From Bryum argenteum (taxonomy: Eukaryota > Streptophyta > Bryopsida > Bryales > Bryaceae): DNA of 64,000 nt. The position numbers and the translations under genes were made by a program. Below the pieces are notes generated by a model that saw only the letters and a list, made by a program, of their open reading frames with translations, was not told where the DNA came from and did not search any database. Of this stretch, positions 1-64,000 are shown one piece after another. Location of the stretch: assembly GCA_037043015.1 (NCBI GenBank), contig CM073321.1, forward strand, positions 26,363,510 through 26,427,509. Reading direction: 5' to 3'. How positions within the stretch are numbered: the stretch's first letter is position 1; the number at the start of each line of letters is the position of its first letter.

Positions 1-26
1 CTTGGGCATGAGGGGAAGGGGTGCAA

Positions 27-943
27 CAACCACTTCCCAAAGAAATTCAAGAGGTGTTGGCCAAGTACAAGGATGTGCTTACCAATGAGTTACCCAAAGA
101 GCTACCCCAAGAAGAGAAGTGGATCACAAGATCGAGGTGCTACACGGAGCCGAGCCACCTTCTAAGGCACCTTATCGGTTAAACCAAAAAGAGTTGATGG
201 AGCTAAAGAAGCAACTAAACGACTTGTTGGAAAGGGGTTATGTGAGACCAAGCAAGTCACCATATGGTGCACCGGTCCTCTTTGTGGACAAGAAGGATGG
301 CAAGCTTAGGATGTGCATTGATTATAGGGCCTTGAATAAGGTGACCATCAAGAACAACTACCCTTTGCCTCGAATTGATGATCTCTTTGATAGATTGGCG
401 GGAGCTAAGTACTTTAGTCGCATAGACTTGAAGTCGGGTTACTACCAAATCCGCATTGCGGATGCGGATGTGGAAAAGACCGCGTGCCGCACAAGGTATG
501 GGTCTTATGAGTTCCTTGTGATGCCCTTTGGGTTGTGCAATGCACCCTCAACATTCACAACCCTTATGAACACCATCTTTCGAGAGGAAATGGATGACTT
601 TGTGATTGTCTACATCGACGACATCTTGGTGTTTTCCAAGACGGCCGAGGAACATGCAAGGCACCTTGAGGCAGTACTCATGAAGCTTAGAGACAACAAG
701 CTTTATGCTAACGGGGAAAAGAGTGAGTTTGCACAACTTGAGATGGAGTTCTTGGGCCATGTGGTTACCGGAGATGGAATCAAGCCGGACATGAAGAAGG
801 TGAAGGCAATTCAAGAGTGGAAGCGGCCTTCTACACAAAAGGGACTTAGGTCATTCCTTGGCCTAGCAAACTACTATCGCCGCTTCATACGCAACTTCTC
901 TAAGATTGCCAAGCCTTTGTCCGACTTGTTGAAAAAGGGGTGA
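27..943 (+). pseudogene. Reverse transcriptase domain of chromovirus pol
   Basis: The longest open stretch runs from 119 to 943 (274 codons). It shows the classical Ty3/gypsy RT blocks: a connection segment ending PYRLNQKE, the F/Y-palm block with [10 protein letters not shown], the YPLPRID motif, [15 protein letters not shown], the [12 protein letters not shown] block, the catalytic YIDD box near 608-622, and the [17 protein letters not shown] end. Upstream codons from about 27 are the usual linker after protease but lie in another frame. The stop at 941-943 follows a run of A and G and is a one-base shift before RNase H. The domain copies RNA into DNA in the native element; here it is only one piece of a broken polyprotein. 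Confidence 0.9.
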
Positions 944-1380
944 ACCAAGTATGGGATGAATTTTGCTACCAAGCCTTTGAGGAACTCAAGAACAAGTTGT
1001 CATCTCCACCGGTGTTGAAGTTCCCCGAGTTTGATAAGCCCTTTGAGGTCCACACAGATGCAAGTGACTTTGCCATTGGAGGCGTCTTGATGCAAGATGG
1101 TAGGCCAATTGCCTATGAGAGCAAGAAGTTGGATGGGTGTCAAAGGAGATGGCCAACTCACGAGAAGGAGCTCTTTGCGGTGGTGCATTGTTTGAAGACA
1201 TGGCAACATTACTTGGGGTTGCACAAGACTAAGGTCTACACCGATAATGTGTCTTTGAAGTATTTTGAGACACAAGCACAAATGAGTGCCAAACAATTGA
1301 GGTGGCATGATGCTTTGGCGCTCATGAATGTGGACTTGATCCACAAACCGGGCCGTGACAATGTGGTGCGGATGCGCTAA
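940..1380 (+). pseudogene. RNase H domain of chromovirus pol
   Basis: This 146-codon open stretch continues the polyprotein in a new frame. It contains the RNase H signature: HTDASDFAIGGVLMQ with the first catalytic Asp, AYESKKLDG, the THEKELFAVVHCLKTWQHYL helix with the catalytic Glu, and VYTDNVSLKYF with the next Asp. It degrades the RNA strand of the RNA-DNA hybrid during reverse transcription. It ends at a stop just after the IHKPGRDN block where the frame changes again, so the integrase is not in phase. Confidence 0.88.
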
Positions 1381-1403
1381 GTAGAAAGGAAGAGTTTCAT
1401 GCC

Positions 1404-2690
1404 ATGAGCACCACCCAAGTCTTGCGGCTCATGTATAAGGGTGAAGGCAATTGGGAACGGCGGATAAGAGAGGGGTACATGAAGGACCCCGAGGCACAAC
1501 AAATGCTTGGTGATCTTAGGAAGGGCAAGAAGCTCAAGGAGATCAAGTTGGTGAATGGATTGCTCAAGTATAAGCAAAGTAGGGTGTATGTTCCTCAAGG
1601 CAAGCTTAGATTGTTGGTTTTGAAGGAGGAACATGATAGTCCCATAGCCGCCATAGGGGAGAAAAGGCTACCATTGCAACGGTGTCAAGGAGGTACTATT
1701 GGCGGGGATGAAAGATGACATAACCCACTTTGTGAAGACTTGTGTGAAGTGCCAACTTAACCGGGCTTCATATCAAAAGCAAGCGGGCTTGTTGCAACCA
1801 TTGCCAATTCCGCCGGGTCCTTGGCATAGTGTATCTATGGACTTCATCACAAGCCTTCCCGAGTCGCAAGGGTATGATGCCATCTTAGTGATGGTGGATC
1901 GGTTTAGCAAGTTGGCTCATATGGTGCCAACTAGAGGAACCTGAATCGCGCTTGAGACCGCCAAGATCTTTCTCGATGCATGGTGGAAGCATCACGGGTT
2001 GCCAAGAGTGATTGTGTCGATCGAGACCCAAAGTTCACAAGTGCATTTTGGAGACACTTCTTTAGGAAGGTGGGAACCAAGTTGACATTTAGCACTCGCC
2101 TTTCATCCCCAAACAGATGGGCAAACCGAAAGGGTGAATGGGGTCTTGAACCAATACTTGAGGAACTTTGTGAGTGCGGACCAACGTGATTGGGTAGACT
2201 ATGTGGGGTTGGCGGAGTTCGATTACAATGCGGCCACACACTCGGCGACTAAGGAGTCACCTTTCAAAGTGGCCTATGGAGTGGAGCCACTCCAACTCGC
2301 CGACTTAGCTCTCGAGGGGGCACATTCAACACCGAGTTCAACCAAGATGGTGAAGACTTGGCCAAGAAGCGGGAACATATGTTGGAAAAAACCAAGTTGT
2401 TGTTGGAGAAGGCAAGAAGGCGCTATGAGAAGCAAGTCAATGCCGGAAGACGTGAAGTGGAGTATGAGGTGGGACAAAAGGTGTTGTTGAATGTGAAGAA
2501 CTTCACCATGCCCGAAGGCCTCACTCCAAAGTTCATGTCCAAGTTTGCGGGTCCGTTTCCCATTGTGGAACGGGTGTTCAAAGATGTGTATAAGTTGGAG
2601 CTACCACCCGAGATCAAAGTGCATCCAACATTCCATGTTTCATTGTTAAAGCCATTCAAGGAGGATACCTTGTGGCGGATCGCAAGCAAG
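1404..2690 (+). pseudogene. Integrase (zinc and DDE core) of chromovirus pol, frameshifted
   Basis: The integrase is spread over several frames. Around 1404-1718 is the N-terminal zinc region (the His end reads EEHDSP) and around 1735-1760 the CVKCQ end of the HHCC finger. The core begins with SMDFITSLPES near 1837 (first Asp), continues through VDRFSKLAHMVP, has a second Asp in the RDPKF block near 2020-2035, and a Glu in the GQTERVNG block near 2116-2140. The GPFPIVERV block near 2548 precedes the chromodomain. Changes of frame lie near 1650-1700, 1945, 2090 and 2340. In a living element this enzyme inserts the cDNA; this copy cannot make it in one piece. Confidence 0.82.
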
Positions 2691-2709
2691 TGATTCGGCC
2701 ACCACCGAG

Positions 2710-2919
2710 TTGGTTGGACAACATTTGGAATATGAGGTAGAGGCCATCCTCAAGAGTAGGAACCTCAAAAACAAGAGCAAGGAATACCTTGTGAAGTGGC
2801 GAGGATACCACGAGAAAGAAGCAACGTGGGTGGCGGCAAAGGACATGGTGAATGCTAAGGAGGTGGTGGAGAACTTTGAGAAGAATAGGAGCTCCAACAA
2901 GAAGCAACGTAGGCATTGA
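2710..2919 (+). pseudogene. Chromodomain at the end of chromovirus pol
   Basis: The segment encodes YEVEAILKSR, then KEYLVKWRGYHEKEATWV, then a final helix with VVENFEKN. This is the chromodomain fold: a first aromatic/hydrophobic strand, the YLVKWRGY strand and the ATW aromatic. Chromodomains at the C-terminus of integrase are thought to direct insertion to particular chromatin. The open stretch starts at GTG after a frame change, so the domain is not fused in frame to the integrase here. The stop is at 2917-2919. Confidence 0.88.
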
Positions 2920-3700
2920 TGAGGACATCAATCTCCGTAGTGGGGAGGATGACTTGTAGCTTGGGCGTAGATCCACAACACTTGTACTTGTTCTTTGGAT
3001 TTGGCAATAAAGTTTGGCTTTGGTGTGTGCAAAGAGAAGAGTATGAGATGGAGTCCTAGTCTTGTACTTGTGCTAAGTTGGTGGAAGAGGGGGAATAGAG
3101 ATGTGAAACCGAGTTGGGAAGGCCGAGTAATGGGGACCAAGGCTAGGAGAAAGAGTGGATAAAACCATGAAGTCCCTTGGCCTTGGGCTTGTCCGGCGGG
3201 GACAAGGTAATGGCGCGTGCTCATAAAAGCGCCACTCCCACAAACTAGTGCAAGCTAGTGCATGGGAGTCATGAACCCATGCCTTGAAAGAGATAGTGGG
3301 ATCCGAGTTGGGCGGAACTTGGCATTACCCGTGCGATCGAGTCGTGGTGTAAAAGCCATCTTGGGTTTGCAACCAAGACAACTTGGTGGAAGCATTGAGG
3401 TCCAGCCTAGTAGTCAAGGAAGAAGTGTTAGGCTAGTGGAGCCGAACTTGGAGAGCCAAGGTAAGGGCAATCCAAGAGGGTCTCAAAGTAGGTGGGTCTA
3501 GAGTAGTTTAGTTGCCTTGGAAGAAGTCCGGGGTTCTAAACGGACCACCTAGTGACGACACCTTTGAGACTTTGCCAAAGTTTGAGAGTGCATTGTGGGG
3601 TCGCGCCTGGTGAAACACAATCTTTGCACCAATGGGGATGGCAACCCAAGAGTTGGTGTGACCGACTACAAGTATAGTCGATGAGGCATCGACTCCATTA
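2920..3700 (+). other. Non-coding internal 3' region of the chromovirus
   Basis: About 0.8 kb between the chromodomain stop and the polypurine tract. Short open stretches here (for example 3262-3501) show no recognisable domain and have the same base composition as the LTR. I see no gene. The segment belongs to the element because it is bounded by pol and the LTR. Confidence 0.6.
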
Positions 3701-3712
3701 GGTGGGGGTGAG
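3701..3712 (+). other. Polypurine tract of the chromovirus
   Basis: GGTGGGGGTGAG immediately precedes the LTR start TGTCGC at 3713. A purine-rich tract in exactly this place primes plus-strand DNA synthesis in LTR retrotransposons. One T interrupts each half. Its position next to an LTR end that mirrors the other end fixes the LTR boundary. Confidence 0.7.
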
Positions 3713-4110
3713 TGTCGCGCACCTCTCCTTGAGGAGTGCCCGCAACACCAAGGGCCCAAGGGGGACACCGGAGTGACGCCCGGGCCTTGGGGTGCCAAGG
3801 TGAAGGGAACCTAAGTGGGCCTAGTGTGGGAGAGGACCCCGGGCGTTGGAGACGCCTCTCACCCACGGAGACTAGGAGCCACGAGGGAATGGACATGAGA
3901 TTATGGAAGCTCATGTTGCCACGATTCCAGGATGCTAAGGAGCACCTCATTTGGAGGTGTGAGCTAAAAGTTATGGGAGTTGGAAGATTGTGGGACTAAA
4001 GGGAGTGCTGTCCAGGGACAGTGCTGGACTGGGAAGCTGGCCCGGGACTCCCGAATCTTCAGAGGGGCATAACTCCCTCAATACTTGTCGGATTGAGGCA
4101 AGTAAGGTGT

Positions 4111-4145
4111 CTATCGGCATCTACTTGACGAGTAGATGTCGATAG
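4111..4145. other. Stem-loop conserved between two LTRs
   Basis: Arms CTATCGGCATCTACT (4111-4125) and AGTAGATGTCGATAG (4131-4145) pair with one G-T wobble around the 5-nt loop TGACG. The LTR at 19577-21063 has the same stem with a different loop (20498-20524). A kept stem with a changed loop suggests the fold matters, perhaps for RNA processing or protein binding; this is inference. Confidence 0.6.
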
Positions 4146-4380
4146 AGTGGTCGCTCGTCGCGTTTGGATGCGGGACGAGGTAGATACGAGCCCTGGAAGG
4201 TTCGGGAAGTCTCCCGGGGCCTTCCAGCGGCTAAGGCATTGGGAGATTGGGTGGTCTTCCAAAACTAAGAGGTGTGAGGGTCCAGCCCTTCACCTAGGAC
4301 CAGGGGCTGCCGAATCCCACAGAGTATACTATGGGGAGGGCTGGTCTCCTCCCCACTCCCATGGTGCCTTGGTGGTGACC

Positions 4381-4625
4381 AAGGTGGGAGTCCCGAGTGG
4401 TGTGGCTAGTGTTGGGGCCTCACCATGGGGACTCCCAAGCCAAGGTGAGTCCCAATGGGTGGAGCTAGTGTTGGGGCTCCACCATGGGGACTCAAAGTGC
4501 AAAATGAGGCACGGTGGGTGGAGCTAGTGTTGGGGCTTCACCACGGTGGCTCATAAGGACAAGGTGAGTCCCGGTGGGGGAGCTAGTGTTGGGGCTTCAC
4601 CACGGGGACTCATATGGGCAAAATG
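4381..4625. repeat. Four-copy 59-bp tandem repeat inside the LTR
   Basis: The word CTAGTGTTGGGGC recurs at 4406, 4465, 4524 and 4583, an exact 59-bp spacing, with the block between copies (CACCA[TC]GGGGACTC and GTGAGTCCC) also repeated with substitutions. Subrepeats are common in plant LTR U3 regions and often carry enhancer sites. Confidence 0.85.
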
Positions 4626-4701
4626 AGGACCATGAGTGCTACCGATGTGGGGTGGTGTCTCACCGCCGGCGTTGTGATTACTTGGTGGCCTTGGGGTCAC
4701 C

Positions 4702-5311
4702 ATGGTGGTCATGGGCGGTGGTGAGGAGACACCACCAAGTGCGGTTAGGCCGCGTGGTATGGGAGTGCCACCAAGTTGGGCCTTGGACATAAGTGGAAGT
4801 CCGCACCTAACCATTGGCTACCTACGAAGGGGTTGAGTCCCGGTTGCATGAGTAGGAGGGATTGATAACCAAGCGGTGAGCTTGGTGGTTGGTATGGAGA
4901 GCTAACTTTGTGCATGTGGGGGATGTGCAGAGTTAGCGCTCGTGACACTTGCTAGAGTTGGGAAAAAGTTGGTGTAAGCTAAGGTGAGCTAGCAAGGGTT
5001 GCGACAATGGTGGTCATGGGCGGTGGTGAGGAGACACCACCAAGTGCGGTTAGGCCGCGTGGTATGGGAGTGCCACCAAGTTGGGCCTTGGACATAAGTG
5101 GAAGTCCGCACCTAACCATTGGCTACCTACGAAGGGGTTGAGTCCCGGTTGCATGAGTAGGAGGGATTGATAACCAAGCGGTGAGCTTGGTGGTTGGTAT
5201 GGAGAGCTAACTTTGTGCATGTGGGGGATGTGCAGAGTTAGCGCTCGTGACACTTGCTAGAGTTGGGAAAAAGTTGGTGTAAGCTAAGGTGAGCTAGCAA
5301 GGGTTGCGACA
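4702..5311. repeat. Exact 305-bp tandem duplication of the LTR 3' end
   Basis: Positions 4702-5006 and 5007-5311 are identical by eye over 305 bp, each copy ending GCGACA, the LTR terminus. The duplication therefore adds a second LTR end to the LTR. It accounts for the two identical open frames on the minus strand at 4745-4948 and 5050-5253, which are not genes. Confidence 0.92.
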
Positions 5312-6023
5312 GAGTTGGCGGAAAGATGAAGAGTACATCGCCATTGAATGACGGAGGCAAGAAAGATACGTTGACGGTGCAGATGGTTTTGAAATCAATT
5401 TTTTTGAGGAGAGTCTTGCTACTGGGCATACTAGCGAGGTTGCAGAGAGATGGAAGAATTTTTTTGGGTCTGACAATTTGCGATGAAACTAAAGAAGGAG
5501 GGGTGGCTCTTAGGTAGTTATCCCTAACAAGAGGTGGCAATGGAATATCAGACGTCAGACGACATGGTTGCAGAGGAGACTTCTTCTCGTCTTCTGATGA
5601 ATCCGATATGTCAATGGTGACTTCGAGACCTGGTTCGACCTTGACACGAGTAAGAGCTGGAGCAACCGTGGAGATAGTAGAAGAACTACGTGGGGTTAGG
5701 AGAACTGTTGAGGCGTTCATGACGGACTCTGTCAAGCCGTAGAGGCGATACTTTCCAGCTCGAAGCTTCCAGATTGTAGTATTGTTCTCTAGGATGATTG
5801 GATCTACGACCATGGAGTACTGAACATGATTAGTATCAGGTTCTAGAACTTCTCTCTCTAACCACAGGGAAGATGCATCGTAGCCGAATCGAATTCCAAG
5901 CCACAATGCACTGATGTCTACGACACCTTCAAGCCCTACGGCCATGCAAATGGGAACAAGTGCTCCTTGTGACAGAATCTCAACAATGTCTGCGGCAATG
6001 GGTTCAGTGGACGAGGAAGCCAT
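5312..6023 (-). CDS. Hypothetical protein, 3' end cut off by LTR
   Basis: The frame opens at ATG 6023-6021 and runs 237 codons to 5312, where the chromovirus LTR begins; the remaining codons to 5238 come from the LTR. The product starts MASSSTEPIAADIVEIL and has no domain I recognise. It contains a basic/Val stretch RVKVEPG that fits a SUMO-acceptor pattern (VKVE) and, just after it, VTIDISDSSEDE, a hydrophobic core followed by acidic and Ser residues as in SUMO-interacting motifs. These motifs are short and only suggestive. On the minus strand a TATAAAC box lies about 70 bp upstream (near 6090-6099). The gene is divergent from the one starting at 6537. The true C-terminus would be beyond the left edge of the window. 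Confidence 0.55.
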
Positions 6024-6536
6024 GATGTCCGAGAGGACCAACGAGCATCGGCAGTGGATGTAAGGAAAGGATACACACTACTAGACGATATACCGTTTAT
6101 AAGAGAGAATTTGTACTAAGATCTCGTAATGAAGTGAATAAGGTGGGGAGAGTGATTAAACGGACAATTACCATGAGGAAGAGTGAATATGGTATACCAT
6201 TAGGCAATTGTAATTAGTGTCATTAAAGTGCAAAATCTTGTGATCACGAAATTGGAAAAGTGACGGCGGCGGCATTGTCGAGCATTTGTATGCAAATTCA
6301 AAAATTAGATTAGCATATCATGTCGAGATCGTATCAGGTTAGCGGCACCACCGAGCCGTCATATTTGTTGCGATAATTTATGATAAAGCGCACAATTTAC
6401 GTTAGGGGCGGCTTGTGAACTTTGTTTAAATAGGAGTAGGACGACGAGATGGTCCTTTCTTTCGTTCGTTTAGTTCGAGTTGGTAAGGTATTGAGACGGT
6501 ACGATCGGTGTGCTTCGCTCGTCGAGTCTTGACATT
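6024..6536. promoter_or_regulatory. Divergent intergenic promoter region
   Basis: About 510 bp between two genes transcribed apart. On the minus strand TATAAAC lies near 6090-6099, roughly 70 bp before the 6023 ATG. On the plus strand TTTAAATAGG lies near 6423-6432, about 105 bp before the 6537 ATG. Nothing else is recognised. Start sites are not known. Confidence 0.45.
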
Positions 6537-7249
6537 ATGGACGCGGTGAGCTCGGGTCCGAGAGATCCGGTGATGTGTGCCTAAGAAGAAGAAGAAGAAG
6601 AGGGGTACTCGTTTTAGTAATCTGAAAGCGCGCAAACGAAGTGCATTGCGAAAGGTGGGTGCGTCTAGGTCAAGTGGAGATGAGGGAGGCCCTGCTGATT
6701 TTGATTTGAACGATGATGAACTCGGGCCCCATTATAGGAGGAATCTGAAAATGCGGTCGATCAATCTTGACACAGTGATCGAGATTAACAAGAAAGACAC
6801 TGGTGAAGATGAGAACAAATTCAAGAGATTCATAGATGAGCAAGAGCGCACTAGAAGTGGATCGACATCCAGCGAATCTCTATGTTATTACATAGGAGGT
6901 GATGAGGTTGCACAGGATTCCAAGCGAGTACGCTAGTATTCTTGAGTTTGTGCTATTTAGTTATTGCAGTTTGAGTTTACTGAGTTGAATGTTTGTTTAC
7001 AAGGTTGATGCCGATGAAGGTCCCAAGGTCGATGAGGTAGATGAAATAAGTTTTGACAATTCGGACAAAAACTTGAAGGACAATGATGAGAACGAGGAGC
7101 AAATGGACGAAAAGAAGGCGTTGGTAGATGTTGGAGAGAATGAAGATACCATCGATCGAATTATAGAGGAGGAGGTAAATGATATGACGTTTTTCCTAAG
7201 TGTCATGAAGGAGTCAGGGCACATTTTAGCATTCACCTCGATAGATTAG
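6537..7249 (+). CDS. Basic-then-acidic hypothetical nuclear-type protein, two exons
   Basis: A 5' ATG at 6537 opens a short frame that stops at 6582-6584; the long frame (6577-6927) is offset by one base, so a single inserted base or an unseen upstream exon must be assumed. The long frame begins with PKKKKKKRG, a typical nuclear localisation run, followed by a Ser/Arg-rich part and an acidic part. A 76-bp intron at 6928-7003 (CGA|GTACGC...TTTACAAG|GTTGATG) restores phase to 7004-7249, an Asp/Glu-rich tail ending FTSID. No enzyme domain is visible. The gene is divergent from 5312-6023 and upstream of the methyltransferase-like gene. The exon structure is my inference. Confidence 0.45.
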
Positions 7250-7439
7250 AGACGTGATTATGTTTGCACTAAGAAAATGTGACCTAATATTGAATAAATG
7301 ATTGATTGGTTTTCGTACTTGTAAATCATGTGAGTTTTGAATGCGGTACAAGTGTCAAGTCTCGTGAATAAAAGAGGGCAAATATTCTAACATAAAGGAT
7401 CCAAGGTTATATCCCCAAGCAGGTACGGGTATACGAAGC
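7250..7439. other. Intergenic, no feature seen
   Basis: AT-rich sequence after the acidic ORF, containing possible polyadenylation-like AATAAA near 7291-7297 and 7366-7372. No gene is seen. Confidence 0.4.
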
Positions 7440-7605
7440 GCCGACGGGTATCGGGGTGAGAACCCCCGGCCCGGGCAGCAGCGACGGCGGTTACAGGGTA
7501 AGAACCCCCGGCCCGGGCAGCAGCGCCGGCGGGTACCGGGGTGAGACCCCCGGCCCAGGCCGCATCGCCGGCGGGTACCAGGGCGAGAACCCCTGGCCTG
7601 GAGTG
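7440..7605. repeat. GC-rich 42-bp minisatellite, four copies
   Basis: The word AACCCCCGGC (or a close variant) starts at 7461, 7503, 7545 and 7588, giving a 42-43 bp period. Units carry CGCCGGCGGGTACCGGGG and GGCCCGGGCAGCAGCG. The array is far richer in GC than its surroundings. The open frame on the minus strand (7355-7729) is a by-product of the repeat. Confidence 0.8.
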
Positions 7606-7848
7606 AGAAGCCCCCGCCGCGCCGTTCAGCGGTGAGCGGTGACCGCGTCGTGAGCTTGTCGCTGTCCGTCTCTCTCCGCTCCCTCTCCGGAGGCTTCTTC
7701 CCTGTCAAATCAGCTGCTTTGCGGCGCATTGCTCAATTTGACCAGGTGATGCCGGCACGTTCGTCAAATGATCCTGGGTAATTTCTGAAATGGGAGGTCC
7801 TCCTTTGTGCGCCGCGCAAAACCCTAGAAATTGAATGAGGAGCCGCCG

Positions 7849-8290
7849 ATGAAGCCTCAGATAAGCTTGGCAGTCGACAGTTGTGAAAAGTTGTCAGGAG
7901 AGATGCCTGACAGAAAGAGTGACAATTTGGATTGTAGCTACCAGAATAGAATGGACGCAATTAGTGAAGATGCTTCCGCTGCACTAATACGGCGTACTTG
8001 TTGCTATTAACAACTCCTTTCCTGTCTATGTGCAGTTCGGTTTGAAGGAAGGTGCTACAATGGCAAACTTGGGCGTTGGTGAGGAGATCACAGTGCAGCG
8101 AGAAGAGGAGATCAGAATGCAGCGAGAGGGAGAAGACGTGGAGAAGGGAAGAGACAATGTGAGTACTGATTCCTCGACAAGCCTCTTTTCTGAGTTTTAC
8201 AGGGAATACGCTCTTCAATACGCTCCAGGGAAAGAATTCAAGACTCGTGAAGAAAAGGAGGCGTGGTTTGCGAGGAGCTTCAAGATATGA
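7849..8290 (+). CDS. Two short open stretches, possible exons of a small gene
   Basis: From ATG 7849 a 48-codon frame (MKPQISLAVDSCEKLSGEMP...) runs to a stop at 7996. A short 5-codon uORF at 7835 overlaps it. After a pyrimidine tract ending TGTGCAG at 8036, a second open stretch runs to 8290 with an ATG at 8060 (MANLGVGEEITVQREEE...GKEFKTREEKEAWFARSFKI). The second part is Glu/Arg-rich and likely helical. I could not find splice sites that join the two in phase, because the obvious GT (7994) leaves the wrong phase. No family is recognised. Both lie upstream of the ParB/methyltransferase gene on the same strand. Confidence 0.35.
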
Positions 8291-8579
8291 ATTATCTACT
8301 TCAGCAAGTACTGAATTTGCTACTTCTGAATGCCGAGGAATCTCAGTCTTTTCTCGGGAGAGTACGAGTTCGTTGTTTCTGTCCATGGGACTTCTCTGGA
8401 GAGTGAATATTTTTAGGGGAATTTTGGCCCTTGCAGTGGTCCTAGTGTTGTAGCGGTGTTTTGTTCTCTACGGGGTCGGCAGCCTCCCTCAGACGCTACG
8501 CTGAGAGCCAGGTGATTGGACGCCGACACTCCAATTCCAATTCCTGTGCGTTTCAGTCGATGTGAATTAGGATGAATCC

Positions 8580-10290
8580 CCGGCCCTCAGTGCTCCTCGT
8601 GATGTCGATATGTTGTGGCTCAAAGGGGGTCGGCACCCTCCCAATGCTGTGGTCCTCGTGATGTTCAGATGTTGCTCGGGAGGTTTGATTTGTTTTCTGT
8701 TTCAAATCCTCTTTCATTCTTTCGCTGTGAATGGCGGCTCAATCCCCGAACCTCAGAGGTCCTCGTAATGTTCAGATGTTGTGCCTCGAAGGGGCAGGCC
8801 TCTTCCCGATGCTATGGTCCTCGTGATGGCTGATATTGTGCCTCAAAGGGGCTAGCCTCTTCCCGATGCTGTGGTCCTCGTGATGGCTGATGTTGTGCCT
8901 CGAATGGCCGACACCCTCCGAATGCAGTATGACTGGCACCCTCGTGTGCTTTTGTGTGTCTGTAATCTTGAGTACCTTAAGCTTTTTGAGACACAAATTC
9001 CCGAAGTGGTCCTCGGTGTGTTAGACTTTCGTGGACGAAAGTCTCGCAGGGTCTCAGGAGGTTGGTTTTTTGTTTCTCTTTCAATTCTTCTTTCAATCTT
9101 TTGCTGTGAATGGCGGCTCAATCCCTGAACCTCAAAGGTCCTCGTGATGTTCAGATGTTGTGCCTCGAAGGGGCTGGCCTCTTCCCGATGCTGTGGTCCT
9201 CGTGATGGCTGATGTTGTGCCTCAAAGGGGTTGGCCTCTTCCTGATGCTGTGGTCCTCGTGATGGCTGATGTTGTGCCTCGAATGGCCGACACCCTCCGA
9301 ATGCAGTGTGACTGGCACCCTTGTGGGCTTCTGTGTGTCTATGATCTTGCGTTCCTTAAGCTTTTTGAGACACGAATTCCCGAAGTGGTCCTCGGTGTGT
9401 TAGACTTTCGTGGACGAAAGTCTGGCAGTTGCTCGGGAGGTTTGTTTTTTTTTTCTCTTTCAATTCTTCTTTTAATCTTTCGCTGTGAATGGCGGCTCAA
9501 TCCCGGAACCTTAGAGGTCCTCGTGATGTTCAGATGTTGTGCCACGAAGGGGGTTGGTACCTCCCGATGTTGTGGTCCTCTTGATGGCTGATGTTGTGCC
9601 TCGAAGGAGCTGGCCTCTTCCCGATGCAGTGGTCCTCGTGATGGCTGATGTTGTGCCTCGAAGGGGCTGGCGTCTTCCTGATGCTGTGGTCCTCGTGATG
9701 GCTGATGTTGTGCCTCGAATGGCCGACACCCTCCGAATGCAGTGTGACTGGCGCCCTCGTGGGCTTCTGTGTGTCTGTGATCTTGCGTACCTTAAGCTTT
9801 TTGAGACACGAATTCCCGAAGTGGTCCTCGGTGTGTTAGACTTTCGTGGACGAAAGTCTGGCAGGGTCTCGGGAGGTTTGATTATTTTTTCTCTTTCAAT
9901 TCCTCTTTCATTCTTTCGCTTTGAATAGCGGCTCAATCCGCGAACCTCAGTGGTCCTCGTGATGTTCAGATGGTGTGCCACGAAGGGGGTTGGTACCTCC
10001 CAATGCTGTGGTCCTCGTGATGGCTAATGTTGTGCCTCGAAGGGGCTGGCCTCTTCCCGATGCTGTGGTCCTCGTGATGTCAGATGTTGTGCCTCGAAGG
10101 GGCCGGCACCCTCCCAATATAGTGGACCTCGGATGGCAGATGTTGTGCCTCGAAGGGCCGACACCCTCCGAATGCAGTTGGACTGCCGTCCTTGTGGGCT
10201 ACTGTGTGTCTGGGATCTCGCGTACTTGACGCTTTTTGTTAGACTTTCGTGGACGAAAGTCTGGGAGGGTCTCGGCACCCTCTGTGTGTG
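8580..10290. repeat. 57-bp minisatellite with ~380-435 bp higher-order units
   Basis: The basic unit is about 57 bp (GGTCCTCGTGATGGCTGATG, then TTGTGCCTCGAAGGGGCTGG, then CCTCTTCCCGATGCTGT). Longer units each end with a diverged 57-mer carrying GGCCGACACCCTCCGAATG, then a non-repeated block with a palindrome and CTTTCAATTCTTC. These long units start at 8902, 9281, 9717 and about 10152; spacings of 379, 436 and 435 bp differ by one 57-bp unit. The many open frames on both strands are repeat artefacts. The array sits between short exons and could be intronic. Confidence 0.88.
9023..9044. repeat. Perfect 22-bp palindromic hairpin (first of four)
   Basis: Arms AGACTTTCGT and ACGAAAGTCT are exact reverse complements around GG. 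The same hairpin recurs at 9402-9423, 9838-9859 and 10241-10262, once per higher-order unit. The flanks vary between units but the palindrome does not. Confidence 0.85.
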
Positions 10291-10511
10291 ATGATGTGTT
10301 TTTTAGCAGAACTGGTGTTTTTTGTATTTTCGTGCAAATTTTTGTCAAGCTTTCGGGCATTGAAGTGGTACTTATGATCTTCTCGGTGCTCTAGTTTCAA
10401 ATGGGATTGACATTCTTGTTAAATAATGGAGTTAAATTTTATTTGTTTAGTTTCCTGTTCCTGAACGCTCTCTTAGAGTTGGCTTACTAATGGTTTTGCG
10501 TGGTATTGCAG
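10291..10511. other. Between minisatellite and next exon
   Basis: T-rich sequence ending in TGGTATTGCAG at 10511, a good splice acceptor for the next open stretch. No other feature is seen. Confidence 0.4.
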
Positions 10512-10823
10512 GATCAGTTAAAGCCAGTTGCAGATGATTCAGAAAAGGAATCCGATGCAGATAGCGACCTCTCCTTTTTGAGAGACTAAGTGTTAGCTTA
10601 CGTTGAGTCCCGTCGATTAGTAGTAGCTTTGAGCTCGGTTCCGGGAACTCCGCCTCCTCTCACCCCTGTCAGTCACACTTATCGTGTTGACTTTGATCGG
10701 GTTGCGGTTACAAAGCAAATCAAAAAGAATGATGCCAAAGCTAGACGTATCCAAGAGAAAGCAGTAGCTAGAAGTGTACCACGTCGTTCTCCGCATCTTG
10801 CCGCAAAGTTAAAATTTGTTTAA
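10512..10823 (+). pseudogene. Exon-like frame broken by one in-frame TAA
   Basis: After an acceptor-like TTGCAG, the frame reads DQLKPVADDSEKESDADSD, an acidic run, then meets TAA at 10587-10589. It continues in the same frame for 77 codons with Pro-rich and Lys/Arg-rich sequence (SVPGTPPPLTPVSH, then KQIKKNDAKARRIQEKAVAR, then PRRSPHLAAKLKFV) to TAA at 10821-10823. The composition on both sides of the inner stop is coding-like (acidic, then basic nuclear-type). It may be the last exon of the 7849-8290 unit or an upstream exon of the methyltransferase-like gene; neither can be shown. Confidence 0.4.
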
Positions 10824-10962
10824 TTGTATCCTCATAGTGTATGATATGTTTATCATATGCTTACTTATAAAGCGATTATGATATATTATCTTTCTTATAT
10901 TGTTATTTTGACACATTCTTATTCTTTTTGTCGTCTGCTGTACTTGCTCTCTGAATTGCCAG

Positions 10963-13900
10963 ATGAATCTTGATCAAGTCGAACTTCTTCAAGATGCAGT
11001 GGATACCCGACCTTTTCTTAATCTTCCACAAACGGTATCTCCCGACGGTGACGAACTCTTACTTGATAGTGGCGGATCTGTTGGAGACTTGCGGAATACA
11101 GTACCGGAAGAGACTCCATCGATGATGGATCTCCAAGCTGAAGCAACGCAAGGTCCAGATGGTCACGAGTATCCTTCCGAGGATGATGACACCCCTTTGC
11201 CTGGAGGTGTCACCGTTGGAATCGTCTACATGCCACCTCATCTTGAAAACAAAGATCCGGATTGGAGTGCAAACGAGATGAGAATGATTCACAAAAGTGA
11301 TTCAATTGCGATCATCAACAGGTTGAGATACAAACCTGTGAAAAAGTCCCGCATGCTAATTCCATTGTGTCGTCTTGTTTGTTATCCCAAGGTTCGACCT
11401 ATCTCCGAACAAGACGTACGGAAATTGGAGAATGAGTTCAACAAAGGCTATCGCGAAGGAGACCGAGTCATGTACGTTTTCTCCTTCGATAGGAAAGGGA
11501 GAGAGAAAATTGTTGACGCCGGAGATGCAGTGTGGACGAATCCACTTTGGAAATCTGCAAATGAAGAGTTTGAGAAGACGTTGCTATCTGATCCGGATCT
11601 TCAACACTTGAGCGATAAGTACTTCTACGTGTACGAAGGTAACCACCGAGTTACGGCGTGGATGCGTCACATTGAGAGGTACCATAAGATGGAAGCTTCG
11701 TGGCACATCTCCGTGGACTGTATCGTACTTGATGCACGAGGAGAAAGCAACCTCCTGCTTGACGCTATGAACGACATAAATTGGTGAGTACTTTACTGAT
11801 TTTCCTATTTGCTCTATTTGTATTTTGAGTAACTTCAATGTTTCTTATGTTTGAGTTCGCTCTACAGGTCAACTGAACATGACCATGTCGAAGACGGGTT
11901 GTGTGCAAAATTGCAGCGCATGAGGAAGTTCGGTAAACTGAAACTTGAGGATTTCAAGGATCTGATATCTCCAGAAGATTACAGAATATGCAAGAACGCC
12001 AAAGCCAAAAAAGATTCTTGGTATCCTGTAACAATTGACGTTTTCGTAAAATTCCTATATGCAGTAAGTTGAGTGTAATGGGTTGGTACTGTGATTCGTT
12101 GTATTTGGGTTTTTCCTCTTAATTAATCCTTCTTATGTTATGTACAGAGGAGATTAGCAAAGGCTTCCGATGACGCTGAGACAAATTACTACGCAACAGT
12201 CCCAAAGGAGAAACAAACAGGACCCGGAGTTTGGAGTGCGATGGATAATGCGATCAAAGCAGAAATTAAGGTCATTCGTGGCAAAAACTTCGACAAGATG
12301 GTCGCTGTAGCAAACCATAAACTTGGGAAAGTATTTGCTAAGGAGGTAGAAAATGCAACCCTTTCACGTATCATATGACTATATTTGTGATCATGATTCA
12401 TCACTCGATTCTTACTTGTAAATTACATGTGCAGATTTATTCCCATTACAGCAAGCACCTGAAACCCGATATGACAATAGATCGTTTACAAATGGTTGCC
12501 ACTAGCAATGTTCATTGCGATTTCAAAGGAAAGTGGCTCCAATGGTGGAACTCATCTGACGATGTTCGACGATCTTTTCGCTTCCCTGATGAACGTCCAA
12601 TGAAAGATAAAGCTCTGGTGGCATTTCTGCATCGCGCATCTCTTTGGGCACAGGTATCTTCAATTTTCTTTACGTGTTGAAAAAGTTTGAGTTCATATGA
12701 TATATTCATCATTAACTTGTTTTTTTTTTACAGCTCGAGCATTCACTTCAAACCGAATTGCAAATCCTCATTGACAACGAAAACCTCACCATTGAGTGGT
12801 GTAGTGTTGTCCTAAAGCCATCTGAGTATGTAGAGAAGTGGAGGTTGCTCTTATGGGACAAGGCATTCAACAACTACCTTGGTCCTAATGCAAGCCCAAA
12901 GTTCATCAAAGGCTCGGATCTTCAAAAGATTACCGGGGGCAAAGTTACAATTAAGCGACTTTTATTCCGGTATGTTTTTAATTTTCTCTTCAAAATTATT
13001 AAATTTGGTACAACTTGTTCAATTCACACAATCTGATTTTTTCACACTTTTGTAGGTACTTGAAACAAGAGCTCGTTGCGAAGGGAGCATTAGCTTCGTT
13101 CTCTATTCCAATGGAGTTCGAGGACATTTCAGTCACGAATGATCCCCGCAGCTTTTTCTCCACAGCCCAACAAGAGCGGTTTACCAACTCCCAATTGACA
13201 ACCGGTGGATGGTTTCTGGAGTGTGACGACAACTACGTGCACAAGGAGGAGAAGCATCTTCTTCGAAACCTTGCGTCTAACCCAGCTGACTCTACACCTA
13301 TGGACTTTGACGACGATGACGATGACGACCTCTCCATTTTACCAGTCGCACTTGATCCAATCTCTTCTCCTTCTTCACCAGTTGCAGTGCCCAAGTCTCG
13401 TGCAAACAGGAAGAGACGCAACGCTGTTGCAGAGCCAGTTGTAGATCTTGAGCAAGAATCCGAAGAGAATGCTCCCCTCGGAGAAGACATTGCAGGGCCT
13501 GAAGATGCTGATCTGACTCAGGCTTCAGCGGGAGCCGCAATCAATACAATTCGACGCGGTGCAAGATTGACTCAACTTTCAACAGGTGGACTTACGAATG
13601 CTGGGTCCCCTCCTCAATCATTCACCGTTGACCACAACTCGCAGCAGTCCCCACGTCGCCTTAGCCAGCCAATATTCCCGAGACGCCCTCTTCCAAAACC
13701 CAATCACATCGGTAGCAGCTCGTCGTCTAAAGTATCGGTGACTTTACCTATGTATCTCGAGAAGGGCAACATTGGTGATTTGGTTCACCAGTCATCGAAG
13801 ACTGCAAAATGGGATTCGCAAATCCTCGATATCGTCGAGCACATCAAGAAGGTTTTATTTCTTCCCTTTGTCTTTCATGAACTTCTTCTTACGTTTTGTA

Positions 13901-14905
13901 CTTCTAAATCTATTAGCCACTTTCTAATTTTTTACTTGTATCTCAGATTGGAAAAGACCGCAAGTACCCGTGTTCGGCGATGGAGTATGAACCCAAGCAT
14001 CCAGGGATTGATCTCATTTTTGCAGATGCTCCCGAGAACTTGCCTGTACCGGGTGTGTCTCCAATAGAAATTCCATCTTGGAACCGGCGTGACAAAACCT
14101 ACTTTGAGAGCCTCTTTGTGTTTGCCGCGTATCATTTGACAGACGTTGGAGCCATTTTTCTGATGCATCCCAAATGTCGCAGAATCGAGCGTACTCTCGA
14201 TGCCGAGTCCCATACATATAGTTTTCGTCTTGTTCGAGACTGGTGGGGATATAATCCCCTTCCTATGGCATCTACCGTACCTAAACCGAAAGAGGTACGA
14301 AGCAGATTCTAGTTTTCAATTTCGCAATTCATGGTAATTGCCTTCTTTGCATCTATATTAATGTATCTATACTTGTGTTTTGCAGACTCACTGCTTCCAT
14401 ATCAAAGTGTATGTTCGCAAAGAGTTTGTTTCGAAGTTCCAAACTCGGCAAGTCGCACACGCATATGCGGGTGTGTCAATCGTACCTGATGAGGAAGACC
14501 ACCTCTGTAACTTTGCAGAGAAAGAAACCTTGCGATATCGTCCGGACGGTACGCCGTGGCGAGGCTCACGAGAGAAGGACCCTTTCTTCATTCAATGCTT
14601 CGTCGATTGTCTCACGGACGAGGGGGGTATAGTCTTCGACTGGAGCGCAAGTACAGGTAAAGTTCCCGTAGACTCTACATTAAAATTTGTTTCTACATTT
14701 CGCATTTTTAACGTGGGCTTCCGATTTTGTAGGTGCATCTGTGATTGCTTGCGCGCGCTCCAACCGACACCTCATCGCTATGGAACCTGACGAAGAGATC
14801 TTTGATGGTATACTCGCGGATTACAAGAACGGACCTTCCGGTGATGAGGAAAGTGGAGAATCAGCCCCCCCCCCGCAGACTATGACTCTGACGAACCGGT
14901 CGTGA
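10963..14905 (+). CDS. ParB-like domain plus DNA amino-methyltransferase-like domain, nine exons
   Basis: Nine exons join in phase through GT-AG introns: 10963-11783, 11868-12063, 12148-12345, 12435-12653, 12734-12969, 13056-13851, 13947-14294, 14386-14656, 14733-14905; the product is about 1085 residues. Residues ~130-275 look like a ParB/sulfiredoxin-type domain, with VRPISEQDVRKLE followed by YEGNHRVTAW near 226-235 (the GxHRxxA box). Residues 280-700 are unfamiliar, then there is an acidic, Pro/Ser-rich linker. The C-terminal ~260 residues resemble a beta-class N4/N6 amino-methyltransferase: DLIFADAPEN (849) stands where DPPY is expected, and FDWSASTGAS then RHLIAMEPDEEIF (~1022-1050) stand where the SAM-binding DxFxGSGTT and GxE blocks are expected. 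Both catalytic boxes are altered, so activity is doubtful. A ten-C run at 14865-14874 may shift the frame; with 8 or 11 C the end would read DYDSDEPVVMKPRKFI. Start 10963 could also follow a splice acceptor (CCAG|ATG). Confidence 0.7.
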
Positions 14906-15012
14906 TGAAACCACGAAAGTTCATTGGTGCGTATTACCATCTTGTATTCTCTTTTTCAATTTTGAATTGCACACTTCCAAATCGGTAGGACTGACTTTCT
15001 TTGCAATTTTAG

Positions 15013-15247
15013 GATCGCACGTCTAAAAGAGCGATTGACTCGCAACGCTCATCTCTACAAGAGCCCTCCATCGAAATTCACCCTACCATCGTACGCTGAG
15101 CGACTTGCTCAAGAGTTTGTTCAAGGTCCATCTCCCATTTTGTCTGACACTCCACGTCGACGTTATAGCAAGAGTGTGCTTAAGTTTATAGACTTTGAGG
15201 CAGATCAGTGTGATCAGCACTTTAATGGTACTACACCGTCTACCTAG
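15013..15247 (+). CDS. ORF after the methyltransferase-like gene
   Basis: After an acceptor-like AATTTTAG, an open stretch reads RIARLKERLTRNAHLYKSPP and continues with KFTLPSYAERLAQEF to TAG at 15245-15247. It looks coding but does not join the preceding exon in phase with either reading of the C-run; the phase-correct junction (14926 to 15013) would end after GSHV at 15024. It may be a lost last exon. No domain is recognised. Confidence 0.3.
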
Positions 15248-15471
15248 TGTGTGATTTGTTTTCCGATAGGTACTGGACATGGTAGCGCCATACATTCGTA
15301 GTTTCCCATGATCTATTACTTATATACTATCTATATGTGTTTTTAAATATATACAGTTTAATATTTTTATAAGTCGGAAATTTGTATTCAATAAATTCAA
15401 GCACATTCAAGCCAACTCTCACACCAAGTGTGACTCGTGGCCATACAACTACTATAACTAGCAATCAACTA

Positions 15472-15938
15472 GTCGTAGTTGGAATCACTTCCAGAATCAC
15501 CGCCACTGCGATCACCAGCTTCTGAAGTGAATTCCACGAAATCTTCCCAAATCGTCTGGAGAGGCACTATCTCATACTTGTTGCAGCTGAAGCACCCCCA
15601 ATTCTTGCCCGTCATGTCCTTCAGGTCGTCGTCTCCCTTGTTCCGTGCGATACACCCTGCACACTACGCCTTGTTACAATAATCACACGGGATCACAAAC
15701 TGAATTCCCCCACACCAATTGCATTGCTCATCATCGTACTGGGCGTTCTTCGTGAATACAACGTCGTCCAACACAAGTTTGCACGAAATGCATATGCCAA
15801 CACCGAGACGAGGATGCTCCAACAAACAAGCACGCATTTTTTTCTCCCCACAAGCAGTGCAAGAATACAAATACAAGGGATCAAACCGGCCGAATGCCCC
15901 GCCATTTGATCCACAACAGTGCAAGAGTGAGAAGTTTC
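15472..15938 (-). pseudogene. ADD-type (ATRX/DNMT3-like) zinc domain, one in-frame TAG
   Basis: On the minus strand from about 15924 the frame reads YSCTACGEKKMRACLLEHP, then GVGICISCK, then DDEQCNWCGGIQFVIPCDYC, and after a TAG at 15670-15668 continues CAGCIARNKGDDDLKD and NWGCFSCNKY to a stop at 15474-15472. The Cys pattern (a GATA-like finger followed by a PHD-like finger with CxWC, CxxC, CxxCIxRN and CxxC) is that of the ADD domain of ATRX and DNMT3 proteins, which binds the unmodified histone H3 tail. The stop replaces the residue between Ala and Cys, usually Tyr or Phe. No ATG precedes it: a TGA at 15939-15937 closes the frame. It lies convergent to the methyltransferase-like gene. It is a fragment, not a full gene. 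Confidence 0.7.
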
Positions 15939-17934
15939 AAAAGAGAGATGGCCCACGAACTGCTCTGAGATGCTGGCTTCCGTTTCCTCCGTTCTTGTAT
16001 ATAAGGAGAGAACTTTGGATTTCCCATCCAACCTCACCAACCCGATTTATCAGCACCGGCAGTGCAGTCAGTATCGGCAATCGGCACACCAGCAGCGCCG
16101 TCAGAATCGGCACCGACAAGGCAGCTTTTCTGAACTCTATACCGGCACGGACATTCCAACGAATCAAGAATCGACACAATTCCCTTACACTCTCATGACG
16201 TTGGACGTGAGTTCTCAGGGACACCATCATTGCACTTCGTCCCTCCTGCTAGTTTGTCGGTCCCTCCTGCTAGTTTGTTGGTGCCATGCTAACCACCTGC
16301 TTGATCTTGGTGCCCATAGGGCCGGTTCTTTCCTCTCCCTCGTTCCATGGAAGTTGTCATTGATTCATTTTGTTACCACCGCAGTGCTCGTTTGAAGGTC
16401 CTCGACTCCGATTTTGGTCACTCCCTGCTTGTACATCTAGTCGATGTCATTGTCATCACCTGCGCATGGGACCGGTGCCAGGTGCTGTACTTCGGCTCAT
16501 GGAGCTAATTTCGAAGCTGTACTTTGATCTGTTATTGTAATGGAAGGGCCGTTTTGCTCACCGACCAATGGACGTGAGTTCTTAGAGACACCATCATTGC
16601 AATTTTCATACATTCTCGTGAGTAATCGAATCACTACCGCATCCTTTTCTCCCATCTCTACTAGCACATCATAATGAGCACCGACACTGCACAGCTTCAT
16701 GGAATGTATTCACCCCTAAACCGACACTCCTTATGACACAACCCATCCAATGTCATGAAGTCCAACATCACAATGCATGAGCACCGACATTGAGCATGAG
16801 CAGGAGCACCGGCATTTGAAGGTCAAATTCATCAAATAGTGTGATACTATGGATTTTTGATGATATTACAGAAATTTGTTGATATTATGGAAGATGTGGG
16901 TGATATTAAAAAACGTGCCATTTTGCAAGCATAAATCTTTGAGATTTTGAGTTCAAAAATATGCCGATATAATGGCACGTTTCGTAAACGCGACCAAATT
17001 GGCACAACATGGCTTTGGTAATATGGCAAGAGGAATTGTGTTATTTTAACGGAATTGAGGTTTACTCTAAGTATCTCAGTACAGTGTAATGTAAGCCATG
17101 CATGCCTTTGACGGTGACATCAGCCCTAATTTTGATGTAACTTCTTGAACTCCAATATCAATGCAACGATGTATGTAAATGTTTAAGTACTAAACTCATT
17201 GCACTCTAAAAGTTTTTTTGTTTCCATTGAAGTGATTGAAGCTTGCCAATGTTGGTAGGGGCTATAGTCCAGTAATTGTATAGCTCAGGATAGTCGCTTT
17301 GGGGTCGCGGTGCAACGCTCAAACGAGGCCGAGGAGAATCGAACTCGGACCACTACAATGCCACGTGAATGTCTTTCTGTACACCTTACAACTTACAAGG
17401 TGACACGGGAAGACGACCTGTAGTTATAAATTTTAGATTATATGAACCGAAGCATTTACATATAATTCTGACAGGTGTAGTAGGAAATTGATGACGTCAG
17501 CCCTAATTAGTCTCTAAATCTTAATATTGATAAATGAAACTTATTGATTACCAAAACGGCCATCCCAAATTATGGTATATATTTTGTATATGATTTTAAT
17601 TGTATTGGTTAGACATGATGATGCCAGCCTATAATTTAATTAACTTTTATCTAAACTTGCAAATGTGGATAATTTATGAAATATTGTATAACCTCAGTAC
17701 CATAAAAATAAATGGATAAAGGACCTATATCCACGGTATTGGGTTCTTTTTTTTGCCTAAAAACGACCATTTCAAAAATTCAGAACCAACCATTTCATGG
17801 TAATAGGGCTATTAACTTTTAAATTTTTTTGCAATGAGTGGTAATAGGGTCTTAATCTTTCATGAAAAAAAAAAAAAAAAATCTGCCAATCACCGCTCAC
17901 CGCTCACCGCTCTCCGCTCACACCCGTGCATTCC
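15939..17934. other. Intergenic region; short direct repeat
   Basis: No gene is supported. A ~37-bp block around GGACGTGAGTTCT and GACACCATCATTGCA occurs at about 16202-16238 and again at 16571-16607 in the same orientation. At 17868-17880 there is a poly-A run followed by four CCGCTCA-like words (17892-17922). The rest is AT-rich and unremarkable. Confidence 0.5.
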
Positions 17935-18068
17935 CTGAACGTTGATGGGGCGTTGCACAACCCAAAAGGCATCATCAAAGCCTTTACCACCTCCCAAATA
18001 CACTTGGGAGGTGTGGAGTTAGAAGTGGGCTTATTCCCTTCAAGTCCCAAATCGGTCCTTAGCATCAT

Positions 18069-18362
18069 CTAGAACCGGTTTTCCTCTAACTCCTCCAAGT
18101 TCACCAAGTTGATTCTACTCCCTAACATGTTGGGAGCCATGGTGAACTCCAACTCAATCTCCTTGCCTTCGAGGTTGGCAACCACTCTCAATGGCCACCT
18201 CATTATCTTTACCCCATAGGTATCAAAGGAAGTCTTACATAAGATGAGACCAATCCCATCCATTTCACAAACCTTGAAGTTTTCCACAAAGGTGAAGTTT
18301 TGGCACTTCACTTCTACATCCGTTGGTACAAGGCATGTTTGGTGTGGCTTGCCTCTTTGCAA
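18069..18362 (-). pseudogene. Aspartyl protease-like region of chromovirus
   Basis: A 98-codon open stretch (QRGKPHQTCLVPTDVEVKCQ ... LVNLEELEENRF) lies downstream of the zinc knuckle where retrotransposon protease belongs. It contains the strand-rich pattern VKCQNFTFVENFKVCEMDG. The catalytic DS/TG triad is not in this frame and may lie in the broken part just upstream, so protease is assigned mostly by position. Confidence 0.45.
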
Positions 18363-18379
18363 ACCTCACTTGGATGAGC

Positions 18380-19576
18380 TTGCTTACTCAAATGCAAGCC
18401 CATCCTCTTCGATGCTTCGGGACTTATGAAGAAGTGGGTTGCCCCTTTCGTTTGGAGCAATGCATTGCCATGTGGCCTTCTTCACCACAATTCAAACAAG
18501 TAATGTAACTTGTCTCTTTTTTGGACTTGTCCCTACTTTGGGATTGTCCTTGGCAAACTTGTCCTTCCCATCCTTGGAAGGCCCACTCTCACCACCCTAA
18601 AGCTTTTGCCAACCATTTTTTTTATGTTGGCTCTTGGATAGTAATTTGCCTTGCTCTCCGGTTGAGGCCTCCTCTTTAGAGGCCTTTTGGTGACCTTCAT
18701 CATCACCAATCCTTTTTGCCAACTTGAGCAACTGGGCACAAGTCTCCGGCAATCTCGGCATCTTGAATAATGCCCACTCCACCTAACCTTAGAGTCCATT
18801 GAAGAAAATGACCTATTTGGCCAATTCATCTAACTTCGGGAGCACATTCAAATCTGCATTGAAATCCTTCACATAGGCATGAAGAGTGCCCGTTTGCTTC
18901 AATTGCACAAGGGCCATGCCATCCCGAATCTCTTGGTACCCCGGGGTGAAGCGATCACTTAGGATCCCCTTGAAACCGGTCCAAGTCAAGTTGCTCAACA
19001 CTCCCGCGTTCTCATCCTCGAAACGAGTCCACCGCAAAAGAGCATGTTCTTTCAAGAAGGTTACGAGAATGGTGATCTTGTCCTCTTCACAAGCCCTTTG
19101 AGCCTCAAAGTAGAGCTCAAGTTCGACAATGAAGTCCTTGATCTTTTTGCCTTGCCCAATCCCGTGAAGGAAGAGGGCAAGCTAGTCTTGCACAACTTGC
19201 GAGCAGAAGGGCTTGATGCCCTCCCCTTGAGGTCCTTGATCTCTTTTTGCATGACTTGAAGAGTTTAGACAAGCTCATTGAACATTTCATCTCGTGCCTT
19301 CCTCTTGTAGCCTCATTTCACGGGAACAGGACTTGAAGGAACTTCTTTCTCCCCATAGAGAGTGTCCTCCTCACCACTAGCAACTTCCCTTGGATCCCCT
19401 TGCTCCTCTTGAATTTCCTCCGGCTCTTCCGAGACATCTTGAGAAAAGTCCTTATTAGAGGCATCCCCGGCCTCAAAGGCTTGACTACGTGTATTCGGGC
19501 CACGTCGCGAGCTTCCGGCTCCTTGTGCCATCCTACTCTTGATTGGATCCCGTTGCGTAGCCTGCTCTGATACCAA
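18380..19576 (-). pseudogene. gag of chromovirus, frameshifted
   Basis: After the primer site the minus strand encodes an N-terminal acidic part (19576-19313; EEPEEIQEEQGDP), then at 19055-18813 a retrotransposon gag core with RWTRFEDENAG, LTWTGFKGILSDRFTP and HAYVKDFNADL, the pattern of the Retrotrans_gag capsid family. A CX2CX4HX4C zinc knuckle (CLNCGEEGHMAMHC) lies near 18452-18493. Frame changes separate these parts. The native protein packages the RNA. Confidence 0.75.
19564..19575 (-). other. Primer-binding site matching initiator Met tRNA
   Basis: On the minus strand TGGTATCAGAGC follows the LTR end (GCGACA then CT). This word is complementary to the 3' end of plant initiator methionine tRNA and is the standard primer site of many plant LTR elements. 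It fixes the orientation and LTR boundary of this copy. Confidence 0.9.
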
Positions 19577-21063
19577 GTGTCGCGACCCTAATTACTCCAA
19601 CTCTTCTTTTTCTTAGTGAGCCTTACTTGGTAGCGGAATCACGGCTCACTTAGTTGGTAGCAACTGGCCACGACTTTGCTAACACTTGCATGTGCCCCAC
19701 ACACACAATGTTAACACCATTCTAAGTCAAGGTGTCCAACCGACCTTGACTCCATAACTCATTATCCGGTACTCATCACCCGGAACTCCCACCAACACAT
19801 GGGCGTGCCACTTGGTGGCACGGAGCGGCCTTCCACAAATGTCCAAGCTCCCAAGGGTGCTACTAATCACCCCCGGAGCTAACCGCCCTTATCCATTGTC
19901 CAACTTCCCACTAGTCCCCTTCCACTCTTGTTTCTCACCCCATTCGGGACTTCGCCGGAAATCCTCCCGGAATCCGGCACTAGTTTTCCCGGGGACTAGT
20001 TTGGAGCGGGACTCTTTCCAACCCAATGTTGCCGGATGCTCAAGAGCATCCCACAATGCCCAAGATGTAGGAGTGAGGCTTCATTTCCATGCCTCACCCT
20101 TTTGAGCCATTCCCGATTACTCCCGGGAACCGACACTACTTATCACGGGGACTAACTTGGAGAGGGACACTTCCCAACCCCATGTTTAGAGATGCTCCAA
20201 AGCACTCTCCATTTTCCACAAGGTGCGGGAGTGAGGCTCCATCCCAAGCCTCACCCCTTGGAGCCACCCCGGCTCCTCAACGCACCATGTGCAAGTGAGG
20301 AGGGAGACCACCCCTCCTCATAGTACTCTCTGGAGTCTTCGGTAGGCCCCCCCCCCTCTTGTGTTGAGGGGCCTTCCGTGACACACTTTTGTTTTGGAAG
20401 ACCACCCGTTTTTGCCTTAGCCTCAAAAACGGGCCGTATCTTCTTATCGGGCCAACTTGTAGCTCATTTATCCAAATGGGACGTGCAAGCCCATTTTCGA
20501 CATCTACTCTTTGAGTAGATGTCGATGGACTCCTCACTTGTCCCAATCGGAGCTTCCATGTGGGAGCTATGCTCCTCTGAACATTCGGGAGTCCTGGGAG
20601 GCAGCAGTCCCGGAGTCCCGAAGTCCCGATGCTTTGGAGAGCCATATCTCCCAAAGCATTGTTTTGCTCCTCACGAGCCTTAGCATTTTGGAAAGCTCAT
20701 GTCCAGAGCTTTCCAAAGACATGCAACATGCCGCCATCCATGAAGGACGACATTTTGAGTCCCGAAAGGCAACACTCCCGAGTCCCGGAGTGTCCCGGAA
20801 CGCGCTCCAACTTTGGAGAGTCGTATCTCATGACTCACAATTCCAAATCGCGCGTTCTTTAGATCCATGGGTGCATGCTCAAACAAGGTTTCCAACCATG
20901 TAAGACACGCCACCAAGTTCGTCCCGAGCACGACGCCATTGCGTGCTGTTTGCTCGGGACTCCCCTTGGTCTCCTCACCTTGTCTCTTGCCAAGCCCGGG
21001 GCGTCACTCCCGGGGTCCTCTCGGCTCACCACGGTGTTCGGGCATCCTTTGGAAAGGGATGTA
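19577..21063 (-). repeat. 5' LTR of the minus-strand chromovirus
   Basis: In element orientation it starts near TGTTACATCC (21063) and ends GCGACA (about 19577), about 1.49 kb. It shares with the LTR at 3713-5311 the GGAGTGACGCC block, the GCGACA end and the stem-loop at 20498-20524, but is diverged from it. The outer edge touches the hexamer array that follows, so the start could have been trimmed; TGTTAC does not mirror GCGACA as well as in the other copy. Confidence 0.75.
20498..20524. other. Stem-loop shared with the other LTR
   Basis: CGACATCTACT (20498-20508) and AGTAGATGTCG (20514-20524) are a perfect inverted repeat around a 5-nt loop CTTTG. It corresponds to 4111-4145 in the other LTR, with a different loop. 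Confidence 0.65.
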
Positions 21064-22056
21064 ACACCAACATCCCAACACCCCATCATCCCAATACACC
21101 AACACCCCCACAACCCAACACCCCCACATCCAATCACCTCCACACCAAACACTCCAATAGCCCAACAGCCCAACTCCTCAACACTCTTACACCTCAAGAC
21201 CCGAACATGCCAATATCCCAATACCGCAACCCCGCAACACCCCAACATTGCAACACAACAACAACCTAACATTTCAACACCACAACACTCTAACACTTCA
21301 ATACTCCAACACCTCAACACCTCAAGACGCCAAGACGCCGACAATCCAATACCCCAACACCCGAGCACCCCAACACCGCAACACAGCAAGACCCTAGCAC
21401 CGCAACATGCTCACACTCTAAGACCGCAACTCCCCAACACCCCAATACTCGAACACCCGAACACCGGAACACGCCAACACCGGAACACGCCAACACCCCA
21501 ACTCCCGAACACCTTAACACATCAACACCCTAAGAGCCCAACACCTGAACACCTCAAAATTCCAAGACCCCAAGATCCCACCCAAAGTCCCAAACAAAAG
21601 TATACTCTGACACCGTGACACCCCGGTACTCCAACACCCCAAACCTCCAAAACCCCAAAACCCCAAAACCCCAAACCTCCAAGCCCCCAAACCCCCAACC
21701 CCAAACCCAACCCCAAACCCAAACCCAAACCCGAACCCGAACCCGCACCCGGACCCGGACCCGGACCCGGAACCCAGAATCCGGAACCCGGAACCCGGAA
21801 CCCGGCACCCGGCACCCGGAACCCGCGACCCGCGACCCGCGACCCGCGACCCGTGACCCCGGAACCCGAACCCGAACGAACCGAAACCGAAACCGAAACC
21901 GAAACCGAAACCGAAACCGAAACCGAAACCCAATCCCAAACCCAAACCCAAACCCAAACCCAAACCCAAACCCAAACCCAAACCCAAACCCAAACCCAAA
22001 CCCCAACCCCAACCCCAACCCCAACCCCAACCCAAACCGAACCCAACCCAAGCCAA
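21064..22056. repeat. Degenerate telomere-like array (CAACAC, AACCCx, CCGAAA words)
   Basis: About 1 kb of strand-biased C/A-rich repeats. The left two thirds are CAACACC-type words with drift; from about 21640 the words tighten to six-base units in blocks: AACCCC, AACCCA, AACCCG, CCCGGA, CGACCC, then at 21885-21930 (CCGAAA), at 21935-22000 (CCCAAA), and at 22000-22035 (CCCCAA). Neighbouring blocks differ by one base, as in telomere-variant or slippage-grown arrays. The long open frames here on both strands are low-complexity artefacts. It separates the LTR from the Lunapark promoter. Confidence 0.85.
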
Positions 22057-22563
22057 TAATGCTGCTTTTAATATGCGTCTTGTGTAGTCCCGACTGTAGT
22101 GTTTTCTGCTGAATGCATGATTGTGGCAAAGCTAGAAGCATGATTGTTGCAAAGCTAGACGATCCAGGTGCTGGGCAGGTACTAGCATGTGCCTATGTGC
22201 TTATTTGCCCATTCGCAAGTCCTAAGCATAGGCGGCTGTAGCAGCAGCGTCAAGTGACTGGCACGAAGCGAAGTAGGACGGAATGCCAACACTCGTGCAT
22301 CCACCGACATCGCTTGTCTCGCTCTGGTCTCGTCAAGTCCAACGGATTTGCTGCAGTCACTCTGTTCTGTAGCACTTTACTTCCTTACTGGGTGATTCCT
22401 ACCCCTTCCATCTTCACAGCACTTTTCACGCAAAGCGTCGCAATCGCTGTTCGAAGTCCTAGTCACACCAATCTTTTTCCCTTTCGCTTCAGATGAACTC
22501 CATTTTGGGTGTGACACCGCGATAGGGTTTTGGGATCCAGATTTTGAGGTTTAAGATTTTGCA
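22057..22563 (+). promoter_or_regulatory. Upstream region of the Lunapark gene
   Basis: About 500 bp between the hexamer array and the ATG. A short direct repeat (GCATGATTGT[GT]GCAAAGCTAGA) occurs near 22114 and 22138. Pyrimidine-rich stretches near 22370-22500 look like a 5' leader. No clear TATA box is seen, as is common for housekeeping genes. Confidence 0.35.
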
Positions 22564-24644
22564 ATGAAGGAAGGCGAGGAGGAATTGCAGTCTTCCTCGC
22601 TTCCTGCATCTGCTTCGAAGAGAGGAAGGATTTGGAGCATGATGGGGCTGCTGGGTTCCCTATTCTCTCGAGGGCGCAAGAATGACTTTGAGAAGCGCCT
22701 GCAGCATCTGACAAAGGAGGAGGTCATTGTGCACACGCGGCTGAAGCGTCGAACGCAAGAATGGCGCAATCTCGCGCGCGCGATGATCGTTTACTTCATT
22801 CTGGGAGAGGTAGGGTGGCACTCAGTCTTTTTGCGTTATTTGTGACTATCTTATTTAGTTTGTGACTGATGTGTTGTTATTTTTCAGGCTTTCGCTTTGG
22901 GATTCGCTATCCTTTCCACTCGGACGGCTGACTTGCCATGGCAAGCTCGTGCTATTCGCGCCCTCCCTGTTTTTGTTTTGCCGGCCGCCGTCACTCTGCT
23001 ATACTCCACCTGCGCAGGATACAACCGAATGAGTAATACTGTCTCATCTCGCACTATTTTTTCGTAAATTTGGATTGTCATGTTTTGTCCTACGGCTATA
23101 GCTGTAGTCTAACAGGTGTCTGACAGTGGAACGGAAGGATAAGGAGCGGCTTGAACGGTTAAAAGCCGAGCGTCAGGAAAAAATAAATGAGTTGAAAGAG
23201 AAGACAAACTACTACGTCACTCAGCAGCTCATTCAGGTGATATCGGCTTCTTGCATGTTGATTGATGCTGTCGATACTAGCTAGGTTAAGTTCATGTATC
23301 AGTTGTAGTATTAGGGTTTCTTATACGAGGCAACCTTCAACCTCAATGTTATCTTTTTATTAAATCCATCAATCCATTTTTCATTGAGAAGAGTCCTCTG
23401 TATGATCATCGTTGAGAATTAATCCGTGGCTTCTTAAGTTTTGATTGATGCTCCTAATGTCTGTGTTCGATCTCGCTTATATAGAGTTCCGAGTGATCAT
23501 CATTCTTTTGCAACCTGTAGAGGGTTCACATTCATTTTCAGTAGAAAAATGTAAACAGAGGTACTCATGAGGCAGTTTTTGTTTACTAGGTTAATCAACC
23601 ATCGAGTCATACCATCATCCTCATGACGATTGTCTAGTCTCTTTTATTCTCGGAATCATTTATTTGTTCGTCGTTCGATAAGTTGTAGTGTAAGTTTCCT
23701 GGTTTTATTATTACATCTGTTACATTGAGCTGATTATATCTAGTACAGATGATTATTAAATGTTCGGTTTTGATTAAACAGCAATATGACCCGGATCCAG
23801 CAGCAAAAGCAGCTGCCGCAAGTATTCTGGCATCCAAGCTAGGCGCGGAGTCGGGTCTCAATCTGGCATATGTTGCAGGTCTTGCAAGCAAGGATGATTT
23901 AGCTGCCGAAGGGTCGAACCCGAATGAAGTAGCTTTGCCTGGTGGATCTCCAGGAGCAGAATTACTGCAGTCTACAGCGGACTCTGGAGGTGGTCTGCGA
24001 CATCGAAAGCCGCAGTACGGTCATGAGAGTGGGGGTTCAGTGCAACGGATAGAGGGGTTTACCCTCGAGAAAAATTTACTCGGAGGAAAAAAGACGCGCA
24101 CAGAGGTCTCGAGCGATCAGGGAATGGACGTGAAACCTTCGCAGAATCAAGCCAGCGCTGGTGGCTGGATCGCTCGGTTGGCTGCCATGCTTGTTGGTGA
24201 AGACCCCACTCAATGTTACGCCCTTATCTGCAAAAAATGCCTCGCGCACAATGGTAATCATATCTTTATCTAATTGATTTACCTCAAGCGGCTCAATGTG
24301 AGCTTTGCTCGTGGCGGATGGCATTATGACAATCCTCGTTGCGTATTTTCGCAGGTCTTGCGAAGAAGGAGGACCACCATTACATTCAGTACTATTGTCC
24401 GCACTGCCGGACGTTGAACGGCGCAGGACCGGCGAGAGATGGACTTCGACTTACGGACGAGCTAAAGGAGCTGCTCCCTAAATTGGAGCAGTCCAAGGCA
24501 TTGTCTTCGGCCGAGGGCAGCCGGAGCACTGAATCGGATTTCTTCAGTAACGCAGCCCCTGTTCCTGCTTCTGCTCCTCCTTTAAGTTCGCAGCTTATCA
24601 TTGATAAGCTGGATCGTGCGGGGAGGCCAGACGAGAGTAATTAG
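22564..24644 (+). CDS. LNP: Lunapark-type ER junction protein, five exons
   Basis: Exons 22564-22809, 22888-23032, 23127-23236, 23782-24253 and 24355-24644 join through GT-AG introns to 420 codons with correct phase at every junction. The product has a short N-terminal cytosolic part, two hydrophobic segments (about residues 70-93 and 108-128: MIVYFILGE|AFALGFAILS and ALPVFVLPAAVTLLYS), a charged coiled coil (about 131-168, ERKDKERLERLKAERQEK), a low-complexity middle and a C-terminal zinc ribbon CKKC...CPHC with HYIQYYCPHCRTLNG. This is the Lunapark layout; the protein sits in the ER membrane and stabilises three-way junctions of the tubular network. The gene is collinear and unbroken. Length matches the plant family. 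Its neighbours are repeats, so context adds nothing. Confidence 0.92.
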
Positions 24645-25436
24645 ATTGGCATTCAGTACGAAAGGGGAAGGAGAGTTGTGCTTGTCACTTTGAGTCAATT
24701 AGGCATGAATGGTGTGACTCGTTTACAGTACCACTTGTTTCTTTTGGCCCCAGACAGGTCTATATTGACAGGAAATGTAGTGAAAGCAACGGCTTCTTCA
24801 GTGAACTTATAAGTTCTTGTGCTCACTCGTCTGAGTAAATGTGGAGGGTCCGGTGTTAATGAAATTCCTCAAGGGGGCAGTTTTTCATGAAATCAACTCT
24901 TTACTGTTCCTACATACTCAAGCATGATCGAGTTGGAAATGGTGGATACTCATTGGAGTGTCACAATTTCGTTAGGGATATATTACCAATTCATTTTGTG
25001 ATCAAGGTTACCGAAGCACAGGGATATTCTTGTACTTTTAAATTTCGGCTACCTGGCACCCACCATGAAATTCGTATGTATGTGAAAGATTCCTTGAAGA
25101 ATTAGTCTCTGTACTCCGGTAATCATGATGGTAATCTGTGAAAATATAAGAAATTGACATTCGTACTTTATGCTTCAAACCTAATGTTTACTGGCTGAAT
25201 CACTGTGATAATCTTGTAATATTTGCCTTCCAATATGTATCACAAGCCTCAATTCACTGTGTTACGATAGGATAAATAGGACATGATTAATATCATCCAT
25301 CCATTTTCTATATATTCAGTCTCTAGAACCTTCCACTATGCACTTAACTGTTACTCATCTCATGCAGTATACCTATTTTTACTTTACTTAAGTCAACTCA
25401 CCCAATATATATATACATGATAGAATAGAATACAAT
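24645..25436. other. 3' flank of Lunapark; no gene seen
   Basis: Mixed then AT-rich sequence, presumably 3' UTR for the first few hundred bases. A 72-codon frame at 24887-25105 has no recognisable domain and is not annotated as a gene. Confidence 0.4.
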
Positions 25437-25830
25437 TTGGTCCTCGCTTTTGCTTGTTCTTGTTTTTGTCCTTTTGTCCATAACTATGGCCATGTCACGC
25501 CAATCCCAAGCAAGCAAGAGATTGGAACACAAGCCTTGCTTTTTGACCCCCGTAAACCATGTGGCTTGAATTATTTAGCTTGGAATATTGACATGCGTGC
25601 CTACCTACGTGCTAAGGATCTCACCGCTGCAATTATGTACGAGGGAGAGGTCCAACCTTTATATAAGTGGAATACAGTATTCATCATTTGGTGGCACCTC
25701 GAAAATTCGTTTTCACAACACTAAATCCACGTTGAGGATCCTGCTAAATTGTGAGAGGCACTAGCGGCACAATTCAAGTATGAAGAGACAATATTTGTCC
25801 TACAAGCCCAAAGTAACTCGCTGGGCCTCT
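25437..25830 (+). pseudogene. Ty1/copia gag relic
   Basis: The frame reads CGLNYLAWNIDMRAYLRAKD and then LTAAIMYEGEV, which matches the N-terminal gag pattern of plant copia elements (NY-x-W-x-x-xM-x-x-L-x-x-x-x-L-W-x-x-I). A stop follows at 25722-25724 and the frame continues with HVEDPAKL and EALAAQFKYEE. No RT or LTR is seen nearby, so this is an old fragment. Confidence 0.5.
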
Positions 25831-28104
25831 AGGTGATAGATTTTCCCATTCAACTCCAAGCTCCACCAAATTGTAGGACAACAACACTCTATTTTAAATC
25901 CTGCTTGTGCAATTCTACCTCAACCGTATTGCAACAGAAAGATTACCTACACATTTAGAATGTATGTCCTATCTTTCTGTTAGCCCAAACGCAGCAACAA
26001 TTGCTTGTTAAGAATGCAGAGTCAAGGCATGCCAAGGAGATTTATACAAATGAAGCCAATAAGACCAACACAAAGAAGCCTTGCAGTTCAAGTGGGGAGT
26101 CTACGTATGTGAAGCACTAGGATCGCCTGCGAGGGGACATTGAAAGCACAATCACACGTAGAAATGATCACACGAAGCCCCAAAGTTACGCGAATGAGAC
26201 TCAACCGGCTGCTTCTCCCAGTTATGAAAAATAGTAGAGGAGGGAGTATTTCATAAGTGCTGTAGAGAGGGTCAAAAAACATCACATTCATTAAATTGAG
26301 AGAATATTCTAAAAATGAGATTTTAAGCCAATATCCATCAAATTGAATCCAAAATGTTAGTCATATTGTGTACACAAGATACAATGCAAAGATTTAAGGT
26401 CGTGACAAAGAAATGAAAACCAATATTGGTTTTAATTTATAGAAATAACAAAGAGTAATAGATACTTTGAGTCAAAAAGAAGCATCATTTTATGCACTAC
26501 AAGTTGCAGTGAAATACAAGTAAAGTCGTAATTCACAACCAAACCCTAATTCTGTATATGGCTACATGATAAACTCAAGCATATGATCTTCTATTTAGAT
26601 GAGCGTATGCCATCAAAATGTGGATACACTGACAATATTTTTAATTTCTCTCTTCCAATTTGTCTTCCAAATACGAAACCTCTAAAGAAGTCAGGGTGAT
26701 AAATGACGGAAAGAATGAGTAGCAGTATCACAAATGGAATCGAGTCTTTGGTTCTACCAACGCCTTCTACAACGAAGTACCTCAACTATAGCATACGATC
26801 CTTGCCGCGCAATCTCTCGATTTTGGAGTTTCAATGATCTTTCCTCCCATGCATTGTAGACGGGTGCCACGATCCTTCTAGACACAATTTCTTCCTCTGA
26901 CTTTGTATGTGGACGACCTTCATTCAATGAGGGGTGCCAAATATGTAAGGGTGCACAAGGAGGCACGTCAAGAGTAGCGCTAGTACAACAAGGGGAGTCG
27001 ATTGGATGCCTAATACGATCTTTAGACTGCGACATAAATTTTGTAGATGCCTCAAGGCGTCGTAACGGTAGAGACTTGACAGACAAAAATACGGTAGGAG
27101 GGTATGGAACGAGAGCTCGGGATTCTCATACATTCATCCTCAATTTGGTTGCGCTTCTGCATGCTGCATTGGAGTACGAGCTGAGTGAATAAATGATAAA
27201 ATGCCATGACATCAAGAAAGATAGAAAAAAAAGGAATATTTCACATGACGCTGACTCCTATTGTGTAAAGATTGTCTTATAGTTCAGAATCATTGTGGAG
27301 CTTCCGCTGAGGAGCTCCACCAGCACTTGTACGGGTATTTGGCGCAGTAATCAAGAATCTAGTTTTTAAAGACGAAGGTGAACCCAATAGTCATGGTCTT
27401 TTATTATCGTTGGGAGGGCTGTCTACAACACCATCATTGATTGGCTGCGTAGAAAAGTCCAATGTCGATAGTGCAGTTGCTGTTGAAAACATGATATGCC
27501 TCAATTTACTCTACGAAATTGTGTATTGTCCGTAGTACAAGCTCGAATTAACAGAAGCAACACAACGACAATCTAAGTCAATGACCATATCTTAAAAGAC
27601 ACGCAACACCTGAATACGAATAGATTTCAGATAGAACCTTTAAGTAAATAAATATTGTAATCTTATCTCAATTCAACTCGACTTGACTTAATTGACATCG
27701 GATTTTATTAATCCAAGGAACTACAAACAATGACATTGAATCCAAACTCGAATAAAAAGAGGCAATAATAACAATGTTAGATTAAAATATTACCTAAGAA
27801 AGTACAATATTACAAAAAAAAATGTATATATTATTAAAAGTCACACTTTATAATCGAGTCATGCAAAAAACAATCTACTAAACTATCATCAACAATTACA
27901 CTCCTTCGACGTTAAAGTCTTAGATATCTCAATGGCGGTCATGAGTATTTTGTTTACTTGCATGTTGAATTCTTCAATGAGCATCTAAAGCCTAGCAGAA
28001 TTATTTCTTTGGAAGGAGAGCAAGCCTTGGCTACAACTTTGATGCAACCCTTGGATCTAAGGTAGAAGCTTGTCTACTAAAAACCTACCATGAACCTCAT
28101 GTTG
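25831..28104. other. AT-rich intergenic DNA; no gene supported
   Basis: Open frames at 26088-26291, 26591-26785 and 26754-27133 on the minus strand have no recognisable domain and overlap each other in different frames. The composition suggests old degraded repeats. Confidence 0.45.
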
Positions 28105-29061
28105 TCACCATGACATCAGCAAAATCACGTTCTCTGGTTCATTGAAAACGTGCTTTTCAAGGCTATCGTCAACGATGATTGTATTGAAAGCACTGAAATT
28201 TGAATTTGTAGGCTTTAAGAGTTTATCTAAGTTTGAAAACAAGTCATTGCTCGTTCCCATCGCTTTTAGGTAAGTTGCACAATTTATTGCGGGGTCTCCG
28301 ATACAAGATGACATTGCACGACTCATGTCTACGAATATACAATGGGGCCATAAAACTCCAAAACAAGTACTCGCAAGTCGATTTAGTTCTTGGCAAACCT
28401 TTGGAACTCTGTATTGTGACACATACTACAAGAGATAAGTCAGAGAGGTATTCATGGCACTCAAGACGACCAAAAACTGCCTTCAGGCAAACCGCGCCTA
28501 ATAAAATGACAGAATGTGGATACGAGATGCCATTATCAGCTTGGTTCCTTGGCATGTATTTCCGTTCCTTGAAGACACAGAGGACACTATAGAGGTCGCG
28601 AATGACATCAAACCACCTGCCCACCACCGTGGTCTACAACAAATGATTGACAATATCCAACGTTACACTTACCCGTTTGTCGGATAGACTTGTCGTGTAT
28701 TCAGGAGGAAAGAGACAAACGTGCATACAGATAAGAACCGCAATATCACATCTACAAGCTGACTATAGTCCTTGCAATAAACAAGAGAAAATCCGAACCA
28801 ATGATCGGACTTAAGCACAACGCCTATATCATCAGATTCTCGACAAGAATTGCTTACAATCTTCTCCAATGGCATTGGTATCATTTTCAAGGCATGGGAG
28901 CTAATTGTGGATGGAAGCGGGATGTGGACCTTCAAAAAAAATTGAGTCAAAATTGTCAAAATTGCTCCGATTTGCCAAAGGCAAATAAACACAATCTCTT
29001 GTCTTGCATGACAAGCAGAGGCTAGAATTGTCTCTGCTCTTTCACAACAACATCGTCTCAT
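28105..29061 (-). pseudogene. FCP1-like HAD phosphatase relic
   Basis: On the minus strand the end of the region reads SNLDKLLKPTNSNFSAFNTI then IVDDSLEKHVFNEPENVILL (28422-28105). The block NT-[IL]-[IL]-[VI]-DDS-x-x-K-x-x-x-N-x-x-N with a preceding LxKLxK helix is the C-terminal motif of FCP1/SCP-type HAD phosphatases. The expected N-terminal DxDxT motif is not visible; upstream open stretches (28627-28244, 29061-28672) are in different frames and only loosely similar. I read it as a decayed copy. Assignment rests on one motif. Confidence 0.38.
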
Positions 29062-30005
29062 CCATGTGCTTCTTTGCCCTTGAAAGGATTTTGTCGGCTA
29101 CTCACATTCATTGGGAATGCAACATGTGATGGATACCTGGAAGGGAAACTCTGACATTCTACACATTCTGCGAGAAAATAAAGAAAAATGTATAAGAGTA
29201 TTAATTCATTTCATATTAGTCTTAGGAAAATGGGGGTGCGTTTACATAAAAGGAGTAGATTTCTCAATATTTTACAAAAAAATGTATATACAAAATTGTA
29301 TCGCCCTCTCTAAGAATTCACTAAGACTCCTACTTTGTAATGCTTGAAATTCCCGTGGCTAGAGCAAACACAATTTTAGTCGATTCAAGTTGATCGAAAG
29401 ATAGATTATGAAGAACTTTGTGACACACCTAATGCCTTGACTTCAGTATTGGTGGTAGTCAAGTCTATATACCAACACTTCAAGAAATGAAATGTCCTTA
29501 CTATCAAATAATTGAGAACATTTTGTTAACTGCGAAGTCAATTAGGAGACCTTGATTCGGTCACTTATTTGACAAAAATGCATCAATCAATAAGTCATTT
29601 CGGACTATTATACATGTTGGATGGAAAAGTCATCGAACGTCTATGCCACGCTGTATCTATAGCTGGTCCATGTCAGCAAGTAAAGAAAATCTGATTACCC
29701 TCATTTAAATTGTAAAGTCAGCATTAACATACCTGTTTTGGCGTAGAGAAATTTTAGTTTTATCTTTGGTGAAATAGTAAATATATTTGTGTAATTGACG
29801 TAACTACTATGCAATTTCGGAAATTGGATGAGTTGACGCTACAATCTCCCCTGTATATGTGGTCCTATTAGAATCAAACACGTGATGTGGGTAATATTTC
29901 TGTGGTCCTATTAGAATCAAACACGTGTTGTAGGTGATATTTCTGGCCTGCCTAATTAAATGAGTGTTCTGGTTTATCCTTCAATCAGAATTCGTTTTGC
30001 TATTT

Positions 30006-30063
<58 letters not shown>

Positions 30064-30967
30064 TTTTCGATTATATTAGAAGAGGGTATGGAAGACCTGG
30101 TTCACTAAATAATTACTTTTTGCATGAAGACCTTGTATATAATTTCACATACATGTTGCAGATCAAGCATGGTTAATTAACAAACGTGTCACATGTGTAA
30201 AAAAACGTGACCAATAAGCTGTCTTCAAATTTCAAATATAGCTTACCCATATGTATCATACAATCAGGTCTTATTGTATCTACAAATCCTCCATTTGAGT
30301 AAGCTATTTAAAAAGCATTATTTTTAGTTGGATGGCATTTTTTCTCCTGTGCAACCTTATGATGAACTTTGTTGAACAAGTACTTCTTGATTCAGGAAGG
30401 TGTTCCGGAGACTGCACAAAACAATTTATTCTTGTACAAGTCATGGTACTCCATGAAGAAAACCATCTCCGAAATTCTCATTATCCCTTCTATACTAATC
30501 TCAGACCACTGGAGTATAACACTAGTTGCTTGAAACTCCTATACGTATTTATAATGCAATTCTAGATAATACGAAACAAGAAATCCTATCACTATTGAGG
30601 CATGAAAAGCAACTATTTACTATCAATACATGAACAAGTTCTTACAACTACTACAACCAATACCATAAACTTGAAACATACGAAGTCAATTTTTACATGA
30701 TCCACACACCTTCTCTGCCGGATTTTTGTCAAGTCCCTATGAGTAATCCATGTGACAGCCCTGCCATTACCTCAAGAAGTTAGAATAGACGAGGACTTTG
30801 GAAGGCCAAAATCTACATTTTAAATGCATTGATCACAATCATTCAAATTCTAAAAGGTGTAAATCTGCACATGCTTATGATACATAATCCTTTTGCCTTA
30901 CACATATTAATTAAACTATGATCAATAATATGCTTGAGAAAGCACCTAACAGTATTTTGCCCTGAGA
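29062..30967. other. AT-rich DNA with microsatellite and a 42-bp duplication
   Basis: No gene is supported. A (TA)n run occupies about 30010-30062. A 42-bp unit (TGTGGTCCTATTAGAATCAA...) is repeated twice in tandem from 29859 and 29901. Open frames at 29964-30176 and 30332-30565 have no recognisable features. Confidence 0.6.
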
Positions 30968-30975
30968 CCGAGAAA

Positions 30976-31797
30976 CTCGGGGGGTGCACTCCTTGAAAAA
31001 AATAAGGATATAGGTGCAATCATGGAGTATTTAAATGGGGGCTATTATTTTCCTTTTCACTAATTTTTGGCACCCTATGATTACATAATTTGATACTTTG
31101 GGTCATTAAAGTAAGAGCAAAGATTAATTGTAATTTTTGATTTCTATCTATACATCATATGCTATATTACTTTGAAATTTTATTTTTCAGATGGAAAGCA
31201 AGTGATTATGGTAGTGTTTAATAATGGCGCAGTGCCAAAAATGGAGCTCCAGTAATCTTCAGTCAAAGGCACATAATAGCTTCCCTATGCAATAGTATCA
31301 TGTACTCACTACAGAGATTATAGGGTATCACTTTAGGGCACCATCATAGGAACACCTATATTTCTAACTCCAAAAATTCATAACTCAATGTAGAAGAATC
31401 CAAAAATGATGATTCCACCTGCTCTATCTTTCTTCTAATTTTCCCCATGCACAAAAATTGCTTGTACTCGTGACATCCCTGCAGATTTCTTGTGCTGAAA
31501 ATTGAGCTATTATGTACCTCTGACTGAAGATTATTAGAACTCCATTTTTGGCACTGCGCCATTATTGGACGTTCTAGCATAAATTCTGAATAATCCATAC
31601 ACTATACTATTTCTACTTCTTTCTACTTTGGTAGAATTATATATCACTCTATATTAGTTATAAGGGCATCCAATGCATATTTTGATATGCTATTGTAGAT
31701 CTAAACTAATTGTAATTTTTAGCTCCAAGATTTATTTGACACCCTACATTATTTCGCATGTACTTTTCTACTTCTACCACCTAGTGCACCCCCCGAG
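30976..31797. mobile_element. Non-autonomous TIR transposon with 8-bp target duplication
   Basis: Terminal inverted repeats CTCGGGGGGTGCACT (30976-30990) and AGTGCACCCCCCGAG (31783-31797) are exact over 15 bp. They are flanked by CCGAGAAA at 30968-30975 and again at 31798-31805, an intact 8-bp target duplication. The 822-bp interior has no coding capacity. Eight-base duplications are typical of hAT and are also made by P, Merlin and Zisupton elements; the TIR sequence does not match a hAT consensus that I know. It depends on a transposase encoded elsewhere. Confidence 0.85.
31223..31564. repeat. Nested inverted repeat inside the TIR transposon
   Basis: Arms of about 65 bp at 31223-31287 and 31500-31564 are reverse complements with roughly 10% differences (TAATGGCGCAGTGCCAAAAA on one arm). 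They enclose about 212 bp. A transcript through here would fold into a long hairpin, a possible small-RNA source. Confidence 0.75.
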
Positions 31798-31805
31798 CCG
31801 AGAAA

Positions 31806-32055
31806 CATAATCCAAACACCACAAAATGGGTACACACATGCGTACAGTGCTCCCCCTCAGTTGCTAGTGCTGACTCTCATGCGTCACACTCTACCTGCAA
31901 TGTAGTAGTTCAGACTCCACACATTTATCTTTTCATCCAAATACCGTATGCATAAAAAAGAGGGAATTCACTACCATGAGACCGCTATCTCCCTGTAACG
32001 TTCCAATTCAAATGACTGAATAGAAAACAAAATTGAAACTTTCAAAAATTACTAC
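31806..32055. other. Short intergenic stretch, nothing seen
   Basis: AT-rich sequence after the target duplication. No gene or repeat is recognised. Confidence 0.4.
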
Positions 32056-34655
32056 TTAAATTTGTTTAACAATAAAAATGAAAATGAGGTAGTTTAGCAA
32101 TCTTACATGTGTGGCATCACCTCCCAAAGAAGATTCTCCGCTCCTCATTGCTATACTTCCTTGTTCCCTGGGCTCTTCTTGTGTTTTGGCATGTGGAACT
32201 GTGACTAGAGCAGTAGATTGACGTCCTTCCAATGCTGCCAATCTCTCCATAAATTTCATGACAAAATGGTTAAATGCGATATCTGCATCTGATATTGCGA
32301 TTCTTGCCCCTCCTGTAGTACCAACGTTTGTAGAGTATCTTCATGGCCTCTGCTGTCAACTGTATCCCTGCAACTTTGCGTGGGCAGTGCCACTTCAGAT
32401 GAAAGTGTTAGTGGACTATAAGTGCCATGCATGATATTGTCGTCAATTTTCTTTTTCTTTGATCGTCCTCCATACCCTTTATCTCTAGCCATCTCAAAGT
32501 TGATCTCCTCTCGATTTGGAGATCTTCTTAACTTTCTCCTTAACCTCTCTCGAACTCCCACCTCTCCAGATGGACCGGTTCATCCAAACTTAATCTTGCT
32601 GGCGTTAGCTTTACTACAGTTTCCGGTCTTCTTTTGAGTTGTTGGATTTTCTAACTCCCTCTTCACCAAACGCCATCTGTGATCCGATATATCATTTGGT
32701 TTTGGCTCATTGCTTCTGATTTTCTTCTACAATTTAGTACGCCGCAGTGAGACCCCTCGTGCTATCACTGCCTTGACTGCCTCAAACTTCATGGAGTTGC
32801 CAACTTGCCATATTCCCATGAATGTTGTATCAAGTCTGCAATTTCTTCTAACGCAACACGTAGTTGTCTATTTATGAGACCTATGGCTGAGTCTAATTTA
32901 CAGGATAGTAGCATCACCTCTTTCTTTCAATCGCTCACACCAACACCGTAAGGTGTTTTGGAGTTTTCGTCCACCAACAAATAGTTTCTTTTTAGTTCTT
33001 CACGGTGACATCGCTCTCCTTCCCTTTCTCAGGCCACCTTTGCGTGCCTCCTCTCTCTACTCTTCTGGGCTTCAGTCTAGCAGTCTAAGTCTTTTATCAG
33101 CATGTCTTCTACATTGACTTCATTGTGCTCCTCCACTTCTTCCGGTTCCTCCCCATCATCTTTGTAGTCAGACGCAAAACCATCACTGTCATCACCACTC
33201 CCAGTGTCATTGTTGGTGTTGTAGGAATTGTATGCATGTGGCTGTTGTAGACGGTCCGTATTCGACCCTCTCACGGGAACTGCATCATAACGATCACCAC
33301 CTTGCTCTACTCCCTGCAACCACAACTAATCACAACTGATGTTGTTGCCTCTATAGTATGTCCATATTTACAAAGAATTCCCCTTCAAAAAAAATTTTTT
33401 GCACTCACAATTCAATAGCTAAGAAATTTGCTACAAAGCATACAATATCAATATTCACAGTATAAAAATTATATTAATCTTTAATTTCATGCTTATACAA
33501 CATGTACTAACTTTGGACTTATAGTGATTGTTGTTGGTGAGCCCTGTTGTGCTCAATAGATAATTGGATTACTTGAATCCCACATGCAGGGCTTCGTTGT
33601 TGTTGTTCATAGTCTATGTGGCGACTTGACGTGGAATGACGTCTCTTTCCCTCCGTGTTAGTCGTATTGTTTTTCTGTTGCAGTGCGTTGGTGATCCGAT
33701 GTGCACCTTCTACAAGCGAGGGGCGAGTTGTTGTCATACACAATCCTCTTGATTGTGAACTGCTGCCTCGACACACTACCTTACCTGTTCCTTGCATATG
33801 TTCAGGTGGTGTTTGGGCTCGTCCAGTTGGAAGTACACACCTTGAGATTCCTACCATACGACAAAACATTCCAATAAGCGTACCTACTTCTTGAATCTTA
33901 CGTATATTGCGTGTTTAAACCAATTCAACAACACTATATTCCATATGGCACACCAAAGTACATTGTACTTTTGCTCAACTTTATCTGACAATTCTTCGGG
34001 TCACATCAACACAACAGATTGTAGACCACCATTGTATTGCTTCATACGTACACCCTACAAAAACTTGTACCATTGATCAAAAGTAGACCAATATGTCAAA
34101 CAAGCACTTAAAGCATATCCAAATTCAAAGACCCACATAATCTAATCTTGCAAGTAGAGAGAGTAGAATCTCACCTCGGGATGATACATTTGTGGGCCTT
34201 GTTGACCATTACCTTTGAGGCTTCTGGACTTCCACACATGCTACGCTAGACTCTGGATTATTGTAAACATTATAATCGTCATTTTTATCTTCATTTTCGA
34301 GAACCAAATGGAATTGACATGGTGTAGACAACTGGCTTGTTGTTTGTAATTGTCGAGGCGGCATGTATCTCGGATGAGATGTTGTCTTCAATCCGCTACA
34401 GGTGCTAGGGCCACCTCTGATTGTGGACAATGGTGTGTTTCTATGTTCTCTCTGCACGGAATCTTGAAGTCTTGTCGTGTCGATTGATGCATCACCTGCA
34501 AATATTTGTAATCTCAGGCTCTTTGTCTGCCTGTTCGGTTGCTCTCTAATTACAGTAGTATCCTTATCTGGAGCCGCTACTTCATGCTCTGCTGTCTCCA
34601 CTGCCTCCTCTACAAAGGTTGGATTTCTTCTTGTCAACCTACGGGGTGGACCCAT
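32056..34655 (-). pseudogene. Ptta/En/Spm-like transposon ORF, decayed
   Basis: Minus-strand start near 34655 reads MGPPRRLTRRNPTFVEEAVE, a basic N-terminus followed by a disordered, Gln/Arg-rich middle (33869-33519), an acidic part with NTNNDTGSGDDSDGFASDYK (33325-33077), and a C-terminal part 32640-32056 with KTGNCSKANASKIKFG, a stop, GVRERLRRKLRRSPNREEIN and FEMARDKGYGG, then a short coiled-coil tail (MKFMERLAALEGR). The NxSKANxSK...GS...R(x)LGR-P-x-x-E-[VI]-F pattern is that of plant Ptta/En/Spm transposases (Transposase_24). Several stops and frame changes lie between, so this is a relic. Exon boundaries are not resolved. Confidence 0.45.
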
Positions 34656-36960
34656 TTCCTGCAAAATCCACCAAAACTTCAAGTGTAGCCTCAACCACAA
34701 TGCAATTGAGAACAACATTTTCAACGAGCACTTACAATTTATCAAGTAAGCTTAAAGACTTCATTCACCACCTGATACTGAAGGATGCAAGAATCGATTA
34801 TATACCTTCAAGTTTTTGGTTCCTGATGAGCTTTGTAGGTTTCTACTGCTCTCTGATCCTTGCCAATTCACTTCAATTTTTGTGGACTCCGTGGTCGTGC
34901 TTGTATTTGCTGAATACCACCTATCCTCTGATTTAAGTATTTCCTCGTTAGTAGGGGAGTCTTTGGAGACAAGTTCCTCCTCCGAGTTCAATTCTCTGAA
35001 ATGGTGAACCCCGTGTCTTTGCTATCCTCCAATGACGAAGCGCTGATGGTTTCAGACTTCTCCACACTGTTTTGTTCTCTACTACTTGATATATCTCTCT
35101 AATGACTTGATGCCTTATCTTCCACGGTTTCATCTGCGCATGTTAGACCCATGCAGTTTTTTGCAGATCCGTCCAGTACACTTTAGTACATTTTTGTCAT
35201 TGTGTACAGTGAGTACACATGCAGGAGTACTTGCAGCCGTCAGATTAGGACAATAAAAGCTCCTGAATTTGAAGGGTTCCGATTAATTGTGTTGGAGTGA
35301 TCCACTCTTAGTGCGCCATGTAGTCTGACATTGTACAAAGTTCCAAATCAATTTGGAGAATATTCACTTTCACGTATCAAATTTGGAAATTAAAGAAAGG
35401 AAATGTCTTGGTGGCAAGTTGAAGAGAGGGAATGGATCCAATGCACCTTTTTGGCCATGTGAGTAGAGAATGAAGTTCATCCTTTCAAGAATGCATATGA
35501 ATTGTTTGCATAGATAAACCTATGCTTTTCTACTATGTATAAGATTAATATGGATGAATGAAGGATGAATATTTATGACCACTTATTCTCATACATAATT
35601 TGTAGGAAGGAATACATGGAACACGTACATTTACTCTAAAAAGGCATTTGAATAATTGAATATTCATTGTTTGCATTCATAACATGGGCTTAGAATGTGG
35701 ATTTTAATCATATATAAATTTTGAACCATGCATATGTAATAATTTTGTGGCCTTTGTTTAATGTCATTGTTGATTTTTTTTTCTACAATACTTATAATGG
35801 CCATTCTTTAGACTACTCTAGAAATTCATAGTGTAGGGGTTAAGATGAATCATGAATGAGGAGGTGATGGTTTGGGAATTGTAGCCAAATTGGAAGTATA
35901 AGGGCATGTTCATGCATTAATTTCAGTACATTTGTTATAATTAGGGTTTAGATATGACTAATGTTGAATAACCCTCGTACAATTATAATATCTTATCAAA
36001 AGTGTAGTATTGTATTCTATTTTATATTATTGGATATGATATATTTGGAGGTTTCAAGAAATGAACGTGGATGGTTTTATATCTACTTTATTGACATCAT
36101 ACATAATTTTATCTAGATATTAAATATGTATTTCAAACCAAAATTCATGTACTGATGTGCAAGTTTAGGAATCCAATAATGAGTAATTATTGAAGACTAA
36201 ATATTCTATATCATACTTAGTATAGACATGTTTTGATGTAGAGGAAAATATTTATTGAAAAGTTGTACTACTTAGACTTTTTCAAATGGATATAAAGAAT
36301 AAATTATCTCAAATTACAATTTATCTAGAAAATACATGATTGTGTATGTATTCAATCTTGGTTCATTAATTGAATACTAAATTTTGGAGATGTAGGGATC
36401 ACATATTTGTTGTATGCAATTTGAATGAAATTACAATACTTATAAGAATGAATTCAGAGAATAAATCATAGAAACGTACTTGAACATCAAACTACCATAG
36501 AAGTTCATGAGTTAGATTAAAACTCTCACCTGTCACACTGGATCTTCTTTACTAACAAATCTAAATTAAAAAATAATAGTGTTCAAATTATAGTAAATTT
36601 GCCACACTTGATTTTCTTTACTAACAAATCTATATTAAGAAATAATAGTGTTTAAATAGTAAATGTGCCACACGTGATCTTCTTTACTAACAAATCTACA
36701 TTAAGAAATAATAGTGTTTGATTAGTAAATGTGCGATTACACTAAGAGTACTTATATGTTTCTTGTATACTAAAATAGGTACAAAATTAGGTAAATTCAT
36801 AACTAGGATTAATGGATACAAAACTAGGTGAATTCATAACTAGGATTAATGGGTACAATATTAGGTAAATTCATAATTAGGTGTATTCATAACTACAATG
36901 ATGAACATTTAGGATTTGACATACTAGGGTTGCATGTATTGATTTTATTGGATTTACAAT
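34656..36960. other. AT-rich DNA with short tandem repeats
   Basis: No gene is supported. A 66-69 bp unit carrying CTTTACTAACAAATCT and AATAATAGTGTT is repeated three times (starts 36547, 36616, 36682). A unit of about 38 bp with TTAGGTAAATTCATAACTAG repeats about three times from 36775 to 36890. Minus-strand frame 34991-34761 (Ser/Glu-rich) is of uncertain meaning. Confidence 0.55.
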
Positions 36961-37474
36961 TGAGTGGGTGAAGATTGTAATAAATCTACCACCGAGAAAA
37001 GCCAGTCCTAGTTTTAAATCAGTTTTTGCAAAACCCGTGATCACCCGTCATAAATGTGGACGACCGGTGACCACGAGGTGGAGCACGAGGTTTGGCTGGA
37101 GAGGGGGAGCGCGCCCTCGGTCGCTGTTCTTTGCTTTCCCCGCTGCCGCAACGTAGTGTCCGTTGAAGCATTTCCAATTGATCGCGTACTTGAGAGCGTT
37201 CTCACATTGGCGCCGTGAGTGTGTGAGCTTAGTTGCACACTGTCCACCGAATAGGGAGAGTTCTGGAGACTGTAGTTTTTGAGTTTCGTTTGTGAGTTTT
37301 TGATTTTCGTTAAGAGAGAGTTCTGATCGAGGTAGTTACAAAAAGCAATTGCACGTAGAGCGAGGAAAAGGTTTGGCGCCACTATAAGAAAACCATCGAA
37401 TTATGAATGTCTTAAGATTTGGAAAGATCACTTTTAAGATGGCTTGCTGTCTTGCAAAATGTCTTGTAAGTAGG
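36961..37474. other. Possible LTR edge with tRNA-like primer site
   Basis: TTGGCGCCGTGAG at about 37209-37221 resembles the TGGCGCCGT primer site used by some Athila/Ogre-type plant elements, and follows ...GTTCTCA, a plausible LTR end. No gag or second LTR is seen, and only 9 bases match. An open frame at 36968-37156 is Arg-rich and unrecognised. Confidence 0.2.
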
Positions 37475-37555
37475 GATGTCACAGCGTCCGGACATCCGGA
37501 CGTCCGGCGCACGTCCGTTAGACGTCCGGCAGGGGTCCGGAGACCGTCCGTGACT
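37475..37555. repeat. CGTCCGG-word cluster with palindromes
   Basis: In about 80 bp there are about seven GTCCG words, including the perfect palindrome CCGGACGTCCGG at 37496-37507. It stands in AT-rich DNA just upstream of the GC-rich array preceding the hAT-type ORF. Confidence 0.7.
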
Positions 37556-37614
37556 TAGACATCCTGGTCTTTTTACTAAGGGTAAATGACCATCAGGGTG
37601 CGTTCATTCGTTGA

Positions 37615-37790
37615 ACCACCCCGTCGACTGGTCCTCCAGCTCGCCATCGGCCCGACCGACCGGTCGGCCCAAGCGACCAGCCGTCGGCCCGGGCGACCGG
37701 CCGTCGGTCTGGCCGTCGGCCTCGGCGATGGGCCGTCGGCCGCTGCGACCGGCCCTCGCCTCCGGCGACCGCCTGTGCCCGGATGGCCCC
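37615..37790. repeat. GC-rich CGGCC/CGACCGG array upstream of hAT-type ORF
   Basis: Dense words such as GACCGACCGGTCGG, GCGACCGGCCGTCGG and GGCCGTCGGCC fill about 175 bp, in contrast to AT-rich flanks. A TATA box (TATATAAAAG, 37859-37868) follows about 70 bp later and the ORF starts at 38066. Similar arrays precede five other sites in this window. Confidence 0.8.
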
Positions 37791-37858
37791 CTTTAGCATC
37801 CAACGGTTTAGGAGCATTTCAATTTCAAATTGCAACGGTTATATTCGGAATTGGATGG

Positions 37859-37868
37859 TATATAAAAG
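37859..37868 (+). promoter_or_regulatory. TATA box of the hAT-type ORF
   Basis: TATATAAAAG lies 198 bp before the ATG at 38066, with the GC-rich array just upstream. A start site around 37890 would give a leader of about 175 nt. Confidence 0.6.
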
Positions 37869-38065
37869 AAGAGACATTGACTTTCATTTCACTTCCGAAT
37901 TTTGAACACTTTCCAAGGGCTTTGAGCTGCATAATTCATTTTATGTGTACAATGCTTGGTAGGTATTGAGTTCGGAAGTGAGGATTTCCGTAAGGAACTC
38001 TTGCCATTTTTTTCACGTGACGGTCCCACCATTGTTTATAACTTTGAGGCGTCCTATTTATTGTA

Positions 38066-40819
38066 ATGGGCCCTGCTCCATATGAGCCTTGGTTTAGAGA
38101 CATTGAGAAGGAAGGCAAAGCGTCCGGGTCCTTCATACAGTGCTCGCTATGTCATGTAATAGTTTCTAAGAAGAAGAGTCGGAATCTGAGTCATTATAGG
38201 TACGAGAAGATTCCTGGACATAGGGATTCGAGTTCTGCCCTTTGCCCTAAGCTGCCTAGGGAAATTTGGCAGTTATTTTTAAGATGTGGCGGGGAGTTCC
38301 CTCCATATAACGGAGAATTGGACGGATTTCTTCGTGAATGTTCTCTCACTCTATCCACGGACGTTCCAGGTGCCTCAAAACATGACATTCCAGAAATCCC
38401 TAGCAATGACTCTTGTGTAGGGTCCTCGCTAGGCACCCCCATGAATTCAGCAAATCTTTTGGTTGGGTCAACCTCTGCTTCTTTCATGCTTATGAGGGGA
38501 ATTAAGGATACTCGCCCGATGTTTGGATCTATGAAGCAAACGAAGCAATCTTCAATTGAAGCTACTTTTGCAGAAGCGGATAGGCGGGAGTTGGATAAAC
38601 TTTGGGCGAAATTTTTGTACGAAGCAAATATACCATTCTCAGTAGCCTGGAATGATGCGTTCAAAGCTGCCGTGATGAAGACTGATGGATTTCGAAAATC
38701 CTATGCTCCACCATCTTACCATGACATTCGGACAAGGTTGTTAGGAGAAGTAAAGACGGAGTTACAAAAGAAACTAGATAGTAGACTCTCGGAGAGCCTT
38801 CGGAAGTTTCGAAGAACTTTGACTATGGATGGATGGTCATCTGTGACTAGTCGCCCTTTGGTGAATGCGATGCTCGTGACTCAAGCTGGAGAGCTTTTTC
38901 TTGGTGCTGTGGATACTACTGGCATAGAAAAAACAGCGGTGTACATGTCATCTCTCATGTTGAAGTACATAGAACAAGCTGGATGGATGGCGAATACTTT
39001 GGTCATGGCGAAGAGAATGGTCAAGTTTATCAAGAGGCGACAAATGCCCCTAGCTGTGTTTCGTAAACACGAGGCGAAATTCAGCCTACTGATGCCTGGG
39101 AAAACAAGATTTGCTAGTCAATTCATAGTGATAGATCGCTTCTTGGAGGTCAAAGAATCATTGGAGCAAGTTGTTGTCGACCCTATGTTCATAGTTTATG
39201 CCTCGAAGAAGACAGTATCTGCTAGAGATAAGCTTATATTCTCCCGTAAGGTCAAGAAGGTGGTGTTGAGCGATGACTTTTGGGAGCAATGCAAAAGATT
39301 ACGGGATATAGTTGCCCCCGTAGTGTACGCTCTGAGAGAATTCGACGGCAAGGCTCCTAGTACGGGCAAGGCTTGGCATATCATGTGTGATCTTGAGAGA
39401 CATGTCCATACTTTGCACGCACCGCCAATCTCATTGGAACCACTTGAGGTGGCCACCGCAAAAGAGGAGTTTTACCATCGGAAACGGCTCATGACAACGG
39501 ATTTACATGGCGCGGCTGCACTTTTAAATCCTTATTTACTACATGACCAAGAGTTAGCTGACGATCCCGATCTTACAATAGCTTGCAAGCGTGTTTTACA
39601 AAAATTATGTCCCGCGGAGGATTACGCAGACGTTGTGAGTGAATTTCTTGCGTTTCAAGTAAGGGGTCCACCATTCCATGACATGCTGGAGCCTAATACT
39701 CAAAAACTAGCTCCACATGCATGGTGGGAGTTTGAAGGTGCTTGTGCTAAGCTCCTCTCTCCAATTGCAAAGCGAATACTAGCACAGACCGTGTCCTCGT
39801 CGGCTTGCGAACGCAACTGGAGTAGCTACTTTTATGTTCACGACAAGAAACGGAATCGGTTACTACCGGGCAGAGCTGATGACTTGGTCTACATATATTC
39901 CAACTCGAAATTGCTCGCGAATGATAACTTGAGTTATGATGGGCGGTGGTATAGAGAGAACTTGGATTTAGAGGAAGATCAAGTACATGAGAATGATGAG
40001 GAATTTGTCGAGGACGAATCAGAGACTAATGACAATGATGTTTTTGAATTTGGTGATGAAGACGATGATATGACTTTCTTCCCCGCTTCAAATGATGAAG
40101 ATGCTCCAAATGTTCAGGATGCTAATGGGGATTTTATCGCTCATGGTGTTTCGGCGGATGATCTAGAGGATGAGGAGCCGTTAGCACAGTTGATGACACA
40201 AGGCGGCATGGACAAATCGAATAACGTCCTACCTGTTATCGCTAGTGGTTTTCGGTTGGAAAAGGAGGCGATAGATGTGAAGACCACTGCGTGCAATACT
40301 ATTGCGGGCACTATGAGCTCCGATCCGGTCGCGGAGAATATTGCATCCGGTAGTAAGGATCAAGTATCTGATCAATGTGCTACTCCCCGCGCTTTATTTC
40401 AACCCTCTACTACAAGGGTTACGACAACCTTGGAGAAATCCACTAAGGGTTTAGTATCCCTTTCAAGAGCCAAATATGGGAGCATCTCTAGTGACTCTGA
40501 TGTACCGTTGGGTAGGTATTTAAAAAAAGCCAATGTTCCTCGTACTGCCACGGGGTTACAGCACATGCTTGGCACTTCCAAGTCGCATAAACGAAAATCT
40601 GCAATGGTTCCAATTGTTCCGCCTAAAAAACCGAAGATCCCTGTTAATCTCCTCGAATTTGATACTTGGCATAAGTATGGGAATATACAATGTCCAGAGA
40701 ATAAACCCAAGATCAAAGAAGAGGTTCCAAGCGATTATGAATATGATCCTACGGGGTCTAGTGGAGCTGAAGTGAAGGGAGATAGCGATTATGAGCAATC
40801 CTCTGGTCCTGATGAGTAG
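38066..40819 (+). CDS. hAT-family transposase-derived protein lacking part of the catalytic core
   Basis: A single 917-codon open frame. Residues ~20-60 form a BED-like zinc region (CSLCHVIVSKKKSRNLSHY ... H). Residues ~165-305 match the DUF659 part of hAT transposases (RRTLTMDGWSSVTSRPLVN, VDTTGIEKTAVYMSSLMLKY). At about residue 307 the sequence jumps from KYIEQ to AGWMANTLVMAKRM: the usual segment with VVTDNAANY and the CxxH-type WTPCAAHCLDL block is absent. The C-terminal dimerisation region follows (SSSACERNWSSYFYVHDKKR, about 578-618). A tail of almost 300 residues is acidic, with Asp/Glu runs and later KKPK and KIKEE. Without the missing core it should not cut DNA, yet the frame is open throughout, which fits a domesticated protein. 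No TIRs were found. Confidence 0.82.
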   Translation: MGPAPYEPWFRDIEKEGKASGSFIQCSLCHVIVSKKKSRNLSHYRYEKIPGHRDSSSALCPKLPREIWQLFLRCGGEFPPYNGELDGFLRECSLTLSTDVPGASKHDIPEIPSNDSCVGSSLGTPMNSANLLVGSTSASFMLMRGIKDTRPMFGSMKQTKQSSIEATFAEADRRELDKLWAKFLYEANIPFSVAWNDAFKAAVMKTDGFRKSYAPPSYHDIRTRLLGEVKTELQKKLDSRLSESLRKFRRTLTMDGWSSVTSRPLVNAMLVTQAGELFLGAVDTTGIEKTAVYMSSLMLKYIEQAGWMANTLVMAKRMVKFIKRRQMPLAVFRKHEAKFSLLMPGKTRFASQFIVIDRFLEVKESLEQVVVDPMFIVYASKKTVSARDKLIFSRKVKKVVLSDDFWEQCKRLRDIVAPVVYALREFDGKAPSTGKAWHIMCDLERHVHTLHAPPISLEPLEVATAKEEFYHRKRLMTTDLHGAAALLNPYLLHDQELADDPDLTIACKRVLQKLCPAEDYADVVSEFLAFQVRGPPFHDMLEPNTQKLAPHAWWEFEGACAKLLSPIAKRILAQTVSSSACERNWSSYFYVHDKKRNRLLPGRADDLVYIYSNSKLLANDNLSYDGRWYRENLDLEEDQVHENDEEFVEDESETNDNDVFEFGDEDDDMTFFPASNDEDAPNVQDANGDFIAHGVSADDLEDEEPLAQLMTQGGMDKSNNVLPVIASGFRLEKEAIDVKTTACNTIAGTMSSDPVAENIASGSKDQVSDQCATPRALFQPSTTRVTTTLEKSTKGLVSLSRAKYGSISSDSDVPLGRYLKKANVPRTATGLQHMLGTSKSHKRKSAMVPIVPPKKPKIPVNLLEFDTWHKYGNIQCPENKPKIKEEVPSDYEYDPTGSSGAEVKGDSDYEQSSGPDE

Positions 40820-41216
40820 TTGAATTTGGCATCTTTATGTAGTATAGGTTCATAGGACTTATACTTATTATAGAAATTGTAGCTATAGTTTACTGTAGTA
40901 CTTTATTGTTATACTCCAAAAGCATTTGGAGATTCTATTGTCTACATGACTACATTTAATGTGTTGAAAAATATTACATATATTCTTACATACTTGTCGT
41001 ACGATAGTCTTCACTCTCAAGCATACAGAAGAAATGCACATTAAATCAAAAAGATTGTAACCCTTTACTTCAAAAATGAGGCCCCATGGATCAATGGTGG
41101 CATTTTCATCATTTTTAAAACAACAACCATACAACCTAAAATAAGCATATATATATATGTATATAGTTATATATAGTTATATACGTGCAACTTAAGGTCC
41201 AACATCCGTTCTAACT
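40820..41216. other. 3' flank of the hAT-type ORF
   Basis: AT-rich sequence with a short (TA/GTATA) run near 41145-41185. No gene is seen. Both flanking genes converge here and probably end in this stretch. Confidence 0.4.
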
Positions 41217-43448
41217 TCAAACTGAAGATCCATCTGATTGGCCAATCTGAGCTACACTACGAGTACACGGTCTTTGACTTGGACGGGCAATTCGACCGCC
41301 CTCTTCATACTCTCGATCCACCGCTGCGATTTCGCCTCTTATCTCCGCCTGCCAACTATCCTCCTCATCTTTGCCCGATTGCCTCTTCCGCTTTTTGCTA
41401 GGATCCACTTATTTGTTACGTAAGATTTCCATGGCATTCTCGATCTTTGCAACGACATCTTGTACAACACCTTCGAACTCATTCAATAATAGAAGTTGTG
41501 TGTTTTTTGGGTTTAAAAGACATTCTCTCCAAAATGAAATGGCGTCATCGATACGCACATCAAACTTCTTCACCGCATCCCAATAAGAGACCTCCACATC
41601 TTCAAAAGAATTTTCCGGTATCGAAGTCCGGTATATTGCGGCCTCCTCCAATTTTGCAAGAACCACAGCTCTTCCAATTGGAGTACGATCGTACTTCTTG
41701 TACTCCTCACCAAAGCCGATTGAATCAGTTATTTCGTGCCACGAACCATCTTCTCCCTTTTCCACTTTCTTTGGAGGAAATCGAAAGAAACGGTTGTGTT
41801 CGACGCTCCAATGCCCTCCAAAATTACGACAAAACAACTCTCATTGCTCATCACCTTCAATATTCCTCGCCCTGATCTCTATTTTGTAATCTCGTGTCAT
41901 CCAAAATAACTGATCATGATCCCCACCAAATTGAATGGCTAGTTGGTGTTTTGATTCGGACGAACTCCAGTTAAGTGCATTTCCCCAATCAGAGTAGTTT
42001 AGAAATTTCCTTGGGTATTGATCCAGTGGAAGATTCCATCGGTTGAACTCGTGCCCTGGTGGCATAAGATCTCGTATGCCCATCATCTCGTAGAATCTCG
42101 TCCTAAATGGGGAGCGACATACCGGACATACCGATTTTGTCATCGCATATCGGCATATGCAAGTAACATGGAAGTTATGGCCACATTGGCCCAACGTGTA
42201 TGCTCCCTCTGAACCAAAATTATGTAGGCACACCGCACATTTGTCTTTAAGTATTGCGGGAGGAGGGTCGCATGTGTTGATTACAATGCGAGCTGACTCT
42301 TGTAGGTGCGATGAGAATCTACTATACGGCGCCCATCCTTCCTCTATCTCCATAGTCCAATCAACATCAGTGTTTCGTCCCATCTTAGAGTAGTTTGTAC
42401 GCTCCATCATCTCTTCAATATCCCCCCAAAAAGTGACCTCTACAGGGTCATATCTTTTTTTCGATCTGTTTGTACAGAACTTCTCCAATGAAGCATCTAC
42501 AACTTCACGTGATTCTTTTGATGTATATGCAATCGATTTAAGATCTTCTTTTGCCCTCGAAACCAAGCTCCTCCTATCTTGAAGTCGATAAACCCATTCC
42601 AACCATGGTAGTATGCGTAGGTGGATTGTTGCCTCTGTAGAATCTACCGTTTTGAAGGTTTTCCGTAATGCCTCCAATTCAGCGACTGCCTCATCTCTCT
42701 CTTTACTTGTAGCCTCCAACTTGATTGAGCATGCTTTTGCTTCCTCCTCCAATGTCGCAATTGTAACATCTCTCTCCTTCTTCACTGCCGCGAACTTCAT
42801 CGCCCATGCTCGTTGTCGCTCAATCTGTGCATCATCTATCTCCTTTTGTGATATTAACTTTAATTCCCCCGGAATTTCATCATCGTCATCATCGTCTATT
42901 TCGATAATGGTTTTTCCCTTATCTTCTTTACCATCCTCTTCACCAACCTCTTTAAGAGGAGATAAAATCTTGATATAGGCTTGTCCATTATCTTCTTCAG
43001 CATCCTCTTTACCACCCGCATCAATTTGTGAAAGAAATAGACTATCAGAAGTCCCGATAATGGTCTTCCCCTTATCTTTATTACCATCCTTTTCACCATC
43101 CTCTTTACCATCGTCTTTATCACCCGCATCACATTCTGGAACAACATGACTACATGAAGCCCCCTGAGTGTCATTCTGTGATGGAACAAAGTTGTCATTA
43201 TCTTCTAAGTCTTCTAACGCATCCCTTTCGCGCATTGCTTCTTGGTACTTTGCCACATACTTGCTAGCAGGACTTTGTCGAAACAACCGCAATTCCCTGT
43301 AAAACTTGTCAAGGAGACGTTGCGTAATTTGGTGTTAATGTTGCATTTTGATAATGATCTGATAATCTTTCACTCGGCCGGTCAGTAGAGGATCAAACAG
43401 ATCTACGAGTGCATCAAAATTTATGGCAGCTCGTAGAACGTTGGGCGT
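41217..43448 (-). pseudogene. RING-H2 protein gene, C-terminal half (split by retroelement)
   Basis: This is the 3' part of a gene whose 5' part lies at 49041-50155. When the element 43449-49040 and one GGCGT copy are removed, the frame runs on exactly: ...FAGITP continues with NVLRAAINFDALVDLFDPLL. The half contains an acidic Lys/Asp region, a coiled coil (about 42890-42620), and a RING-H2 finger at 42240-42114 (CAVC ... CGHNFHVTC ... CPVCR), so the native protein was probably an E3 ubiquitin ligase. After it come YWDAVKKFDVRIDDAI and a basic C-terminus PSKKRKRQSGK. In-frame stops lie at 43335-43337 (TAA), 41841-41843 (TGA) and 41409-41411 (TAA), with no frameshift. The last stop is 41217-41219. 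It cannot be made as one protein unless these are read through or are errors. Confidence 0.75.
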
Positions 43449-43707
43449 TGTCATGGGCCAAGGCCTCGTTGATAAGCTCGGATGTTCACTCGCTATTAGT
43501 TTTATAAATAGAACTTCGGCTGTAGAGCTAAAGTATAGCTTCGGCAGTAGAGCTAAAGTATAGCCTTGGCAGTAGAGCTAAAGTATAGCCTCGGCAGTTG
43601 AGCCAAGAGGTTAGTATATAAGGGACTCTTATTCATTGTAAACCTAAGTCTTGGATCAATAAATTTCTTTTGTAGTTTTTGCTTGTTTTGACAGCTAGAC
43701 TCTTACA
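43449..43707 (+). repeat. 5' LTR, 259 bp
   Basis: Starts TGTCATGGG, ends CTCTTACA. It contains about four copies of a 26-bp unit (CGGCAGTAGAGCTAAAGTAT), a TATATAA box at 43615-43621 and the predicted transcript start at 43646. Differences from the 3' LTR are all single-base substitutions. Confidence 0.93.
43615..43656 (+). promoter_or_regulatory. TATA box and predicted transcript start of the element
   Basis: TATATAA at 43615-43621 is followed 31 nt after its start by AAGTCTTGGAT (43646-43656). That word is exactly the complement of the primer-binding site, and in self-priming elements the transcript starts at this word. The TATA spacing supports the start site independently. Confidence 0.65.
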
Positions 43708-43709
43708 TA

Positions 43710-43720
43710 ATCCAAGACTT
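43710..43720 (+). other. Self-priming primer-binding site
   Basis: ATCCAAGACTT, 2 nt after the LTR end, is the exact reverse complement of AAGTCTTGGAT at 43646-43656 in the LTR (11 of 11). No tRNA complement that I know matches this place. Tf1 of fission yeast uses 11 nt at the 5' end of its own RNA in the same way. Confidence 0.75.
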
Positions 43721-43886
43721 CTCTTGATTTTTTGAAGGGCTTCATCCTCCCTTGTTTTTTCAAACGACAAAAGTAGGACATTGATTAGATTGAGGAACTT
43801 ATCCACCCTCGTGGTAGTGATTGAAAATAGCCACAGAACCGGGACGCATTTGAAGGCTTTGCGAAGCCTGAAGAGTTGATTGAGAG

Positions 43887-45551
43887 GTGTTGCTTTTTGA
43901 GATGGAGAACGCCCAGATGATCGATGATGAGATCTTGCAGCAGCAGCAGGCGCAAGGAGAAATTACGGCGGAAGACTATCAACAAGAGATCGTGAGGTTG
44001 CGCACACAACTTCAAGCTTCTCAGCAAGCTGAGAAGTTAGCTATCGAGCAGTTGGTTGCACAACAGTCGCAGGTGGCTCCAGCGGCTGGACAATTCACGA
44101 GTTTAGGAGGTCCGTCTTCATCGCAGATGATGCCGCAATCGATGCAGCAACAATATGGAGGAACTGCCGTCGCATTGCGCAAGCGATTGCCAGATATTTC
44201 AAAGTTTGACGGGAGCCGCAAGGGCTACCTGATATGGAAGGTCGAAGCAGATAACAAGCTTCGAATTGATAGAGCTGTACTTGGTACACCTCAAGATCAA
44301 GCCGCATACTTGTTTTCGAGGATGGACGCGAAGGCGCAGATGATGGTAGTATCTTTCTACCAAAATCAACGTGGTTGCAATGCGGCGACTTTTATTCAAC
44401 ATCTTGAGAGCGTTTACATCGACCCGAATGCAGCAGCGCGGGCATTGAATCGGCTTCAAGCAATGAAGCAGGGTAGGGAGTCATTCGCAACATTCTTGCC
44501 CAAGTTTGAGAAGGAGCTTGGTGAGAGTCAACTTACCATGGTTCCGGATATGGTGAAGATAGGATATCTTCGCGGTGCTCTCAACTCAGAGATGCAACGC
44601 GCGATGATTGGACCTATGACGTACATCGATTATGGTATGTTTGTCCAAGCTTTGTTGGCGGTCGGCTCTCAACTTGATTGCCTACAATATCAGAAGGGTC
44701 GTGCAGCTCCGATCGCGACATCAAATCGCGTAGGGCCAGATGGAGATGAGATGGATTGGATGCCTACAGTCCAAATAAGCAAGCTTCGGAGACGTTTGAC
44801 TTTGGAGGAACAACAACGGTGTCGCCAAGAGGGACGCTGTTTTTTATGTTTGAAGCGAGGCCACCGTGCAAATGACTGTTCATCCAAGCAAGGTGAAGGC
44901 AATGAGAAGAAGAAGAAAGAGAGCGCGGACAAAACTTCGATAGTGCGCGCAGTGAGAAAGAAGAGCAATGTCAAGACAGAGGAGGTCAAAGAGATGGAGA
45001 GTTGTGACTCTGATGTAGAGTCGGAAAAACGAGCAGCTTCCGGCATAAGACTCAGTCGGAGGCGTGGAGGCAGGTTGTCAAAGTTGAAAAATCTAGGAGA
45101 CAGCTTAGACACGGGTAGTATGTATGTTGATGTTTTAATAAACTCAATTATATCTACTCGTGCTTTGTGTGATTCTGGATGCCAATGCTTTGCAACTGTG
45201 TCTGAGCAATTTGTTCGACGGAGAGGATTGGATGCGTCATCTATTCAACCTAGATCTTTGGAGCAAGTTACGACAATGAAGAAGCGGCCTATGATTTGCC
45301 AAATTGCAAATTTTATGGCCGATATTGATGGTATGAAGGAGAAGATTGTTGCCTATGTTATTCCAGGACAGATAGATGATATAATCTTGGGAAAAGGTTG
45401 GATGGAACGACATGATGCAAGTGTTCGACCTGCTAAAGAAGAGGTTTGCATTCGAAAACCTTTCAAGATGATTGTGAAGACTCGACCGATTACGTTGGAG
45501 CCAATGCAAGAGATACGTGCATCAGTGATTCAAACTTTTGAGAAGCGGTGA
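43887..45551 (+). CDS. gag-protease ORF of the element
   Basis: The open frame is 554 codons from TTG at 43887; the first ATG (MENAQMIDDEILQQQQAQ) is at 43902-43904. Gln-rich coiled coil first, then a capsid-like part (KRLPDISKFDGSRKGYLIWK), a CCHC zinc knuckle CFLCLKRGHRANDC near 44839-44880, a Lys/Glu-rich spacer and a retropepsin with ALCDSGCQCFATVSEQF (DSG catalytic box near 45171). It ends EKR at 45551, where the frame changes to the RT ORF. The protein would package the RNA and cut the polyprotein. Confidence 0.88.
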   Translation: MLLFEMENAQMIDDEILQQQQAQGEITAEDYQQEIVRLRTQLQASQQAEKLAIEQLVAQQSQVAPAAGQFTSLGGPSSSQMMPQSMQQQYGGTAVALRKRLPDISKFDGSRKGYLIWKVEADNKLRIDRAVLGTPQDQAAYLFSRMDAKAQMMVVSFYQNQRGCNAATFIQHLESVYIDPNAAARALNRLQAMKQGRESFATFLPKFEKELGESQLTMVPDMVKIGYLRGALNSEMQRAMIGPMTYIDYGMFVQALLAVGSQLDCLQYQKGRAAPIATSNRVGPDGDEMDWMPTVQISKLRRRLTLEEQQRCRQEGRCFLCLKRGHRANDCSSKQGEGNEKKKKESADKTSIVRAVRKKSNVKTEEVKEMESCDSDVESEKRAASGIRLSRRRGGRLSKLKNLGDSLDTGSMYVDVLINSIISTRALCDSGCQCFATVSEQFVRRRGLDASSIQPRSLEQVTTMKKRPMICQIANFMADIDGMKEKIVAYVIPGQIDDIILGKGWMERHDASVRPAKEEVCIRKPFKMIVKTRPITLEPMQEIRASVIQTFEKR

Positions 45552-47202
45552 ACCAGTAGAGGTTTTTAGTGCCAGCTTGGTTGACATCCAGACGGCACTA
45601 CAACAGAAGGTGTATAGGGACCCGGCACAACATGCTCCTGACTGGCTCATGCCAGTTATTGACGCTTTTAATCGACAAGATGCAAAGTCGTTGCCCCCGC
45701 ATAGGAAAGGGGTTGATCACGAGATCAATCTTATTGAAGGGAAGACTAATGATGACATCCCTGCCATGCCGTTGTATCAGATGTCCAAGGATCAATTATT
45801 AGTTTTGCGCAAGACCCTTACGGAGTTGTTGGATAATGGATTTATTCGCGTAAATAATTCACCTGCAGCAGCTCCGGTCATATTTGTGAAGAAACCTGGC
45901 GGAGGATTGCGATTTTGTGTTGACTATCGGCGATTGAACGAGATGAGTCGGAAGGACAGCTATCCGATTCCGCGCATTGATGAGACGTTAAGATCCATTG
46001 CTGCAACCAAATATATCTCCAAGGTTGATGTAATCTCTGCGTTTCATCGGATACGTGTGAAAGAAGGTGACGAGTGGAAGACGGCGTTCAAAACACGCTT
46101 TGGCTTATATGAGTGGTTGGTCACACCGTTTGGACTGACGGGCGCACCTGCAACTTTTCAACGATATATCAATTGGATACTTCGCGACGAATTGGATATA
46201 TGCTGCTCCGCATATATTGATGACGTGGTGATCTATAGTGATACTCAAAAAGAACATCGTGATGCAGTTCTCAGGATCATCCGTAATCTTGCTAACGCAG
46301 GGCTTCAACTTGATTTTGATAAGAGCGAGTTTGAAGGAGACACTATTAAGTATCTTGGATATTTGGTGAAGACCGGTTGGGGTTTGCAGGCTGATCCAGC
46401 AAAACTTGAGGCAATTCGTCAATGGGAGCCGCCAAAAAAAGTGAAAGGAGTTCGTGGATTTTTAGGTTTCTGCAATTATTATCGACAATTCATAGATGGA
46501 TATTCTAACATTGCAGAACCTCTTACTCGACTAACGCGGAAAGATCAACCTTTCCATTGGACATCGAAATGTCAACATGCCTTTGATCGATTAAAGGAGG
46601 CATTAATTCATGCGTCGGTGCTCGTTAAATGGACTCTAGGTTTGGAAACAACCATTGAATGTGATTCCTCTGGTTATGCTGTTGGTGGCACCTTAATACA
46701 AAAGGTGGACGGACTTTGGCATGCGGTTGCTTATTTCTCGAAGAAACACAGTCCAGTGGAGTCCAATTATCCGATTCATGACAAGGAAATGCTAGCAGTT
46801 GTACATTGCATCCGCGAGTGGCGTACATTACTTGTTGGCCAACATTTTGAAGTGAGTTCACATCATCGCAATTTGGCTTATTTTCAGAAGAAGCAACATT
46901 TGAGCGAGAGGCAAATGTGTTGGGCCTACGAGTTGAATGATTTTGACTTTGAGATCATGCACAAGCCTAGCAAGGATCAAGTTCAATCGGATGCACTTTC
47001 TCGTCGGGAACAGGATCTTCCCCAACACGCAGATGATGATCGAATCATGAATCGATATCATCAGCTTTTGGACGGAGATGATGGCGCTTTGAAGGTTGTC
47101 GCTAAATCCGCATGGATCACAGATGGTGATGCAGATTCAGAAAAAGAGGCTCTCGCTCTGAGAGTCGATAATGACCCCGCGTCCCATATGTCCATTTATT
47201 GA
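45552..47202 (+). pseudogene. RT and RNase H of the element, frame-shifted from gag
   Basis: The frame opens at about 45538 and runs to 47202. Blocks: FVKKPGGGLRFCVDYRRLNE, SYPIPRIDETL, YISKVDVISAFHRIRV, VTPFGLTGAPATFQRYIN, the YIDDVVIYSD catalytic box near 46219, FLGFCNYYRQFIDGYSNI, then RNase H with TIECDSSGYAVGGTLIQ and HDKEMLAVVHCIREWR. Overlap with the gag frame is 14 nt in a +1 relation. This may be a natural frameshift site or a single-base lesion; since two more shifts follow downstream, a lesion is likelier. It is otherwise open. Confidence 0.88.
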
Positions 47203-48292
47203 CGCAGAGATGATTGCATTATGGGATGTTGCCCTGCAAACAAATCATCGTTATTGGAAGATGCGAAAGGCGGTTATGGATGGTGAGCGCCGACTACCTA
47301 AAGAATGGGGCTTACCTATCACGATTAGTGAGTGTTCTGTAGATTCAGGTCATCGATTGCGTTGGCGTGGACGAATATGGATTCCGGCGCACGAACCTCT
47401 TCGGACGCGTTTGATCCAATCTACTCATGATTCACCACTAGCAGGACATCCAGGTCGTGAGGGTACGCGTGACTTGATTGCACGTGAATATACGTGGCCT
47501 GGGTTGACACAAGATGTTCGGAGATTTGTATACGGGAACTGCAACGTGTGTGGAAAATCGAAGATTTGGCGGGAGCAGAAGCAAGGGTTGCTAAAACCTT
47601 TGCCAATTCCGGCACGGATTTGGACTGAGCTCTCCATTGATTTTATTACCGGATTGGCACCAAGCAGCGACTGTACAAATATCATGGTTGTGACAGACCG
47701 TTTGTCCAAATCTATCATTGCTGTGCCTATGAAGACGATTCGTGCACTTGATGTGGCTCACAAACTTTTAGAGCAAGTTTTTCAGCATCACGGATTGCCT
47801 GCAGCAATTGTGTCGGATCGTGGTAGTCAATTTGTTAGTCTGCTTTGGACAGAAGTATGCAGATTGATGAAGATTACGCGTCGGTTGTCGACAGCTTTCC
47901 ATCCGGAGACAGATGGTGCAACAGAGAGGGCGAATCAAGAGCTTGAAACATATCTTCGTATTTTCACGACATTTGAGCAAGAAGATTGGGCTTTTCAGTT
48001 TCCGATTGCGATGATGGCGTTGAATAATCGTGTGTCGCAGTCTATAGGTATGTCTGCATTTTTTATGGCTCACGGTTATCATCATTCGGTCATGAATATT
48101 ACTATACCCGAGGAGGCAGGTTCTTCGTTGTCACCGGCGGAAAAAGGACGCAAGCTTGTTGAACACTGGCGTAATTCAAGTGAACTGGCAACAACGGCAA
48201 TGGCCATTGCGCAAGAGACTCAAGAACGCCGGTCAAATACACGACGCCTTTCGGTGGCGAGGATTTTCGTCCGGGTGATCGTGTGTGGTTGA
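47171..48292 (+). pseudogene. Integrase of the element, in a third frame
   Basis: The N-terminal HHCC finger reads HDSPLAGHPGREGTRDLI ... CNVCGKSK (47420-47565). The core has LSIDFITGLAPS (Asp near 47640), IVSDRGSQFVS (Asp near 47812) and ATERANQELETYLRIF (Glu near 47920), the full D,D,E set. The frame ends at 48290-48292 because a one-base shift near 48255 moves the VWLKLKNI block to the next frame. Confidence 0.86.
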
Positions 48293-48735
48293 AGTTGAAG
48301 AACATCAACACGTCCCGGCCAATCAAGAAGCTTGATTGGATTGCTCTTCCTTATCGTGTATTGGAGTGCGTAGGTACACATGCGGTTCGTTTGAATACAC
48401 CGTCAGGTATTCATCCTGTTTTTCATGTGAGTTTAGTGAAGAAGGCAGCTGAGGATCCGTTGCCTTCCCAACTACCTCATGATAATGAGCCCGGTGTTGT
48501 TTTGAGCAATCCCGCTTTCGAGGCATCCACTAGCGAGGACGAGTATGCTGTTGAAAGAGTGTTGCAACATCGACGTCGTGGGCGCGGTTGGCAACTACTT
48601 GTAAAGTGGACAGGATGGCCGGAGCCTACTTGGGAACCTGTTTGCCAATTACAAAATGTCATGGCCTTAGACGATTACGAGCGCTTGTTGCGCGCGTCTG
48701 GTACTGATATTCCTTGGGCACATTCTCTTGTATGA
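48293..48735 (+). pseudogene. Integrase tail and chromodomain of the element
   Basis: The GPY-like region (KKLDWIALPYRVLECVGTHA, then HPVFHVSLVKKA) is followed by a chromodomain: DEYAVERVLQHRRRGRGWQL, then LVKWTGWPEPTWEPVCQL, ending LDDYERLLRA. The stop is at 48733-48735, about 45 bp before the 3' LTR. GAGGAGGAGGAGGAGGAGG at about 48758-48777, just upstream of the LTR, can serve as the polypurine tract. Confidence 0.87.
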
Positions 48736-48781
48736 CACTTGTTAATTCATCAGCAGAGGAGGAGGAGGAGGAGGAGGCATT

Positions 48782-49040
48782 TGTCATGGACCAAGGCCTC
48801 GTTGATAAGCTCGGATGTTCACTCGCTATTAGTTTTATAAATAGAACTTCGGCAGTAGAGCTAAAGTATAGCCTCGGCAGTAGAGCTAGAGTATAGCCTC
48901 GGCAGTAGAGCTAAAGTATAGCCTCGGCAGTTGAGCCAAGAGGTTAGTATATAAGGGACTCTTATTCATTGTAAACCTAAGTCTTGGATCAATATATTTC
49001 TTTTGTAGTTTTTGCTTGTTTTGACAGCTAGACTCTTACA
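48782..49040 (+). repeat. 3' LTR, 259 bp
   Basis: Starts TGTCATGGA, ends CTCTTACA, and is followed by the target duplication GGCGT. Same length as the 5' LTR with 6 substitutions and no gap. Confidence 0.93.
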
Positions 49041-50155
49041 GGCGTGATACCTGCAAAAGTGTGAGCCATCTCCACAAAACGAGGAGCCATATCCGCAAGT
49101 ATTTTTGACCCTGCCTTCAAGTTGAACCCTAGAGCAGTTAACCTTTCAGCCGAAGTATCTCCCCAATCATTCCCTGGCAAACCTTGCTCTTTATCTACCT
49201 CATTGCACCAATCTGCCAATCTTTCTGCTTTTTTCATCCACTCATCCAATTTGTTATCCTTTAGTACCTTATGCAGATACCCCTCGAAATTTGGCGCCAC
49301 ACCCGAATCGAGATCCATGTCGTCCATGGCATCAGTTGGTGCTCTGGTTTCCCGTGGTTCACTTGGCCCTGCCCCCTCTGATGTTGGGACTGGAATTACA
49401 TGAGGTTCTTCAACTAAGTTTGCACCTTCGAGCCTATCAGTTATAGTCGGTTCTACGATTGGGGCATCCGTGGCAACCATATTCCTTCCATCCTCCTAAT
49501 GTGTCGTGGTTGTTGGAGGAGATTCCTTCACCGCCGTCTCATGAGTTTTCCTCCTCAAGTGCTGCAATAAGGCCTTTGTAGAGTTTGATTCTGGATCAAA
49601 CATATCTGGGATATACTTCTGATTTCTCCCAATTCAAAGAGGATATGCACTACTCGCCGTGAATGTGCTCCAGTTCACCTTGCGCTTCAATATGAGCTCA
49701 GCATACACCATGCTCAAAAGCGTATAGGAAAAATAACCTTTGCTCTTGGGACGAGTTCCAAACAATGCCACCCAAACATCTTCAGCACAATGAAGGAAGT
49801 GATCATCCTTGCATGTTTGAGGGTTGCAAGTAAAATTATTGGTATTAACTTCGTGACATTCTCGAGGCCAAAGTTTCCCAATGTGATACATCTTCACATA
49901 TTTCTTGCACGTCGCCATTCTCCAGTATTCCTCTGTTTCATTGGCCCAACCGCTCTCAGCTTTGATGGCCTCATTATCCAAGATCTCGTAGTGCAACTCA
50001 TGTCTCGCTCCTTTTGGTTTCACTCTCTTTGATGGTGTCTCTTGTAAAATCAACTCAGTCCCCACCAATCCTGCGTTTGTGTTTTCTGTTGCAGGTGACC
50101 TCAAGGTCTGTTCAGAATCAGCCTCCATGTTCGTGTTATCGATATCCGTCGCCAT
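49041..50155 (-). pseudogene. Cys/His-family RING gene, N-terminal half (split by retroelement)
   Basis: The frame opens at ATG 50155-50153 (MATDIDNTNMEADSEQ) and runs leftwards to the insertion at 49041. Around residues 85-150 it has the block CKKYVKMYHIGKLWPRECHE ... CNPQTCKDDHFLH, and then VNWSTFTASSAYPL. This block is shared with the genes at 54512 and 61819, so the three are paralogues. In-frame stops lie at 49634-49636 (TGA, codon 174) and 49496-49498 (TAG, codon 220), and the frame stays open beyond each. Joined to 43443-41217 the coding length is 3342 nt, an exact multiple of three. A GC-rich array precedes the start. Function unknown; the RING in the other half suggests a ubiquitin role. 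Confidence 0.72.
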
Positions 50156-50379
50156 GAAGAATAGGGAGTATTTAAAATACCCCGAAGATATCCCAAGTAT
50201 GCAAAAATTTAATGCAGCAGCCGCAAGTATCACGCTGACTTCCACCCGCCACCACAAATGCAGCACACGAGAAGCTAATGCCCACGGTTGCAGCTCAGTT
50301 GAGATGGATGTATACGAGAAGAAGTGAGGGGAAATGAGGCCCAAAGGCCTTTTCTCCCCCCATCTTTCCAACCCTAGAG

Positions 50380-50705
50380 ACAAGCCGCACGGACCGGTCG
50401 CTCGGCCAATCACGGCCGCGACCGATGCTGGCCGGCCGGTCCGGCCGACGGATCGTGGCCGGTCGATCCGGTCGACCGATCGGGGCCGGCTGATCGTGGC
50501 TTGTCGTTCGCGCCGGCCGTTCGCTACCGACCGTTCGTCGCCGATCGGCCACGATCGGCCGACCGATGTGGCCGGCCGATCGTGGCCGCTCGATGTTGGC
50601 CGACCGATGCTGGGCGACCGATGCCGGTCGACCAAGGCGGCCGATCGTGGCCGCTCGATGTCGGCCGACTGATGCCGGTCGACCAAGGCGGCCGACCGAT
50701 CTCGA
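50380..50705. repeat. GC-rich CGGCCGA array upstream of the split gene
   Basis: About 325 bp of CGACCGATCGG, GGCCGATCGTGGCCG, GGTCGACCAAGGCGGCCG and similar words. It lies about 225 bp upstream of the ATG at 50155 on the minus strand. Next to the gene side is GGGCCTCATTTCCCCTCAC (minus strand, near 50325-50345), also found near the starts of the two paralogues. Long open frames here are artefacts of the repeat. Confidence 0.85.
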
Positions 50706-50860
50706 TGGCCACTGCGATTTTTTTTTGTAAAATTTCTTTCAATTTTTTTTTAAATAAATATATATATATATATATATACTACAAAAATCTTACTAAATTG
50801 CATAGGATCCTTTTTTATTCCGCAAAGATTTCGGTTATTTGATTCTCATTGATTCTTACA
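50706..50860. repeat. T-rich flank A, repeated at 51215-51340
   Basis: Includes (TA)n at about 50758-50778 and the block AAATTGCATAGGATCC then TTTTTTATTCC[GT]CAAAGATTTC, which recurs at 51278 onward in the same orientation. Each copy follows a GC-rich array, so array plus flank appear to have been duplicated together. Confidence 0.75.
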
Positions 50861-50869
50861 CATTGAGAT

Positions 50870-51060
50870 ATTCCCGACAAAGAGATATTCCCGACATTCT
50901 CTTGTCAGAACATTTCCTATCCATATTTAGACGCCACGTGGATCATACAGGCTAAATATAGTAATTTTGAAAATGCAGGTATGCAACCCGGGGAAGTGAT
51001 CGAAGTTGTGCAAACGGGGAGTGTTGGGGAGAGGCAAGAGGAGGAGGGGAAAGGGGGGAC
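50870..51060 (+). repeat. Upstream module U, copy 1 (orphan)
   Basis: About 190 bp highly similar to 53760-53965: ATATTCCCGACATTC, CTTGTCAGAACATT, the CACGTG-containing GCCACGTGGA, GCTAAATATAGTAATTTT, GCAGGTATGCAAC, and GTTGGGGAGAGGCAAGAGGA. In the second copy the module leads to a GC array and a gene; here it leads to an array (51060-51212) with no gene behind it. Confidence 0.85.
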
Positions 51061-51212
51061 GCGGTAGAAGCGACCGACCAATCGCCCGGGGGATGTGGTC
51101 GGTCGATAGGCCGGTCGCCGGTCGCCGGGCCGGTTGCCGGACGCCGGGCCACTCGCCGGACGTCGGGCCGGTCGCACGCCCGCCCGATGGCGGCCGACCG
51201 ATATGGGCGGCC
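51060..51212. repeat. GC-rich array without a gene
   Basis: GGTCGGTCGATAGGCCGGTC, then CGCCGGTCGCCGGGCCGG and similar words over about 150 bp. It follows module U and is followed by flank A, with no open frame of note, so it looks like an orphan promoter copy. Confidence 0.75.
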
Positions 51213-51340
51213 GCTGTAGGGTTTGTTTTAATTTTTTTTTTAAACTTTTTTTTTCTATATATATCACTAAAATCTAATAAAATTGCATAGGATCCTTTTT
51301 TTATTCCTCAAAGATTTCTGTTACTCGATTTTTAGTAATT

Positions 51341-52949
51341 AGTACACAATGAAAAAAGGAATCCTATGTTGATTTCTGAAATGCTATGTATTCTTTTTTC
51401 ACGGATACATCTGAACTTTAAATTTTAAGTTCATAACCATTTCGAGTGGACTCCATAAACGTATAGATCTTCACGAATTCAAAGATGTTTCGTACAAATA
51501 CTACTTCAGTATTCATACGTTATGATCTATGAGGCTCTATGAATTAAACTCTGAGCCACATGACCTACAATAGAAACTCTATTCCAATATTGGTTAAAAA
51601 TAGGCTATGAGATTGAAGACTCTGGAATCTTAATTCCTATGTTGATGTTGAATATTGTACCTATATATTCTTTGCAATAAATGTGTGATTTATTCCATGT
51701 CAATAACATCTTCAATCAAAAATGATAAATACAAAATAGATTATTTTGCACATATTAACTATGTGATGTAGAGAAGTGCAACTTGTATCCATGTAAAATA
51801 TAATTGAGAACTACACAATACATACATTAATCCATTATTTTACATCCACACACAATTGTGTTTGCAAAGCTTTGCAACACAAAAACTAGGATTAAAATGA
51901 AATCCACCCCAAATCCTCAAGACCATAAACCCTAAACCCTAAACCCTAAACCCTAAACCCTATATTCTAGAGGCCTACATAGTAATTCATACATCTTTAA
52001 CCAAGAACTTAAATTTTATCCACAAGAGAATGTATCCATTACATACTGTAAATGAAGAAGTGATGGCTCTTCAAAATATCCTATTCCCAAATCAATCAAT
52101 CATAGTATACGAATAATCAATTTTATATAACATCTAATCTTAGTACTAATGTACTATACGTGTACAATATCAAATATGATTAAAAATTTAGAAGTTGATG
52201 CCATTATTGCCATATGTTAAGCAGTTATAGGGTGGGATATTTTCATAAATTTATTTGTCTCCCTATTCATTTCTCTTATTTTATGATTGCAAAATAGTAA
52301 CAATAGAAACTTATTTCTGTTACCTTTGTAAGAGGGAAATAAGTAACTATTCAAATCCATACAATAAGAATAATGCTACAATTAATTTTAAAAAAAGTAT
52401 ATTTGCAAATGAGTTACAATTATATGTACTAGATTATATATATACTCCTAGGTTAGTTGAAGGTTGTCAGACAAAAAATAGCCAATAATAGAATTAATTA
52501 TTTAAGCACAATGTTTTTTATAATAAGTACTACTAAATTAGATACACAACGATGGAGTAATTTCCAAATGCCCATCAAATAATATAGACCATAAAATGTG
52601 GAAAAGTTAAGGCCCAAATAGAAAGTCTAAATATTGACAAACACAGTAATACCAAAGTTATGAAAAGTAAATGCTCACACATGCTCACCTACATTTCATA
52701 TATACTTGGATCTCTCCAATGTTAAACATCAATATACTCTCACCAACGAATATTTAAAATTTATGGAATGTAATCTGAGAGGACTTAAGGCCACCTCTGG
52801 GTACACCCTAGGGGGCAAGCCATGAATGGGGGCCAAAGCATGGCAAAATCTCCTAGTGAGAATGAATAACTTTTGACAAAAGTTGGGAGATAGAAGAAAT
52901 GAATGTGAATCCGTGGGAGCTTGCAATACTAGCACTCACCACTATGAAC
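51341..52949. other. AT-rich DNA; short telomere-type run
   Basis: No gene is supported. It contains the CCCTAAA run noted separately. The open frame at 52255-52488 is AT-rich and unrecognised. Confidence 0.5.
51926..51962. repeat. Interstitial CCCTAAA repeat, about five copies
   Basis: Five perfect or near-perfect tandem copies of the plant-type telomere heptamer CCCTAAA. Runs this short occur inside chromosomes, including as telo-box elements in promoters. Confidence 0.9.
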
Positions 52950-53238
52950 TATGGTGAAACCACCTAAAGGCGGGCAGCCAAGATTCTTGCCTTTATAAAG
53001 ATCTCACCTCCCTTGCATGTACCTCATGCGTACATATTTAGGGTGCCCGCCTTTAGGCTTCTCCTTCTAAAATTTGTATTTCTTTATGTGTGTGCTTTAA
53101 AAAAACACATATATAAAGTTAGCTTGTCTTTTTCTATTCCCTATCCGTGAAAAATAGTAACCCACTCCTTTCTCACACCAAGTATATAGATTCCCTCAAT
53201 TTTCTTTAAGTGCAACGACAATAGGTGGTTTCACCATA
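52950..53238. mobile_element. TA-flanked MITE-like foldback, 289 bp
   Basis: TATGGTGAAACCACCTA (52950-52966) and TAGGTGGTTTCACCATA (53222-53238) are exact reverse complements over 17 bp. The outer TA on each side can be read as a TA target duplication with TIRs starting TGGTGAAACCACC. A second internal pair, CCTAAAGGCGGGCA (near 52963-52976) and TGCCCGCCTTTAGG (near 53043-53056), is also inverted. No coding capacity. A mariner-type (TA) origin is inferred. Confidence 0.55.
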
Positions 53239-53759
53239 AAGGGGCTATGTCCAATATTTTTGAATATATTTTATAATTTCAACCATAGGATCTTGAGTAG
53301 ACTACCATATGTAGTAGTGTGAAATCTTCAACCGTTGGATCATCACTAGATGCGAGATCATAACATTTGAAGTTGAATATGAAACATTTTTTGGCCGTGA
53401 CGATAAAAGGCGAAATGGTGGCCATGGTTGTTAAGGTGTTAGGAAAGAATATTTCAAAAAATAAGAAATAAAAAATAAATGTGTACAAATAAAAAACATG
53501 GACTCTAGTTAATAATAAGAATTGACCCCATGGCCTTGGCTCTCCTTCTAGACATGGGCTTCAACTCCGAAGGACTTCACGACTCGGAAAATTGGCCCGA
53601 CTGAATTGATTGTTAAATGTTTTGTCCAATTCAAGCTAATTGGGCAACATAACTCAAAAAATGAGTGAATTGGCTTGGAGATTTGTTGGCCTTCACTCCT
53701 CTTCCAAAGAGTCCCTTATTATAGATATATTTAAAGCCGATAGTATCTTTGTCATAAAA
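53239..53759. other. Intergenic; nothing recognised
   Basis: AT-rich sequence before the second copy of module U. No gene, promoter or repeat is supported. Confidence 0.4.
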
Positions 53760-53965
53760 CATTCCCGTTTATGACGAAAATATATTCCCGACATTCCCTT
53801 GTCAGAACATTCCCTGTCCATATTGAGACACCACGTGGACCATACAGGCTAAATATAGTAATTTTAAAATTGCAGGTATGCAACGCGAGGAAGTGATCAA
53901 AGTTGTGCAAACGGGGGGTGTTGGGGAGAGGCAAGAGGAGGAGGGGGAAGGGGGGACGCGGAACG
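53760..53965 (+). repeat. Upstream module U, copy 2
   Basis: Second copy of the module described at 50870-51060, with the CACGTG core and GTTGGGGAGAGGCAAGAGGA. It directly precedes the GC array and promoter of the gene at 54512, so it is likely part of that gene's upstream region. Confidence 0.8.
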
Positions 53966-54300
53966 AGTGACCGACCGTTCGCCCGGGGGACGTGGTCGGT
54001 CGCGACCCCGGTCGCCGAGCCGGTCGCCGGTCGCCGGCCCGGTCGGCCGACCGGTCGCCGGTCGCCAGGTCGGTCGGCCGACCGGTCGCCTGTCGCTTGG
54101 ATCGGTTGGCCGGCCGGCATCGGCGGCCCCGATCGACCGATCGGCCGCGCTATCAGGCGGCCCCGATCGACCGATCGGTTGTGCGACCCCGATCGGTCGT
54201 ACTGGCCGGTCGCCGGCCGCTGGATCGCCAATGTGACAACTGTCGTCCGGGATCGGACGGCCAGTGCCAGCTGGCCAATGGCGTCCGATCCCCGGTCGGC
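53965..54300. repeat. GC-rich array upstream of the 54.5-kb gene
   Basis: About 330 bp of GGTCGCCGGTCGCC, GGTCGGCCGACCGGTCGCC and GGCCCCGATCGACCGATCGG (the last at about 54124 and again near 54161). It ends at the TATA-like ATAAATAG at 54301-54308. Confidence 0.85.
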
Positions 54301-54330
54301 ATAAATAGGAGGGGCTCATTCTCCCTTACT
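54301..54330 (+). promoter_or_regulatory. TATA-like box and shared start-region motif
   Basis: ATAAATAG (54301-54308) is followed by GGGGCTCATTCTCCCTTACT. The same pair, ATAAATAG then GGGGCTCATTTCCCTTCACT, stands before the paralogue at 61819 (minus strand, 61958-61930), and a related GGGCCTCATTTCCCCTCAC before the split paralogue. The core promoter is therefore conserved within the family. Confidence 0.65.
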
Positions 54331-54511
54331 CTGGTGAACGGGCTGTACGTTGCGGCTTTTTTTTAAAGCTGCATCAACTGCGTTGCTCAGAGTTCGAGTG
54401 GGTCACCCACGCCCACACTGTGCATACTTGTCGCTGCTGAGAATAGCGCCGAAGTTTTCACGTTCGAGGGGCGAGGCCAAGTCTCCACAACCAAAGGGCG
54501 GCGCTCCAAAA

Positions 54512-55642
54512 ATGGATTGGGAAGCATGGAGTGACCCAAACTGTGTTGCAGAGCCGGGTTGGCGAGAGGAGAGGGCAGACATTTGGAATTGCACCATGTG
54601 CAAGAAGTACGTGAAGATGTATGACATAATCAAGTTATGGCCGCGGCACGAAGCAGAGAAATATGGTCCTTGTCGGGAAGGCCCAGTGAAGAGTTGCAAG
54701 AGCGACCATTTTGCGCACAGATATCATGAAGTCACAATTGCGGTTGGAATCAAGAACACAAGGCCAAAATTGATGTTGTATTCTACCATGGCCATGGTCT
54801 GGGCTGAAATAGTCCTTCACAAGGACATTGACTGGACCACTGTGATAGGTTTGAACGTGCATTTATTGGATCGCAACAACCGATTCATTCCCACAAATTG
54901 GATGGGACCAAGCGATTGTTATACTACGTATTCAGAACGTTCAGCTGATATGGATGCCCAACTTCAACAACATGGAACTCCAAGGGCATATGGTGGCACT
55001 CAGCAAGACTCAAACCATGACGATCGTCAAGCACCAGTATCCTTTGGCACAGGAAGTGAGGGGTATTACCATGGAAACCACCAATTCAGTACTCCGGTGA
55101 GTTATATGCCACCTCATCAGCAAAACGAGTACGGTAGAGGTGGATCTAGTTCGAACTACCCATCTCCAATGTATACAGGAGGTACACATGGTTTAGGAGG
55201 TGAGCAGGGTAGCGGATCCAATGCTCAATGCAACTCAAGCCCAACTCATCCTATAAACCCATACAATCGTGGGAACCAATACGGTACAACATTCGGAAGT
55301 CCCGAGTACCGTAGGCCATCACACCCGAAGGAAATGTACGAGTATGGAGGTCAATATGATAGAAGATCAGACATTGTTGGCTACACAAATTATGGATATG
55401 GTCAGAATGCATACGGAAGTAACGACATGCCTTCAGAACCTTTACTATCTCTTGAGGACGAAGAGGCGAGGTACCAACGAGATCTCCAACAAGCCACACT
55501 TCTAAGTCAGCAGGAATACATTGAACAACTTGAAGCCGAAAGAAACTTTAGGCAAACTTACTTGTTTGGAGAATCTTCTCGAGGACCACCTTCTTACGGT
55601 GGTGCACCAAGTCGTAAACATGATGATGAAGACTCAGATTAA
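54512..55642 (+). CDS. Cys/His-domain, Tyr/Gly-rich family protein (intact paralogue)
   Basis: One exon, 376 residues from ATG 54512; the frame is open upstream to about 54350 but without ATG. Residues ~1-100 carry the family block: WNCTMCKKYVKMYDIIKLWP, then CREGPVKSCKSDHFAH, YHEVTIAVGIKNTRPKLMLY and MAMVWAEIVLHKDIDWTTV. The spacing C-x2-C ... C-x7-C-x3-H suggests zinc binding. The middle is rich in Gly, Tyr, Ser, Gln and Pro and looks disordered; the end is a coiled coil (LEDEEARYQRDLQQATLL, then QQEYIEQLEAERNFR). The N-terminal block is shared with genes at 50155 and 61819, and the C-terminal coiled coil at least with the latter. No known family comes to mind. Module U, a GC array and a TATA-like box lie upstream. 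Confidence 0.72.
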   Translation: MDWEAWSDPNCVAEPGWREERADIWNCTMCKKYVKMYDIIKLWPRHEAEKYGPCREGPVKSCKSDHFAHRYHEVTIAVGIKNTRPKLMLYSTMAMVWAEIVLHKDIDWTTVIGLNVHLLDRNNRFIPTNWMGPSDCYTTYSERSADMDAQLQQHGTPRAYGGTQQDSNHDDRQAPVSFGTGSEGYYHGNHQFSTPVSYMPPHQQNEYGRGGSSSNYPSPMYTGGTHGLGGEQGSGSNAQCNSSPTHPINPYNRGNQYGTTFGSPEYRRPSHPKEMYEYGGQYDRRSDIVGYTNYGYGQNAYGSNDMPSEPLLSLEDEEARYQRDLQQATLLSQQEYIEQLEAERNFRQTYLFGESSRGPPSYGGAPSRKHDDEDSD

Positions 55643-56358
55643 GAATGACAAATCATCATACATAGTGTCATTATAGTGAAGGTTATGTTGTTTTTTGCAA
55701 CGGATAATGTCTACACCATTATCGCCTTGCTAGGGGCCAATTTTGAGGATACTGAAATCCGTATTTTGTTTATGAATGGATTATCCGATATCGGACTATA
55801 TCGTTATATATTAATATACTATGCAATTTGTTATTTCAAGGATTTTATCACGATGTCTTTGTATTTTATACTATGAGTTCACTTGGTGGTAATATTTTCT
55901 TTTGTATGGCTTTAAGCCTTTTCTCACTATTCACACTCTCACCCAACATATGATATGTTATTCAATTCATACAAATTAAGGCATATGTAAGAAAAGTCAT
56001 ATTATGCTTGACTTGACTTCGGACAAACCATTAATATCGCAACTACGCAAGGTTGATGTAATGAAGAAGTTCCACAATTCATTATATATTTTCAAATATT
56101 GTTCATGAAGATTTGGAGATGTTTCTATTGAAGGTATGAAGTAATAAAATCAAATAACAAACAATGGAGAAGAAGTCATTCATTGGAATCATTGCAAGGT
56201 ATATATAAACAAGAATGTACTTGAAGCCGCTACATATAGAAGGCATGTAATACATTTGACTACAAAAAATTTGCCTACATCTACATGAGAACTTCAATGA
56301 AGAATCTAAAAAGCTAATAAAGCCGCAAGAACTAAAAGAAATGCGCATAACTAATTTA
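55643..56358. other. 3' flank; no gene seen
   Basis: AT-rich sequence between two convergent gene ends. A frame at 55676-55876 is hydrophobic and short; I do not call it. Confidence 0.4.
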
Positions 56359-56796
56359 CTAATCATACTTGGTGCGATAATGATCATTTGGCACTGGCCA
56401 ATAGAATGATTCCATGAAGCGGTTGACAACGTGGGTCAACGTATACTTTGCATCAGCGACTATCTCCAAGTATTGGTCAAAAGCATTTGCCAAGTCTTGA
56501 TTGGACCACCGGTCAGGCCCCATTGTACTTTGGCAATTCTCGTAGGCCGTTGACATGCTCTTCTTGAGGATTCGTTGTGCTATTCGTGTCGTAGCAAACT
56601 CCTCCGAAGCGCAATCAAAAAGGGGAATAACGTGAATGTCATCACTCCGTTTGTACAAGTACGCCACCCGAGGATCCACCCAATATCGTGCTTGTAGAGT
56701 ATCAATTCTCTCTTGGGGTTTTGTGAACGTATACAAGGACCTCATATTGTCATCCATGCTCGTGGTTAGCCCCCAATCGCATACTCCAATATACAC
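56359..56796 (-). pseudogene. Kinase-like family, C-lobe fragment
   Basis: Minus strand: VYIGVCDWGLTTSMDDNMRS begins at the magnesium-binding DxG position (here DWG), followed by LYTFTKPQERIDTLQARYWV and a conserved end FMESFYWPVPNDHYRTKYD. It aligns along its whole length with the C-terminal part of the copy at 58540-59025. The N-lobe and the catalytic loop are absent: the match stops just before 56796, where palindrome-rich GC DNA starts. So this copy is 5'-truncated. It points away from the other kinase-like copy. Confidence 0.72.
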
Positions 56797-56820
56797 TCGT
56801 GATTCACAGGTTTGTCAAAT

Positions 56821-56922
56821 CGGTCGACATTCGGGGTAAACCTGGTCCGCGGACGTAGTCCGGACTATGTCGACCGGGACCATAGTCCGGACCATGGTCC
56901 GGGGGGGTAACTCCGAGTTACC
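56821..56922. repeat. Cluster of nested perfect palindromes
   Basis: Within about 100 bp: CGGTCGACAT (56821-56830) with its complement ATGTCGACCG (56867-56876); GTCCGCGGAC (56845-56854); TAGTCCGGACTA (56856-56867); the 16-bp palindrome CCGGACCATGGTCCGG (56887-56902); and GGTAACT with AGTTACC (56906-56922). The cluster lies between two head-to-head kinase-like copies. Confidence 0.88.
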
Positions 56923-56994
56923 CCGGTCCCTGGTAACTTCTGGGGCCGTTGGATCATCCACCTGGCCACATCTCAGCCGTCAAAATTTGATCCC

Positions 56995-57300
56995 CGGTCT
57001 GGCCGACCGACCTCCGGTCGCTCCGTCAGATCGGACTGCGGCCGACCGCAGCAAACCCTAGCCGTCGGATCATTTGTAAGCGCTTGCGGGCCGTTGGATC
57101 GGGCCGCCGTCCGCATGTCCGACGGCCATCGGATCCGGGCGTGGCCGACGGATCGGTCGGCCAGGCGGCCGCGGCCGACGGATCAGTCGGCCAGACGGAT
57201 CGGCCGTCGGCCATCCGGGCGGGCCGTCCGATCGGGCGGGCCGTCCGATCGGGCGGCCAGGCGACGGATCGGCCGTCGGATCCAGGGCCGGCCGTTCGCC
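56995..57300. repeat. GC-rich array upstream of the kinase-like gene
   Basis: About 300 bp of GGCCGACGGATCGG, GGCGGGCCGTCCGATCGG and similar words, ending at the TATA box at 57303. Related to the arrays at 37615, 50380, 51060, 53965 and 61965. Confidence 0.85.
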
Positions 57301-57302
57301 GC

Positions 57303-57310
57303 TATAAAAG
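57303..57310 (+). promoter_or_regulatory. TATA box of the kinase-like gene
   Basis: TATAAAAG, 233 bp before the ATG at 57536, placed directly after the GC-rich array. The leader in between holds T- and A-rich runs. Confidence 0.65.
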
Positions 57311-57535
57311 GCCGACCGGCCTCCATTTCCTCCACTTCTTTTCTCCAATTCTCACGAAGAGAGGATGCGGAGAGTCTCTGGCTGGGAATTCTTGTAATTC
57401 CTGTCCACTGGCTCCTTGTCTTTTGGAGGAAGGAAGTGACTCATTATACAGGGGGAGTTTTTGTTGTTTTTTTTTGAAAAGTTTTTGTAAAAACTTACTA
57501 CACTTTCTTTACATATTTCCTTTTCTCGGATCAAG

Positions 57536-59025
57536 ATGCCAAAGGAGAAGAAGAGGAAGGCTGGTGTAGCCAACTTGTTTGAGAAGTTCGAGGCTCATGA
57601 GGTCCCGGGTGACGCTTGTAAGGCATTCTTGATAGAATTTACCGTCAAATTCTATGAAGCCAATGATCTTCGAGCATTGGAAAGCAAATATGTGAGATAT
57701 CAGGAGGAGGGCATCGAGAAGTTCAAGCTCGAAATTAGAGAACTCATGATAGAAGTGCTTCAAAGATCCGAGGTGGGTAGAGACAGGAGAAACGGGGTTC
57801 ATGTGGTGGATGGATAATAGGGTGAAGGATGCACTCTGGAATCCCAAGGTTGTAATAGCCAAATATGGAAGGATGTTTCGGGAGGGTGATGAGGATTTTG
57901 TTGACGTGGTGAATAGGGCTGATTGTTTTTCTGCCCAAATGAGGGCATTTTCAAAGAATTCACACCGTCGAGGCTCTGGAACATGGTGGCAATCCATTGA
58001 GGGACGACAAACTCAAACCATGCGATTGACTCATTTGGTTACCATTCCGGATACAGCTCAAATCATACGAGTTGACAAAGACGAGGTTGAAGGGACGGTA
58101 TGGTACTATTATCAAAGTTCGCTTTGAAGGTGTTGCGAGGCATTGAACCATTTTGGGAATTTCTTTGCAAAAACTTCCATTCACTTGTTGACACGACCGG
58201 AGTTGGCAAAATTGGAGCATATGAATGAGTCTATGGCGATAAGGATTAGACACCCTGGTGTGATCCGCTTTGTGGCCATTCATCCAGTGAAGAATCAAGG
58301 CTATGCGTTTTGGTGGAATGGCGGGACTATTCGAGAGATGCTGAACCGCGATATGGATTATGGTGACGATGTCTTTGTACATTTGAACTTTGGGAATTAC
58401 CCCGATGACGAGGTTATTCGGGCTCATCAACTGATTCGATTCCGTAAAAAAACGGACAGAGCTTGCTTGGGCGTTGTTGCATATCATGAACGAGGTCCAC
58501 AAGAGCCACCACCTCCATAACGATATATCTTTAGATAATATCCTTCTCCACTTCCCTGCTGATGAATCACGAGTGTATATCGGAGTATGCGATTGGGGCT
58601 TTTCCACAACGGTTCAGGAACCAATGCAATCCCTTTATACATTCACAAAACGTGAGGACATGGTGGAGACCCTGCGAAAACGTTATTGGGTAGATGCACG
58701 AGTGGCGTTCTTGTACAAAGCGGGTGAGGATTTACAGGTTATTCCAAAATACTCGATTGCTTCGGAGGAGTTTGCCACGGCCCGCATAGCACAAAGAATT
58801 AATGGGATGACCATGTCTACGGCGTACGAGAGCTTGCAACGTGGAAACCGAAATACTTCGGTATTCTCCAATGAAGACCTTGCACAAGCTTTCCATCTTT
58901 ACATGGATAGAGTATGCAACGAGAGCCGTGACGGCGCTGGAGGGTTGTCCCATATCATCTCATGCTTTAGCGAAATGTTTCATTGGCCCACGCCTCATGA
59001 GCATTTTCGGACGAATTACGAATAG
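57536..59025 (+). pseudogene. Kinase-like gene with frameshifts
   Basis: ATG at 57536 opens MPKEKKRKAGVANLFEKFEA. The frame changes near 57795, near 58100-58140 and at a seven-A run (58446-58452). The pieces read as a protein-kinase fold: a Gly-rich/nucleotide-loop region with YGTIIKVRFEGV near 58090-58130, HPGVIRFVAIHP, a hinge region, the catalytic loop HHLHNDISLDNILL near 58505-58550 (HxD with Asp and Asn kept; the Arg of HRD is Asn), and VCDWGFSTT (DWG in place of DFG) near 58585. The C-lobe end is unusual: FHWPTPHEHFRTNYE. A related truncated copy lies at 56796-56359. With three single-base shifts, two at or near homopolymers, this is a pseudogene or has sequencing errors. It follows a GC-rich array and a TATA box. 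Confidence 0.72.
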
Positions 59026-60235
59026 GAAAACGTAGAATTTGTTTTACTCATATCGGTTTTATTATAGTTTATGAATTAGTATGCATGTTCTATTTTCACT
59101 CCAACAATACTCTTTGTTTCAAATGTATTGCATGCCTTTCAAATTTTGGCCCACCAAGTACACTTATGTTTATTATAATATTTTGCCCCTTTGCACCATT
59201 TGGATGAGGCCTTTAGGGTAAAGCCCAAAAAAACCTATTGATTCAATTTTTAAGTGTTGGTTGGGTAATTCAAAATTAGCGATTTATCTTCTATTTTTCT
59301 TCTAATATGTTTATAAGCCAATCACTACTGGAATTCGAAAAATATTTAAGTCATAATATTTACCAATTTTACAGTGGCAGCCTCTAGAAATTACCAACAC
59401 AAGCTCAAAATGTATTAGTAAATTATGAATTATATATTTTTAAATTTGTCAAAACTTTAGATTATTGAAAACTTTTAGAAATAAGTTACCTCAAAAATCA
59501 CAAACTTCTACACTCACATAACCCACTTTAAGTTCTTTATAATACGAAATATACGTAACGACGTGCATGTTTTACTATAGTATTGTTTTCGGACCTGCTT
59601 TTAGAAAATAACTTGCATGAATGTCAATCAAGAGGAATGAGGCTCCCAAATTTTGCATGAATTTACTACACTTGATTACATACATGGGAAAAAATATGAC
59701 CAAAATTTTGTTGGTAACAATCTCCAACTCCCCCTTTGCACCGTGGAGACACTGTCTCCGGAGCAAATCCCAAATAAAGTTTTAAACAAAATTTGGATGT
59801 TAGGATCTCGCAAATGATAAACATCCTAAGGTCACTTTTTAAAATAGTAACTTAAAATAGGCTTCGGTTCACGATCTTACGGTTGAATGTATTAAATAGA
59901 TAAAAATAATTCGTACATACTCCGAGAGTACATACACGTAGGAAATCGTAGTTATGAGCAGGAGGTTTCAACTTTCAAGCTTCCAAAAACACTAAAATTC
60001 TTAGTGGTTAATAAATGGAATCATAACATATTTACTCAAATAAATGTGTAATATAGGTCATGGTCCTACATTCCTTATATCATTCATATGATGTCGGTTT
60101 ACCAACAAAACATGGTTAAGAAGGTCTTAAAAAATGACCTCTACCATATGGAGAATAGAGTTCTCATCCAAATACTACATCTACGTACAGTACATTACAA
60201 CATGCCTATATGTAAATGTATAATTACTTTGCATC
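59026..60235. other. AT-rich intergenic DNA; no gene seen
   Basis: AT-rich sequence without coding signal. The plus-strand frame at 60088-60498 is mostly the opposite strand of the next gene. Both flanking genes end here. Confidence 0.45.
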
Positions 60236-61819
60236 CTAGTCCTTATCATCATGTGTTCCACTTGGCCCTGCTTGGTCTGAGAACCGCCCTCGCGAATAAG
60301 CATCATACAAGCGCTGCTCGTCGTAAATACGATCATTTTCAAGCTTGCGGATGTACTCCGCTTGACTTTGAATTGTTGCCTCTCGTAGTTGTCTTTCAAA
60401 CTCTACATCTTCTTCTTCACGAGTTCGGAATGGTGGCGGGGGAGTGTCGTTACTCCCATATGCATATTGGCCATATCCAGGATATGGGTACTGAGTGATA
60501 TGCTCTTCACGATCCTTGTTCGGGTAATTCCAACTGGGCTCGTATTCATCTCTTGCTTGACTTGGAGTACGGTACTTGGGATTGGTAATAGCTCTACCGT
60601 ACTCGCCGTGATGATCATGCGTATCTCTTGGATACGTTGGTCTAAAGCTATCAGGAACCTCAGGTCTTCTACCGTATTGGTTGTGAGCATCGTATGATCC
60701 AGTAGGATACGTTGTGGGGTACCTTTCTCGAATGTTAGGTCCTCTCCCATACTGGCCTCGAGACTCGTATGTGTCCCTTGGATGTGTTGGGATATGGTAC
60801 TCTGGACTACTGGTACCTCTACCATATTGGCCGGGGACATCGTTAGATTCCCGAGGATATGTTGGCGCATAGCTCTCCGCAGCACTCCTTCCACCGTATC
60901 GGCCTCCTGACTCGTATGTATCCCGAGGATATGTTGGCATATATCTTCCTCCAGCATTCGGACTTGTATCGTGTTGGCCTCTGGATTGGTACGTATCCCT
61001 TGGACGCTCTGCCCTATATGTCTCAGGAGTAGTGGTTCCTGGACCGTATATATTGCTACCGGGATAATACCCACCACTTCCTATGCCAAAAGATATTGGT
61101 ACCATACCCCTGTTATTGCTGCGATTATAATTATCTGTTGTGTGACCCCCATATCTCCTCGGAGGTGTATATTGTTGATGTTATGTTTGACCCTCGTATC
61201 CCCTCGGAGGTGTATCTTGTTGATGTTCTGTTTGACCCTCGTATCCCCTCGGAGGTGTATCTTGAGAAATTCGAGTTTGACCTCCATATCTCCTTAGAGG
61301 TGTACTTTCTTCATCTTGAACTTCCGACATCTCCGTATATGTCCGATTCGACCAAAGGGGCATACAATCACTGGGTCCAAGCCAACTAGTTGGTATGAAA
61401 TCATTGCTCCGATCCAATTCGGCAACATTCAAACCTGCCACGGTGCTCCAATTCACGTTCTTATGTAGAACGATTTCTGCCCAAACCATAGCCATGTTGG
61501 AATATAACATGATTTCCGGCCTAGTATTCCGTACTCCAACGGCAATGGTCACTTCATGATATCAAAGCGTGAAATGTTGACTTGTGCAACTGCTGGCTAG
61601 ACCTTCGCATCGTGGCCCCGATATAATCGCTAGATTTCTTGGCCATAACTTCATGAGGTGTTTCATCTTCACATATCGCTTGCACATGGTGCAATTCCAA
61701 ATTCTCGCCGGTTCATCTTCCCATCCATCTTCGGCGACACAATTTGGATCATCAGTTGCTACCCAGTCCATCTCCGGGGCCTTGCCCTTGGGTGCACTAG
61801 TACGTCGTTCCCTCGGCAT
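60236..61819 (-). pseudogene. Cys/His-domain family paralogue with Tyr-rich tandem repeats
   Basis: From ATG 61819 the frame spans 528 codons to the stop at 60236. Residues ~17-90 carry the family block (WNCTMCKRYVKMKHLMKLWP, CEGLASSCTSQHF, YHEVTIAVGVRNTRPEIML). A run of GYEGQTEHQQDTPPR-type units (11 codons) follows at 61300-61160, then longer units of about 24 residues with PTYPRDTYESRGQYGR. The C-terminus is the same coiled coil as in the 54.5-kb gene (GYGQYAYGSND, then EFERQLREATIQSQAEYIR). Two in-frame stops occur: TGA at about 61564-61562, where the paralogue has Arg, and TAA at 61183-61181 in one repeat where other units have Glu. No frameshift is present. The product would be disordered and Tyr-rich. 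A GC array and ATAAATAG precede it. Confidence 0.72.
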
Positions 61820-61964
61820 ATTGTTTAGCCACAAGAAAAAAAAGCGCAAAAAAGGGGTCGATTATCAAGAGGGACTCGAGGAGCGCAATCGAGATGGAAA
61901 ACCCACACTGACAGGGCGCACACGAGTGAAGGGAAATGAGCCCCGGTTGGCTATTTATGCCGAT

Positions 61965-62265
61965 CGGGGCGGTCGGCGATTCGTCTGCTGGCCCCGCCGT
62001 CCGATCTCGGTCGGCGGTCAATTTCCGCCATCGGTCGGGCCTGGATCGGTCGGCCAATCGATACTGCGATGGCGGCCGATCCAGCCGCCTAATCGGCCGA
62101 CAAATCCATCGCGTTGTCGGGTCCGGTGGTCCATCGCGTCGACCGATTTATCTGCGGTCGATTTAATCCGACAACGGCCGTCTGACGGGGTCGCGAGGGC
62201 GGTCACTGGCCGTCCGATGCGGTCGCCGGCCTCCAAGGCAGTCGGCCGTCCCCCCGCCCGGTTGG
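61965..62265. repeat. GC-rich array upstream of the 61.8-kb paralogue
   Basis: About 300 bp rich in GGCCGATCC, GGTCGACCGATTTATC-type and CGGTCGGCGG words on the minus-strand upstream side. ATAAATAG (61958-61951, minus strand) and GGGGCTCATTTCCCTTCACT follow toward the gene. Confidence 0.8.
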
Positions 62266-64000
62266 CAGGTCTTGTTTCTGGTTTTTCAAACATGGGGCAT
62301 GCTTTCCCATCGCCCACCAAGAAAGGAATTTTTTTTAATAGTTTAGGTCTTGGATTATTTTGCAATGATGTTCTATCTTGGAAAAATTAAAATAATACAT
62401 GGTTTTTCAGCAGAAGTTTCTCATTCATCCATCGTTGGATTTCAATTTTGTTAGTTCGGTTGTATTTGAATTTAGGTACGTTCGCACTTGGCCTTAGAGG
62501 TGGTGTTATAAGGTGGTCTTATCTCCTTAGAAGAGTGTGTGTCCACAGCTTCGTTCTTTAGTAATTACCAATCCTACATGGATTCCCACATGGCACACTC
62601 TAAAACTTGGAGGACAAAAAATTATTAGCTAATATTTGGGAGGACAAAACATAGTTGAGCATTAGTAGGCAATTCTTGAGGAAGCACCTCATTTAGAAAG
62701 ATTCTCTCCAATTTCCCCTTGTCCGGTGGCCATCGGGATATTAGCATTACGAACGGACACTTCATTCACGCCGACCTCTTAGAAAGGGACCGGAGTTTCT
62801 ATCTATCTAGAAAGCTTTTCTAGTTTTCACCACTTAGAAGTGGTCTTAGTTAATGAGGCCTTTGAGGGGCCATTATCTAATTGAGCCCATAATTCATGCC
62901 CCTTTACCAAGCCTCATTGATGACACCTTTCCTAGGAAAAGGGGATTTCCCTAGTTTTGTGGAGGTCTTAAGTTTTAGTGTACGTTCTTAACAAAGGCCA
63001 AGTGTGAAGGGACCTTTTGGAACTTGTTTTTCTACCGGAAACCTTACTTCTATCCAAGATGCGACGAAGATATGCCATTCACTTTTGAGCAAAGGACCTA
63101 CTTTTCGATCCACGCCAATACCTATGATAATTGCATTCTCACTTCAAGGTGAATATGATGAAATTTTATGATCTTTGTTGAGTACTAATATGTTATGATC
63201 TCGCAATCTATGGGGCTTCATAAGTCCAAATTTCCTCCATATGACCTAAACCAAGTCTTCTACAATGCTGTACGGTTGAGATCTAGATAGCTAACCTTCA
63301 TTTTCATCTCTCGCACTTTGCAAAACGTGTGTTTCTAGGCTCTAGAGTCTACACCCCCCTTGGGCATTTGAGGTTAAGGGTTACAAACTTACAATGAACA
63401 TGTATTAGCAAAAAAATAAATTTTATCATGAACTATAATAGAAGGCTATTGGCATTCATGAAAATATGTGTAGGTATAAAACATATAACATATAAATTCC
63501 ATTATACATACACGCATCCCAACTTTAGAACCAAGGATGATAGAATCTAGTGTATCCTAATTTGTGTCTTCCATGTTAACAGTAGGTTTAAAATATTATA
63601 TTTCTATAAGACTCTTATGGATATAAATTAACTTATGTAGAGGTAATGTTTAAGCATAGAGAATGCATATAAATAATATAAAATGCGTTTGATCATTACT
63701 CCTAACTCCTACATTATAATGAATCTTTCTCACATTCATGCTTTGTATTTTTTTGGCTTCCTGTATGAATTATGTGTACTTATTGGATTTCATTCTAGCA
63801 TTTCGTATTCTTACAATAGTATTGAGTTCAAACGTTCATTATATGTATACTGAGAATATTAAACTCTACAACCTATATACTATATTTAGAAAAAAATTTA
63901 ATTCTGAAAGCAAAATTTCATCATTTACTTTCATCATATACTCTTTAATTTTATTATCATATATGTTTCTTTCAAATTCGTTCAGTCTAACCCACTTGAA
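62266..64000. other. AT-rich intergenic DNA to the window edge
   Basis: No gene, RNA gene or clear repeat is supported. Open frames are short and the composition is uniformly AT-rich after about 62330. Confidence 0.45.

What the first reader, a model, noticed from the sequence alone, without database searches (positions are those of the whole stretch)
10963..14905. ParB-like domain fused to a DNA amino-methyltransferase-like domain in an intron-rich plant gene
ParB-type domains and beta-class N4/N6 methyltransferases are found together mainly in bacteria and phages. Here both lie in one open product assembled from nine exons, with every intron GT-AG and in phase. The GNHRVTA box and the C-terminal order (DPPY-like box before the FxGxG-like box) are visible. 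This suggests an old transfer from a prokaryote or virus that was domesticated, or cargo of a mobile element. It is the most unusual gene in the window.
Basis: partly seen in the sequence, partly recalled or inferred. Interest (0 to 1): 0.9.

Follow-up and report, generated by a model that had tools for sequence, protein, structure and literature searches.

The report
Moss transposon carrying ParB-methyltransferase-like gene
What looked like one odd plant gene is a cargo gene of a large, high-copy DNA transposon of what is probably a moss, and the transposon's introns hold rows of conserved palindromic sites that this ParB-like protein may recognise, possibly helping the element to escape silencing.

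Summary
The gene is real but not a domesticated single gene. The 9-exon ORF at 10963-14905 checks out; relatives carry a 10th exon (to 15247), lost in this copy. The genome holds at least 141 exon-1 copies. It belongs to a 15-16 kb transposon with inverted-repeat ends and 9-bp target duplications. Other element genes: a MULE-like transposase, a small two-exon gene and, in some copies, an ATRX-type ADD-finger gene. The window copy is 5'-truncated and decayed. The ParB-MTase-like protein is under purifying selection (median dN/dS 0.15; ParB part 0.06). Both domains are remote: no PF02195 hit, PF01555 below cut-off, PHROGs support both. MTase motif IV is DAPE in 15 of 15 sequences read, so catalysis is doubtful. 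New: the small gene's intron holds tandem repeats that hardly align between most subfamilies, yet all 11 pieces examined keep a ~20-bp palindrome (GACTTTCGTNNACGAAAGTC and variants, often changed in both arms); 940 near-matches genome-wide against 11 for a control. This resembles the noncoding tandem-repeat targets of Arabidopsis VANC anti-silencing proteins, but with a ParB-like protein and parS-like sites. Binding is inferred, not shown.

The parts
5307..17936 (.). Remnant of the transposon (5'-truncated; right end ...CACCCGTGCATTCCC)
   Evidence: Shared in whole or part with 10 fetched copies; homology breaks at 5307 and at the right end
17891..17936 (.). Right terminal inverted repeat (CACCGCTCACCGCTCACCGCTCTCCGCTCACACCCGTGCATTCCC; last base differs from the other copies)
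   Evidence: Matches right ends of 7 copies; left repeat read in 7 copies
5307..6077 (-). Remnant of the MULE-like transposase gene (5' part only; cut at 5307)
   Evidence: ORF 5238-6077; full gene in the copy at C1:31.9 Mb
8060..8287 (+). Predicted small gene, exon 1 (MANLGVGEE...); splice donor lost in this copy
   Evidence: tblastn in 9 of 11 pieces
8674..10238 (.). Tandem array (379/436-bp units) inside the small gene's predicted intron
   Evidence: TRF; arrays in other copies
9024..9043 (.). Palindrome GACTTTCGTGGACGAAAGTC, site 1
9403..9422 (.). Palindrome, site 2
9839..9858 (.). Palindrome, site 3
10242..10261 (.). Palindrome, site 4
10512..10823 (+). Predicted small gene, exon 2 (DQLKPVADD...KLKFV); one in-frame stop in this copy
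   Evidence: tblastn in 11 of 11 pieces
10963..11783 (+). ParB-MTase-like gene, exon 1 (variable N-terminus, then ParB-like domain about residues 131-274, GNHR at 226)
11868..12063 (+). exon 2
12148..12345 (+). exon 3
12435..12653 (+). exon 4
12734..12969 (+). exon 5
13056..13851 (+). exon 6 (includes an acidic, less conserved linker)
13947..14294 (+). exon 7 (MTase-like domain; motif IV position DAPE, residue 849)
14386..14656 (+). exon 8 (ends in DWSAST, motif I position)
14733..14905 (+). exon 9 as read in this copy (poly-C frameshift, premature stop); in relatives it runs on to about 14926
15021..15247 (+). exon 10 as inferred from relatives (likely acceptor lost here)
15508..15861 (-). 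ADD (ATRX-type) zinc-finger coding stretch, with one in-frame TAG
   Evidence: PDB ATRX E 1.2e-14 for the open relative in the C1:31.9 Mb copy

Best explanation
The gene is cargo of a large MULE-like DNA transposon of a (probable) moss. SHOWN: inverted-repeat element with 9-bp target duplications; a transposase-like gene, a predicted small two-exon gene, the ParB-MTase-like gene and (in some copies) an ADD-finger gene; an intronic tandem array whose sequence turns over between subfamilies while a palindrome is kept; purifying selection on the ParB-MTase-like protein between subfamilies. INFERRED: the ParB-MTase-like protein binds the palindrome as a symmetric dimer, loads onto the element's own array (as ParB does on parS), and so marks or opens the element's chromatin to keep its genes expressed, as VANC proteins do for VANDAL elements in Arabidopsis. 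The methyltransferase-like domain, lacking canonical catalytic and SAM-binding residues, probably serves as a DNA-binding or scaffold module rather than a methylase. The ADD protein would read the histone state.
For: Copies: at least 141 exon-1 places. TIRs and 9-bp TSDs: exact in 4 of 7 copies with both ends read, 8 of 9 bases (offset by one base) in 2 of 7. dN/dS median 0.15 over 33 of 36 pairs of 9 copies; ParB 0.06, MTase 0.12. Palindrome: 41 exact sites vs 0 control; 940 vs 11 at up to 2 mismatches; the two-arm variant GACTTGCGTNNACGCAAGTC 400 vs 0, the one-arm variant 24, 23 of them in one 19-kb stretch. In 11 of 11 pieces sites sit in the small gene's intron or upstream stretch (58 sites there, 3 elsewhere), although those stretches hardly align between most subfamilies. 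Counted by site form, 36 of 60 arrays lie within 10 kb of a listed exon 1, 35 on its 5' side (random about 3% on C1); of 4 unmatched arrays probed (of 14 unmatched GCG arrays), 3 had an unlisted ParB gene next to them. Domains: PHROG ParB 1033 and DNA methyltransferase 3008; ADD vs ATRX 1.2e-14. VANC precedent, arrays in introns included: PMC5735166 passages.
Against: No binding, expression or methylation data. The ParB assignment is weak (no PF02195 hit; the only Pfam matches of that part are TAZ1_RBM, best 0.045), the box reads GNHC in c5 and GNHL in L036, and both AlphaFold models failed (pLDDT 40 and 28). The palindrome could be bound by the transposase or the small basic protein instead. 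The element's parts are not uniform: c4 has no matching TSD, 6 of 11 pieces lack the ADD gene, and c5 and c9 gave no transposase hit. Within the window's own subfamily dN/dS is 0.46-0.80 (3 pairs, dS 0.020-0.026), so recent copies show little constraint. Site variants follow the ParB tree only roughly, and shared descent of linked DNA would give the same pattern. Array units spread by duplication, so site counts are not independent events. The transposase has no Pfam MULE match.
Confidence: 0.5

Rival explanations
1. The protein is an active amino-methyltransferase: the ParB part brings it to the palindromes, where it writes 6mA or 4mC that labels the element as self or open.
For: PHROG DNA methyltransferase matches in 6 of 6 members (E down to 8.2e-06); motif order as in beta-class enzymes; constraint on the domain (median dN/dS 0.12). 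Eukaryotic amino-methylases acting at transposons exist (PMC8885841 passages).
Against: Motif IV is DAPE, not (D/N/S)PP(Y/F/W), in 15 of 15 sequences read, and motif I is DWSA(S/N)TG where it was read, Ceratodon included.
Confidence: 0.12
2. The palindromes are bound by the transposase or the small protein (transposition enhancer or promoter sites), and the ParB-MTase-like protein does something else.
For: Sites lie in the small gene's intron, between the divergent transposase gene and the ParB gene; the small protein ends in a basic tail.
Against: None of the 58+3 sites lies in a terminal repeat, where transposases usually bind (recalled); ParB-family proteins are the classical binders of long palindromes (recalled).
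Confidence: 0.2
3. The palindromes act as RNA hairpins in the intron (splicing or small-RNA precursors), not as protein sites on DNA.
For: Two-arm changes keep pairing; T.G at position 4 is frequent (34 sites in 5 arrays).
Against: T.T mismatches at position 4 occur in 13 arrays (33 sites) and the C-G compensated form occurs once, so that position is not held paired.
Confidence: 0.1
4. A gene transferred from a prokaryote or virus and domesticated by the plant.
For: Domain kinds typical of phages (PHROG matches).
Against: Multicopy, inside TIR elements with TSDs; no viral or prokaryotic relative confirmed.
Confidence: 0.02

Closest known systems
VANDAL elements with VANC anti-silencing proteins (Arabidopsis MULEs)
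   Same: Multi-gene MULE-like element; accessory genes besides the transposase; short motif arrayed in rapidly diverging noncoding tandem repeats, also in introns (PMC5735166, PMC10398659 passages)
   Different: The VANC21 motif is a non-palindromic 9-mer and VANDALs have degenerate TIRs (same passages); VANC is not known to me as ParB- or methyltransferase-like (recalled; no direct comparison made)
ParB-parS partition systems, and phage ParB-methyltransferase proteins (recalled)
   Same: GNHRxxA box, PHROG ParB and methyltransferase matches, palindromic sites repeated next to the gene
   Different: Eukaryotic intron-rich gene on a transposon; over 500 residues between ParB part and MTase motif IV; no ParA noticed; no PF02195 hit
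Bdelloid rotifer N4CMT and Marchantia MpDN4MT1 amino-methyltransferases
   Same: Amino-MTase-type domain in a eukaryote (PMC8885841, PMC8566409 passages)
   Different: Those are host genes reported to write 4mC (SPPY motif in N4CMT); this one is transposon-borne with DAPE
Mutator-like elements in general
   Same: 9-bp TSD, TIRs, SWIM-like CxC...CxH stretch
   Different: No Pfam MULE match; the passages seen of Table 1 in PMC6446971 list accessory PHD, SET, OTU and PMD parts but no ParB, DNA methyltransferase or ADD ('methyltransferase' occurs 0 times in that text)

Membership tests
Mutator-like (MULE) superfamily | 8-11 bp TSD and TIRs (PMC6446971) | tested here: met
   9-bp TSD exact in 4 of 7, 8 of 9 bases with a one-base offset in 2 of 7, none in 1 of 7 copies (c4); left TIR in 7 of 7
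Mutator-like (MULE) superfamily | Recognisable MULE transposase domain | tested here: not met
   Of 21 family members scanned, none matches a eukaryotic MULE model at E up to 1; one weak PF00872 (Transposase, Mutator family) at 0.18
Mutator-like (MULE) superfamily | SWIM zinc finger | tested here: inconclusive
   PF04434 E 0.16, 12 bits vs cut-off 19.6
VANDAL/VANC anti-silencing systems | VANC-type protein | tested here: inconclusive
   Pfam scan of the accessory protein found only PF01555, sub-threshold; no direct comparison with a VANC
VANDAL/VANC anti-silencing systems | Short motif in fast-diverging noncoding tandem repeats | tested here: met
VANDAL/VANC anti-silencing systems | Element-specific loss of silencing marks | not testable with these tools
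   No methylome or expression data
ParB/Srx family (PF02195) | Profile match | tested here: inconclusive
   No PF02195 hit; phrog_1033 ParB-like in 5 of 7 members, best E 0.0034
ParB/Srx family (PF02195) | GxxRxxA-type box (recalled) | tested here: met
   GNHRVTA at residue 226; R replaced in c5 (GNHC) and L036 (GNHL); the Ceratodon models lack this exon
ParB/Srx family (PF02195) | Binds a palindromic centromere site | not testable with these tools
   Palindromes present next to the gene; binding untested
Beta-class N6/N4 amino-methyltransferases | Motif IV (D/N/S)PP(Y/F/W) | tested here: not met
   DAPE at residue 849 and in 15 of 15 sequences read
Beta-class N6/N4 amino-methyltransferases | Profile match and motif order IV before I | tested here: met
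   phrog_3008 E 8.2e-06, 6 of 6 members, over the motif I end only; PF01555 only sub-threshold, best 0.0024
Beta-class N6/N4 amino-methyltransferases | Methylates DNA | not testable with these tools
   needs assay
ADD domain (ATRX type) | Sequence match to ATRX ADD | tested here: met
   PDB 2lbm/3ql9 E 1.2e-14 to 2e-14; Pfam ADD_ATRX 0.00098, below cut-off

The most novel reading that the evidence does not exclude
A ParB-parS-like recognition system working inside a eukaryotic transposon: a ParB-type protein fused to a non-catalytic methyltransferase fold loads on palindrome arrays in the element's own intron, and protein and site change together between subfamilies, keeping each subfamily's chromatin open.
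Probability: 0.4. Interest if true: 0.92.

Novelty: new variant of a known kind. Interest (0 to 1): 0.8.

Why it matters
If true, a bacterial-type site-recognition device (ParB on palindromes) has been recruited by a plant transposon, and the VANC-style strategy (accessory protein plus fast-changing intronic target arrays) arose again with other parts in mosses. It would give a directly testable second anti-silencing system and a candidate eukaryotic ParB with defined sites, and it might bear on why these elements crowd one chromosome (72 of 141 listed exon-1 copies on C1, 24 expected).

Tried and rejected
Domesticated single gene: rejected (copy number, TIR/TSD). Chance ORF: rejected (selection). 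RNA hairpin as main reading: disfavoured (T.T at position 4). Structure route: both AlphaFold jobs unusable (window exon 1 alone, pLDDT 40; three Ceratodon proteins, pLDDT 28), so no fold search was made. PDB profile of the ParB part gave one unrelated hit (E 0.7); of the MTase part, dynein light chain (0.0068, another region) above the DNA methyltransferases (0.52-0.63). NCBIfam gave only a sub-threshold CcrM match (0.087) for one Ceratodon protein and nothing for exon 1. PDB profile of the transposase: no hit. Viral and prokaryotic contig scans: no confirmed relative. PHROG scan of two divergent copies stopped on stop codons; not pursued. Own-genome searches with PF02195 and PF01555 did not complete. 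Literature: answered searches were made; by title and abstract beginning, none of the listed papers describes this element; a claim of 'not in print' would rest on these listings alone.
Full report
WHAT IS THERE. Nine exons (10963-14905) join into a 1085-aa frame with eight GT-AG introns of 76-95 nt. I read the 3' end of nine copies, the window included. A tenth exon (...LKERLTRNAHLYKSPPS..., to 15247) matches the C-terminus of the Ceratodon proteins. Its likely AG acceptor is kept in the 8 other copies and lost in the window. The window lies in an unnamed 258.8-Mb genome; a moss is inferred from the only database relatives, three Ceratodon purpureus hypothetical proteins at 50-53% identity over 65% of the query (the same three).

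IT IS A TRANSPOSON GENE. Exon 1 has at least 141 distinct places in the genome (141 of 1227 first-look candidates were scored, so this is a lower bound), 72 of them on C1 (24 expected by length). I fetched ten copies of my choosing, mostly high-scoring and from several contigs, and compared them with the window. Copies read at both ends carry imperfect terminal inverted repeats (GGACGTAGCTACGGTGTGAGCGGAGAGCGGTGAGCGGTGAGCG... and its counterpart). Nine-base target duplications were exact in three copies. From their right ends I then predicted the left duplication of four more and fetched those left ends: one exact, two with 8 of 9 bases and a one-base offset, one (c4, on contig C4) without match. 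One full copy is 16,414 bp. The window copy is cut at 5307, inside the transposase gene, and its left part is not found in the next 13 kb to the left (5.3 kb of window and 8 kb fetched; only a 74% match on the other strand). Its small gene, ADD stretch and ParB gene also carry lesions.

GENES OF THE ELEMENT. (a) On the minus strand, a transposase-like gene with invariant D residues, a nearly invariant CxxH pair and a SWIM-like CxC...CxH tail. 75 proteins from several sources, without useful names, are relatives. Of 21 scanned, none matches a eukaryotic MULE model in Pfam and one has a weak PF00872 match (0.18), so 'MULE-like' rests on TSD length and general layout. The core was found in 7 of the 11 pieces; the window and c1_2.84 pieces are cut there, and c5 and c9 gave no hit. 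(b) A predicted small two-exon gene (about 178 aa): exon 1 in 9 of 11 pieces, exon 2 in 11 of 11. (c) The ParB-MTase-like gene. (d) An ADD-finger gene close to ATRX (PDB, E 1.2e-14), in 5 of 11 pieces and in many genome places: 150 matched stretches of 282 candidates, including a second, about 40% identical paralogue.

THE PROTEIN. The ParB part has GNHRVTA (GNHC in c5 and GNHL in L036) and matches a phage ParB family weakly (phrog_1033, 5 of 7 members, best 0.0034), with no PF02195 hit. The C-terminal part matches DNA methyltransferases (phrog_3008, 6 of 6 members, best 8.2e-06; PF01555 best 0.0024, below cut-off); the matches cover the motif I end. At the motif IV position 15 of 15 sequences read have DAPE: 3 Ceratodon proteins and the window, nine fetched copies and two further copies lying in the fetched pieces; the tenth fetched copy, c1_19.9, gave no match there. 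Known amino-MTases have DPPY, SPPY, NPPY or DPPW (PMC8885841 passage). Motif I reads DWSASTG, or DWSANTG in P0003. I therefore think the domain is more likely a binding module than an enzyme. Selection: over 33 of 36 pairs of nine copies (two of eleven left out) median dN/dS is 0.15; for the ParB part 0.06 and for the MTase part 0.12. The three dropped pairs, within the window's subfamily, have dS 0.020-0.026 and dN/dS 0.46-0.80, so constraint is seen between subfamilies, not among the youngest copies. Five of the nine copies (the window among them) show no stop in the compared codons, which end before the poly-C tract.

THE PALINDROMES. TRF shows a tandem array just 5' of the gene in the window and most copies, with different unit lengths (379/436, 383, 393, 316, 267, 467, 234 bp...); c7 has no such TRF call but has four spaced sites. 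The array lies in the small gene's predicted intron. Within the window's group of four the introns align. Between other groups coverage is mostly 0-0.2, except c1_19.9 with c2 (0.71) and with the window group (0.6-0.7 of c1_19.9; 0.1-0.55 the other way). Yet 11 of 11 pieces hold the palindrome: 58 sites inside (13 in c4, one each in c9 and c1_19.9), 3 elsewhere, 0-0.05 per shuffle (up to 3 mismatches). For c5 and c9 the 2.5 kb upstream of exon 2 was used because exon 1 was not found. Genome-wide: GACTTTCGTNNACGAAAGTC 41 exact, control 0; up to two mismatches 940, control 11. The form changed in both arms (GACTTGCGTNNACGCAAGTC) occurs 400 times, control 0; the form changed in one arm 24 times, 23 of them in one 19-kb stretch of C6. 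At position 4 symmetry is loose: T.G 34, T.T 33, C-G 1, A-T 16. That argues for DNA half-sites with one degenerate base rather than an RNA stem. I grouped the listed places into 60 arrays by site form (at least two loci appear under two forms; for the GCG form only the first 50 of 400 sites were listed): 36 lie within 10 kb of a listed exon 1, 35 on its 5' side; for the GCG form alone 5 of 19. Of the 14 unmatched GCG arrays I fetched the flanks of four: three have a more distant ParB gene about 1.1 kb away on the expected side, and one shows only the small gene's exon 1. On a tree of 16 ParB exons, 14 with a site in view, site forms cluster roughly by clade: the GCG form in c7, L006 and L008 together and again in the distant L029. 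Co-evolution or plain linkage would both give that.

HOW IT MAY WORK. Arabidopsis VANDAL elements encode VANC, which binds a short motif lying in tandem repeats of noncoding DNA, introns included, that turn over fast, and removes silencing marks (PMC5735166 passages with its abstract; PMC10398659 abstract and passages). The moss element has the same plan with different parts: a ParB-like protein, a long palindrome instead of a 9-mer, clear TIRs, and an ADD reader in some copies. Binding, anti-silencing and any methylation are inferences.

LIMITS.

Noticed in passing
G000:C6:17908855-17927805: A stretch with 23 one-arm-changed palindromes, mostly at roughly 360-bp spacing, next to a listed ParB exon at C6:17905599.
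   Followed up: no
G000:C1 (44.1 Mb): Half of the listed exon-1 copies (72 of 141) sit on C1; it may be a transposon-rich or sex chromosome.
   Followed up: partly
e.g. G000:C5:10212471 and 10214302; C3:59183 and 61156: A second ADD-like ORF, about 40% identical, lies about 2 kb from the first ADD ORF at these places, which have no listed ParB exon nearby; perhaps a related element family with two ADD genes.
   Followed up: no
window 43884-48735: Ty3/gypsy chromovirus-type retrotransposon ORFs: RT, RNase H, integrase, chromodomain.
   Followed up: partly
window 38048-40819: hAT transposase ORF (DUF659 and hAT dimerisation).
   Followed up: partly
window 89-943: Reverse transcriptase ORF of a retroelement to the left of the break at 5307; it may be linked to the truncation.
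   Followed up: no
window 41841-43334 (-) and 58435-59025 (+): RING-finger ORF and a protein-kinase-like fragment below Pfam's cut-off.
   Followed up: no
window 21514-22131: Long low-complexity stretch reading as G/F-, G/L- or P/N-rich repeats in several frames.
   Followed up: no
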